DNA from: Anabaena sp. UHCC 0187
Lineage (GTDB): Bacteria > Cyanobacteriota > Cyanobacteriia > Cyanobacteriales > Nostocaceae
Length of the DNA stretch: 46,142 bases
Assembly: GCF_009712035.1 (NCBI RefSeq)
Contig: NZ_VILB01000012.1
Coordinates: 1 to 46,142, forward strand
Direction of reading: 5' to 3'
Part shown: in pieces, positions 1 to 46,142 of the stretch
How positions within the stretch are numbered: position 1 is the first letter of the stretch
Layout of the letters: every line of letters starts with the position of its first letter
Made by a program: the position numbers and the translations under genes
Notes under the pieces: generated by a model
Databases searched by the model: none
Seen by the model: the letters and a program-made list of their open reading frames with translations, nothing else
What the model was told of the DNA's origin: nothing

Positions 1-154
1 TGGGGGTTTTGTTGTTTGGGGTTTTTATAAAAACTTTAGTGCAGCAGCAGAAATAACTAACCAGTCGGAGCCGTATTATTGAGTGCTACCAGACTTACTC
101 TTAATATATCAATTTTTCGGTTATTGTATCAGTAGACAAGTAGGATAAAAACAA

Positions 155-859
155 ATGACTAATGACATGATTGCTTACACTTCAGATTATTTCCAGAGCA
201 TAATTTTTGATACAGATTACCAGGCTCTAGCTTTGCATATTGTGGAGATTTATCATCCGAAAACAGTAGTAGAATTTGGTTGTGGTCCTGGTCATCTTAG
301 TAGAGAACTAGCAAAGTTAGGCGTACAAATGACATCTGTTGATGGTTATTCTCAACCAGATTTTACGGGACTATCAGTAGAATTTTATCCTCTCAATTTG
401 AATGATGCTACAGCGATCGCTAACCTTTTTCAAGATAAACATTTTGATCTAGCTATATCCTTAGAAGTAGCCGAACACTTACAACCAGAAAGTTCACCGA
501 CTGTGATCAATTGGCTAACTAAAGTTGCCCCAGTGGTCGTATTTTCCGCAGCCGTTCCCAGCCAAGGTGGACACGGACATATTAATTTACACCCCCGTGA
601 TTATTGGCACAGATTATTTACTGAATGTAACTTTGTAATTAGCGATCGCATTCGTGAGAAATTACGCAATCATCCCACTGTTGCACCTTGGTATCGCTAC
701 AATGTTTTAGATTATGTTCATGCTAACCACCCCCAAGTTCCCCAACTAAACGAAGTGATTACTCGCCTAATTGCCTCAGAATCAGCAGCAGCTACCGGTT
801 ATTACGAAGAATCAACAAAGCTTTATCAGCTAGAACAAAAAACTGGAATTTGTAACTAA
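155..859 (+). CDS. class I SAM-dependent methyltransferase
   Basis: A 234-residue protein with a class I methyltransferase fold. The SAM-binding motif I is visible near residues 38-46 (VVEFGCGPG), followed by an acidic residue after the second strand (TSVDGY) and a motif IV-like strand with the sequence AISLEVAEHL. The later NLHPRDYWHRLF segment is common in methyltransferases of glycan and natural-product clusters. An AGGA sits a short distance upstream of the ATG, and a second ATG four codons in is possible. The stop overlaps the convergent sugar-binding protein gene by 4 bases. The substrate cannot be read from the sequence; the neighbouring glycosyltransferases suggest a glycan or glycolipid, which is inference. 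Confidence 0.8.
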   Translation: MTNDMIAYTSDYFQSIIFDTDYQALALHIVEIYHPKTVVEFGCGPGHLSRELAKLGVQMTSVDGYSQPDFTGLSVEFYPLNLNDATAIANLFQDKHFDLAISLEVAEHLQPESSPTVINWLTKVAPVVVFSAAVPSQGGHGHINLHPRDYWHRLFTECNFVISDRIREKLRNHPTVAPWYRYNVLDYVHANHPQVPQLNEVITRLIASESAAATGYYEESTKLYQLEQKTGICN

Positions 860-2175
860 TTACTTTTCCAAATCAATTCCAAACGCTCTTGAGCTGCTTT
901 GAGAGCTTGTTGGGCAGAAGATTTACCTAATAATGTGGACTCAATTGCTCGACCAAGACTATCAGATAAACGATTATATCCGGCAATAATTGGTCGAGGA
1001 TGAGACACAGGTATTTGCTCCACAAAAACTTTTAACCAAGGTTTAGAATTGAGTAATTTTTGATAAGCTGGACTTTGAGCAGACTTGAGATTAACAGGTA
1101 AAAAACCAGTATCTACAGCCCATTCTGTTTGAAATTCTTCACTTAAAACAAATTCTAAAAACTTCATTGCTGCCTTCTCTCTTTCTGGCTTAGTCTTCAT
1201 TACATAAAGATTTCCATTACCAATGACCGTCGCCTTCTCAGCACCAGTAGGGATGGGAAATAACTTATAATCAACTTTAGATTTAGTAATATATGTCCAA
1301 GGTCCAGTTATTTGCATTGCTACACGGCCAGCAAGAAAATTATCTTCTTCATAACCCCGTTCTGGAGCAGAAAGAATAGCTGAACCATCTTTAATTAAAT
1401 CTTCCCAGAATTTTAAAGCAGTAATAGCTCCAGCATTAGTTAAATTTGGATGTCCATTAGTTACTACTTCACCTCCAGCACTTAATAAAAAGGGAAACCA
1501 ACTAAAAACAGTCCATTCTCCCTTTCCTAAAGGCAACATTATACCATGCTGTTCTGGTCGCCCGTCCCCGTTCTTATCTATAGTCAATTTCCTAGCAACT
1601 TGGCGCAATTCTTCCCAAGTTTTCGGCGGTTCTTTGATTCCCGCAGCTTCAAAAAGTGTAGGGCGATAAAAAATAGCCATATTACTCGTATATAGCGGGA
1701 TTGACCACAAATGACCATCCAATCTTAATTCTTCCAAAGTGTTAGGAATAACTTCAGTTTTAAATGGTAATTGGTCAAACCATGATTCTAAGGGAACAAT
1801 TGCACTCAGTTCTACAAACTGACCCGTGAGTTGAGGATAAAATGACAGAATATCTGGAGAAGAATTACCAACAACAGCCGTTAATATTTTTGGTAATCCT
1901 TCTGCGTAAACAGACTCTACTTGAATATCACTATGTTTGTGATTAAATTTTTCTACCAGTTTTTCAAAAACATCCCGGTTTACGGGAGGATTAATTGATT
2001 GCCATAGTGTCAGATGAATTACTCCATTGCCTTTATGTGTAGCTTCTTGACAACTAAACAAAAATATAATGCAAAAACTCAGGACAATGCCTAAAAGTGT
2101 CAGTCTCCAAGCAGAATCAAATAACTGACGCAAATAATTTTTGAAATGTAATAAAGACAACAGGATATTATTCAT
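856..2175 (-). CDS. ABC transporter sugar-binding lipoprotein (family 1 solute-binding protein)
   Basis: A 439-residue extracellular solute-binding protein of the UgpB/MalE type. The N-terminus carries a hydrophobic segment (about residues 25-41) ending in a lipobox-like FLFSC, so Cys42 is the likely lipid-modified residue. The mature part shows family hallmarks: a start of the type LTLWQSINPP, the signature region around YNRLSDSLGRAI and many aromatic residues. Such proteins capture mono- or oligosaccharides for an ABC importer. No permease or ATPase gene is next to it, so it is an orphan or shares a transporter encoded elsewhere. Its ligand is unknown. Confidence 0.85.
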   Translation of the reverse strand: MNNILLSLLHFKNYLRQLFDSAWRLTLLGIVLSFCIIFLFSCQEATHKGNGVIHLTLWQSINPPVNRDVFEKLVEKFNHKHSDIQVESVYAEGLPKILTAVVGNSSPDILSFYPQLTGQFVELSAIVPLESWFDQLPFKTEVIPNTLEELRLDGHLWSIPLYTSNMAIFYRPTLFEAAGIKEPPKTWEELRQVARKLTIDKNGDGRPEQHGIMLPLGKGEWTVFSWFPFLLSAGGEVVTNGHPNLTNAGAITALKFWEDLIKDGSAILSAPERGYEEDNFLAGRVAMQITGPWTYITKSKVDYKLFPIPTGAEKATVIGNGNLYVMKTKPEREKAAMKFLEFVLSEEFQTEWAVDTGFLPVNLKSAQSPAYQKLLNSKPWLKVFVEQIPVSHPRPIIAGYNRLSDSLGRAIESTLLGKSSAQQALKAAQERLELIWKSN

Positions 2176-2184
2176 GTCAAAAAG

Positions 2185-2847
2185 TTAGCTAGATGAAGAA
2201 ACATTATTAGTAAAATTCTTACTAACGCTAGTTTCTGCTCTTGTATAAACATAAGTTTCCGGCTCTTTTATTTTTTGAATTTTGAAGATTTTTTCTGCCC
2301 TTTCCCATAAATCTGTATCTTCTCCATAAGTCATGTGATTAAATCCCTGTAATTCAAAAAATACCTTTCTTTTGCCAAAAAATGTAGGACCCAAAACACA
2401 TTTTTTTAAATTAATTAATTTACCTGGTTGATAATAATCTGCCACTAAAATTTCTTCTTCGCTGAAAAATCCTCCTTGAATCAAGTCAATTTCTGGATTA
2501 GCTTTCATATATTCTAATCGTGACTCTAAATGATTTGGTTTATATGAGTCGTCACTATCAAGCAATGTGATATATCTACCAAATGATGCCTGTATTCCTG
2601 CATTTTTGGCATAACATTGTTTTTTATTTTGATGCTTTAAATAACGGATATTATTGTATTTTCCAAGATAGGAATTGACAATTTCAAAAGTATGATCACT
2701 ACTACCATCATCTACTATTAAAAGTTCCCAATTTGTAAAAGTTTGATTAAGGACACTATCAATGCCTTTATTTAAGTAATGAGCGCGGTTATATGTACAG
2801 ACAATAATGCTAATTTCTGGACTGATATCAAAAGTGATAGGACTCAT
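2185..2847 (-). CDS. GT2-family glycosyltransferase
   Basis: A 220-residue GT-A fold glycosyltransferase. It begins with the family 2 signature SIIVCTYNRAHYL (about residues 13-25), has the nucleotide-binding VDDGSSD at 45-51 and the metal-binding LDSDD at 96-100. No membrane segment is evident, so it is probably a cytoplasmic or membrane-associated transferase moving a sugar from a nucleotide sugar onto a growing glycan or lipid. At 220 residues it is short for the family but appears to hold the whole catalytic core. It lies 9 bases upstream of the sugar-binding protein gene on the same strand, so co-transcription is likely. Donor and acceptor are unknown. Confidence 0.85.
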   Translation of the reverse strand: MSPITFDISPEISIIVCTYNRAHYLNKGIDSVLNQTFTNWELLIVDDGSSDHTFEIVNSYLGKYNNIRYLKHQNKKQCYAKNAGIQASFGRYITLLDSDDSYKPNHLESRLEYMKANPEIDLIQGGFFSEEEILVADYYQPGKLINLKKCVLGPTFFGKRKVFFELQGFNHMTYGEDTDLWERAEKIFKIQKIKEPETYVYTRAETSVSKNFTNNVSSSS

Positions 2848-2893
2848 AAGACATTCCGCAATTGTAACTGATTTAAGTGATTATTTGAAGTGA

Positions 2894-4000
2894 TTATTTT
2901 TGAGCAGCAATACAGGTAGCTACTGGATAATCTGGATGAAAAGCATCTAATTCTTCAGTAGTTAATTCTTCGGTAGCTATGCCATGATAACTAGCAATCA
3001 CACTAATAGGATTACCATAGACATATAATTTTTTCTGGGAGAAATTTCTAAACATCCAAGCCAGAGCATCGGGTAAAGGCCGCCAATAGTCCATTGGTGT
3101 AGCATGGAGTCTGACGGCACTAGGAACCATTGCAAAACATTTTCCCCCTGGTTTTAACCAAGTGTAAATATTTTCTACTACTTGCCAAGGTGCATAACAA
3201 TGTTCTAGGACATTAAAAGTAATAATAGAATCAAATGATTCTGGTTTAATCATAGATACATCGTGAGCATCACCGACTATATCTATTCCTAGACCTGGTT
3301 CTAGATTCATAATTTGATATGATGAACCAGGGTTAACTTGATAAAAATCTTTATCTTTTGGTATACCCCCAATTTCTAAGATATTACCAGTAATTTGCGG
3401 ATAAATTTCTGCTATAAATTTATTTAAATAATATCTATCAATTGGTTTTCCCCTAGTTAAACCAAATGCTTGACAGATAGGAACAGTTTTTTTCAAATCT
3501 CCCCAATTTAGAGTATGGGTAGCAACTGATAATAAACCAATTTTTTCTAGATAGATAACTAATTGGCAAAAACTGTCAATACTGTTAATTTGTTCTAAGT
3601 CGTTTTTAAGGTTATTTTCTGCAAAAAATTGTGTCAATACTTGGTAATTATTTTGGCTTAGTGGTGCAAGTTCATATTCGTCTTCTTTTTCAATAAAGCT
3701 GCGAAAGCCTTTACCAAAAAGCGTGAGGCTTTTGTCTGATAAAAAGATGATGGCGTTATTGGTTAAATGTTGATATTTTTCTATTTCTGTAGTAACTTGC
3801 TCGTTAATTGCGGCAGATTTGACTTGCTGAAATATTTGATAAGCTGATTCAATGTCATGCTCATGAACAAATATTTCTAAAATGGTTAACCAAGATTGAT
3901 AAGGGATAATTTCTGGTGAGCGTTGACTCCAAGCAAAGATAGCATTTACTTGGGAATTTTCAATTTTCAAGAAGGCGTTGGGTATATATTGTTTAGTCAT
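2894..4000 (-). CDS. SAM-dependent methyltransferase with N-terminal extension
   Basis: A 368-residue protein whose second half is a class I methyltransferase. It shows GNILEIGG (motif I), DIVGDAHDV (motif II/III region), then FDSIITFNVLEHCYAPW and LKPGGKCFAMVPS, the typical Methyltransf_11 pattern. The DYWRPLPDALAWMF segment resembles methyltransferases in polysaccharide clusters. The first 190 residues have no domain I recognise. They are mostly helical in appearance and may be a tetratricopeptide-like or acceptor-binding part. It lies between the GT2 and GT1 glycosyltransferase genes on the same strand, consistent with sugar or lipid O-methylation, although the substrate is unproven. Confidence 0.8.
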   Translation of the reverse strand: MTKQYIPNAFLKIENSQVNAIFAWSQRSPEIIPYQSWLTILEIFVHEHDIESAYQIFQQVKSAAINEQVTTEIEKYQHLTNNAIIFLSDKSLTLFGKGFRSFIEKEDEYELAPLSQNNYQVLTQFFAENNLKNDLEQINSIDSFCQLVIYLEKIGLLSVATHTLNWGDLKKTVPICQAFGLTRGKPIDRYYLNKFIAEIYPQITGNILEIGGIPKDKDFYQVNPGSSYQIMNLEPGLGIDIVGDAHDVSMIKPESFDSIITFNVLEHCYAPWQVVENIYTWLKPGGKCFAMVPSAVRLHATPMDYWRPLPDALAWMFRNFSQKKLYVYGNPISVIASYHGIATEELTTEELDAFHPDYPVATCIAAQK

Positions 4001-4038
4001 TTTGTTTGTGATTAGTAGATATTAATTTTGATAACTTG

Positions 4039-5316
4039 TCAATTTTTGGATTTTAAATTATTTGAGATTACCTCCTCAATAATATCCACAGCACGAGGAA
4101 CACCTCCTGCCTTTTGAATAGCCGTTTTTAGTCTGAGTGCATTTTCTTGATAAGATGGTTGCGTTAAGACTTCTTGAATAGCTTGACGTAATCTCCTAGT
4201 TGTTAACCGGGAAGTAGTAATAAATTGTCCTACACCACTCCAAGCAATACGAGAAGCAACTCCTGGGTGGTCATTAGTAATAGGAATAGTCACCATAGGT
4301 ACACCATAAAAAAGAGATTCTAACACTGTATTTGTCCCAGCATGGCAAATAGTCAGACTAGCTTTTTGCAATAATTCTAATTGTGGTGCATATTTGACAA
4401 CAATAGGATTTCCCGGTAAATTTGGCAATGCTTGAGTTTCTAATCCACCTCCCAAGGCAATTACTAATTGTGCATCTAAACCTACACAAGCTTCAGCAAT
4501 TTTATAGAAAATATGGGTGAGACGATTTTGTAATGTCCCCATTGAAGCATAAATTAAGGGTTGTCCATTCAATTTTTCAAATGGAAAATCAATTGGTTTT
4601 CTAACTGTTGCATCAAAGTGGGGACCAGTAAAATGGAGTATCCCTTCTAAATTAGTTCTTGGGTACTCAAACTCTGCTGGTTGTTGACTAATAATTGCTA
4701 ATTTAGAAACAGAATAGAAATCGTTAATATTCACACAAGGAGGCATATTACACTCCCGGCGATATGCTGAAATCACCTTGTAAATAGGTTGAGCAAAAGT
4801 ACAAATTAGCCCATAACCAACACGATTACGTAATCTTGCCCACAAAACTGGTTTATATTGCCAAGTGGTGAAAGCTGGCGGAATAGTATCATTAAAACCG
4901 TTGACTAAAGCGGAAGAAGCCGTAACAAAGGGAATATTTAGTAAGTCGGCAACAGTGCTTCCTCCGAATATACATTCATCAATTATCAGTGCTTCTATTC
5001 CCGCATCTTTAATCACTTGTGGGGCATCACGCAAAAATAAATCTGTTGTTTTTTCAGATAAAGAAATTGTGTAACGCAATGCTGCCAAACCTGTTAGTTT
5101 GCCTAGTTGTTCATAAAATTTTGCTGTTGTGCCTAGGGGAAAATCAACTGGTGAAATAGGTTGAAATTCTAAGCCAGCAGCTTTGGCATTTGCTTCTGCA
5201 TCAGACATACCTAATACTGTAACACGATGCCCTCGCCTTTGGAGTTCACGTCCTAAAGCAGTCATTGTGTTTAAATGTCCAGTAGCAGCTGGGCAGATAG
5301 TACCGAAGTGTGTCAT
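4039..5316 (-). CDS. GT1-family UDP-glycosyltransferase (MGT/CrtX-like)
   Basis: A 425-residue GT-B glycosyltransferase. The N-terminus (THFGTICPAATGHLNTMTAL) is typical of the macrolide/zeaxanthin glucosyltransferase group. The C-terminal donor-binding region shows VKYAPQLELLQKASLTICHAG, then TNTVLESLFYGVPMVTIP. This is the UDPGT signature, with the His and Gly residues that contact the nucleotide sugar. The length is normal. Members glycosylate small hydrophobic acceptors such as carotenoids, sterols or polyketides. Carotenoid or glycolipid glycosylation is plausible in a cyanobacterium but cannot be assigned. It is co-directional with the methyltransferase gene downstream and the FkbM-type gene upstream. 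Confidence 0.85.
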   Translation of the reverse strand: MTHFGTICPAATGHLNTMTALGRELQRRGHRVTVLGMSDAEANAKAAGLEFQPISPVDFPLGTTAKFYEQLGKLTGLAALRYTISLSEKTTDLFLRDAPQVIKDAGIEALIIDECIFGGSTVADLLNIPFVTASSALVNGFNDTIPPAFTTWQYKPVLWARLRNRVGYGLICTFAQPIYKVISAYRRECNMPPCVNINDFYSVSKLAIISQQPAEFEYPRTNLEGILHFTGPHFDATVRKPIDFPFEKLNGQPLIYASMGTLQNRLTHIFYKIAEACVGLDAQLVIALGGGLETQALPNLPGNPIVVKYAPQLELLQKASLTICHAGTNTVLESLFYGVPMVTIPITNDHPGVASRIAWSGVGQFITTSRLTTRRLRQAIQEVLTQPSYQENALRLKTAIQKAGGVPRAVDIIEEVISNNLKSKN

Positions 5317-5368
5317 ACTTTTTCCATTGATTTAATTATTTAAAACTATTCTTTTACTTGTACTATCT

Positions 5369-6169
5369 TCACAGACTGGCATGGGTATCATACCACGGTT
5401 CTATCACATTGAGTGCTTCTAAGAGCTTTTTACCTAGAGGAATATCATAAATAAACCCATTCAATCTAAATATTTTATAGTACCAAAAAATGCGTTTATA
5501 GAGATTGATTGCTTCACTTTCCGAAAGCCAAGTTCCTGCTGTTTCTTCTCCAAAAAGTCCGCTAGAACCAAATTCAAATTGATGTTCAATGTATTGGCCT
5601 TCTCGTGCTGGAAAGGGACACATTTGTTGTGATATTTTCTCTTGGTTAATAACTTTAAATTTCTGATAACCAAGTTCTGCCAATAGCTTGAATTCTTCCA
5701 GTAAGCTACTCCAAGAAGTTTTATCTGATTCTATGGATATAAACTGTGGTTTACTGTCAAAGTGCCGTAATGCTTCTACGCACAACATATCTGCACCTTC
5801 TATATCTATTTTCAGATAGTAGGGAATACCAAATTCTTGCAAAATGGTTTCAAATTTAGAACCTTTTACAGTGATTCCTAGGGATTTTGTCCCAAATACC
5901 TCGTTTCTCTTCACCCAATCTTGAGAAATTGTCCCCCAAACACTTATGTCTAAATTAGTATAAAAGGTAATGTCGCCATCTTGTGGGGCTATGGCCAGAT
6001 TAAGAAGTTGCAGTTGACCATCATTTATATAAGATTGTAGTCGCTTTTTTGTAGTTTCATAAAGCTGAGGATCAGCTTCTATACCCACTACTCGAAAACC
6101 TTTTTTTAAATAGTATTCAGTGTCTTCACCCAAATGAACACCAACATCAATTATTAAATTTTTATCCAT
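5369..6169 (-). CDS. FkbM-family methyltransferase
   Basis: A 266-residue protein matching the FkbM methyltransferase family. Motif I is NLIIDVGVHLGEDTEYY at residues 4-20, and VVGIEADPQLYE follows as the acidic SAM-ribose loop. The segment YYLKIDIEGADMLCVEAL, near residue 120, is the diagnostic FkbM motif. The family methylates hydroxyl groups of sugars and polyketides. It is the most upstream gene of the minus-strand run that continues through GT1, methyltransferase and GT2, so it may open that operon. The region between it and the LD-carboxypeptidase gene is short and shows no clear terminator. The substrate is unknown. Confidence 0.82.
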   Translation of the reverse strand: MDKNLIIDVGVHLGEDTEYYLKKGFRVVGIEADPQLYETTKKRLQSYINDGQLQLLNLAIAPQDGDITFYTNLDISVWGTISQDWVKRNEVFGTKSLGITVKGSKFETILQEFGIPYYLKIDIEGADMLCVEALRHFDSKPQFISIESDKTSWSSLLEEFKLLAELGYQKFKVINQEKISQQMCPFPAREGQYIEHQFEFGSSGLFGEETAGTWLSESEAINLYKRIFWYYKIFRLNGFIYDIPLGKKLLEALNVIEPWYDTHASL

Positions 6170-6299
6170 AGATAATCATTTTTTACGAGCATAAACAAAA
6201 ATTCCATCTGGAGTTATTATTGCATGATTTAGAAACCATTATGGCTGATGTTTTGTTATTTTTGATTTCTAACAGTCATGCCAATTTTTCTATATAAAT

Positions 6300-7199
6300 T
6301 TATGTTTTGATCTCTAATATCCCTGCTTGTGCGTCTAAAGTTGCTATAATCCCTACAGGTAAAGCAGCATTAGGGCTATCATGACCAAAGGGGAGATCAG
6401 AAACTATGGGAATACCTAAATCTGATAAGCGATCGCGCAAAACTTCCTCTACAGTAAAACTTGGTACACTAGGTGGGGCTTCACACTTGGTAAACCCTCC
6501 CAAAGCAATGCCACAAACTTTAGATAAAGCCCCGCTAGAACGCCACTGAGTTAACATCCTATCTATCCGATAAGGTGTTTCTGTGACATCTTCCAATGCC
6601 AATATTACACCATCAAGGTCGGGTAAAATCGGTGTTCCTAACAGATGGGTTGCCACCGTCAGATTACCAGGAAGTAAAATTCCTGTAGTTGTACCACCAC
6701 CCCAACCGCAACCCTTTAAAGGTGCAAGGGGACGACCTTCTACGATGTCAAATAGCCTCTCGATTGACCATTCTGGCTCACTGGAGAGGGTGGTGATCAC
6801 GGGACCATGAACACCGGAAATACCGACGTTGTAGAGACTCCAAAGCAGGGCTGTGATGTCAGAAAAACCGATTAACCATTTTGGTGTAATTGTATTTTCT
6901 TGCCAACTCCAATCTTCTAAAATCCGGGTACTACCAAAACCACCTCTCGCGCAGAGAATACCCTGACATTCAGGATCTTGCCATGCTGTGGCTAATTGTT
7001 GACGACGGTGGGCATCTGTACCAGCCAGATAACCATGTCTATTATCTATATTATCGCTGATTTCGATGCGGTAGCCGTGCGATCGCCAAATTTCCACACC
7101 TTGATTAAACGCCTCAAATTCTCGTAATGCACCACTAGGGGCAATGACGCGGAGTAAATCACCAGGTTTGAGGGGTAGGGGTAAGAGAGGGAGTGACAT
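6300..7199 (-). CDS. ldcA: LD-carboxypeptidase (peptidase S66, muramoyltetrapeptide carboxypeptidase)
   Basis: A 299-residue S66 serine peptidase, a normal length for LdcA. It removes the terminal D-Ala from the tetrapeptide stem during peptidoglycan recycling. The family pattern is clear: RVIAPSGAL near the N-terminus, CARGGFGSTRIL (83-94), and IGFSDITALL with the candidate nucleophile Ser113. A Glu follows in LALEDVTETPYRIDRML and a His in GHDSPNAALPVG, completing the Ser-Glu-His triad known for this family. There is no signal peptide, consistent with a cytoplasmic recycling enzyme. The downstream neighbour on the opposite side of the start is a peptidoglycan-binding protein gene on the same strand. 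Confidence 0.9.
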   Translation of the reverse strand: MSLPLLPLPLKPGDLLRVIAPSGALREFEAFNQGVEIWRSHGYRIEISDNIDNRHGYLAGTDAHRRQQLATAWQDPECQGILCARGGFGSTRILEDWSWQENTITPKWLIGFSDITALLWSLYNVGISGVHGPVITTLSSEPEWSIERLFDIVEGRPLAPLKGCGWGGGTTTGILLPGNLTVATHLLGTPILPDLDGVILALEDVTETPYRIDRMLTQWRSSGALSKVCGIALGGFTKCEAPPSVPSFTVEEVLRDRLSDLGIPIVSDLPFGHDSPNAALPVGIIATLDAQAGILEIKT

Positions 7200-7235
7200 C
7201 AGCAGAAAGTGTAAGTAATGGTCATCATTTTACGG

Positions 7236-8327
7236 TTAATTTTCCGTTAATCTCTGTTGGTCTGGAACAACCCGCAAGCGGTTGATTTGATTTAAAGCAT
7301 ACCTAGCGGTGGCTTGTACTTCCGGGTCTGTATCTTCTAAAGCATGGCGTAAAATTTGACTCATCTGTGCCATCATGTCATAAAGCCGGACTAAATCACG
7401 AATAGCATTTTGACGAACCTGGGGATTTTCACTTTGGATAGATATAGCCAAAGCCCGGTTCATCGGTTTGAGTGTGCGAATGCCGATTTCTGCCAAAGCT
7501 GACAAAATTAACCCATTTTGTTGAGAATCTGCATTCATCAACAATTCTACTAGGGGTTGAACTGCCCGCGAGTCACCTTTTTGACCTATATTCCAAATGG
7601 CTTTCCGTCGTTTTGTCGTATCATCACTCTGTAATTCTTCCATGAATTTATCAAAGAGAGTGATTGTAGGCAGGACAGAGTTTTGTTGATGTAATAATAA
7701 TTCTGGAGAATTTAGGGACTGTAATGGGGGAAGTGTTTGTGCAGGGTTTAAAAAGAATTTTGGATTATTTTGACTAGATGCACTTAAAAGTGGTTTTTCC
7801 AAATTTTCAGATTCTAGAACTGGTTTTGTATCCCCTAACTTCTGGATAAAATAATAAAATAGACAGAGACTTCCTAAAATTCCTAAACTGATGAGTCTTA
7901 ACCATAAGGTATACTCTGCTTGAGGTTGTGACTGGATGTTTTTTGTGTCACTAGTAGTAGGAGAACTGTTGCAGTTAATTTTCTCTATTAAAACATCTTT
8001 GAGATCCTGTCTCGTAGCCCAATCAGCAATGCCATCTACTCTTCTCAACCCTTTTTCTTGCTGAAACCGAGTTACAGCTTTTTGGGTGCTGCCGTTGTAT
8101 TCTCCATCTATTAAACCATTGTAGTAACCTAATGCTTTCAGTTGCACTTGGATAACTTGAACTTCTGGATGTTTAATACCCGGAGTGAGAATGGTTGGTG
8201 GTATAGGTGCTGGGTTAGTTGTTGCCGCAATGGTGCGACTAGGGTATGAACTCAGACAAATACAAGATGTTAATATTAGGATGGAATGGGTAATGGGTAA
8301 TTTGTAGTTATCCCTCATTTTCCTCAT
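7236..8327 (-). CDS. peptidoglycan-binding and HEAT-repeat membrane protein
   Basis: A 363-residue protein with three parts. A signal-like hydrophobic N-terminus is followed by a PG_binding_1 domain at about residues 48-110, with VQVIQVQLKALGYYNGLIDG and a later AVTRFQQEKGL. A transmembrane segment lies near 142-165. The C-terminal 140 residues hold HEAT/PBS-lyase-type repeats (AIWNIGQKGDSRAVQPLVELL, ALEDTDPEVQATARYAL). The PG-binding part would face the cell wall and the HEAT part the cytoplasm. A link from wall to cytoplasmic partner is inference. It is co-directional with and close to the LD-carboxypeptidase gene. Confidence 0.75.
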   Translation of the reverse strand: MRKMRDNYKLPITHSILILTSCICLSSYPSRTIAATTNPAPIPPTILTPGIKHPEVQVIQVQLKALGYYNGLIDGEYNGSTQKAVTRFQQEKGLRRVDGIADWATRQDLKDVLIEKINCNSSPTTSDTKNIQSQPQAEYTLWLRLISLGILGSLCLFYYFIQKLGDTKPVLESENLEKPLLSASSQNNPKFFLNPAQTLPPLQSLNSPELLLHQQNSVLPTITLFDKFMEELQSDDTTKRRKAIWNIGQKGDSRAVQPLVELLMNADSQQNGLILSALAEIGIRTLKPMNRALAISIQSENPQVRQNAIRDLVRLYDMMAQMSQILRHALEDTDPEVQATARYALNQINRLRVVPDQQRLTEN

Positions 8328-8351
8328 CTCTAGGTGACTTTTTTTTAGGCG

Positions 8352-9392
8352 TTATTTGTGAATTTCTGGTTTCTTGAAAGCGGCAGATACTTCTAAAACT
8401 AATGGTTGTTCTGTGGTATTTGTTTCAGTAATCGTAGTTGTCTGATTTGTGCCTCCAATGTGTTCCCGCTGGTTAATTAAATAAATACTGATTAAAGTCA
8501 GAAAAACTCCTAACCATTGGATAGTTGTGAGGACTTCTGAGAGAAAAATATAACCAAATATTAAGGCGAAAATGGGTGTAAGAAAAGTCAGAGAACTTAA
8601 ACTGGTAAGATTTCCACTAGAAGCAAAGTAGAAAAATAATCCATAGGCGATCGCACTGCCAAAAACAGTAGCATAACTTAAGGCTATCCAATCTGATAGT
8701 ACAAGATTTTGCCACTGTTGGGATTCTAATACTGAAGAAATTCCCCACAAAGGTAAGCCACCAATAATCATGTGCCATCCTGTAGCCATGACTGGATCTA
8801 CGTATCGGCAGACAAACCGAATCATCACAGTCCCTACAGCCATTGATAAAGCTGCCAGTAACATTAACCACTCACCACTATTAAATAACTGTTGCCAATT
8901 ATCTGTAGAGATTGTCATTCCTGATTCAAAAATATGGAAAATCCACTGTTGGGGTAAACCAATCAGACTAATCCCTGTGATTCCCAAACCTAACCCCAAC
9001 CATCCCCATAATCCAATATGTTCTTGAAATAGCCAGAGGGAAAGTAAAGCTACTGCTAAAGGTTGGGAGTCTATCATTACCGAACCTAAGCCGGCATTGG
9101 TTCTGACTAAACCTTCTGCTAAAAACCCTTGAAATAACGTGCCATCAACTAAGGCAAATATCACAATCCACAACCATGCTAACCAACTTTTAGGTTGGGG
9201 TTTACCCATAAATGCAGCCACCATGAGAATTAACACCCCCGCAGGTATTAATCTGAATCCAGCCATAAATAGGGGTGTGGTGTGGGGAATTACACCTTTC
9301 ATGGCTACCATTGCTGTACCCCAAAGGAAAAAAGGAGCAATTAATAGTAGATACGCGAGGGGATTTTTAGATCCACTGAGTTGCACTTGCAT
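8352..9392 (-). CDS. EamA/DMT-family transporter
   Basis: A 346-residue membrane protein with about ten hydrophobic segments arranged as two EamA repeats. The first starts at LLLIAPFFLWGTAMVAMKGV and the second after a hydrophilic stretch, at WLMLLAALSMAVGTVMIRFV. The fold and length fit drug/metabolite transporter superfamily exporters, which move amino acids, nucleotides or other small metabolites. The C-terminal 40 residues are polar and Thr-rich and lie outside the domain. The substrate cannot be predicted. It is 24 bases upstream of the peptidoglycan-binding/HEAT gene on the same strand. Confidence 0.88.
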   Translation of the reverse strand: MQVQLSGSKNPLAYLLLIAPFFLWGTAMVAMKGVIPHTTPLFMAGFRLIPAGVLILMVAAFMGKPQPKSWLAWLWIVIFALVDGTLFQGFLAEGLVRTNAGLGSVMIDSQPLAVALLSLWLFQEHIGLWGWLGLGLGITGISLIGLPQQWIFHIFESGMTISTDNWQQLFNSGEWLMLLAALSMAVGTVMIRFVCRYVDPVMATGWHMIIGGLPLWGISSVLESQQWQNLVLSDWIALSYATVFGSAIAYGLFFYFASSGNLTSLSSLTFLTPIFALIFGYIFLSEVLTTIQWLGVFLTLISIYLINQREHIGGTNQTTTITETNTTEQPLVLEVSAAFKKPEIHK

Positions 9393-9496
9393 GGGATGAT
9401 TGTGGTTTTTAGTGAATAGATGGAAAAGTTATTTTACCTGATTTTACAGTCCTGGTGAATGGAATTTACGGTTATACAAGATATTTGGAGTAATCA

Positions 9497-9528
9497 AACG
9501 CAGATGAACGCGGATAAACGCAGATAAA
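9497..9528. repeat. short tandem interspersed repeat (AACGCAGATRA type)
   Basis: Three imperfect copies of a 10-11 base unit (AACGCAGATGA, ACGCGGATAA, ACGCAGATAA) lie in the gap upstream of moaE. Units of this kind are scattered through filamentous cyanobacterial genomes. The rest of the 190-base gap shows only the moaE ribosome binding site. Confidence 0.7.
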
Positions 9529-9582
9529 AATGGATGATTCTGCACGGATTCACATAAAATAGGTGTTAGGAGGATATAGTGA

Positions 9583-10062
9583 ATGATTACAACTAAACCA
9601 AGAATTGAAGATAGTTTTGGGATTACATTAGCACCATTATCTGTGGAAGAAATCTACAGTAAAGCAGATAATCCTGCTAATGGTGCGGTGGTGGTAATGA
9701 GTGGTATGGTTCGTAATCAAACCGATGGTAAGCCTGTGGTAGCGTTAGAGTATCAAGCTTATGAACCGATGGCTTTACAGGTATTTTATCAAATTGCCCA
9801 TGATATTCGACATCAATGGACTGATGTGAGTCGGGTAGTGATATATCACCGAGTTGGGAGATTGTCGGTTGGGGAAATTAGTGTGGTTGTGGCTGTAGGT
9901 TGTCCCCATCGTGGTGAGGCTTTTGCCGCTTGTGAGTATGCTATTGATACACTCAAACATAACGCACCTATTTGGAAAAAGGAACACTATAGCTTGCTAG
10001 GTGAAGATGGTTCTCAAATAGCAGAGTCTAGTTGGGTATCTATTAAAAACTGTAACCATTAA
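9583..10062 (+). CDS. moaE: molybdopterin synthase catalytic subunit MoaE
   Basis: A 159-residue MoaE. It forms the large subunit of molybdopterin synthase, which uses MoaD thiocarboxylate to convert precursor Z (cPMP) to molybdopterin in the cytosol. Diagnostic features are GAVVVMSGMVRNQTDGKPV, LEYQAYEPMA, HRVGRLSVGE, VAVGCPHRGEAF and the active-site lysine pair in APIWKKEHY. A strong AGGAGG sits 9 bases before the ATG and fixes the start. No moaD gene is adjacent. The gene is convergent with the glucosidase gene, with 94 bases between them. Confidence 0.95.
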   Translation: MITTKPRIEDSFGITLAPLSVEEIYSKADNPANGAVVVMSGMVRNQTDGKPVVALEYQAYEPMALQVFYQIAHDIRHQWTDVSRVVIYHRVGRLSVGEISVVVAVGCPHRGEAFAACEYAIDTLKHNAPIWKKEHYSLLGEDGSQIAESSWVSIKNCNH

Positions 10063-10156
10063 ATAGGGGCAGAAGTTTGAGAACCTCCACCCCATTTTTT
10101 AGCAACCTCTATCTATGTGGTTTGAGTCAAAGCTGAAGCAGTTACGCTGTTCGTTC

Positions 10157-12952
10157 CTACTCAGGGCTTTTTCCTTGGGCAGTATAAGCTCCATGTTGTT
10201 GGATTAGTTTTGCTACTACTCCTGTCCAACCTGTTTGATGACTAGCTCCAATTCCCGCACCGTTATCCCCATGAAAATATTCATAGAAGAGAATGTAATT
10301 ATTCCAGTTGGGGTCATCTTGAAACTTTTTAGTTCCTCCATAAACAGGTCGCTCACATTGACCTTCTGTTTTTGGCAAGAAAATATTAATCAATCTTTGA
10401 GAAAGTTCTGTAGACACTTCCCAGAGATTCATCATCTTTCCTGAACCAGTAGGATATTCTACTTTGAAATCATCTCCTAAATAACGATGAAATTTTTGGA
10501 GTGATTCAATAATCAAGAAATTCACAGGCATCCAAACCGGACCACGCCAATTGGAATTGCCACCAAATAGACCAAATCTCGATTCTCCTGGCTCGTATTC
10601 TACTAAAGGTTGCTCGAAACTACCATCTTCCATTCTGATTTTAAAAGGCAAGAGATAAGGATGGGGTGGCTCGTGGGATTTAGATAAAGCTCGAATGCCA
10701 TAAGGTCCTAAAAATTCAGATTCATCGAGCATTCTTTTGAGAATTAATTTGAGTCTTTCAGGGTTGACTAGGGATAAAGCTAACCCTCCTCCCATCAAAT
10801 TACTATCTGTTTTATCAAAGTAAATGTTCTCGTTTTTTGTCAAGTCCTGACGATGCTTTAAAAACCAATCAGCCCTTTTTCTGAAGTCAGAAGACAAATA
10901 TTTGTCTAATGTTTCTTGATCGATTGCTTCCACTGCAAATAGAGGAATAAGTCCTACCATAGAACGGACTTTCATCGAGAAAGAAAAGGGATCATTTCCT
11001 CCGTCTATGACATTAGCAGGAAGTTTCAAAATGTCATAGAAAAAGCCATCTTTATCATCCCAAACATCAACTTCATTTCCTCCCAGTTTGTTCAGAGCTT
11101 CGGCAATCAACAAAAAATGCTGGAAGTATTTGGAGGCCATATCGTCATAAACTGTTGAATTTGTATGGCTTTTAGCTAACTCTGTTGCCATCTTCAACAA
11201 GTTAAGACAAAACATTCCCATCCAACTAGTACCATCTGATTGCTCAATACTAGCACCAGCAATTTTCAAATTACTGCGATCAAAAACCCCAATATTATCT
11301 AGACCCAGGAAACCGCCTCCAAACAGATTGTTTCCATCTACATCTTTACGATTTATCCACCAAGTAAAGTAGAGAGACAATTTCTGAAATAGTTGTTCGA
11401 GGAATCCTGCATCTGCATTGCCATACATTTTCTCTTCTATTTTATAAACCCGCCAAGCTGCCCAGGCATGAACTGGAGGATTTACGTCACTAAAGTTCCA
11501 CTCATAGGCTGGTATTTGACCGTTAGGGTGCATAAACCATTCTCTGGTGAAGAGATATAATTGCTTTTTCGCAAATTCTGGGTCAATTAAGGCTAGAGGG
11601 ATGGTGTGAAATGCCAAGTCCCAAGCAGCAAACCAAGGATATTCCCATTTGTCAGGCATGGAGATGATATCTTCGTTAAACAGGTGAGTCCACTCACTGT
11701 TTCTACCAGAGTTTTTGCGTTGCGCTGGTGGTGGTGCGCCTGGGTCTCCATTGATCCAATCTTGCACAACATAGTGGAAAAATTGCTTACTCCATAACAT
11801 CCCTGCAAAGGCTTGTCGTTGGACGTTACGCATTTCAACTGGTAATTCTTCGCTGGGGGTGACTGCTTGATAGAATTGATCCGCCTCATTTTTGCGTTGT
11901 TCAAATACTGACCCAAATTCATTACCAAAGGGTGTTGCTAAATCGTCAATATCACTGAGGCGGAGTCGGACGATTTTGGTTTCCCCTGGGGCAAAATTTA
12001 AGCGATAATGGGGTGAAACTTTGGTTCCTTGTTGATGAGGATTTACTGCACCAGTTTGACCATTAACAATATAATCGTTAATGCCATCTTTGACGTAAGA
12101 GGTATTTTTTCCCCATCCAAACTTTTCTTTATTGGTTTCGTTTTCCGTATACAGCATGGCATTGGGGGTTTGGCAATAAAGCCATTTCTTGACCTCCGGT
12201 TGCGCTGATTTCAAGTCGGTAAATTCAGCTTTAACTACCTTAAAATCTCCACTAGAGTTAACGCTTTCCAGGGAGGGTTTACCTTCCTCTGTGGCTCCCC
12301 AAGACCAAGTGTTACGAAACCAAAGAGTCGGTGCTAGATGCAACTCTTTAGCTTCTGGACCATGATTAACAACCGTGATTTGAATCAAGATATCTTCGGG
12401 AGAATTTTTGGCATATTCGACGAAAACATCAAAATAGCGGTTATCGTCAAATATCCCTGTATCCATCAACTCAAATTCAAATGCGCGAGCATCTTGGGCT
12501 TTGCGGCGACCATTTTCTTTGATCAATTGTTCATAGGGAAAGGCATTATGGGGATATTTGTACAGCCCTTTCATGTAAGAGTGGGTGGGGGTACTATCCA
12601 AATAAAAGTAATACTCTTTGACATCTTCCCCGTGATTTCCCTCACTATTGGTTAATCCAAATAGCCTTTCTTTGAGGATGGCATCTTTTCCATTCCAGAG
12701 AGCGATCGCAAAACAAAGACGTTGGTGATTATCAGAAATCCCCATAATCCCATCCTCACCCCAGCGATAGGTACGGGAACGAGATTGATCATGGGAAAAA
12801 TAGTCCCAAGCGTTACCATCAGCACTATAATCTTCTCGCACTGTTCCCCATTGGCGATCGCTTAAATAAGGACCCCACTGTTTCCAGTGTTTCTCCCGGT
12901 TGCTATCTTCAACCAGTCTTTTTCTTTCGGCTGTGTCTTGAATTTTGATCAT
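10157..12952 (-). CDS. GH63-like glucosidase (MGH1-type glycoside hydrolase)
   Basis: A 931-residue protein of the cyanobacterial/actinobacterial glucosidase group related to GH63 and mannosylglycerate hydrolase. The N-terminal half is a beta-sandwich-like region beginning [19 protein letters not shown]. The C-terminal half is an (alpha/alpha)6 barrel. Candidate acidic residues are the Asp of [14 protein letters not shown] and the Glu of the [13 protein letters not shown] segment near the C-terminus. There is no signal peptide, so it acts in the cytoplasm, releasing glucose or a related sugar from a small glycoside. It is the last gene of the ten-gene minus-strand unit, 63 bases after the DyP peroxidase gene. 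The exact substrate is unknown. Confidence 0.82.
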
Positions 12953-13015
12953 GGCTTTTTACGATTTCATAAATGAACTGTTGGCAATCATGGTCTTAAT
13001 TCGCTAGAGAAATCT

Positions 13016-14449
13016 CTAATCTAAACTCGTCAGAAAACTAATACTAGGAGCGAAGAAATATTCTCCACCTTTCATTTTCACCCATAGCTCAAAATGATAC
13101 TCCTTAGTTTCCTTTTCACCCCATTTTGTTGGCCATTTTGATATGACGTTTCTTGGATCATCTTTTGGTCTTCCGGGCTGACCAATTACCGGATCAAGTC
13201 CTACTCCAACGTCAACAAAACGATCAGGATTTGCCCATCTCGATTGCATAAAATTGAATTGGTTTTCAATATCTGCTTGGAAACAAAGAAACAATAATCC
13301 TGAACCCTCTGTCGGTTTTGCAGTGGGATCATGTTCTCCATAACTAACTGCCCGTCGGGCAATTCGATGATTTCTCTCTATCCTTAAAGCTTCATCAAAT
13401 TCAGGAGCAGATTCAACTCGTCCTGTATCACCACGTGGGTTTGTTTTGCGAATATGGGCATGAAATGGACATTTTGTAGCTGCTACATCCTCATCATAAT
13501 TAAAGTTATTAGTTGGGGTGACAGCATAGGTAGGAATATCTGACTTAGTAACGGGAGTTCCATCCGCAAAACGACCCATAACTAAAGCCCCTGCCAAATC
13601 ATTTTTGATGTTTAAAGTTTTAGCAAGTTGTTGTTGATCTTCATGAAATGCTTTAACATTTTGTTCGAGCTTTCGGTAAACTAAATAGCTACCATAACTA
13701 TCCTCAGTTTTCCCATTATAATCTTTAACGAGAATGATATCTAAAGAAGCTCTGGGATCCCATTGACTGAAATTGCAATCGTTGGTTTGCGCTCCCACAA
13801 TATCTCGTTTGATAAATAAAGGCTGACTTACCCCATCAACAAACCCAAAATGTTCAATTATTTGTCCGGCTTTATTTCTAAGAATAAAGCCATCTTCTCG
13901 ATGAATAATTACAGCAACTTGACGCAGACTTTGAGAAACCTGATTGACGGTTTGCAATAAATTGATCAAGTTATCGTCAGCAATTAATAGTAAAGCATGG
14001 ATCTCTTTTTGAAATCCGGCTTCCCAGTCTTTAACCTCCGGATCTTTTAAAAAATCTTGTCTGATTTGCTCATTTTTCATCCCCATGGTAAAGGGCTGAT
14101 CTTTCGGAACTTGAAAAGGCTTAAATCCTAAAGCTTCATAACCATGACGAGTTAGTAAAAAGTTAGCAAAAACCTTCCCAGTAATGCCTTCTTGCCGGTA
14201 GCGTAAAGCCTCATCTGCTTGTTGTTTAGCTGATGTTACATAACAGTTAGCAAAGGTTTGTATCCAGTTCTTAGCTTCCGCAACTTTTTCCGATTTCCAT
14301 TCTAAAAAGAGATGCACACTGTAATCTCGTCCATGTCCTTTTAAAATATTTCCTTGTAAGTCTTCCAGGAGTCCTTGATACTTGCCCGCATTTTCTGGAT
14401 CAATTCCAGTTTCTGGAACATTTTTTAAGTCTTCTTCTGTTAATGCCAC
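13016..14449 (-). CDS. DyP-type heme peroxidase
   Basis: A 477-residue dye-decolorising peroxidase of the long class. The defining GFVDG motif is at 202-206, with catalytic Asp205. The CPFHAHIRKTNPRGD region gives the likely proximal heme ligand His332, and the RIERNHRIARRAVSYG segment supplies conserved arginines on the distal side. LLFLCFQADIENQF and QSRWANP complete the family pattern. It would reduce hydrogen peroxide while oxidising an organic substrate. No signal peptide is present, so it is probably cytoplasmic unless exported with a partner. It starts 28 bases after the copper radical oxidase stop, so translation of the two is probably coupled; that oxidase family makes hydrogen peroxide. 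Confidence 0.93.
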   Translation of the reverse strand: MALTEEDLKNVPETGIDPENAGKYQGLLEDLQGNILKGHGRDYSVHLFLEWKSEKVAEAKNWIQTFANCYVTSAKQQADEALRYRQEGITGKVFANFLLTRHGYEALGFKPFQVPKDQPFTMGMKNEQIRQDFLKDPEVKDWEAGFQKEIHALLLIADDNLINLLQTVNQVSQSLRQVAVIIHREDGFILRNKAGQIIEHFGFVDGVSQPLFIKRDIVGAQTNDCNFSQWDPRASLDIILVKDYNGKTEDSYGSYLVYRKLEQNVKAFHEDQQQLAKTLNIKNDLAGALVMGRFADGTPVTKSDIPTYAVTPTNNFNYDEDVAATKCPFHAHIRKTNPRGDTGRVESAPEFDEALRIERNHRIARRAVSYGEHDPTAKPTEGSGLLFLCFQADIENQFNFMQSRWANPDRFVDVGVGLDPVIGQPGRPKDDPRNVISKWPTKWGEKETKEYHFELWVKMKGGEYFFAPSISFLTSLD

Positions 14450-14477
14450 AAAATTCTACCTTTTTGATGACTGTTTT

Positions 14478-16424
14478 TTATCCAGCTTGAAGTTTGATAA
14501 TTTTGGCTTTGGCAGGTTTGCCTACGTCATTAAGATAAAACATCATGTAGTATCCAGGAGGATAGAGATTTGCGTTATTAGGTGCTGTAAATTCCACTAA
14601 TGAACTATCATCTGAAACTTCGATGGGCAACTCTACTAACCGTTGTCCATAATCAAAGGAATGGGTAACGGACCCCAGCTTGGCAAGTACCAGCGATGGG
14701 TTTTTAGTGCCATTTTCTACCCTAATTGTGCCTGGTTGTCCATATTCAAGAGTGTCAGGAGCTTGATTGATTTGAGGGCGATCGCCTGATTTAAAGAGAT
14801 AGGGAGGACTGAAAATTTCTCCTTGCCAAATTTCCGCCGGCACAAAGGGTTCAGAATCTCCTTCGGCGTAATAATGTTGCGGATCTTTGTAAAAGGTGTC
14901 AATATCAAATTCTTCAGGTTTTCCTGATTGATTTTGCAGCTTGGCAAAGGTAAAAAATGTTTGCGGATCGCCAAGAACATCCACACGCACTGTACCGTCT
15001 TTTTTGAGTGCGGCTCGATTGGCATTTCCACCCACAACTAATACACGGGCATCCGGTAGTAAAACAGCCCCATTATGGTACAGTCTGGGGAATTTGCCAC
15101 GGTTTAAGGACTTGGTTCTATAACCTGCTGTTGCTTTTTCATCTGGGGTCATGAGCAAGGGTTCGTAAACTGGCTGATATTCGGGATATCGTCCCCCATT
15201 AATCACTAAAATTTCTTTGGTGGGCAAAATGACGGCTTGGAGGTTAGCTCTGGGTTTATCCAGGAAATGGTCAAATATTTCCCATTTACCAATCTTGTTA
15301 CCAATTTTTTCTGGTGGAATCCAATGTTGTAAACTGCTGGCTATCCTGACCTCTTTGGGAAATCCTGCTGTACTACCACCCCGGCCAAAACTGATACTGT
15401 TCGTACCAATAATACCACCTAATAAAATGACATCTTCGGAATTAGGGACTTGTAGAGCGGTTCCGTAGGCTTTGTTGGTTTCTAAGCGATCTGGTCCTAC
15501 TTCAAAACTAATGGAAATATTGCCATTATCTACTTCCTGAATGCTCATTAAATAGCTTTTTTTACTGAAATGGGGAACTGAAACTCCGGCAATACCGGCT
15601 TCGTCTCCTGTAATCAGTAATCTGCCATCTTTTAAAGGAAAAACACGGGGATAAAGGTCAATGCTATCGTAAACGTCCTCACCTTCTACTTTGGTGTTGA
15701 AGGGACTGTTTTCGATTAGTCTGGGGTCAAAGTATTGAAGTTTCTCCGTTTTGGGATCATAAATTTCAATACTGGGGTTAATTTGGTTGGGTTTATCCCA
15801 TTTTAAACCCGAAAAAATCACCACTTTCCCACTAGCTAGGGGAATTAAACTTGGATACCAACGTCCATCTTTTGTCTCTCCAATAGCCTTCCATTCTCCT
15901 GTTTGCCATTTATACAGGTTAATCTGCTTGCTGCCGGTAAAAGCTCCACCTGGGTAATAACGTCCTGTTCCCCCGATGAATAGGACATTACCATCGGCTA
16001 ACTGGACATGACCCAGACAAAAGAGATCGTTTGTTGTCCCATTTTGTGAAGCTGGAGGTGAGGGAATACGTTCAAATTTTCCTGTTGCGGGGTCAAGTAA
16101 ACCTGTATTATTGATGGCATTGTAGTTTTTCGGATCTACACCTTCTTTAAACTTATATTGTCCATCTTCTTCAATGAGGGTGCTACGAAAACTACTACCA
16201 TTGACCATTAAAACTTTGCCATTCGGTAGCACAATGGTATGGACAGACTGCATCCGATCTTCTGTCGGTGGCATGGGTATGGTTGTCCATGCTCCCATGG
16301 TTTCTTGGGTCCCGGCCGCTATAGCTACATCCCAACCTAAAAATGTTAGGCATAAGGACAGGAAAAACACCAAAAAAACTGAGACAATCTTGATGCCTTT
16401 GGGTAATGGTTGAACTATCTTCAT
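14478..16424 (-). CDS. exported copper radical oxidase (galactose oxidase/glyoxal oxidase-like)
   Basis: A 648-residue protein with an N-terminal signal sequence (hydrophobic residues about 13-37, cleavage near AIAAG), Kelch-type repeats and a C-terminal DUF1929-like domain. All cofactor residues of galactose oxidase have counterparts: Cys136 (LFCLGHV) and Tyr190 (GRWYPSL) for the Cys-Tyr crosslink, Tyr449-His450 (PRLYHNGAVLLPD) and His588 (GSVTHSF) for copper. It should therefore be an active enzyme oxidising a primary alcohol or aldehyde with O2 and releasing H2O2, acting outside the cytoplasm. Galactose itself is not implied, since family members differ widely in substrate. It sits between the second TIM-barrel gene and the DyP peroxidase gene. 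Confidence 0.88.
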   Translation of the reverse strand: MKIVQPLPKGIKIVSVFLVFFLSLCLTFLGWDVAIAAGTQETMGAWTTIPMPPTEDRMQSVHTIVLPNGKVLMVNGSSFRSTLIEEDGQYKFKEGVDPKNYNAINNTGLLDPATGKFERIPSPPASQNGTTNDLFCLGHVQLADGNVLFIGGTGRYYPGGAFTGSKQINLYKWQTGEWKAIGETKDGRWYPSLIPLASGKVVIFSGLKWDKPNQINPSIEIYDPKTEKLQYFDPRLIENSPFNTKVEGEDVYDSIDLYPRVFPLKDGRLLITGDEAGIAGVSVPHFSKKSYLMSIQEVDNGNISISFEVGPDRLETNKAYGTALQVPNSEDVILLGGIIGTNSISFGRGGSTAGFPKEVRIASSLQHWIPPEKIGNKIGKWEIFDHFLDKPRANLQAVILPTKEILVINGGRYPEYQPVYEPLLMTPDEKATAGYRTKSLNRGKFPRLYHNGAVLLPDARVLVVGGNANRAALKKDGTVRVDVLGDPQTFFTFAKLQNQSGKPEEFDIDTFYKDPQHYYAEGDSEPFVPAEIWQGEIFSPPYLFKSGDRPQINQAPDTLEYGQPGTIRVENGTKNPSLVLAKLGSVTHSFDYGQRLVELPIEVSDDSSLVEFTAPNNANLYPPGYYMMFYLNDVGKPAKAKIIKLQAG

Positions 16425-16483
16425 AATGAAGTATCTGCGTCAGAATTTATGGTCGTGGTCAATCGTTATTTCTCTAAGGAAAT

Positions 16484-17509
16484 TTAGTAATCCTGAACAG
16501 TTTGTTGAATTTTTTGAATTTTTTGAATTTCCTGTTTAGTTACTTTGATAGCTTCATTTGCAATATCGTAGGCACTAGGATAGCAATTAGCTTCATCTTC
16601 CCCTGGTATCCAAAACTTGCGTCGAGTCAGACGCAGAGAGTTGACAAACGCAGGAATAGCATTGAAAATTTCCACAGCAATTGGTCCGGTGTATACTTCC
16701 AAAACTGGTTGGAGAAAGGGCTGCCAGGGTAGCCAACTGGTATGAAGTGCGCCACGATCAGGGGGTGAAACTTGAATGTAATGTAGCCGGTTTTCTTGGG
16801 CTAAATAGGTAACTTGTTCTTGGAACTTTTCTGGGCCATCTCCATCCAATATTTCGTGGGCGCTATCAATTACAACCCCCACTTGTTTACTTTCCACACC
16901 TTTGAGAAAGTCAATTAATTGAGATAACTTATTTGGTCCAGGAGTTTCCCAATGAGTAATAGGTTCAATTGCTAATTTGACGTTTTTTCCTTCAGCATAT
17001 TTACCCAATTCATTGAGAATCGGTTGAGCATTTTGATAACGCACAGATAAATGATCCTGTATTTGATCGCTCCAAATCGGATCATTAAAGTCTGTGGTTG
17101 GAAAAACACCATAGGGAATGACAATAGGCCCCATCATAATCTCACCCCCTAAAGCCGCCGTAATATCAACTCTTGATTTCAGATATTCTAGGGCTTCTTG
17201 TCTTTGTTTTGGATAGGGAGAACTAGGATCAAAAGTTCTGGTTGCTCCAACATTGGTGGATATTTTAATATCTGCTAAACCCTCGCAATCAAGATAGTGG
17301 CGTAAATCTTGATAATTTGCCAAATCTTGGGAATAATTTGCAGGATTGGTTAAAGCAATGGGAAATTCAAAGCCAGTATAACCAAATTTCTTCAGTTCTT
17401 TTATATGTGCTACTACAGTTTTCCGATATTCTAAATTATCGGGTTTTAAATCTGTAGTAAACATGAAAAAGCTCAGGTAAATATTAGGCAAAGATGATGA
17501 TTTGTTCAT
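16484..17509 (-). CDS. sugar isomerase/epimerase-like TIM-barrel protein
   Basis: A 341-residue xylose-isomerase-like TIM barrel of the sugar phosphate isomerase/epimerase superfamily. Candidate metal ligands are the Glu of KLAIEPITHWE, the Asp and His of GVVIDSAHE and the Glu of GPIAVEIFNAIP, in the spacing of D-tagatose 3-epimerase relatives. I place the start at the ATG at 17509 because the upstream in-frame start is a TTG and a GGA lies about 9 bases before the ATG. There is no signal peptide. The C-terminal tail (QEIQKIQKIQQ) is partly coded by a 9-base microsatellite. It follows the SnoaL-like gene by about 75 bases. Substrate unknown; a keto-sugar is plausible from context. Confidence 0.82.
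   Translation of the reverse strand: MNKSSSLPNIYLSFFMFTTDLKPDNLEYRKTVVAHIKELKKFGYTGFEFPIALTNPANYSQDLANYQDLRHYLDCEGLADIKISTNVGATRTFDPSSPYPKQRQEALEYLKSRVDITAALGGEIMMGPIVIPYGVFPTTDFNDPIWSDQIQDHLSVRYQNAQPILNELGKYAEGKNVKLAIEPITHWETPGPNKLSQLIDFLKGVESKQVGVVIDSAHEILDGDGPEKFQEQVTYLAQENRLHYIQVSPPDRGALHTSWLPWQPFLQPVLEVYTGPIAVEIFNAIPAFVNSLRLTRRKFWIPGEDEANCYPSAYDIANEAIKVTKQEIQKIQKIQQTVQDY
16505..16531. repeat. 9-bp microsatellite in the 3' end of the TIM-barrel gene
   Basis: Three successive copies of a 9-base unit (GAATTTTTT on the plus strand) code for the repeated QKIQKIQ-type tail of the isomerase-like protein. The tail lies outside the expected TIM barrel and is probably variable in length between strains. 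Confidence 0.75.
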
Positions 17510-17583
17510 TTTATTATGTTCCAAAAAGAATCTCAGTAAATTTGAATTACGGTACGATATTTTCCCTAATATCTCTGGAGAGA

Positions 17584-17976
17584 TTATAAGGGTTTTCTGT
17601 TCCAGATTTGACGGTCAATTTTCCAAATACCTGCATCTTTTTTCATTAGCCATAAAGCCCGAAATTTTACTTGTTTTGAAGGACTACCATCATGAGAATA
17701 AATAGTTGCCATAGAGATACCAATGACATAACCAAAATCACCCATCACTTCAATTTCATCTGCTGTAAAAATTGGATCAATATCTTGGGTTGCAATACTT
17801 TGGGCAAATCCTTCTACAATATCTGCCCTACCACAGCGATCATCTACATCCGGTGCCATCCAAAGTGCATCTTCGGTATACATATCACTATAACCATCAA
17901 GATTTCTAGTTCTCACATTCTCGGCATAGGTTTCTTCAAACACTTTTCTGATTTCATCTTTATCGCGAGAATACAT
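17584..17976 (-). CDS. SnoaL-like/DUF4440 small protein
   Basis: A 130-residue protein with the NTF2-like cone fold of the SgcJ/EcaC (DUF4440) group. It has an N-terminal helix (IRKVFEETYAENVRTRNLDG), then YSDMYTEDALWMAPD, and ends with the strand pair ALWLMKKDAGIWKIDRQIWN. The fold is used by isomerases, cyclases, dehydratases and non-catalytic binding proteins, so the family name does not fix a reaction. TAGGAG lies 7 bases before the ATG. It is flanked by two TIM-barrel sugar isomerase-like genes on the same strand, which suggests a shared substrate or a small partner subunit; that is inference. Confidence 0.8.
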   Translation of the reverse strand: MYSRDKDEIRKVFEETYAENVRTRNLDGYSDMYTEDALWMAPDVDDRCGRADIVEGFAQSIATQDIDPIFTADEIEVMGDFGYVIGISMATIYSHDGSPSKQVKFRALWLMKKDAGIWKIDRQIWNRKPL

Positions 17977-18049
17977 ATCTAAACTCCTAAGAATTGTTAT
18001 TGCGTTGTGCAGAAATGGTCGTATTGGGCATGAAAATTTACTATTTAAT

Positions 18050-18093
18050 ATTTACCAAAAGTCTGTAGATAAAATCTCCGACTTTTAGTAAAT
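18050..18093 (-). terminator. inverted repeat after the IolE-like gene (possible attenuator/terminator)
   Basis: A 14-base arm (ATTTACCAAAAGTC) and its complement (GACTTTTAGTAAAT, one mismatch) are separated by 16 bases, just past the stop of the IolE-like gene and before the SnoaL-like gene. There is no U tract after it on the minus strand, so it may stabilise or attenuate the transcript rather than end it. Confidence 0.4.
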
Positions 18094-18099
18094 AAAAAA

Positions 18100-19215
18100 T
18101 TACAACCCAGTCACCTTACGGAGATAATCTCGTGCTAGAAGAGCATATTCTAAAGGCTCACGTAAAGGCTTAATTTTGGTATTGCTGGGATCTTGTTCTG
18201 CTTCTACCATTAACCAGCCTTGATACTTAACTTCGGCTAGTTTATTTAAAATGGTCTTAAAGTCAATGATGCCATTTTTATCCCCAGGAACTGTAAAAAC
18301 TCCAGAGCGAATTGCACTTAAAAAGCTGAGTTGCTTTTGTTTTGCTTCGTCCAAGATATTTTGACGAATATTTTTGAGGTGAACGTGCTTAATCCGGCTA
18401 CCATAGGTGCTAATCAGATCCAAAATTCCATCTTGGGTAACACCTGAATAGTAAAGATGTCCAGTATCAAGTAGTAGGTTCACATTGTGATCCTTTGTTC
18501 CTGTCATGAGACGATCAATATCTGCGGGGGTTTCTACTCCGGTGCCGACGTGGGGATGGTAAGACAAGATCATGCCATTGGCAAAGGCTTGATCTCCCAG
18601 AGAATTTAAGCCATCAATCAAGAGTTTCCATTGTTCATCAGTAAACTGGGGACGATTATTTAAAGGTTCAATGGGTTGTTGATGGACAGCCCCTCCGAGT
18701 TCGGCAACGACAATTGCTTTACTCTCAAAATTCTTCATGAACGCCATCTGATCCTCGAATATTTTTTGGCTATCTTCTTTCGCTCCGATGGTGAAGAAAG
18801 TCCCAACCCAGGGTTCAGAAATTGTTAAACCCCGAACTTCTAGGTCTTTTTTTAATGTAGCGATGTCTTTGGGAAATTTAGGAGCGCCTTGAAGACCTTT
18901 AAACCCTGCTAGGGAAATTTCACTGATAATCTGTTTGTAGGAGATGGGAGGATTGAGATCCATTGTGAGATCATCACTGTTGCTCCAACCTGTAGGGGTA
19001 ATACCTAAACGGACTTCTTCAGGGTTGAAAATAGGGGTTTTAGCACCACTTCTGACTTCAGCATTGGCAGGAAGTGTGGTAGTGATTCCCATGAGAATCA
19101 CAATCAATAGGGAAATCAATAAACGACTGATTTGTTGATTCAGGGATTTTATTCCGCTGGGAAAATTCGCAAGAATCTGTACTTGTTGTTTGATTTTTTC
19201 GGAGCTTGGTGTCAT
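18100..19215 (-). CDS. exported IolE-like TIM-barrel sugar isomerase/dehydratase
   Basis: A 371-residue xylose-isomerase-like TIM barrel closest in pattern to inosose dehydratase IolE: LGITPTGWSN near the barrel start, then SYHPHVGTGVETPADIDRLM. The NLLLDTGHLYYSG and IKHVHLKNI segments follow. Candidate metal ligands are Glu172 (VVAELGG), Asp250, His279 and Glu338 (LMVEAEQ). The ATG at 19215 is chosen over a TTG ten codons earlier because AAGGA lies 5 bases before it. Residues 30-52 form a hydrophobic segment ending LPANA, a clear signal peptide, which is unusual since IolE proteins are cytoplasmic. It would act on a keto-sugar or keto-cyclitol outside the cytoplasm; the substrate is unproven. 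Confidence 0.82.
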   Translation of the reverse strand: MTPSSEKIKQQVQILANFPSGIKSLNQQISRLLISLLIVILMGITTTLPANAEVRSGAKTPIFNPEEVRLGITPTGWSNSDDLTMDLNPPISYKQIISEISLAGFKGLQGAPKFPKDIATLKKDLEVRGLTISEPWVGTFFTIGAKEDSQKIFEDQMAFMKNFESKAIVVAELGGAVHQQPIEPLNNRPQFTDEQWKLLIDGLNSLGDQAFANGMILSYHPHVGTGVETPADIDRLMTGTKDHNVNLLLDTGHLYYSGVTQDGILDLISTYGSRIKHVHLKNIRQNILDEAKQKQLSFLSAIRSGVFTVPGDKNGIIDFKTILNKLAEVKYQGWLMVEAEQDPSNTKIKPLREPLEYALLARDYLRKVTGL

Positions 19216-19298
19216 GAGAATCCTTGAGTTTTTTACTTTCAACAATTTGATTTGTTTTATTTAGGAGCGAACCACTTTTGTCTCATGTTGCAGTGGTT

Positions 19299-19429
19299 TA
19301 TAGCAATCCTATTTGATTTGTAGACTTTGAATAGTGAACAAATAGGATCAGTAATTTACTCAGGTGAGCATACTCAAAATCTGAATTATTTACGCTCCAT
19401 TTGTTAGCTCATCAAATAGGATTGCTATA
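19299..19429. mobile_element. 131-bp MITE-like element with 19-bp perfect terminal inverted repeats
   Basis: The termini are TATAGCAATCCTATTTGAT at 19299-19317 and its exact complement at 19411-19429. Both ends carry TA, as expected for an element mobilised by an IS630/Tc1-type transposase into a TA target. The interior codes for nothing recognisable. It sits between the pentapeptide-repeat gene and the IolE-like gene and accounts for most of the largest gap in the ten-gene unit. Confidence 0.65.
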
Positions 19430-19481
19430 CCAGAGGGAGTTTTGTAACTATCTCTTTGCTGACGATATGTTAAATATGAGC

Positions 19482-20162
19482 CTATTGAATAGCCCCAAAC
19501 TGACCGACACTTCCGTTATATATTGTGTCATTAGGCATTCTGGCACGAAACAAATCAGCATCAATGAATTTAGTCTGTGTCAGAGTAGCTTTTGATAATC
19601 TGACATTTCTCAGGACAGCATCAGAAAAATCTGCACCATCTAACGTAGAGGTAGATAAAAATGCGTTGGTGAAATTTGCTTCTTTGGCGATCGCATTGGA
19701 CAAATCTGCACCAGAGGCGATCGCATATTCTAGATTAGCCTCTGTGAGATTAGCCCCCGACAAGTTTACCCCTGCCATCTCTGCATTAGCCAATTGGGCA
19801 TTTGTGAGATTGGCGTTAGTTAAATTGGCTCTGTTTAACCTGATTCCTAAAAGGCTGGAACCCGATAGATTCGCTCCTGTGAGAATAGCGTCATCTAGCT
19901 TAGCTTCATTCAGTAAACTGTTCGACAAATTAGCCCCTGTGAGATTTGCTCCAATGAGTGCGCTACCATACAAATCTTTACCGGATAAATCCATTCCCGA
20001 AAGATTACAGCTATTACACTCGTTTGTCTCCAGTAAATGAGTAAGAGCAACACGGGGACTACTAGCAACGAAGGCATTAGCAGGTAAACTAAACAGCGTT
20101 ACACTCAGAACAATTGTCAGGACAAAAGCAGAAAGTCCCCGAAACCAAAGTTTAATATTCAT
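19482..20162 (-). CDS. exported pentapeptide-repeat protein
   Basis: A 226-residue protein. A signal peptide covers residues 1-31 (hydrophobic core then LPANA), so the mature protein should be in the periplasm or thylakoid lumen. After a short segment with CNSCNLSG, about 30 pentapeptide repeats of the A(D/N)LXX type run to residue 210 and would form a right-handed quadrilateral beta-helix. Such proteins are abundant in cyanobacteria and mostly of unknown role. Gyrase mimicry, known for cytoplasmic members, is unlikely for an exported one. It lies 44 bases after the dehydrogenase small-subunit gene and the MITE-like element follows it. Confidence 0.88.
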   Translation of the reverse strand: MNIKLWFRGLSAFVLTIVLSVTLFSLPANAFVASSPRVALTHLLETNECNSCNLSGMDLSGKDLYGSALIGANLTGANLSNSLLNEAKLDDAILTGANLSGSSLLGIRLNRANLTNANLTNAQLANAEMAGVNLSGANLTEANLEYAIASGADLSNAIAKEANFTNAFLSTSTLDGADFSDAVLRNVRLSKATLTQTKFIDADLFRARMPNDTIYNGSVGQFGAIQ

Positions 20163-20206
20163 CTTGTATCTCCATTAAAATTGTTCACCAGATCATCAAA
20201 TTGTCA

Positions 20207-20695
20207 TTAACTCAAACTAACTGAAGGAGGCTCACTCCAAGTCCCATAACCAGGTGCTTTCGCGCCAGGAGGATTAACCCCAACAGCCCGCCAGACAAGT
20301 CCTTCGGGATAGGATTGAGGACTGGGAATAAAATGGCTATTTTCTTTACCTGCACCATACCAGGCCTCCCATGCGTCGGGAAGTTCATACCAATTAGCCG
20401 TGTACCATAGTTTAATGATGTTGCGAGCAACAGGTCCACGTTTTGAAGAGTCTAGAATTTGAGAGCGTAGTCCCTCGCTTAAAATTACGGGGTCATATTT
20501 CTTTTTTGCTCTCTTATCTAGATCATGAAAGATTGTTAGCAATTCCCCAAATATGTCTTCACCAACCATCTTCAGAACGGTGTCAAAGTAAAGTTCAGTT
20601 TGTCCAGTTCCTTCCAGATCAAACCGAGAAAATCCTGTAACCTCTGCCGAAAAATCCAGGAAATACCCCATGAATTCAGGTGTCTTAATACTCAC
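20207..20695 (-). CDS. sorbitol/fructose dehydrogenase-type small subunit (FAD-SLDH family)
   Basis: A 162-residue protein that I match by pattern to the small subunit of membrane-bound FAD sorbitol/fructose dehydrogenases. It has an N-terminal helical region (FLDFSAEVTGFSRFDLEGTG), then IIKLWYTANW (93-102), EGLVWRAVG (131-139) and GYGTWSEPP (149-157). In Gluconobacter-type enzymes this subunit binds the GMC flavoprotein and carries a twin-arginine signal. Here the signal is absent. The start is a GTG with GGAGG 10 bases upstream. The GMC gene is in the same unit, separated by the ferritin-like gene, so a two-subunit enzyme is likely. The family call rests on remembered motifs and needs an HMM check. 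Confidence 0.65.
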   Translation of the reverse strand: MSIKTPEFMGYFLDFSAEVTGFSRFDLEGTGQTELYFDTVLKMVGEDIFGELLTIFHDLDKRAKKKYDPVILSEGLRSQILDSSKRGPVARNIIKLWYTANWYELPDAWEAWYGAGKENSHFIPSPQSYPEGLVWRAVGVNPPGAKAPGYGTWSEPPSVSLS

Positions 20696-20762
20696 TAGTT
20701 ATTTACCTCCACAAAATTTCTAGGTTCTTATTTCTAGGTTTTTGAGTTTCAACTTTTGCTAT

Positions 20763-21875
20763 TTACTCAAACTTATAAATTGGACCTGCATTAACTCCAT
20801 TCAGTCCCGGAATAGGGTTACGAATCAGACTAGTAGCCAATTCCTTGAGTCGGAACATACTTCCCACCGCAGGAAGCAACTGCTCAGGATAACCATTAAA
20901 GGAATGCTCAATCTCTGCAAGGAATCTGCTGTAAGCTTGCTGGAACTCTAGTGCGTGAGCATATAATTCTGAATCTGCGTCACAATAACTTCTGAGTTTA
21001 CTCAGCGTCAGATTATCCATCACGGGATAAACAGCGTCCCAATCTACAGTAAAGGTTTCACCTGTAGGCTGATTAGGATCATCTGAGTTCGTTGGATCTT
21101 CCTTGTCTATCACATAGTAGCGACCCTTCAGAAGTTGCTGGAAACGATAGTAATGAGAAAGTTCTTTTTCAGAATCATAGATCGTTGTACTTCCAGACCC
21201 TTCACCTTGGGTTTGAATTATATACAATGCTTTGATAGCAGAGTTAAGATCCGTCACCTTGACGATATCTCCCGCACCATCATAGTAATATTCAGGGGTA
21301 ATTTGCTTTTTGGGATCACCAATAAAGAGATTCTTACCTTCATTCTTATACTTCCTATCAAGTGCCTTTAAGCCTCTAATCACCTCTGTATAGAATAATC
21401 CAATGGTGTCGTAGCTTAAGTTATCCTTTTTACCAGCAAGTTTTAAAAAACTGTGTCTTCTTGTTTGTTTAGTGCGAGACTCTACTAATGCTTTATTTTC
21501 ACCTACATGATGAGAACGTTCAATCTTGCAAAATGTCTCTACTGTTTCTTTGGAAAACTTGCCGACATTAACTTCAAAGTCTTCTGCTCCTGTGGGTAAG
21601 TGAGTCGGGTATGTGGGAACAAAGTCAGGATTGGTCAAAACTCCTTGAATATTTCCTCCCACCGCATTAAACACATTGGCTACTAGAGTCAGATGAAGCA
21701 TTTCCTCTACAGCGACGGTGCGAATAAAGTGGAAAGCTTCCAGATTTGAGCCTGGCTTCAGGGAATAAAGGGCAGTCAGATAAGGGGGAAGAGTCGCGTG
21801 TTCTATCATCAAGCCCTGGATGAGATAGTAATGCAGGTCTTCAACCGTTGTAATCAACTCTAAACTATCAATCAT
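20763..21875 (-). CDS. ferritin-like protein of the VioB/iminophenylpyruvate dimer synthase family
   Basis: A 370-residue protein with a ferritin-like domain. The first helices show MIEHATLPPYLTALYSL (Glu25) and RTVAVEEMLHLTLVANVFNAVGG-type sequence with Glu58 and His61, the expected di-iron or heme-interacting pattern. A later LAEIEHSFNG segment could supply a second set. The family includes domains of VioB, RebD and StaD, which couple oxidised amino acids made by a flavoenzyme. It also has many uncharacterised relatives next to oxidoreductases. The ATG at 21875 follows an in-frame TTG, with AGAGG just upstream. It lies between the GMC dehydrogenase gene and the small-subunit gene, so it probably works with them. 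Confidence 0.75.
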   Translation of the reverse strand: MIDSLELITTVEDLHYYLIQGLMIEHATLPPYLTALYSLKPGSNLEAFHFIRTVAVEEMLHLTLVANVFNAVGGNIQGVLTNPDFVPTYPTHLPTGAEDFEVNVGKFSKETVETFCKIERSHHVGENKALVESRTKQTRRHSFLKLAGKKDNLSYDTIGLFYTEVIRGLKALDRKYKNEGKNLFIGDPKKQITPEYYYDGAGDIVKVTDLNSAIKALYIIQTQGEGSGSTTIYDSEKELSHYYRFQQLLKGRYYVIDKEDPTNSDDPNQPTGETFTVDWDAVYPVMDNLTLSKLRSYCDADSELYAHALEFQQAYSRFLAEIEHSFNGYPEQLLPAVGSMFRLKELATSLIRNPIPGLNGVNAGPIYKFE

Positions 21876-21941
21876 CAAATACCTCTGCTGATAATATTTT
21901 CAAAAAGTTGTATAATTCAGTGCGCTTTGTTGTTTCCAATC

Positions 21942-23798
21942 CTAAAGATTTGCCGGCTTAGACGCAATATCTAAATCCCGAAGCATCTCTTCAGCAGCCA
22001 TGAAAGTTAGAGCGGCGATACTCAATGTAGTATTGGAACTACCAATGGAGGGCATACTTCCTGCACCAACCATATAGAGATTCTGATGATCCCAAGAACG
22101 CATATATTTATCCACAACTGAGTTGTATTTAGTCGTTCCCATGACGTGAGTTCCTGAAAAGTGATTTCCTCCTCGAAACCAGTAGCCTTCACCCTCATAC
22201 TCAAAATAGGCAGGGTCTGTGTCATCGTAGTGGGTATGATCTTCCGCACCTAAATGATTGAAAATGGTCTTGGAGAGATTTCGGGCGTAAGCAAAGGTTT
22301 TTTTGCAATAATCGGGTAGGTCAAAATGAATGACGGGACGATAATTACCCAATTGATCTGTATATCGAGGATCAATGGTGACTCGGTTGTTGGAATCGGC
22401 GGGTAATTCGCACATGAAGGCTAATAGTAACTGCCGTGATATCTTGCTAATCAGTTCTTGACGTAGTTCAGAACCATACAGATTCCCCTTTTCTACAGCA
22501 TCTCTTACCACGTCAGTAGCACCTGTTCCTGACCATCCCCAACCATCATTATGGATATCCATAGCAAATGTGCATTGGTTGTGACGAAACTTACCTTTAC
22601 GGAAAGTCCCAATTCCTGATGTCACTAAGGGGCCTCGCATTGTGCCAGTTACTTCCGGCATCAAAGCCCAAGCTAAGAGAAAAGGATGATCCATGAGGTT
22701 GCGTCCCATCAAATCATTGCTACTCTTCAAATCGGAAGCAAGCATCAGTTTGGCATTTTCGACTGCATGGGCAGCTAGGACAAATAAAGTACCTTGAGCT
22801 ATACCAACGGTATGATCAGGAGAGTTCTTATCTTGATAGTGCTTGTAGTGAATAGCGGTAACACGACCGTTATCGGGATTAACTTCTACCTTATAGGCTA
22901 CAGCCTGGGCAAGTAGGTCTACTCGATCAGGAAAAGCTATGGTATTTAAGGTTTTGCGGGCATCATACTTTGCTTGCACTGGACAGATAGGAACACAGTT
23001 CGCGTTACCTTGGCAGCGTTCCCCATACTCCACAGGCTTAACACTAGCAACTCCATCAGGAACGAAGCGAATATCAGCTTTATGCCCATACTCGTTATAA
23101 TCAGGATTAGGGATACTATTGCGACCCTGGGGAAATGTACTGAGTTCTAATTTAATAGTCTCGCCTTCAAGTTCGACGGTAGCTCCATTCAGTCCCTCGG
23201 TAACTTTTTTATCCAAGTAAGAAGGAGGAAGCTCAAGCATAGGGAAGACATAGCCATCTTTAAAGGGGACACCTAGACTTTTTTGTCCTTCTACGTCTCC
23301 AGAAACCCCCATTTCATACTCCGCTTGGCGGTAGTAAGGCATCAGTTCTTCATACTTAATCGGCCAGTCAAGACCTTTTCCATATTTAGTTTGTAACTCA
23401 AAATCTTCGGGTAACATTCGGATGGTTTTCCCTTCCCAGTGCATGGTAGTTCCACCCAATACCCTTGTATAAGAACCGCTAAGAGGTAATGGTCCTTTTT
23501 CTTCAAAATAATGATTAGCTCCATCAGTAGGGCTAAGGGCATTACGGTTTACGGGATAAGGGGAGTTGGCGTTTTTGTCTACTGCACCATAAAAGGTATC
23601 AACGTGACTTTGAAAGCCCTCAAGGGTTAAACCATGACCAGTTCCCGCTTCCAGAATTAGAACTCGCTTGCCCTGTTCACTGAGTTGTTTGGCAACAATG
23701 GCTCCAGCTACTCCCGCTCCGACTATGACTACATCGTATAAGGTTTGAGAAACAGTCTCACAATTGACGAATGTTACTTTAGTCCGACTTTGGCTCAT
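21942..23798 (-). CDS. GMC-family FAD dehydrogenase with a 3Fe-4S cysteine motif
   Basis: A 618-residue GMC oxidoreductase. The dinucleotide-binding motif is GAGVAG at 27-32, and ILEAG closes the Rossmann fold. The catalytic pair is His546 (NHFSGT) and Asn589 (SSNTTLSIAAL). Cys262, Cys268 and Cys272 form C-X5-C-X3-C (RCQGNANCVPIC), the spacing that binds a 3Fe-4S cluster in bacterial FAD-glucose and fructose dehydrogenases. It should therefore be a dehydrogenase passing electrons onward, not an oxidase. No signal peptide is present. AAGGAG lies 6 bases before the ATG. It is the first gene of the ten-gene unit. No cytochrome c subunit is nearby, so the electron acceptor is unknown. Confidence 0.9.
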   Translation of the reverse strand: MSQSRTKVTFVNCETVSQTLYDVVIVGAGVAGAIVAKQLSEQGKRVLILEAGTGHGLTLEGFQSHVDTFYGAVDKNANSPYPVNRNALSPTDGANHYFEEKGPLPLSGSYTRVLGGTTMHWEGKTIRMLPEDFELQTKYGKGLDWPIKYEELMPYYRQAEYEMGVSGDVEGQKSLGVPFKDGYVFPMLELPPSYLDKKVTEGLNGATVELEGETIKLELSTFPQGRNSIPNPDYNEYGHKADIRFVPDGVASVKPVEYGERCQGNANCVPICPVQAKYDARKTLNTIAFPDRVDLLAQAVAYKVEVNPDNGRVTAIHYKHYQDKNSPDHTVGIAQGTLFVLAAHAVENAKLMLASDLKSSNDLMGRNLMDHPFLLAWALMPEVTGTMRGPLVTSGIGTFRKGKFRHNQCTFAMDIHNDGWGWSGTGATDVVRDAVEKGNLYGSELRQELISKISRQLLLAFMCELPADSNNRVTIDPRYTDQLGNYRPVIHFDLPDYCKKTFAYARNLSKTIFNHLGAEDHTHYDDTDPAYFEYEGEGYWFRGGNHFSGTHVMGTTKYNSVVDKYMRSWDHQNLYMVGAGSMPSIGSSNTTLSIAALTFMAAEEMLRDLDIASKPANL

Positions 23799-23843
23799 AG
23801 ATTACTCCTTAGCACGTATTTAATTTATCCAATGGTGTCAGGG

Positions 23844-23917
23844 ACTTACGCGTAAGTAATTTATCAGTCACTGAATATATTAGTCAATACTTACTTAATA
23901 TTTACTTACAATAAGTA
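23844..23917 (-). promoter_or_regulatory. putative promoter and operator of the ten-gene oxidative unit
   Basis: Within the 342-base gap 23799-24140, the minus strand reads TTGACT (23882-23887), an 18-base spacer, then TAAATT (23858-23863). Directly against the -10 box is a perfect 14-base palindrome, ACTTACGCGTAAGT (23844-23857). Upstream of the -35 box is a related palindrome, TACTTACAATAAGTA (23903-23917), and another ACTTAC half-site lies at 23889-23894. The placement fits a repressor or activator with two sites. The rest of the gap toward 24141 shows only the ribosome binding site of the divergent gene. Confidence 0.5.
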
Positions 23918-24140
23918 TATACTGTTCTATTAAGCGGAGATAGGTGGAGTGAAATCAAAACTTGAAGGGGCAACAAAAATATTTAAAGTATTAAGTAGGT
24001 TAACAGAAAAAACTAAAGGTATGTGAAGAAAGTTGTTGAGGAATTGCGCTTTGTAACTATTTTGGACAACTCTCTGGCATATTCCTTTAGACTAGGTTTC
24101 CATAGGAATATCAAAATATTGAAAATGGAGACAAGGACAA

Positions 24141-24461
24141 ATGCCTACGGTAAATTTATGTTGCCATGAGTTTGTAGTTGCTATTTCCTCCGTCGCTTGT
24201 ATAGTTGGTCTATGGTTACTGAAGGATCACAATCAAGCTATAGATGATTTTCAAGAAACAGAACAAAGTCTCTTAACAATGAGCTTTGCTTACTGGTTAG
24301 TGTATTGCCTTGCTTTTGGGATAGAAAAATTATTTTTATTGGATTGCGAAGCTGTGATTGTAACTTTGAGAATTACGACAGCTTTGTCATATTTCTTAAC
24401 ATTTTCTTGTATTCTCAGTTTACCGTTACATAAATTTGCAGTTCATAAAATTGAAGAATAA
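24141..24461 (+). CDS. small membrane protein of unknown function
   Basis: A 106-residue protein I do not recognise. It has about three hydrophobic segments: residues 9-26 (VVAISSVACIVGLWLL), 45-65 (LLTMSFAYWLVYCLAFGIEK) and 75-97. It has five Cys residues and a short polar C-terminus. AAGGA lies 5 bases before the ATG, supporting translation. It is transcribed away from the ten-gene oxidative unit and shares its upstream region, so the operator there could act on both genes; that is inference. Confidence 0.6.
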   Translation: MPTVNLCCHEFVVAISSVACIVGLWLLKDHNQAIDDFQETEQSLLTMSFAYWLVYCLAFGIEKLFLLDCEAVIVTLRITTALSYFLTFSCILSLPLHKFAVHKIEE

Positions 24462-24520
24462 TCAAAAGTCAAGGTTAGAACTGAATTCAGATCCAACCTT
24501 GCTATTTGTAAATTCATAAT

Positions 24521-24838
24521 TTAGGCAATTCTCATAGCAATAGCGATAGCGAAGCGCTCCGTAGGAATCGCACCTTCGAGTTCATCCTGGAGTAAAGTTG
24601 TCAGGATAAAAACTTCTTGCACAGTCTTACCTTGACGGGCAATGATTTTATAACCACCGCGAATGGGTACAGACACACGCAACTGCATTTTTGGTGCATG
24701 ACCTCTAGCTCTACCAATAACCGCAGGTGTCACCGTCCCAATACCATCCTCTCGACACAAACGTTCTAAAATAGGAATTAGACCGGGAATATGGGTAGAG
24801 TGATTCCAAACAAGTCTACCATCGGTGGGTTTAGACAT
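24521..24838 (-). CDS. DUF2103 family protein
   Basis: A 105-residue protein matching the cyanobacterial DUF2103 family, sometimes labelled metal-binding. It starts with DGRLVWNHSTHIPGLIPIL and continues with GIGTVTPAVIGRARGHAP and VRVPIRGGYK-like sequence (here RVSVPIRGGYKIIARQGKTV). Its function is not established. It begins 5 bases after the clpS stop on the same strand, so the pair is co-transcribed and a link to protein turnover is possible. The last 15 residues (PTERFAIAIAMRIA) are coded by an interspersed DNA repeat rather than by family sequence. Confidence 0.72.
   Translation of the reverse strand: MSKPTDGRLVWNHSTHIPGLIPILERLCREDGIGTVTPAVIGRARGHAPKMQLRVSVPIRGGYKIIARQGKTVQEVFILTTLLQDELEGAIPTERFAIAIAMRIA
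24542..24571. repeat. interspersed cyanobacterial repeat inside the DUF2103 3' end
   Basis: The stretch contains AGCGATAGCGAAGCGCTCC followed by GTAGGAATCGC, an interspersed repeat that is frequent in filamentous cyanobacteria. Here it is translated as the end of the DUF2103 protein. Confidence 0.65.
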
Positions 24839-24843
24839 AATGA

Positions 24844-25137
24844 TTAGGCTGCTTCCAGAGGAGCCATTGTCAACCCAGCCCGACGGAGTTGTTGGTGGTA
24901 TAATTCCGCTTGTTCTTGGGGTCCTGTCCAGACAATTGCTTGTCCTTCATGGTGGACTTGATTAGTAAGATCCCAAGCGAGATCCCCCGACATTCCCGGA
25001 ATATACTTCATTAAACACTCAGCTACGTGCTGAAAAGTATTGAAATCATCATTCAATACAATCACCTTGTAATTAGGATAGGTTTTCCGAGTCACTTGAT
25101 TAACTCGGTCAGGTGTCACAGTTGGTGCTGAGGCCAT
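24844..25137 (-). CDS. clpS: ATP-dependent Clp protease adaptor ClpS
   Basis: A 97-residue ClpS adaptor, which delivers N-degron substrates to the ClpA/ClpC unfoldase in the cytosol. The core is YPNYKVIVLNDDFNTFQHV, with the Asn-Asp-Asp substrate-pocket residues, followed by CLMKYIPGMSGD, QVHHEGQAIVWTGPQEQAELY and the conserved end LRRAGLTMAPLE. The start is placed at the ATG at 25137 because cyanobacterial ClpS proteins begin with a similar MA-x-APTV sequence. The open frame extends 17 codons further upstream. It is followed closely by the DUF2103 gene. Confidence 0.92.
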   Translation of the reverse strand: MASAPTVTPDRVNQVTRKTYPNYKVIVLNDDFNTFQHVAECLMKYIPGMSGDLAWDLTNQVHHEGQAIVWTGPQEQAELYHQQLRRAGLTMAPLEAA

Positions 25138-25317
25138 ACTGTACACATCTGCAATTCTTGTTACCATAGAAAAATGAGCCAAAAACAACGTTGTACAAAC
25201 TCACATTACAAATAACTAGTTTAATCCATTGCCGACTAGGTTAGTAGTCAAGGACAAGCCGATAATGTGTAAAAATATTAATTGACATTGATTATGCAGA
25301 AAATCTAACAAATTCAG

Positions 25318-25346
25318 ATCCCCAACTTCTCTAAGAAGTCGGGGAT
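25318..25346. terminator. hairpin of the ATCCCCGACTTCT family after the FAD oxidoreductase gene
   Basis: A 13-base stem with one mismatch (ATCCCCAACTTCT and AGAAGTCGGGGAT) and a 3-base loop starts 7 bases past the stop of the FAD oxidoreductase gene. A near copy follows the metallochaperone gene at 33205. Such hairpins are widespread in Nostocales and can act as bidirectional terminators. No strong T tract is present on the minus strand. Confidence 0.55.
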
Positions 25347-25353
25347 ATTTTAC

Positions 25354-27378
25354 CTACCGCCAATCATCCCAATTTTCGTTAAAAATAGAAGTATCAGGAA
25401 AAGCCGTAGGATTCCCATTTGCTTCCAACAGCTTTCTTAAAATTTGTAATTGCGGTTCTTGTTTAGGCAAATTATCAACTAATTGATAGGGTGCAATTCC
25501 TTGTTTTAATGCAAAACTAGCCACAGTTCCCGCAGCAGCGCCAGAAGACCATTCAAAGGAATGAACCCGATAAGCAGCAGCAGCAATATGACTAGTAGCA
25601 ATACTTTTTCCCCCTACCAATAAATTATCAATTTTTTGGGGAATCATTGCCCGTAGCGCAATTTGGAAAGGATAAGCTTGTCCTGCACCTCGTCTTTCTC
25701 CCGCACGTTCAGTATTACCAGGTGCTTCTACTGGACTTTTTGTCATGCAAGGATGAAAATCTATGGCATAATGACCAATACCCACAGCATCAGGGTAAAT
25801 TGTCGAACGAGTTCTTCGCATAGCTTTTTCTGGGGGAATTTCCCCCTTAATTACAGATGTTGCTTCCAAACCTGATACAGTTGCTTTTAAACTGCGATAC
25901 ATATTTGCTGGTAGAGTTTTCCGATAATATTCATCATTATAATTACGACGAGAAATATCAACTTCCCAAATTCCAAAACCCTCCGGTTGTCCCCAGCTAG
26001 GACGGCCAATAATCCTTCTTCCTTCCCTCATGTAGGGGTATTTAGATAAACCATGAACTGTCCCCATGGGCGAATCTAAACCTGTTAAAAAACGGATATT
26101 TGTTTGCGGTTGTTTGACACCTTCTCCTAATTGAGAATCTGTAGTTCCCCCATACAACCAATAAAAAAATGAAAATGCTTTTTCTTCAGCTTTACGCAGG
26201 GATTCTGTGCGGAGTCCACCTTGCCAACCTCCTGGTTTTAACTGTCCAGAATTTTCTAATTGTTGACGAGTGTAAATGAGATTATCTGCGGCTGTTCCCG
26301 GACGGTAATCATTTCCCCAAGTCCAGTTTTGCATGGAAATATCCCCCGGTGTGGGTGCAGTAAATTTCACACCATTGAATGTAGTTGGTTGTCCTTTTTC
26401 TGGACTCCAAATTCGCCGATAGGTAAAGACTAAATCAAAGTTTGCTAATCGTTTTAATTCATAACTAAAATATGGTGAATATTGTAAATAAAATGGGGGC
26501 ATTGTTTGGCTTTGCTGCTCTTTTGTTGCCTCCATTGCAAAGGTATAAGTGAAACCTTGGGTACAATAAGGATCATTTGTAGTGCTAGAAGATGAAGGTT
26601 CAAGATAGGAACGGGCATCAATTCCTAGACGATAAGGAACATCTGCTAAAGCGATAATTTCCCCGGTTTCACTTGCGTCTATAATGTACCATTTTCCTGG
26701 GTTATTTTGAGATTGTTTGGGGAGAAAACGAATGATAGTTTTACTCAATTGAGATGAATTTTTATAGCTATAAGCATCTTCAATGGTTTGAGATAAAGGA
26801 TTAGTATTTAGAGGTGGTTGATTTTTTGCTGGTTGATGTTGAATAGCTATGGCGTTATTAATAATTTTGCCATCTTTGCTAATTTCTAAATCTTTAATTA
26901 CCGTATTGGGAAACCATTGTAATTTTCCTCTACCTTTTTTTTCCGCATCATTGAGCATTTGTGTCATGATATTGTGAGCATCATGAGGAAGAAAACAGGA
27001 GTCACTTACCCAACAGTCACCAGGGTTAAGTTTGCCATATTTGCGTTGAATGCGGTTTCTTAATTCGGAATAACCGCGAGAATAAAATTGTTTATCTCTT
27101 TGGGTTGGTCTTTCGTCTAATGCAGATGTCCCTTGGGAGGAGATTTGTCCCCCCAACCAGTCGGTTATTTCTGTTAAACAAACTGTGCGTCCTGCAAGTA
27201 AGCTTTCGTAAGCTGTGGCTACTCCTGAGAGTCCACCACCGACAATGAGAAGCTCGCAATTGACGGTTTTATCTGGTGTACGTGGGGGAGTAGCGGTAAC
27301 GGCATAGGGGATAATAAAGGTGGTAAATAGGCTGAGACTGATGAAGGTTTGCAAGCGGTTTTTGTATTTACGTTTCAT
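25354..27378 (-). CDS. exported FAD-dependent oxidoreductase
   Basis: A 674-residue flavoprotein of the FAD_oxidored group (PF12831-like). Residues 11-30 form a signal peptide core ending AVTAT. The mature protein starts with a Rossmann motif CELLIVGGGLSG (GGGLSG at 47-52), then WLGGQISSQGTSALDE, typical of this group. The C-terminal FAD motif is near DNLLVGGKSIATSHIAAAAYRVH. No twin-arginine pair is visible, so the route of export of a flavin enzyme is unclear. The substrate is unknown; members are often annotated xanthan lyase-like without proof. It is an isolated minus-strand gene upstream of clpS. Confidence 0.8.
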   Translation of the reverse strand: MKRKYKNRLQTFISLSLFTTFIIPYAVTATPPRTPDKTVNCELLIVGGGLSGVATAYESLLAGRTVCLTEITDWLGGQISSQGTSALDERPTQRDKQFYSRGYSELRNRIQRKYGKLNPGDCWVSDSCFLPHDAHNIMTQMLNDAEKKGRGKLQWFPNTVIKDLEISKDGKIINNAIAIQHQPAKNQPPLNTNPLSQTIEDAYSYKNSSQLSKTIIRFLPKQSQNNPGKWYIIDASETGEIIALADVPYRLGIDARSYLEPSSSSTTNDPYCTQGFTYTFAMEATKEQQSQTMPPFYLQYSPYFSYELKRLANFDLVFTYRRIWSPEKGQPTTFNGVKFTAPTPGDISMQNWTWGNDYRPGTAADNLIYTRQQLENSGQLKPGGWQGGLRTESLRKAEEKAFSFFYWLYGGTTDSQLGEGVKQPQTNIRFLTGLDSPMGTVHGLSKYPYMREGRRIIGRPSWGQPEGFGIWEVDISRRNYNDEYYRKTLPANMYRSLKATVSGLEATSVIKGEIPPEKAMRRTRSTIYPDAVGIGHYAIDFHPCMTKSPVEAPGNTERAGERRGAGQAYPFQIALRAMIPQKIDNLLVGGKSIATSHIAAAAYRVHSFEWSSGAAAGTVASFALKQGIAPYQLVDNLPKQEPQLQILRKLLEANGNPTAFPDTSIFNENWDDWR

Positions 27379-27464
27379 GGTTTCTGCACTCTGTAAACTA
27401 CTACGTCAAATTGTAGACGGTAGCATTGGGGAAAGGTTCATACCTGATTGTACATGATTATGGT

Positions 27465-27505
27465 ACTTAAAGTCCGTGGACTTAAAAACATCAATGGCTT
27501 TTAAT
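27465..27505 (+). promoter_or_regulatory. C-box operator and promoter of the restriction operon
   Basis: Two half-operators, ACTTAAAGTC (27465-27474) and GACTTAAAAAC (27479-27489), flank CGTG. This is the layout of C-boxes bound by restriction-modification controller proteins. TGGACT (27477-27482), a 17-base spacer and TTTAAT (27500-27505) make a promoter overlapping the right half-site. The -10 box ends 7 bases before the C gene ATG, which predicts a leaderless or nearly leaderless transcript, as known for several C-protein systems. Confidence 0.72.
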
Positions 27506-27512
27506 TGTCTTT

Positions 27513-27737
27513 ATGACAACATCTAATAGTGAAAATATCCAAAAAGAATTTGGTAATCGTCTACGTCAAATTAGGCAAAATATGGGGCTGTCTCAAGAAG
27601 AATTAGCGCATTTATGTAACTTAGACCGGAGTTATGTGGGAGGTGTAGAACGTGGAGAAAGAAATATTAGTCTTGTGAATATTCATAAAATTGCAAATGC
27701 GTTAAATATTTCACCTAGAGAGTTTTTTAATGACTAA
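27513..27737 (+). CDS. restriction-modification controller (C) protein, XRE-type HTH
   Basis: A 74-residue helix-turn-helix protein of the C-protein family. The HTH is RLRQIRQNMGLSQEELAHLC followed by the recognition segment LDRSYVGGVERGERNISL, typical of C-proteins. Length and lack of extra domains also fit. C-proteins bind C-boxes as dimers. At low level they activate the C and R genes, and at high level they repress them, which delays endonuclease expression on entry to a new host. The C-box is directly upstream. The gene overlaps the endonuclease gene by 8 bases (ATGACTAA), so the two are translated together. No Shine-Dalgarno sequence is visible, consistent with a leaderless start. Confidence 0.9.
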   Translation: MTTSNSENIQKEFGNRLRQIRQNMGLSQEELAHLCNLDRSYVGGVERGERNISLVNIHKIANALNISPREFFND

Positions 27738-28611
27738 TATTCCTGATAATATAAGATTGAAGGAGCTTGCAATTATTGCTAACTCAAATAAGCTTTTTTT
27801 TGATGATTTTATTAATTTTATAGAATCAGAAAATTATAGTAATCTACATGAATTTGTTATTGAAAAAAATTCACCCAAAGCACAACAAGTTTTACTAAAA
27901 TATTTAAAGCGCAAAATGCCCAAAGACTTAAATTTATATGACGGAATTGCTCGTCCATATCCTCAAAGTAAAGCAAAATGGCTGTTTTTAGGTTGGATTT
28001 TTAGGGATGCTCCCATACAAAGATTACAAAACATACTCAAAAATATTGATGGGACAGCTAATGAGCGTAAAGCAATACTTTTAAATGATGTACGTGAATA
28101 TGTATCTACTATTTTACCTGAACCAGAAAGATGGGAATGGTTTCCTATTTGTGAAGTTATGATGGAACGATTAGAAGGAAGTCGTCGAGCCATAAAAGGA
28201 AATTTATTTGAAGCAATTATTCGTACAAATTTGAAAGAAATATTCAAACATAACAATCTCAAACTAACAATTGGGGAAACTCAAATTAAACTTGGTGGTG
28301 AGACTTATGACGTAACAATTATGGGAGACAAAGGAACTATATTAATTCCAGTAAAAACAAGAGAAACAACAGGTGGTGGTCATGCTCTACTTTTTACCAG
28401 AGATATTAATCAAGCAATTGAAAAAGCGAGAAATGATGGACATAAATGTATTCCCATTATCATAGCGGAAACGTGGAAAATAGATTTTGATTTACTGAAA
28501 TCCCAAGATTTTATTCACATTGATAAAAATCCCAATCAAATAATTGAAGTAGAACAATTACTCAATAATAAACTTAAAGAGATTTTACATATTTTTCAAT
28601 CAATTGAATGA
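27730..28611 (+). CDS. type II restriction endonuclease (putative)
   Basis: A 293-residue protein assigned as the endonuclease by position: it follows and overlaps the C-protein gene and is convergent with a DNA methyltransferase gene. A possible PD-(D/E)XK core is a helix with Glu161 (KGNLFEAIIRTNLK), then Asp194 (ETYDVTIMGD) and Lys209 in ILIPVKTRETTGGGHA. The acidic residue expected two before the Lys is Pro207, so the site is either rearranged or of another fold. Recognition sequence unknown. The stop codon directly abuts that of the methyltransferase gene, leaving no room for a terminator between them. Confidence 0.78.
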   Translation: MTNIPDNIRLKELAIIANSNKLFFDDFINFIESENYSNLHEFVIEKNSPKAQQVLLKYLKRKMPKDLNLYDGIARPYPQSKAKWLFLGWIFRDAPIQRLQNILKNIDGTANERKAILLNDVREYVSTILPEPERWEWFPICEVMMERLEGSRRAIKGNLFEAIIRTNLKEIFKHNNLKLTIGETQIKLGGETYDVTIMGDKGTILIPVKTRETTGGGHALLFTRDINQAIEKARNDGHKCIPIIIAETWKIDFDLLKSQDFIHIDKNPNQIIEVEQLLNNKLKEILHIFQSIE

Positions 28612-29550
28612 TTATGTTGAAAAAATTCTCTTGATAGCAATTTTACAGTAATCTTCATTGAGTTCAATACCAATAAATTTACGTCCTTTCTTCATAGATA
28701 CTAAACCTACTGTACCAGCACCAAAAAAGGGATCAAGAACTATTCCCCCTTCAGACGAACCTGCTAAAATACATGGTTCTATTAATTGTTCTGGAAAAAC
28801 AGCAAAATGTGCATCTCTGAATTTAGATAAAGGAACTTCCCAAACTGTTCTTTTATTTCTACCTTTAGGATGAAAAGCTTGATCCCATCTTCCGTTATGT
28901 AAATTAGAATTACCTGAATTTTTGCCTTGTTCTGGAGTTCCTCCTTTTTTACCTAGATGATTCCGTCCTCCTCGCATTTTACTATTTTCGGAAAAAGTTA
29001 CATGAGGTTCACGAATAGCATCTGTATCATAGTAATACTTGGAACTTTTGGCAAATAAAAACATATATTCGTGATCAGTTGTCGGACGATTTTTCACAGA
29101 AGATGGCATAGCATTGGGTTTATACCAGATAATATCTGATCTTAAAATCCATCCTCTTTCTTTAAGAGCTAATGCCAATTTCCAAGGTAATCCTGCTAAA
29201 TTCCCATCTATATATTTATCACCTAAATTTATCCAAAGTGTGCCATCTTCTTTTAAAACTCTTTTGACTTCATCAAATATTTCTAAGAGTTTGTTTATAT
29301 ATTCATCTGGATTCTCTTCAATTCCAATTTGTTCTTCTGTACAATAGTCACGTTGACCATAATAAGGAGGACTGGTAATAACTGTTTGCACTAATGAATT
29401 TGGTAGTTTTTTTAGAGAATTTAAAGCTTCTCCATTAATGAGAAAATTTGCTTGCTCTAAATCAATTTCACCAATATCTTCTATTTTTACTATTAACTTT
29501 CGATCTAAATCCGCAAACAGTGGTAGATTTGCAGTGATATAATCCAACAC
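28612..29550 (-). CDS. type II DNA methyltransferase, beta-class (N4-cytosine or N6-adenine)
   Basis: A 312-residue DNA methyltransferase. Catalytic motif IV TSPPY (59-63, TSPPYYGQRDY) comes before the SAM-binding motif I DPFFGAGTVG (273-282), the beta-class order. The Ser in TSPPY favours N4-cytosine methylation, though N6-adenine is not excluded. The region between (about 180-235, rich in Gly, Lys and Asn) is the likely target recognition part. The start is GTG at 29550 with no in-frame ATG nearby; a TTG follows directly. It protects the host site of the convergent restriction endonuclease. No C-box is visible upstream, so it is probably expressed independently. Confidence 0.9.
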   Translation of the reverse strand: MLDYITANLPLFADLDRKLIVKIEDIGEIDLEQANFLINGEALNSLKKLPNSLVQTVITSPPYYGQRDYCTEEQIGIEENPDEYINKLLEIFDEVKRVLKEDGTLWINLGDKYIDGNLAGLPWKLALALKERGWILRSDIIWYKPNAMPSSVKNRPTTDHEYMFLFAKSSKYYYDTDAIREPHVTFSENSKMRGGRNHLGKKGGTPEQGKNSGNSNLHNGRWDQAFHPKGRNKRTVWEVPLSKFRDAHFAVFPEQLIEPCILAGSSEGGIVLDPFFGAGTVGLVSMKKGRKFIGIELNEDYCKIAIKRIFST

Positions 29551-29622
29551 AGAATTTACTTTAACTCTTAGATGGTATTTATAGTCATTTTAAACTATTT
29601 CAGCCTTAACAACAACCAGGCA

Positions 29623-29772
29623 CTAAGATTTTTCCTTTTTCTTGTTCCTGAGACTGAAAGCTAATTTAATTTCTACTAACGCTGCTTCCTCTGGGGTTAG
29701 TTCCATAAATTCTGCAACTGTTCCCACTTTCCACCCTTTAGCTCCTAGATATTCTCTCTTTGATTGATCCAT
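29623..29772 (-). CDS. truncated antitoxin-like/XRE-type small protein
   Basis: A 49-residue open frame from ATG at 29772 to TAG at 29623. It starts MDQSKREYLGAKGWKVGTV and continues AEFMELTPEEAALVEIKLAFSL. This matches the N-terminal part of cyanobacterial HTH antitoxin-like proteins (GWKVGTV-x-EFL-x-LTPEE), which normally go on to a helix-turn-helix of about 50 more residues. Here it ends in a Lys-rich tail (RNKKKEKS) before any HTH. It could be a decayed antitoxin gene or a short functional form. It lies between the methyltransferase gene and the coiled-coil/TPR gene, with no toxin gene next to it. Confidence 0.6.
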   Translation of the reverse strand: MDQSKREYLGAKGWKVGTVAEFMELTPEEAALVEIKLAFSLRNKKKEKS

Positions 29773-29907
29773 AATTCCATCCTCTCCCCAAATCTGTTAA
29801 TATCAAAAAAACCCCTAAAAATCCAGTCACCCTACAACAATCATCTATCATAGATGGCATATAAACACACCGCTGCAAAAACTAACCACCGGATAGGGAA
29901 AATAGTT

Positions 29908-32241
29908 ATGAAGAACAAAAACCCCATATTCTCAAATCTAGCTTTAAAAAGTGCCATTTTCTTGTCACCCTTACTGCTATCAACAGCTTTTATCAGTGGT
30001 TATCCTGTACCATCTGCTACTGCTCAGGTACTATCAAATCAGGAACGAGAAGAATTAGCGCGACTGCGACAAGAAACCAAAACTCAAAAACAAGTTCAAT
30101 CGGATTTTGAACGTGCTTTTACTCGCACGAATACTTTGCTCAATATTTGGTTGACTATTTTAAGTTTATTTCCTGTAGCTTTAATTGCCATTTTATGGTT
30201 TTTTCGTCGAACGGTAATTCGGGAAATTGTCGAACGAGCAATGCAGCAAATTCAAGGTATTGAAAATTTGCAAACTCAATTAACTACAGTTCAAGCAGAA
30301 GCAAAACAACTGATTCAAGCATCTAAAAATACTACTCAAGAATTAGCACAGGAAGTTAATACTCTTAAACAAAAAATTCAAGGTGAAGAAGAAAATTTAT
30401 CTATTCTTTTATCTGATTTACCCAAATCGAAACAAGAGTTTTTAACAGCTTTGGAAATTGAAGTTAAATCTGCTCAGGAGAATATCAGTAATTTAGAGTT
30501 TAGATTAAATACTCAATTAGAACAATTAAATTTATCGGCTCAACAGCAAAAAATTACAATTGACAATATCAAAAAGTTAGAATTTGAGTTATTTTCTCAA
30601 TTTACTCAACTCAAATCAGAAGTAGAAAATCAAAAAGATATTGCTGTTAGTGATATTGAACGATCTCGCGCTGATTTAATATCTCAATTTCAAGGCTTAG
30701 AGTCGGAAACTCAACAACAGAAATATCATACTGTTGAGAATTTAGCAAAGTTACAATCAGAATTTACTAGTGAATTATCTCAATTTCAGTTAGATATTAA
30801 AAATCAAAAAGATATAGTTATAGAGAATATCGAAAATCTCAATAATCTATTTAAATCGGAAGTTACTGAGTTAAAAACTGACACGCAAGTCCAAAAATAT
30901 CAATTACTTGAAGATTTAGCTATATTAAAAAGCGAATTTTCTCAACAACTGGGAGAATTACAAAATACGGCTATTCAACGACAACAGCAAATTATTGAGA
31001 ATTTAGAAAAATCTGGGGGAGAATTTACATCTCAGTTTTCAGATTTACAACTTGATGTCCAAAATCAGCAAATTACCGTTCTCGAAAATCTGCAAAAGTT
31101 AGAAATTGAATTTTCTCAACAGTTGGGAGAATTACAAAATACTGCTATTCAACGACAACAGCAAATCATTGAGAATTTAGAGAAATCTGGAGAAGAATTT
31201 ACATCTCAGTTTTCCGGGTTACAAACTGACGTGCAAAATCAGCAAATTACTGTTCTGGAAAATTTGCAAAAGTTAGAAATTGAATTTTCTCAACAATTGG
31301 GAGAATTACAAAATGCGGCTATTCAACGACAACAGCAAATTATTGAGAATTTAGAGAAATCTGGGGAAGAATTTACATCTCAGTTTTCCGGGTTACAAAC
31401 TGACGTGCAAAATCAGCAAATTACTGTTCTGGAAAATTTGCAAAAGTTAGAAATTGATGCTCAAGAACGTAAAGAGATAATTCTCGAAGAATTAGCAAAA
31501 ATTACACCTAATCCAGAAAAAGCACCAGAAGCATTACAACCACAAGTTTCTATTGATGATTATATCAAACAAGCAGAAATACTATTTTTAGGAAAACGCC
31601 ATGAAGATGCTTTAGCTATTTATGAGCAACTGATTACAATTCAACCAGAAAATCCAGAAAATTGGCTAAAACGTGGCATACTTCTCAATAGATTAAAACG
31701 CTACAAAGATGCTATAGCTTCCTACAATCAAGCTATTAAAATTAATCCTGAATATCATCAAGCTTGGTGTGATATTGGTGTAGCTTGTGGAAATTTAGGA
31801 AAACATCAAGAAGCTTTTAACTGTTTTGATAAAGCTACTAAAATTAAGCCTGACGATGGAGTTGCTTGGATGAATTGTGGGTTATCTTTGGTAGAATTGG
31901 AACGTTATGAAGATGCAGTAATTTCTTTTGATAAAGCTTTAGAATTTCAACCCAATTCTCCTAAAGTGTGGGATAAACGGGGTTATACTTTAGTAATGTT
32001 GGGAGAAGATGATGAAGCAATTACCAGTTTTGATAAAGCATTAGAAATTAAACCCGATTATCCTAGTGCTTATTATCACAAAGCTGCCTGTTATGCACTC
32101 CAAAGAAAGGTTGAATTAGCTTTAGAAAATTTACAAAAAGCTATGGAACTTAATCCCAGTTATCGAGAAGATGCTGCAAATGATATTGATTTTGATGAGA
32201 TTAAAAATGAGTCTGGTTTCCAAACATTAATTCAGGGTTGA
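29908..32241 (+). CDS. envelope coiled-coil and TPR-repeat protein
   Basis: A 777-residue protein from the ATG at 29908, chosen over an ATG 18 codons earlier because AGGG lies 9 bases upstream and a signal peptide then begins (hydrophobic core ending PSATAQV). A transmembrane segment follows (NIWLTILSLFPVALIAILWFF, about residues 85-105). A coiled coil of about 440 residues comes next, containing three nearly identical 58-residue repeats. The C-terminus has about six TPR motifs (for example NWLKRGILLNRLKRYKDAI). The layout suggests an envelope-anchored scaffold for protein assembly; a specific role is not known. It is transcribed alone. Confidence 0.8.
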   Translation: MKNKNPIFSNLALKSAIFLSPLLLSTAFISGYPVPSATAQVLSNQEREELARLRQETKTQKQVQSDFERAFTRTNTLLNIWLTILSLFPVALIAILWFFRRTVIREIVERAMQQIQGIENLQTQLTTVQAEAKQLIQASKNTTQELAQEVNTLKQKIQGEEENLSILLSDLPKSKQEFLTALEIEVKSAQENISNLEFRLNTQLEQLNLSAQQQKITIDNIKKLEFELFSQFTQLKSEVENQKDIAVSDIERSRADLISQFQGLESETQQQKYHTVENLAKLQSEFTSELSQFQLDIKNQKDIVIENIENLNNLFKSEVTELKTDTQVQKYQLLEDLAILKSEFSQQLGELQNTAIQRQQQIIENLEKSGGEFTSQFSDLQLDVQNQQITVLENLQKLEIEFSQQLGELQNTAIQRQQQIIENLEKSGEEFTSQFSGLQTDVQNQQITVLENLQKLEIEFSQQLGELQNAAIQRQQQIIENLEKSGEEFTSQFSGLQTDVQNQQITVLENLQKLEIDAQERKEIILEELAKITPNPEKAPEALQPQVSIDDYIKQAEILFLGKRHEDALAIYEQLITIQPENPENWLKRGILLNRLKRYKDAIASYNQAIKINPEYHQAWCDIGVACGNLGKHQEAFNCFDKATKIKPDDGVAWMNCGLSLVELERYEDAVISFDKALEFQPNSPKVWDKRGYTLVMLGEDDEAITSFDKALEIKPDYPSAYYHKAACYALQRKVELALENLQKAMELNPSYREDAANDIDFDEIKNESGFQTLIQG
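30937..31458. repeat. three tandem 174-bp coding repeats
   Basis: Units at 30937-31110, 31111-31284 and 31285-31458 each code for 58 residues, starting FSQQLGELQN and ending LQKLEI. Units 2 and 3 are nearly identical in DNA, which points to recent expansion. A 58-residue unit is not a multiple of seven, so the heptad register shifts at each junction. Confidence 0.9.
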
Positions 32242-32271
32242 TATTAGGAAACCTACATTATTAAACTTTGT

Positions 32272-32306
32272 GTTGGGTAACATACGTCAACCCAACCTAC
32301 ATTTTT
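32272..32306 (+). terminator. hairpin terminator/REP-like repeat after the coiled-coil/TPR gene
   Basis: A 7-base stem (GTTGGGT and ACCCAAC) with an 11-base loop is followed by CTACATTTTTT. This GTTGGGTxxx...ACCCAACCTACA element is common in cyanobacteria. It begins about 30 bases past the stop and has a T run, so it can end the transcript. Confidence 0.6.
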
Positions 32307-32312
32307 TGGAAT

Positions 32313-32735
32313 TTAATAATCTTCATCATCATATATATTATCTATGTAATCGCATTCATAGTTGCCTTTGATTTCTTGATTAAAAAATTCACCAATGGAA
32401 TCTGCTGAATGAAAATCTTCCCAAGTTTCTGCTTCTACATCAAAATATTGGTAAACTTCACCACTTTGAAATTCTACTTGCAAAATTTGTGAATCAGCAT
32501 CATAACCAATTGCATAAGCTACAGAAGAATTAACCGGTAGCATGGGAATTTCTTCTTCTGCGGGTACAGTATCAGAAACTACCTCATTTAGTTGTTTTAA
32601 GCCTTCGTAAGCTTCTACTGGTGCGGAAATTTGCATTAATTCAAACTCGTTGCCTCTGTCGAGTAATAATTGCAAATATCCCTCAGAGTGAGAAATTGCC
32701 AATAAACTGCTTAAATCCATTTTAGATAGCTTCAT
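32313..32735 (-). CDS. KTSC-domain protein
   Basis: A 140-residue protein from the ATG at 32735, chosen because GGGAG lies 8 bases upstream and the family-like sequence begins there (MKLSKMDLSSLLAI). The C-terminal 65 residues form a KTSC domain: VNSSVAYAIGYDADSQILQV, EFQSGEVYQYFDV, then SIGEFFNQEIKGNY. The domain's function is not established; it is found alone or fused to nucleic-acid enzymes. The N-terminal half is acidic and not recognised. No operon partner is apparent. Confidence 0.75.
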   Translation of the reverse strand: MKLSKMDLSSLLAISHSEGYLQLLLDRGNEFELMQISAPVEAYEGLKQLNEVVSDTVPAEEEIPMLPVNSSVAYAIGYDADSQILQVEFQSGEVYQYFDVEAETWEDFHSADSIGEFFNQEIKGNYECDYIDNIYDDEDY

Positions 32736-33004
32736 TGCTTTACTCCCTAGAGGTAGATGACAGTGAGAACCAAATTTATATAGTACAAAATTACTATATT
32801 CGCGTTTGGCTGTCAACTACTACAGGGAAGAGGTTAAAATCAGCGTAGTGAGACTAGCTTTTTTAGTACAAACAATCAACAATTGTTCTCTTTTGACTAA
32901 TTAATCTAGAAAATTTAAGATATACTGTTTTTTCAAGCATAATGCAGTTAGTTAAGACGCATATTTTTGTGACTTTTAATTGAGTTTTCACTCCTTTTTT
33001 ACCT

Positions 33005-33199
33005 ATGACAATTAAACTCACTGTTCCTGGAATGGCTTGTTCTGCTTGTGCTAATAATATTACCAATGCAGTTAAAGCTGTTGATGCTAATGCTATTGTG
33101 GAAGCTGATCCTCAAACCAAGTTTGTCAATGTAGAAACTCAAGCTTCGGAATCTGCTATTAAAGAAGCTTTGATTGCTGCTGGTTATCCTCCTGCTTAA
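33005..33199 (+). CDS. heavy-metal-associated domain copper chaperone
   Basis: A 64-residue single HMA domain with the ferredoxin-like beta-alpha-beta-beta-alpha-beta fold. The metal site is CSAC in GMACSACANNITNAV. It matches Atx1/CopZ-type chaperones, which carry Cu(I) to P-type ATPases in the cytosol; in cyanobacteria Atx1 supplies the thylakoid copper pump. An Ile or Ala replaces the loop-5 residue seen in some relatives, so the metal is inferred. The gene is single, followed directly by a strong hairpin terminator. No copper ATPase gene is in the window. Confidence 0.88.
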   Translation: MTIKLTVPGMACSACANNITNAVKAVDANAIVEADPQTKFVNVETQASESAIKEALIAAGYPPA

Positions 33200-33204
33200 A
33201 ATCA

Positions 33205-33240
33205 AATCCCCGATTTCTTTGAGAAGTCGGGGATTTTGTT
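33205..33240 (+). terminator. rho-independent-type hairpin after the metallochaperone gene
   Basis: A 14-base stem (AATCCCCGATTTCT and AGAAGTCGGGGATT, one G-T wobble) with a 3-base loop runs into TTGTT, 5 bases past the stop. It is a near copy of the hairpin at 25318. Confidence 0.75.
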
Positions 33241-33272
33241 ATTTCGGCTGAATATGATGGGAAATTTGGAAA

Positions 33273-34070
33273 TTATTTCTCCTTTATATTTGTATTCTGT
33301 CTAATTTCTTCAACACTTAATTTTAAAACTTGTGCAATTTGTTCTATGGTTAAACCCAATCCTATCAAACCGGGAACGGCTTCTAATTTAGCTTTAAGTT
33401 CCCCTTCTTCTCTTCCTTCTTCTTTTGCTTCTTGATAAAATCGGGTTTGTTTTAACTCACTTAATCCAAACATGGCTTCTATTTCCTCCCTATTCATTCT
33501 AGGAAACTTGTAAATTAAAATCGTCTCGATGATTTGCAATACTTGCTGCTGTTGAAGTTGAGAATCTATCTCTTGTTTAGTTCTATTGATTAATTCTCTA
33601 GCTTGAGTAATTGCCTTATCGTCCTTAGCGATGATTAGTTTTATTGTAGCAATACCAATGGGTAAAGATGTTGTTTCTCCTAATTCATCGAGATAAATAA
33701 CTCTAACCCGCTGACTGGTGAAGAATTCTTGATAATGCTGAATATCTCTTGTATCTATGGTGCGCGTTGGATAGATAACTACAGCATTCCAGCGACTTTT
33801 GGGTTTGTTTTGACGAATGTAAAGAAATATTTCGGCAAAGAGTCTATCGTAAAGATCCTCATCTGATTGAAATTGGACTTCTAAAAAGTAGATAGGGTTA
33901 TCTATGCTTTGGTTAGGTAAGAAAACTCCGTCTATTCTGAAGGCTGTTTGTTTGACTTCAACTGATGAAAATTGATAACTTTCGGCTAATTGGGGAGAGT
34001 TACCAATGAGTTCAAAAAATATGCTGGGTATTTCTTGAAATAACCGATAAAATATGCTGTCTGTTTTCAT
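33273..34070 (-). CDS. Rpn/PD-(D/E)XK nuclease family protein (DUF2887-like)
   Basis: A 265-residue protein of the Rpn family of recombination-promoting nucleases, often labelled DUF2887 in cyanobacteria. It starts FYRLFQEIPSIFFELIG. The nuclease core is Asp47 (AFRIDGVFLP) and Glu64-x-Gln66 (YFLEVQFQ), the ExQ form seen in this family. A helix-rich C-terminus follows, with an acidic-basic stretch EEGREEGELKAK. Relatives occur in large, variable paralogous sets and are thought to act on DNA during horizontal transfer. No neighbouring gene is obviously linked. Confidence 0.82.
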   Translation of the reverse strand: MKTDSIFYRLFQEIPSIFFELIGNSPQLAESYQFSSVEVKQTAFRIDGVFLPNQSIDNPIYFLEVQFQSDEDLYDRLFAEIFLYIRQNKPKSRWNAVVIYPTRTIDTRDIQHYQEFFTSQRVRVIYLDELGETTSLPIGIATIKLIIAKDDKAITQARELINRTKQEIDSQLQQQQVLQIIETILIYKFPRMNREEIEAMFGLSELKQTRFYQEAKEEGREEGELKAKLEAVPGLIGLGLTIEQIAQVLKLSVEEIRQNTNIKEK

Positions 34071-34313
34071 TTTGAAAAGTTATTTTAGATGCAATTAATC
34101 AATCAGATTTGCCGATTGTTTTCAAGAATCTAGCCTTTTTATATAAGTTGTAAATTGACTATTTTTGGAGATTGGATAGTATTTGTGCAAATTGCGTCAC
34201 AATATGTTAGAATTATAGCAAAATATGACAACTATTCAAAGTTAATTTGACATAATTTTGTCTTTTGTCAAGTTGAAGCCTAAAATCTACATTTTTTTGG
34301 AGTTTTCGAGTTT

Positions 34314-36947
34314 ATGACAACCTCACAGGAGAGGATTATCCCGACGGATTTGCGAGGTGAAATGTCGCGGTCTTATCTAGAATACGCCATGAGCGTAATT
34401 GTAGGTCGGGCGTTACCAGATGCTAGGGATGGTCTCAAACCTGTGCATCGTCGCATCCTCTATGCCATGCACGAACTGGGTTTACTACATGATCGCCCTT
34501 TCAGGAAATGCGCCCGGGTGGTCGGGGAAGTCTTGGGTAAATATCACCCCCACGGTGACACGGCAGTGTATGATGCTTTGGTGCGAATGGCGCAGGATTT
34601 CTCCATGCGATCGCCTCTCATCAGTGGACATGGTAACTTTGGTTCAGTAGATAATGATCCGCCGGCGGCAATGCGGTACACTGAGTGTCGTTTGCACGCC
34701 CTCACCAGTGTGGCCCTCCTCCAGGATATTGAAGCTGAAACCGTAGACTTTGCCGATAACTTCGACGGTTCTCAACAAGAACCCACAGTTTTACCCTCCC
34801 GCATTCCCCAACTTCTGTTAAATGGTTCTTCGGGAATTGCCGTGGGAATGGCGACAAATATTCCTCCGCACAACTTGGGAGAATTGATTGATGGATTAGT
34901 AGCCCTAATTCACAATCCAGAAATAACTGATATGCAGTTAATGCAGTATATTCACGGTCCCGACTTCCCGACTGGGGCGCAGATTTTGGGAGTTAGTGGC
35001 ATTAAAGAAGCTTACACCACTGGGCGCGGTTCAATTACCATGCGGGGTGTGGCCAATATTGAAACCATTACCCAACGCAACCGTCCAGAACGGGAAGCAA
35101 TTATCATTACCGAATTGCCTTATCAAACCAATAAAGCGGCATTAATCGAAAAAATTGCCGAGTTGGTGAATGATAAACGCATTGACGGCATTTCCGATAT
35201 CCGGGACGAGAGCGATCGTGATGGGATGAGAATCGTCATAGAATTAAAACGAGATGCCTATCCCCGCGTTGTTTTAAACAACCTTTATAAACAAACCCCT
35301 TTACAGTCTAATTTTGGGGCAAATATGTTGGCATTGGTCAACAGCGAACCCCAAACCCTGAACCTCAAACGTTTCCTCAGCGTCTTCCTAGATTTCCGCA
35401 TTCTCTCCATTGAACGCCGGACTCGCTATGAACTACGGAAAGCCCAGGAACGAGATCACCTATTACAAGGATTATTAATTGCCCTATCACGATTAGATGC
35501 AATTATTGTTTTAATTCGTCATGCACCAGACGCACCCACAGCCAAAGGTGAGTTAATTACAACTTACGGACTGTCGGAAGTGCAAGCAGACGCAATTTTG
35601 CAAATGCAGTTGCGACGATTAACAGCCCTAGAAGCTGACAAAATTCGCCTCGAACACGACGATTTACAAGTTAAAATTACCGACTTACTGGATATTTTAG
35701 CTAAACGGGAACGGGTGTTAGAAATCATTGAAACGGAAATTAGTCAAATTAAAACTAGTTTTGCCACACCCCGGAGAACAGTAATTACTCATGGGGAAGG
35801 AGACATAGATGATATTGACTTAATTGCCAATGAAAAGGCGATTATTCTGGTGACAGAACAAGGTTACATCAAACGGATGCCCGTCAACACCTTTGAATCC
35901 CAAAGCCGTGCCACCAGAGGCAAAGCGGGCGCGAAAGTCAAAGATGATGATACCATTGAGCATTTCTTGACCTGCTGCGACCATGATAGTATCTTATTTT
36001 TTAGCGATCGCGGAGTCGTCTACTGCCTAAGAGCATATCAAATTCCCGTCAGTTCTCGCACCAGTCGGGGGACACCGATTGTGCAAATGTTGCCCATTCC
36101 CAAAGAAGAAAAAATTACCTCCATTGTCCCCGTAGACGAATTTAGCAGCGAAGAATATCTCGTCATGCTCACCAAAGGCGGTAACATCAAAAAAACCGTC
36201 CTCGAAGCATTTAGCCACATTCGCGCCAACGGATTAATTGCCATATCCTTAGAAGAAGGCGACCAACTACGCTGGGTGAGAAGGGCGAGAGTAGAAGACA
36301 GCATTATTATCGGTTCGCGTCAAGGTATGGCCATTCATTTCCGCTGTACCCATGATCAACTGCGTCCCTTGGGTAGGGCAACTCGTGGCGTAAAATCCAT
36401 GAAACTCAAGAATAAAGACGAACTCATTGGCATGGATATCCTGCCAGCAGCTATTCTCGACACCTTAGCTACTGTCATAGAAGGGGAAAGCGAAGAAATC
36501 GAAGAAACCGCAGAAATTGAAGAAATTGTAGAAACCGCAGAAATTGCCGAAATCGAAAATAGCGAAGAAATCGTAGAAGTCAGCAACGCCAACAGTACCG
36601 GACCTTGGGTATTAGTCATTACCATGGGCGGTTATGGCAAGCGCGTTCCCGTTTCCCAATTCCGACTGCAAAACCGTGCCGGACAAGGTTTAATGGCCAC
36701 CAAATTCAAAAACCGCAAAACCAAAGACAAATTAGCCACCTTGCGAATTGTCAACAGCGACGAAGAAATCATGATGGCCACCAATCGCGGTATTATTATC
36801 CGTCAAGCGGTGAATGCCATTTCTATCCAATCAAGATCAGCCACTGGTGTTAGAGTGCAACGTCTAGACGAAGATGATGCCATCACCGGAGTAGCAATTG
36901 TTCCCCCCGACACAGGTGATAATGGCGAACTAGAAGAAGCAGAATAG
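34314..36947 (+). CDS. gyrA: DNA gyrase subunit A
   Basis: An 877-residue type IIA topoisomerase A subunit. It cuts and rejoins DNA and, with GyrB, introduces negative supercoils. The N-terminal domain shows [20 protein letters not shown] and [19 protein letters not shown], with Thr83 and Asp87 at the quinolone positions. The catalytic Tyr122 is in [10 protein letters not shown]. The C-terminal beta-pinwheel is complete but its GyrA-box position reads [10 protein letters not shown] instead of QRRGGKG. A Glu/Ile-rich stretch of about 40 residues interrupts the pinwheel around 36470-36595. Topoisomerase IV ParC is the alternative, but length and sequence fit cyanobacterial GyrA. GGAG lies 13 bases upstream of the ATG. 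Confidence 0.93.
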
Positions 36948-36980
36948 ACTTTTTGCATCGCCTTTGACTTACATCAAATT

Positions 36981-37020
36981 CCCCCTCCTCGCCTGCGGGG
37001 AGGGGGGTTAGGGGGTGGGG
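36981..37020. repeat. GC-rich interspersed hairpin repeat after gyrA
   Basis: CCCCCTCC and GGAGGGGG form an 8-base stem around a 10-base loop and are followed by GTTAGGGGGTGGGG. This C/G-rich element is scattered in cyanobacterial genomes, usually between genes. Here it could help end gyrA transcripts, though no T run follows it. Confidence 0.65.
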
Positions 37021-37047
37021 TCTTAGGGTCGTTGAAAACATAAACTG

Positions 37048-38631
37048 ATGATCAAACTCGGACACCAAAAGATATCCAACTCCATTAAATATTATACCTT
37101 ATCCTTTATCAGTGGCATATTCATGGGAGCAACCGTCGCCCCCATTGGTGCGTGGTTCTTAGCCTGGGTTGCCCTTGTCCCCCTGTGGATACTAATTATT
37201 AAATATACATCCAAAACAGATCCCTCTGCCCCTCGCCCCCTGCCCCTTGCCCTAATTTGGGGTATCGGTTATCACGGAGTTGCCTTGTCATGGATTACAG
37301 GGATTCATCCAATGGATTGGTTAGGTGTCCCCTGGTTGCCAAGTCTCACTATTACCCTCCTTTGTTGGGCATTTATTAGCCTCTGGGGGGGAATCTTAGT
37401 CTCTGTTTGGGCGGCTTTAATGGTGCGCCTAGATAGGGGAAATCCTTGGTTGCGTGTTCTATTTGGGACAGCCCTTTGGTGTGGCTTAGAAAGCCTCTGG
37501 AGTGCTGGGCCTCTATGGTGGAGTTCTCTTGCTTACACTCAATCACCGCAAAATCTGGTAATTTTACATTTAGGACAACTCTCTGGGCCGAATACTGTCA
37601 CGGCGGTAATTGTGGCGTTTAATGGGTTAATTGCTGAATATGGATATGAGTATCTCACGCAAAGGCGCAAAGGCGCAAAGGAAGACAGGAGTTTAGGGAA
37701 AGGTTTTGTTAATGGTTATTTAATTTTGGCTGTTTCGCTATTAATTATTTCTCATTTTATCGGTTTTATTCTCTACACTGTACCCCTAAATTCAACCCCA
37801 AGTACGGCTTTGAAAATTGGAATTATTCAAGGTAATATTCCTAATAAAATTAAGGTTCTTCCTGAAGGTTTGCGGCGGGCGATTACAGGTTACACTGAAG
37901 GATATTTAAATTTAACTAATCAAGATGTGCAAGCTGTTCTTATCCCAGAAGCTGCTATACCTATTTTTTCCCGTAGTTTAACCCAAACTCCTTTATTAGC
38001 TGCTATTCGAGAAAAGGGTGTAATAGCTTGGATAGGTGCATTTGGTGAACAAGGAACTAGTTATACAAATAGTTTATTTACGGTTCTTGGTAATGGGGAA
38101 ATTACTAGCCGTTACGATAAATCTAAACTTGTGCCATTGGGAGAATATATTCCTTTTGAAAATATTTTAGGGGGAATTATTCAACGTTTATCACCACTAG
38201 AAGCACACCAAGTTCCGGGTAAAGCCAAACAAATTTTTGATACTCCTTTCGGAAGAGTAATTATTGGTATTTGTTATGAATCAGCTTTTGCGGAAAATTT
38301 CCGTTATCAAGCTTCTATGGGGGGAAAATTTATCCTCAGTTCTTCCAATGATGCCCACTATACTGCTGCTATGGCAAATCAACATCATGCCCAGGATATC
38401 ATGCGGGCAATTGAAACTGATAGATGGGCTGTGAGGGCAACAAATACGGGCTATTCAGGATTTATTAATCCCCATGGACAAACTCTCTGGAAATCGGCTT
38501 ATAACACCTACGAAACTCACGCAGAAACTATTTATCCTCGTCAAAATCAGACTTTATATGTGCGGTGGGGAGATTGGTTGACCCCTTTATTATTGACTTT
38601 ATCTGCTATGGCGTGGTTTATGGTAAAATAA
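37048..38631 (+). CDS. lnt: apolipoprotein N-acyltransferase
   Basis: A 527-residue membrane protein that transfers the third acyl chain to the N-terminal Cys of lipoproteins. The first 250 residues hold about seven transmembrane segments. The periplasmic nitrilase domain has the catalytic triad Glu301 (LIPEAAIP), Lys360 (DKSKLVPLGEYIPF) and Cys409 (IGICYES), and ends with MRAIETDRWAVRATNTGYSG. A final hydrophobic segment lies at the C-terminus. Between membrane and catalytic parts, a short segment (LTQRRKGAK) is coded by an interspersed DNA repeat. It may be co-transcribed with gyrA, 100 bases upstream. The sugar-binding lipoprotein at 856 would be a substrate. Confidence 0.92.
   Translation: MIKLGHQKISNSIKYYTLSFISGIFMGATVAPIGAWFLAWVALVPLWILIIKYTSKTDPSAPRPLPLALIWGIGYHGVALSWITGIHPMDWLGVPWLPSLTITLLCWAFISLWGGILVSVWAALMVRLDRGNPWLRVLFGTALWCGLESLWSAGPLWWSSLAYTQSPQNLVILHLGQLSGPNTVTAVIVAFNGLIAEYGYEYLTQRRKGAKEDRSLGKGFVNGYLILAVSLLIISHFIGFILYTVPLNSTPSTALKIGIIQGNIPNKIKVLPEGLRRAITGYTEGYLNLTNQDVQAVLIPEAAIPIFSRSLTQTPLLAAIREKGVIAWIGAFGEQGTSYTNSLFTVLGNGEITSRYDKSKLVPLGEYIPFENILGGIIQRLSPLEAHQVPGKAKQIFDTPFGRVIIGICYESAFAENFRYQASMGGKFILSSSNDAHYTAAMANQHHAQDIMRAIETDRWAVRATNTGYSGFINPHGQTLWKSAYNTYETHAETIYPRQNQTLYVRWGDWLTPLLLTLSAMAWFMVK
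37654..37681. repeat. in-frame GGCGCAAA tandem repeat within lnt
   Basis: CTCACGCAAAGGCGCAAA continues with another GGCGCAAAGG, a typical cyanobacterial short tandem repeat. It is read in frame as LTQRRKGAK in a region of Lnt outside the catalytic domain. Confidence 0.75.
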
Positions 38632-38650
38632 TCCTCAACCACTCAAACTC

Positions 38651-38685
38651 TTACTCTCTGTGTCTCTGCGTCTGGGCGAGAGATA
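38651..38685. repeat. CTCTGTGTCTCTGCGTCT-type interspersed repeat
   Basis: A CTCTGTGTCTCTGCGTCTG repeat of the kind found between cyanobacterial genes lies in the lnt/TspO-like convergence. It supplies the stop codon and last residues of the TspO-like protein. Confidence 0.65.
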
Positions 38686-39454
38686 AATTCTTGCTTTTAA
38701 TTATTGCTAGAAATATCAGAATAACAGCCAAAAATATCGCTAAATTCCGCAATACATCAATATTACTATGTTTAACAGCGATCGCTATTAATGCCCAAAC
38801 CGTAACACCAGTATAGGCAATATCTTTGTACCTAATTGCAATCACAGCCGCAATCGTTGTTGCTATCACCAACATGATCATAGTCCAGACCTGACTATTA
38901 ATACCCCAACCATTCCAACCATAAAAATATAGTGCAGAAGCCACATTGACCACAGTTGCCACAGAAATCCAACCCAAATAAATACTAATAGGATTATGCA
39001 AGCATAACTTTTTCGTTTGAGATACCCGCTTTTTGCCAATGTCTAAAAGATGATAAATTATCATTAGCGGGATTAAAATACCAAACATAGCAAGAACGGA
39101 AAAAGCAAACAGTCTAGATAGAAATAAATACACCCAAATACTTTGAAAAACAGAAGCAATCACTAACAAATATCCTGTTTTACGTAAATCTTCATCCTGT
39201 TTTTGGTTAGGTAGAAATTGATAAACTGCTAAAGCAAATAATCCTAAATAAATCACGCCCCAGACCACAAAAGCATAGTTAGCAGGAATAATCAACACAT
39301 CTTTAAATAAAGTGTTAGAAATTGCCCCTATACTCAGTCCATTTAAGGGAAAAATATTTGATGCTACATTCACCACAAAAGCACCAACAACAGCAACTAA
39401 AGTTATTAGTTGTCGGATAAAATCTTGATTATTATGAGAATTAGATTGCTGCAT
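38651..39454 (-). CDS. TspO/MBR-related membrane protein
   Basis: A 267-residue integral membrane protein with about seven hydrophobic segments. The arrangement and segments such as PANYAFVVWGVIYLGLFAL and ISIYLGWISVATVVNVASAL resemble the extended TspO/MBR-like family, which in cyanobacteria is longer than the five-helix TspO. Its ligand and function are unknown. The last ten residues (SLAQTQRHRE) are coded by an interspersed repeat in the intergenic DNA after lnt, so the natural end of the protein was probably further upstream. It follows the ferredoxin gene by 6 bases and is probably co-transcribed with it. It converges on lnt. Confidence 0.7.
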   Translation of the reverse strand: MQQSNSHNNQDFIRQLITLVAVVGAFVVNVASNIFPLNGLSIGAISNTLFKDVLIIPANYAFVVWGVIYLGLFALAVYQFLPNQKQDEDLRKTGYLLVIASVFQSIWVYLFLSRLFAFSVLAMFGILIPLMIIYHLLDIGKKRVSQTKKLCLHNPISIYLGWISVATVVNVASALYFYGWNGWGINSQVWTMIMLVIATTIAAVIAIRYKDIAYTGVTVWALIAIAVKHSNIDVLRNLAIFLAVILIFLAIIKSKNLSLAQTQRHRE

Positions 39455-39460
39455 AGATCA

Positions 39461-39694
39461 TTACCAAGTTGGATCACTAAAAAGATGTATTGTTAATTTC
39501 TCTTTTCCCGGTGGAACTGCGGTAATACAAGCCCGGACAATTTCCCCATCGTCTAATTCTACAGTACAAGCGTGACAAGTCCCCATGAGACAACCGGTAG
39601 GAATTGATACTCCAGCCCGTTCTGCGACATCTAACAACGGTTCTCCTACTTCGGCATTAACGGTGATATCATCTGGTAAAAAATTAATTTGCAT
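39461..39694 (-). CDS. 2Fe-2S plant-type ferredoxin
   Basis: A 77-residue ferredoxin with a beta-grasp fold. The cluster ligands follow C-X4-C-X2-C in PTGCLMGTCHACTVELDDGE, with a fourth Cys in VRACITAVPPG. Sequence and length place it in the short fdx/Fd group rather than the photosynthetic PetF type, whose first ligand motif is usually longer. It transfers single electrons in the cytosol; the partner is unknown. It is the first gene of a two-gene unit with the TspO-like protein. Confidence 0.9.
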   Translation of the reverse strand: MQINFLPDDITVNAEVGEPLLDVAERAGVSIPTGCLMGTCHACTVELDDGEIVRACITAVPPGKEKLTIHLFSDPTW

Positions 39695-39757
39695 AGTTAT
39701 AAGGCAGTTTTTATTTGCTCAAGAATACCTAAAAGATAGTAATTACGAATTATTCTC

Positions 39758-42700
39758 CTAATCACTTTGACACAAAGTGCGATAACTTTGCTCTCTATAG
39801 GCATCGCTTCTGGTCATATTTCGATTATATAGTAGATAATCTTTTAATATATTGCAATTACTTTTCAGTAAACTTTCTAATTTAATATCTGACAACTTCC
39901 GTAAAATTACATGACCTTGACCACTACCAGCAGCCAATATTTTACCATCTGGACTAAAAGTGACACTGGTTAACTCTTCGGCATCACCTTTTAAAACCAT
40001 GAGTAAAACACCTTCTTGATTCCACAGCCTGAGTTTATTATCACTGCTTACGGCCAGAGTTTTACCATCGGGACTAAACTTAACACTAATAAAACCATCA
40101 CCATAGCCCATGAGGGTTTTTTGTAATTGACCGTTCTCACTCCAAATTTTTACGGTACTATCAAGACTGACTGAAGCTAATAATTTACTATTAGGCGACC
40201 ATTCTACACCATTTACTCTGCGAGTATGACCACTTAAATTTTTGATCATTTTGCCATCACTTGTCCATAATTTTACCAGTTTGTCATCACTAGCTGAAGC
40301 TAATAATTTGCCATTAGGGCTAAAACTAATCCAATTAACTGCGTCCTTATGACCAGATAATGTTTTTAGTAATTTACCATTTTGATTCCACAATTTTATG
40401 GTTTTATCCTTACTAGCAGAAGCGAGAATTTTACCATCAGGCGACCAAGCTACAGCTAAAACTGTATCATGATGACCAGATAATGTTTTTAATAATTTAC
40501 CATTTTGATTCCATAATTTTATGGTTTTATCCTTACTAGCAGAAGCGAGAATTTTACCATCAGGCGACCAGGCTACACCCCAAACTTGATCATGATGACC
40601 TGTGAGAATTTTTAATAGTTGACCTTCCCGATTCCAGATTTTTATTGTTTGATCTCGACTAGCACCGGCAATAATGCTACTATCAGGACTAAAACTAATA
40701 CTTGTTACCCAATCATCATTGATTTGGCGATTACGTAAAATCAGACTATCCCAACGCCATAAAATAATAGTTTTATCCCTACCTCCAGAAGCTAAAGTTA
40801 GTCCGTCAGGACTGAAATTCACACTATTTACCCAACTATTGTGTCCTCGCAGAGTTCCTAGTAAATTACCATCCAGACTCCAAAGTTTAACTGTTTCGTC
40901 CATACTAGCAGATGCTAAAGTATGACTATCACGGCTAAAATTGACGCTGATAACACCGCTGCTGTGTCCAGAGAGAATCTTGAGTAATTTACCTTCTCGA
41001 CTCCATAATTTAATTTTTTTATCTAAACTTGCAGAAGCCAGAATTTTACTATCAACAGACCAAGCTATCGCTACAACAGCATCTTCATGGGCTGCTAAAG
41101 TTTTTAGTAACTTACCTTCTCGATTCCATAGTTTAATTGTTTTATCAGCACTGCTAGAAGCAAGAATTTCACCATCACTAGACCAAGCCACAGCTAAAAC
41201 AGCATCTTTATGACCTAGTAAAGTTTTTAGTAGCTTACCTTCTTTACTCCACAATTTTATAGTCTGATCGGTACTTGCAGAGGCGATAATTTGACCATTA
41301 GGATGAAAACTAACGCTATTTACTACAGATGTATGTCCAAATAAAGTTTTTAGTAGTTTACCATCCCGATGCCATAATTTGATTGTGTTGTCTTGACTAG
41401 CGGAAACTAGCATTTGACTATCAGGACTGAAACTAATACTATTTACTATATCTTCATGGCCTGATAAGGTCTTCACTAAAACACCATTAGGACTCCAAAG
41501 ATTAATTGTTGTATCTGCACTAGCTGAAGCTATTAAAGATTTATCTGCACTAAATGTCACCATTTTTACCCCAGATAAATGACCTTCTAAACGGTTACGT
41601 TCTTTAACTCCATAAACAGCTTGATATAGTGAAGTTAGCACCTTTTCTTGAGTAGAAGTATCTATCCATAGAGTTTTTTTTAATTTTTTCCCGGCTTTTA
41701 AACTTTCTTTAAGAGCATCAATACCTTTTTGAGAAGCAAATAAAGCTTCACTAGATGCACTTAAGGTTTGCATTTCACTATCTGTGGCTGTAATCACAGA
41801 AGTAGTTAAGCCAAAAATAGCAATAATACAAGCTGTTAAAGCTATTTTTAAGGTGATATTTAATCTTATCGCACTTAACCGTTGTTTTTCTTGACTATCA
41901 GCTAGTTTAGAAGTTAATTCTTTTTCTTTGAGTTCTGTTCGCAGATGTTCAATTTCTATTTGGCTTTCTTCTTCTCGCTTGCGTAATTCTCTGAGTTCTG
42001 TAAGTAAATTATCTCCCTCTTGATGGTGAGTATGTACTAAAGTAACGTCGTTCTGGGTTTTTCTTAATTCACTTTTGAGGCGTTCAATTTGTTGATAGCT
42101 ATTTCTGACTTTATCCCGTAATTTATTAATTTGTGTTTGTAACCCAGATTCTTGTTGTTGTAGGTAACGAATTAAGTCTACTAAATAATCATGAATTAAT
42201 TGATAGCGTTCGGGAATATTGGGAAATACAACAACTAAACCGGAGCGCACTAAAATATCTAAAATTAGCTCTAGTTTACTGGCATCTTCTAATTCTGATA
42301 ATTCTGATTTTAATTCAGCACGGGTTTTAAAAGGTCTTTTATTATGATCATCTGTTAATAAGTATAAAACTAGGAGAGCAGCCCGTTCATTTTCTCGTCC
42401 ACATTCTTTAATTAATTCTTTAATATAGGTTTGAATTAACTTATTTGGGCGATAGGGCTGATATTGTGCCAGAGTAGTAATATATTTATCTTGTAATTGT
42501 GCGCCCGCTAATTGTAATTCTATGGGGCGAACTTCGCCAAGTTCTGAAGACAAATCAGCAACTAGGGCATCAATTAAATCTGGTTCTAATTTTAGTTGTG
42601 ATTCTTGATGTGAACGTTCGGTTAATTTTTGAATAATTTTCCGAGCGTTTTCAGGGGAAAAATTATTTAATTGATAACGAATATTTTTGTCAAGAATATT

Positions 42701-44836
42701 ATTATTAATTGCTTCTATTGATGAAAGACATTGAAAATCTAGTAGACGATGTAAATAATCTTCCCGCAAAGTTAAAATAACTTTGACAAAGGATATCCCT
42801 AAACAATCACTAATAAATTGATCAAATATTTGTTTTTTATGAATATCTGTACAACCAAAGAAAAATTCCTCAAATTGGTCAAAAATCAAAACTGTGATTA
42901 AATGATTATCTGCGTTTTCCCGGAGTTGTTGCAAAATAAAATTAATAGTCGTGGGTACAGAAACACCAGATAGAGATTCTATTTCCATAGCTGATGTTTT
43001 TCCCAGTCCTAACATAGCTTTTTTAAAAGATTTCCCTAATTCTCCTAACCAATTTGTATATATTTGTAGTACAACTGGTACGGCAATTTGATCACCAATA
43101 GCACGGTTTTGTAATGCGGGAACTAAACCAGCGGTGACAGTAGAACTTTTACCAACACCAGACTGGCCATGAATAACGATCAATTTTTGGTCAGCACGGC
43201 TAATTCTACCAATTAAATTATTAACATCAGATTCTCTACCAGAAGCAGCAATTTCTAAAGCTATGCTACTATTGCCAACTGTAGAGATTAAAGCGGGATT
43301 GGTAACTTGTCTTTGAGGTTGTAAACGTCCCGCACCAATAAATGGCACAAAACCATATTGTTGTTCTACAGAATGGAGTTTTTGGCGAATAATATAGGCT
43401 TGCAAATATTGACCGGCTTGAAAGTATAATGATCTGAGAATCTGCAATAAGCGAATATAACGATGGGCATCATATTGATGTTCACTAGTTTCTAAAGCTA
43501 ATGACAATTGTTGAGATGCTGTATCTATATATTCTGCTGCTACAGTTTCTTGTCCTAAATTATTGAGGGCTTTAGCTAAGGTTAATAAATAAATTTGTTC
43601 TAATAGTAAAGGAAATAAATAATGATATGACTGATTCTGGTTTTTTGCTTCTGCTAATTGTAGTAATGATATATGTGCGAGAATACTCGCCTGCATCCAC
43701 CGTGAATTATGCACAGCTACCTGTGCTAAAAAACCATAATCACAAGCTAATTGAATTTGACTGCCATGTAATTGATGTATTTCTAGCGATTTTTGAGCAA
43801 CAAGTTGCAATTCTGCCCATGCTTTTAAACTATACAAAACTTCTGCTAATTGCCCAATAAGTTCAGAAACTAATTCTGTATATCCAGTAATTTCTAATGT
43901 TTCTAGGCATTGCTGAAAATATCTTTTAGCTGATTGCCAATATCTCTCACTTGTTCTTTTATTTTGTTCAGCAAGACGACAACAGCATAGTCCAATGTAG
44001 AGGAGTAAAATTGCCTTTTTTAACCGATAAGTATAGTAATGATTTTCTTCTGTATTAATTGGATATTCTATGCCGCCTAATCTTTCTTGCAAATGCCAAA
44101 AATGCAAACTTTTCTGGAAATTAGTCAAAGCAGAATTAATGCGATCATTGACATAATCATCTATGCCAAAAATAAACTCTAAACTGGCATTTAATTCTGC
44201 TTCTATTTTCATCCCCCGGTTTTGCAATTCTTTAATTGCATAGTGGAGTTGGTCGCTACTAACCCATATTTGTTCTATGGTGACATAATTACCTTGAGTG
44301 TAGTTGCTTTGTAAAACTCTAGTAAATAAATCGTCAGTTTCTTGTTGGAGAAATTCTAGCAACCCCAGAGAAGTCATTTCAAATCTAATTGGTGTAGCGG
44401 CCCAACTGGCAAAATCTGGAGCTAACCGCACGATTTTTTGTAAGACTTCATCATTTACCCAAAAAATCATGGGGATTTGATAACATTTGCGAAATTCATC
44501 GCGGACTTGATTAATGGAACGGAGGAGATCATCTATTTCATAGACTGACTCAAACCCCATAATCATTAATCCGGTGGGTTGGTTAATGGTGAGTTGTGAT
44601 TGAATTGTTGTATATAAACTTGTCGTATTTTTAGCTACAGCAATATTTTGGATACGCTCATTTCCCCAACCCATAATTGCTAATTTTTGCAGTATTAACT
44701 CCCGCAGAAATTCATAGTTACAGCAGAGCAAGATGACTGAAAACTGATTTTTAGAAAAGGTAATTGCCCTGTCTAAACTACGCAAAGACTTTTCATTAGC
44801 AGCGATTATATTCTCTGCTTGCTGTCTTTTAACCAT
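39758..44836 (-). CDS. STAND-class NTPase with 14 WD40 repeats
   Basis: A 1692-residue multidomain protein. Residues 1-170 form a Rossmann-like domain I do not recognise (GLMIMGFESVYEIDDLL, DFASWAATPIRFEM), and 200-490 are helical and TPR-like. A STAND NTPase follows, with Walker A GQSGVGKS (557-564), Walker B LIFDQFEEF (650-658) and a helical arm. A coiled coil spans 890-985, a transmembrane helix lies near 992-1015, and fourteen WD40 repeats make two seven-bladed propellers (about 1075-1640). Such proteins are signal sensors, often in conflict or programmed-death pathways. It overlaps the upstream ATPase gene by 31 bases, so the two are coupled. Confidence 0.85.
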   Translation of the reverse strand: MVKRQQAENIIAANEKSLRSLDRAITFSKNQFSVILLCCNYEFLRELILQKLAIMGWGNERIQNIAVAKNTTSLYTTIQSQLTINQPTGLMIMGFESVYEIDDLLRSINQVRDEFRKCYQIPMIFWVNDEVLQKIVRLAPDFASWAATPIRFEMTSLGLLEFLQQETDDLFTRVLQSNYTQGNYVTIEQIWVSSDQLHYAIKELQNRGMKIEAELNASLEFIFGIDDYVNDRINSALTNFQKSLHFWHLQERLGGIEYPINTEENHYYTYRLKKAILLLYIGLCCCRLAEQNKRTSERYWQSAKRYFQQCLETLEITGYTELVSELIGQLAEVLYSLKAWAELQLVAQKSLEIHQLHGSQIQLACDYGFLAQVAVHNSRWMQASILAHISLLQLAEAKNQNQSYHYLFPLLLEQIYLLTLAKALNNLGQETVAAEYIDTASQQLSLALETSEHQYDAHRYIRLLQILRSLYFQAGQYLQAYIIRQKLHSVEQQYGFVPFIGAGRLQPQRQVTNPALISTVGNSSIALEIAASGRESDVNNLIGRISRADQKLIVIHGQSGVGKSSTVTAGLVPALQNRAIGDQIAVPVVLQIYTNWLGELGKSFKKAMLGLGKTSAMEIESLSGVSVPTTINFILQQLRENADNHLITVLIFDQFEEFFFGCTDIHKKQIFDQFISDCLGISFVKVILTLREDYLHRLLDFQCLSSIEAINNNILDKNIRYQLNNFSPENARKIIQKLTERSHQESQLKLEPDLIDALVADLSSELGEVRPIELQLAGAQLQDKYITTLAQYQPYRPNKLIQTYIKELIKECGRENERAALLVLYLLTDDHNKRPFKTRAELKSELSELEDASKLELILDILVRSGLVVVFPNIPERYQLIHDYLVDLIRYLQQQESGLQTQINKLRDKVRNSYQQIERLKSELRKTQNDVTLVHTHHQEGDNLLTELRELRKREEESQIEIEHLRTELKEKELTSKLADSQEKQRLSAIRLNITLKIALTACIIAIFGLTTSVITATDSEMQTLSASSEALFASQKGIDALKESLKAGKKLKKTLWIDTSTQEKVLTSLYQAVYGVKERNRLEGHLSGVKMVTFSADKSLIASASADTTINLWSPNGVLVKTLSGHEDIVNSISFSPDSQMLVSASQDNTIKLWHRDGKLLKTLFGHTSVVNSVSFHPNGQIIASASTDQTIKLWSKEGKLLKTLLGHKDAVLAVAWSSDGEILASSSADKTIKLWNREGKLLKTLAAHEDAVVAIAWSVDSKILASASLDKKIKLWSREGKLLKILSGHSSGVISVNFSRDSHTLASASMDETVKLWSLDGNLLGTLRGHNSWVNSVNFSPDGLTLASGGRDKTIILWRWDSLILRNRQINDDWVTSISFSPDSSIIAGASRDQTIKIWNREGQLLKILTGHHDQVWGVAWSPDGKILASASKDKTIKLWNQNGKLLKTLSGHHDTVLAVAWSPDGKILASASKDKTIKLWNQNGKLLKTLSGHKDAVNWISFSPNGKLLASASDDKLVKLWTSDGKMIKNLSGHTRRVNGVEWSPNSKLLASVSLDSTVKIWSENGQLQKTLMGYGDGFISVKFSPDGKTLAVSSDNKLRLWNQEGVLLMVLKGDAEELTSVTFSPDGKILAAGSGQGHVILRKLSDIKLESLLKSNCNILKDYLLYNRNMTRSDAYREQSYRTLCQSD
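40351..40596. repeat. 123-bp direct duplication of one WD40 repeat
   Basis: Copies at 40351-40473 and 40474-40596 are nearly identical and code for the same blade, including AVAWSPDGKILASASKDKTI. The offset of 123 bases equals 41 codons, one WD40 unit. The near identity suggests recent duplication or gene conversion. Confidence 0.85.
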
Positions 44837-46142
44837 AATTTAAATTTTTCGGTTTCTGCTAAAACTGGGTTAATTGCAAACCAAACTCCTTGGTGATCAC
44901 GATATTCAAATACGAATAAACTCCGTAATAAAATATCGTACTCTACATTGCCCTTAACTCGCTGGTCTTGGATCACCTGAAAGATTAATTCACTTTCATC
45001 CATATCAATGGCATTAGCCCGATAATCTCGTTGTCTTTGAATTACTAATTCTACACACTTGCGGTCAAAAGGTGGATCTTGTTCTCGTAAACAATCAAAT
45101 AGTAGTCCTAATAAATCCCGGACATGACCACCACTAATCAGACACAAGCGATCTAGGGTGTCTAAGTTATCGAATAATTGGGTCGTTAAATTTAAACGAT
45201 CTGCTGGTGATATGTCAGGAAAGGCTCTTGCTAATACCATTTGTCGCATTAATCCTAGTCCTTCTGTATTAATTTCTCCAGAACGTTGCCGGACGGGAAT
45301 CATTGGTAATACTTTTGGTGCGACTCCACCCCCTAAACGATGTTGTAGTTCAGCGCTATCGTTGGAAAATGTGAGAGCTAAGGGAATTGTGTAAACTATG
45401 TGGCAATTAAGTTTTCGTAGTTGTTCCCCTCGATCAATGAATAAGTATTCTGGTAGTGATCGCCCAGAAGGTAAAGGCCGGATAGCAACTCGATCCAAGT
45501 TATCGACAATGACTACTAATCCTTTTTTACCTCTAGCTTTTAGTTCTACATTGGCACGGTCTAATAGTTCTTTATTAATTGATTGTAAAATATTTTCTGT
45601 CCGTGGTTCGAGATAGTCTCTTAACCGTCTGCGTAACTGTGGGCTTTCTTTTGTTTTGGCAGTAATTTTGGCAATACCTACTGATAATTCGGCTTCTAAT
45701 CCCAATTCTATCGGCGTTTGTAAAAAATCTACCACTTCGTTAAACAATTTGGTAAAGTAACTCGGTTGCACACGAAGTTTCATCACTTCCAAGTTTTCAC
45801 TGACCAAACCAGCGATCGCTAAGAGAATATCTGTAATATCTATATCCACCATTTCTAAAACATGGGTGGATTCAAAATAGATAACATGAAAATTTTGTGC
45901 TTCTAACTCAGCTTTGAGTCTTAACAGTTCCGTAGATTTTCCACAACCCAAATGTCCTGTAAACAATTGACACGTTGGCGTATTTGGAGAAATTCTGGTA
46001 ATAGTACGCAGCAAAGCCTCAATTATTTTACCCCCACGAACCGAAGCAAAATCAATATAATACATCCGGTCATCTACATTCTCAATCATCAACGGACGGG
46101 AAGGATTACAGGCTTGATAAAATCTTTCTAAGTTAAGAAGCA
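44806..46142 (-). CDS. P-loop ATPase, upstream partner of the STAND protein (5' end outside window)
   Basis: An AAA/STAND-like ATPase, with at least 445 residues in the window. Walker A is FTGHLGCGKST and Walker B is LVVIVDNLDRV about 145 residues later. The N-terminal region MYYIDFASVRGGKIIEALLR is shared by a family of cyanobacterial P-loop proteins. No stop codon occurs between the first internal start (TTG at 46092) and the window edge. The upstream frame reads LLNLERFYQACNPSRPL, so the true start lies just beyond 46142. The stop overlaps the STAND/WD40 gene start, implying translational coupling and a shared pathway. Its function is unknown. Confidence 0.82.
   Translation of the reverse strand, partial: LLNLERFYQACNPSRPLMIENVDDRMYYIDFASVRGGKIIEALLRTITRISPNTPTCQLFTGHLGCGKSTELLRLKAELEAQNFHVIYFESTHVLEMVDIDITDILLAIAGLVSENLEVMKLRVQPSYFTKLFNEVVDFLQTPIELGLEAELSVGIAKITAKTKESPQLRRRLRDYLEPRTENILQSINKELLDRANVELKARGKKGLVVIVDNLDRVAIRPLPSGRSLPEYLFIDRGEQLRKLNCHIVYTIPLALTFSNDSAELQHRLGGGVAPKVLPMIPVRQRSGEINTEGLGLMRQMVLARAFPDISPADRLNLTTQLFDNLDTLDRLCLISGGHVRDLLGLLFDCLREQDPPFDRKCVELVIQRQRDYRANAIDMDESELIFQVIQDQRVKGNVEYDILLRSLFVFEYRDHQGVWFAINPVLAETEKFKLWLKDSKQRI

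Follow-up and report, generated by a model that had tools for sequence, protein, structure and literature searches.

The closest described systems include two sugar dehydrogenases with GMC-family catalytic subunits, Gluconobacter fructose dehydrogenase (FDH) and Burkholderia FAD-GDH. GMC dehydrogenases of the [3Fe-4S] type hand electrons on and do not make H2O2, and the small subunit of FDH is exported. The cluster described here shares with these enzymes a GMC catalytic subunit containing a C-x5-C-x3-C motif and a small subunit (SSU) predicted to have the FDH small-subunit fold, but it lacks a cytochrome c gene near its core, with a gene for a ferritin-like protein (FER) in that place, and its SSU, unlike that of FDH, has no signal-peptide-like N-terminus. 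Myo-inositol catabolism (iolG-iolE-iolI-iolD), in which IolE removes water from inosose, resembles the cluster in having an IolE-type dehydratase, an epimerase-like TIM barrel and, in some clusters, a TPP enzyme, but in the cluster a GMC protein takes the place of IolG, IolD does not reach its cut-off, the IolE proteins fall on a separate branch, and glucosidases are present in many instances. The fungal pyranose 2-oxidase and aldos-2-ulose dehydratase (AUDH) route to cortalcerone is a precedent for a pyrone- or osone-type product, and would have in common with the cluster the oxidation of glucose by a GMC enzyme followed by dehydration; an AUDH-type propeller is encoded within the Persicobacter cluster.

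Three further systems are taken from published reports. The Agrobacterium OGE/HYD and C-glycoside eliminase pathways combine oxidation with lyase/hydratase enzymes that carry the annotation 'sugar phosphate isomerase' (PMC10628242); the present system differs in having hydrolytic glucosidases in many clusters, and the likeness in sequence is a weak match to the hydratase 8ro4. In Streptomyces GlxA-DtpA a copper radical oxidase (CRO) makes H2O2 and a DyP peroxidase uses it, with neither a strong physical interaction nor a boost in rate observed in the cited part of that report (PMC4736821). A CRO gene adjoins a DyP gene here as well, but our protein scores 174 bits with the GlxA equivalog model against a cut-off of 800, and the DyP protein has no signal-peptide-like N-terminus. 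In fungi, a ferritin-like PF12902 gene lies beside a lodA/lodB-like oxidoreductase pair (PMC4417212); PF12902 neighbours an oxidoreductase in both settings, but the fungal one is a quinoprotein amino acid oxidase system, and no GMC is mentioned in the cited portion of the report.

The gene run and its recurrence

The window is the whole stretch of 46,142 nucleotides from Anabaena sp. UHCC 0187 that was analysed, and ten neighbouring open reading frames occupy its minus strand from 23798 down to 10157, in agreement with the first-pass annotation. Read 5' to 3' the intergenic gaps are 63, 67, 44, 236, 123, 59, 59, 28 and 63 bases, such that their description as mostly 28-123 bases holds with one exception. 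This longest gap (19246-19481) separates the gene for a pentapeptide-repeat protein (226 aa, 19482..20162; PF00805, 1.1e-35), whose N-terminus is signal-peptide-like by hydropathy, from that of the IolE-like protein; in two other loci (L026 and L027) these domains are fused into one open reading frame. The run also encodes a DUF4440/SnoaL-like protein of 130 aa (17584..17976; PF14534, 2e-15). A terminator-like hairpin with 12 pairs (10066..10093, minus strand) lies ~60 bases beyond the 3' end of the last gene and has the longest stem among the sites listed, although neither these nor promoter-like sites are in excess over shuffled sequence in the window. The families named earlier are borne out by profile searches, except for the 162-aa small subunit, which is backed by a structure model and not by Pfam.

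The run is real and is more than chance: distant bacteria carry the same genes, for the most part in this order. Genes for GMC, FER, SSU and the second TIM barrel (TIM2) are each present in the same five of 244 cyanobacterial genomes, and the core is carried by two of nine genomes of the same genus, including this one. Rhizobium (L048, L061), Sinorhizobium (L053) and Streptomyces (L036) all have the arrangement GH15-GMC-FER-SSU-IolE-TIM2-MBL-TPP. The clusters of these three genera and of Pseudoalteromonas encode an MBL hydrolase together with a decarboxylase-like enzyme of the TPP-dependent type, and those of cyanobacteria have the CRO and DyP genes. A conserved neighbourhood in other genomes, the check proposed at the outset, is strongly evident for the GMC, ferritin-like, small-subunit, IolE-like and TIM genes. 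An indivisible ten-gene unit is rejected, since the CRO/DyP pair also occurs without the other genes and the GH63-like gene is widespread, with homologues in 47 of the 244 cyanobacterial genomes.

The core is patchily distributed and probably moves horizontally. Records in the plasmid collection, mostly rhizobial, number 161 for FER, 108 for SSU and 98 for TIM2. TIM2 is missing from 11 loci; of their genomes only that of L023 has it, just beyond the locus, where the IolE, SnoaL and TIM2 genes lie past the end of the examined stretch, and most of the remaining ten are MAGs or a plasmid alone. The Pseudoalteromonas cluster is flanked by a Tet-type MFS gene. Literature searches by combinations of family names found no published description of the gene set, consistent with the earlier view that the combination had not been described.

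The probable dehydrogenase core

The GMC flavoprotein (618 aa, 21942..23798, minus strand, as are all genes below; PF05199, 1.6e-15, and PF00732) is the probable catalytic subunit of an FAD/[3Fe-4S] sugar dehydrogenase. Its best PDB matches are a glucose dehydrogenase (6a2u, E 2.2e-71) and the large subunit of fructose dehydrogenase (7w2j, E 3.1e-59), and its cysteine motif aligns with that of 6a2u. Residues C262, C268, C272, H546 and N589 are identical in all 30 rows with 90% coverage of the protein; we take the three cysteines to be the [3Fe-4S] cluster ligands. Identity as a pyranose 2-oxidase is rejected, because the TIGR02462 score of 47.7 is far under the cut-off of 544.9 and OPOx, the pyranose oxidase of cyanobacterial origin, is given as a 534-aa protein in the cited part of its report (PMC11650716).

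The adjacent FER (371 aa, 20763..21878) is a probable diiron protein and the usual neighbour of the GMC gene, the gap between the two being <400 bases in 26 of the 30 loci that show both. It contains the VioB/RebD-type ferritin-like domain PF12902 (8.6e-68), presumably the domain also carried by VioB, with a conserved set of E and H residues as candidate metal-site residues. Enzymes of the VioB/RebD type dimerise imines of aromatic keto acids. The association of FER with this GMC is not universal, as two more distant relatives with 34% identity (L057 and L059) have no detected GMC neighbour. For the 162-aa SSU encoded here (20207..20695) Pfam gives no support, and its predicted structure supports an FDH small-subunit fold. 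A scan for CXXCH-containing frames of at least 80 codons within 2 kb of the core finds none in the window (8-26 kb) and none in 30 of 32 stretches, two of which (L017 and L114) are one place; both matches are doubtful, a 405-codon frame in L021 that is a TnpB-like gene judged by length and strand, and a 109-codon frame in L056.

TIM barrels, glucosidases and the copper oxidase pair

The IolE-like dehydratase (381 aa, 18100..19245) is a xylose-isomerase-like TIM barrel (AP_endonuc_2, 4.3e-27) that scores 308.1 bits with TIGR04379 against a cut-off of 290 and matches IolE structures (9zmu, 5.5e-58; 3cny, 4.3e-51). TIM2 (346 aa, 16484..17524; PF01261, 3.4e-26) is a probable isomerase or epimerase of the 2qw5 family (E 3e-182), with matches to epimerases at 4e-7 and weaker.

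The last gene encodes a GH63-like/MGH1-like glucosidase of 931 aa (10157..12952; PF22422, 8.4e-21; PF03200, 6.8e-6) that passes both Pfam gathering scores (75.4 vs 27 and 25.6 vs 22.4 respectively) and has no match among PDB sequences at E 0.001. A GH15, GH63-like or MGH1-like gene is present in the neighbourhood of 18 of 32 clusters (the window plus 31 places), and a glucosidase-type gene is absent from the other 14, several of which are short contigs. The rest of the core is present without a glucosidase in the examined stretches of L025, L026 and L027, the latter two having short right flanks, and the only candidate in L022 is a rhamnosidase/MGH1-like protein. The Streptomyces cluster has a GH15 gene directly upstream of GMC (by tblastn; an antisense frame overlaps) and another on the opposite strand. 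L016 also has a CBM20 starch-binding module, and L050 encodes a debranching enzyme.

The CRO (648 aa, 14478..16424) is galactose oxidase/GlxA-like, with a galactose-oxidase-like early set domain (PF09118, 2e-23), a PDB match to the GlxA-type 4unm and a signal-peptide-like N-terminus by hydropathy. Residues C136, Y190, Y449, H450 and H588 are invariant in 11 rows and presumably form the copper site, by reference to galactose oxidase. A PF07250 profile search of the genome found no match, and the controls were equally silent. The DyP-type heme peroxidase (477 aa, 13016..14449; TIGR01413, 107.5 vs a cut-off of 100.5) is close to Alr1585 (5c2i, E 2e-231). CRO adjoins DyP in all nine genomes having CRO; one genome (G022) has a second, more distant CRO copy that is not accompanied by an adjacent DyP match. 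The earlier proposal that H2O2 is made and consumed fits this pair only, because the GMC protein groups with the electron-passing [3Fe-4S] glucose and fructose dehydrogenases.

Proposed pathway and alternatives

The genes had been read together as serving release, oxidation and rearrangement of a sugar or glycoside. The conserved core supports this in part; the single ten-gene unit and a general role for H2O2 are not supported, and for rearrangement the better reading is a dehydration combined with an isomerisation, given that an IolE-type dehydratase is one of the TIM barrels. We tentatively propose, at somewhat less than an even chance, a conserved, patchy and probably mobile sugar-oxidation cluster in which a glucosidase supplies a GMC/SSU dehydrogenase with FER as acceptor, followed by IolE-like dehydration and TIM2 isomerisation. 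A GH15- or GH63-type alpha-glucosidase would free glucose, likely from an alpha-glucan, or a glucoside may be used directly. A soluble dehydrogenase composed of GMC (FAD + [3Fe-4S]) and the FDH-type small subunit would convert a ring hydroxyl to a ketone, and the diiron FER, in place of the usual cytochrome c subunit, would take the electrons, perhaps on to O2. The IolE-like enzyme would then eliminate water adjacent to this ketone, and the resulting product would be isomerised or epimerised by the TIM barrel of the 2qw5 type. Later steps may vary, with the MBL hydrolase and TPP enzyme, or the CRO and DyP pair in cyanobacteria. We infer glucose as the substrate, as well as the position of oxidation, the sugar chemistry of the IolE-like protein and the electron flow to FER. 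By hydropathy, the cyanobacterial IolE-like protein has a signal-peptide-like N-terminus and GMC, FER, SSU, TIM2 and DyP have none, so one linear pathway would span two compartments. This counts against the proposal, as do the clusters lacking a glucosidase-type gene, the loci lacking TIM2, the FER relatives with no detected GMC neighbour, the occurrence of an AUDH-type gene in a single cluster and the low model score of the TPP enzyme. In its favour are the co-occurrence and shared order of the core genes, the short GMC-FER gap, the modelled SSU fold, the cysteine motif and the kinship with glucose and fructose dehydrogenases, the lack of CXXCH frames near most cores, the recurring glucosidases, the separate branch of the cluster IolEs, the lack of IolD over cut-off in the core cyanobacteria and the AUDH-type propeller of Persicobacter.

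A more specific version, which we consider doubtful, is a cytosolic three-part sugar dehydrogenase in which the VioB-type diiron FER, not a cytochrome, would be the dedicated acceptor of the FAD/[3Fe-4S] GMC. The complex would in effect work as a sugar oxidase linked to O2, and would feed an as yet undescribed 'glucose-as-inosose' pathway, in which a ketone is formed, dehydrated in the manner of IolE and isomerised before TPP-enzyme or copper-oxidase steps follow, common to cyanobacteria, rhizobia, Streptomyces, Pseudoalteromonas and Bacteroidota.

That the same chemistry yields a small secreted molecule, for example an antimicrobial or signal of the pyrone or osone type, and does not serve carbon metabolism, is unlikely, although several observations suit it. 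In R. etli CFN 42 and Rhizobium K102, LuxI- and LuxR-type genes lie just upstream with a single HTH gene intervening, but they were seen beside these two copies only. The signal-peptide-like N-termini of the IolE-like protein and the copper oxidase in cyanobacteria fit this reading, as does the patchy distribution, and the Gloeothece cluster contains DJ-1 and VOC genes, which suit dicarbonyl stress. The AUDH-type gene (PF22301) between SSU and the glucosidases of Persicobacter also fits, but it occurs in this single cluster among the loci compared and is rejected as a general part; of two Streptomyces plasmid copies the one inspected is without core genes, and a search of the five core cyanobacteria gave no matches, with controls also silent. 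Against biosynthesis, the core genes of the seven annotated plasmid clusters inspected include none with a transporter or resistance annotation.

Inositol-type catabolism, with GMC as inositol dehydrogenase, the IolE-like protein as inosose dehydratase, an IolI-like TIM2 and the TPP enzyme replacing IolD, is quite improbable. The enzyme order does parallel dehydrogenase-dehydratase-isomerase-TPP, and the IolE-like protein, besides passing its equivalog cut-off, keeps the residues common to six iol-neighbourhood IolEs. However, the cluster copies differ at three fixed positions and fall together on one side of a branch supported at 100/98, apart from the iol-neighbourhood proteins, and the recurring GH15 and GH63 glucosidases point to glucose. 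The canonical pathway is down-weighted because IolD is missing: it is over cut-off in none of the five core cyanobacterial genomes, which have weaker relatives only, and in three of 14 controls, and the best model for the TPP enzyme is indolepyruvate decarboxylase, itself far under cut-off (265 vs 946). Oxidative cleavage through a 3-keto-glycoside, in which the two TIM barrels would carry out beta-elimination and hydration in the style of Agrobacterium OGE/HYD, shares the logic of a dehydrogenase with two sugar-phosphate-isomerase-like proteins (in the cited part of PMC10628242) and a weak match of the IolE-like protein to 8ro4 (2-hydroxy-3-keto-glucal hydratase, 5.7e-6), but is very improbable given the far better match to IolE proper and the hydrolytic glucosidases in many clusters, which would make non-hydrolytic cleavage redundant.

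For the sugar-oxidation cluster, the core order common to very distant bacteria points to an uncharacterised route in which a sugar, probably glucose from an alpha-glucan, is oxidised and then dehydrated. If true, this would give a function to genes labelled only 'GMC family oxidoreductase', 'ferritin-like protein', 'hypothetical protein', 'myo-inosose-2 dehydratase' and 'sugar phosphate isomerase', would put in question the iolE label in the plasmid records, mostly of rhizobia, where these genes recur, and would provide structure 2qw5 with a biological setting. If FER is the electron acceptor, it would be a new kind of partner for the dehydrogenase class used in glucose and fructose biosensors.

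The ten-gene run and its distribution among cyanobacteria

Ten open reading frames (ORF table) lie on the minus strand at positions 10157-23798 of the window, an entire contig of 46,142 bases in a 5.1 Mb genome, and are separated by 63, 67, 44, 236, 123, 59, 59, 28 and 63 bases. The nearest relative of the source genome is a same-genus genome deposited as uncultured cyanobacterium. The gene families named in the first-pass annotation were recovered with Pfam and NCBIfam, and one of the two TIM barrels exceeds the NCBIfam cut-off for IolE (inosose dehydratase; 308.1 vs 290). Elsewhere in the window are same-strand glycosyltransferase and methyltransferase genes with an adjoining solute-binding protein gene (2185-6169; no link to the ten-gene run), and, near the contig end, a gene for a 1692-aa WD40-repeat protein overlapping a KAP P-loop NTPase gene (39758-46092).

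Among 244 cyanobacterial genomes, the GMC flavoprotein (a predicted sugar dehydrogenase subunit; E <= 1e-30), its small subunit SSU (E <= 1e-3), the ferritin-like FER (E <= 1e-15) and the 2qw5-family TIM barrel TIM2 (E <= 1e-40) are each found in the identical five genomes. Co-occurrence is tight and the spread patchy, with two of nine genomes within the source genus, the source included, carrying the core. Genes for the pentapeptide-repeat protein (PENTA), IolE-like protein, SnoaL-like protein, copper radical oxidase (CRO) and DyP peroxidase adjoin these four in all five genomes, and a GH63-like gene adjoins in three, a GH15 gene taking its place in the other two.

At E <= 1e-60, CRO is present in 9/244 genomes and DyP in 11/244. 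DyP adjoins CRO in all nine, four of which lack the core (L115, L116 and L117 in G231, G030 and G151, plus G153, the last by coordinates only), and occurs without CRO in two; G022 also holds a second, more distant CRO copy, which lacks an adjacent DyP match. CRO-DyP is a portable two-gene module. GH63-like homologues occur in 47/244 genomes. Since CRO-DyP is found without the core and GH63-like genes are widespread, the run divides into a core and two modules that are less tightly tied to it: the ten-gene unit originally proposed holds for its shared core, but not for CRO-DyP and GH63-like as fixed members.

In G022, a single-contig genome among the five, the GMC match spans residues 227-616 only and the PENTA gene is matched as two overlapping pieces (L015:14361-17979); judging from these sequences, the cluster looks decayed. 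PENTA and IolE-like form a single fused ORF in a Symploca MAG (L026:15669-17264, plus strand) and Moorena (L027:17577-19166, plus strand), which argues for the two proteins working together. DJ-1/PfpI and VOC genes between CRO and DyP in the Gloeothece cluster (L047:11102-12667) are suggestive of reactive dicarbonyls. Two Pseudanabaena loci have a multicopper oxidase-like gene between the IolE-like and SnoaL genes (L028:11722-13395, L032:16001-17680).

The cluster in other bacteria

A scan of named genomes yielded 19 loci, including one in Streptomyces sp. Ru71 and one in a Verrucomicrobiales MAG, where GMC and FER are present as far as the contig end. Matches to plasmid-collection records number 214 for GMC, 161 for FER, 108 for SSU and 98 for TIM2, E-value limits differing between queries. 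The order GH15-GMC-FER-SSU-IolE-TIM2-MBL-TPP is common to Rhizobium K102, R. etli CFN 42 and S. meliloti M162, and tblastn finds the identical eight genes in identical order in Streptomyces Ru71, so that the search for the gene set suggested at first pass found the core order kept. Pseudoalteromonas has all eight, three on the opposite strand, and Persicobacter has GMC-FER-SSU-AUDH-GDE-GH63-IolE, AUDH being an aldos-2-ulose dehydratase-type propeller.

Agrobacterium larrymoorei and Pararhizobium carry an additional SSU-GMC pair between GH15 and the first GMC (L049:9648-11893, L056:4649-6887). Ruegeria has a reduced set, SSU-GMC-FER only within 8 kb, two rhizobial plasmids have GMC fragments adjoining FER, and no GMC neighbour was detected for the distant FER relatives at L057 and L059. 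On two Rhizobium plasmids, including R. etli CFN 42 p42f, the cluster is closely preceded upstream by genes for LuxR and an acyl-homoserine-lactone synthase (L048:8188-9708, L061:3485-5010).

Sugar source, dehydratase and isomerase

Counting the window and 31 other places (L017 and L114 being one place), a GH15, GH63-like or MGH1-like gene is near 18 of the 32 clusters, with a CBM20 starch-binding module in L016 and a debranching enzyme in L050. None of these glucosidase genes was found in the other 14, several of which are on short contigs; L025, L026 and L027 are counter-examples, with no glucosidase-type gene in the fetched extent. GH15 and GH63 enzymes are inverting and would yield beta-D-glucose.

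In a tree of 24 cluster IolE rows (one Streptomyces copy read twice) and six from iol neighbourhoods, a 100/98 branch separates the two groups, with long branches flagged; shared residues are retained and three positions show a fixed difference. Canonical IolD is above cut-off in none of the five core cyanobacteria, which have weaker relatives only. TIM2 is distantly related to epimerases and closely related to structure 2qw5, for which the only label given is xylose isomerase-like TIM barrel. Among 11 loci lacking TIM2, the gene was found elsewhere in the genome only for L023, where the full set IolE-SnoaL-DUF4904-TIM2-CRO-DyP continues immediately past the end of the fetched stretch.

A predicted oxidation and dehydration pathway

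We know of no pathway with this enzyme set. Consistent with the earlier suggestion that the combination may be undescribed, a targeted search of open-access literature, with subscription papers mostly outside its scope, found no description. Those that come closest are inositol catabolism, the glucose-to-cortalcerone route of fungi, and the oxidation-elimination-hydration route of Agrobacterium. The fungal route is cited in PMC11650716, and that of Agrobacterium appears in PMC10628242.

The sequence of reactions probably runs from glucosidase to GMC/SSU, IolE-like protein, isomerase and later steps. The glucosidase would act first; GMC/SSU would oxidise a ring hydroxyl, with FER receiving the electrons; the IolE-type enzyme would then eliminate water adjacent to the ketone; and isomerisation would follow dehydration. 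The final steps would fall to an MBL hydrolase and a TPP enzyme, or to CRO and DyP. By hydropathy, the cyanobacterial IolE-like protein and CRO have signal-peptide-like N-termini and GMC, FER and SSU do not, so the two halves of the pathway may sit in different compartments, a difficulty for this mechanism. In Streptomyces, GlxA produces H2O2 that is consumed by the DyP peroxidase DtpA, with neither strong interaction nor rate boost observed in the passages of PMC4736821 that deal with the pair. The CRO-DyP pair here fits this scheme, in which one enzyme makes H2O2 and the other uses it.
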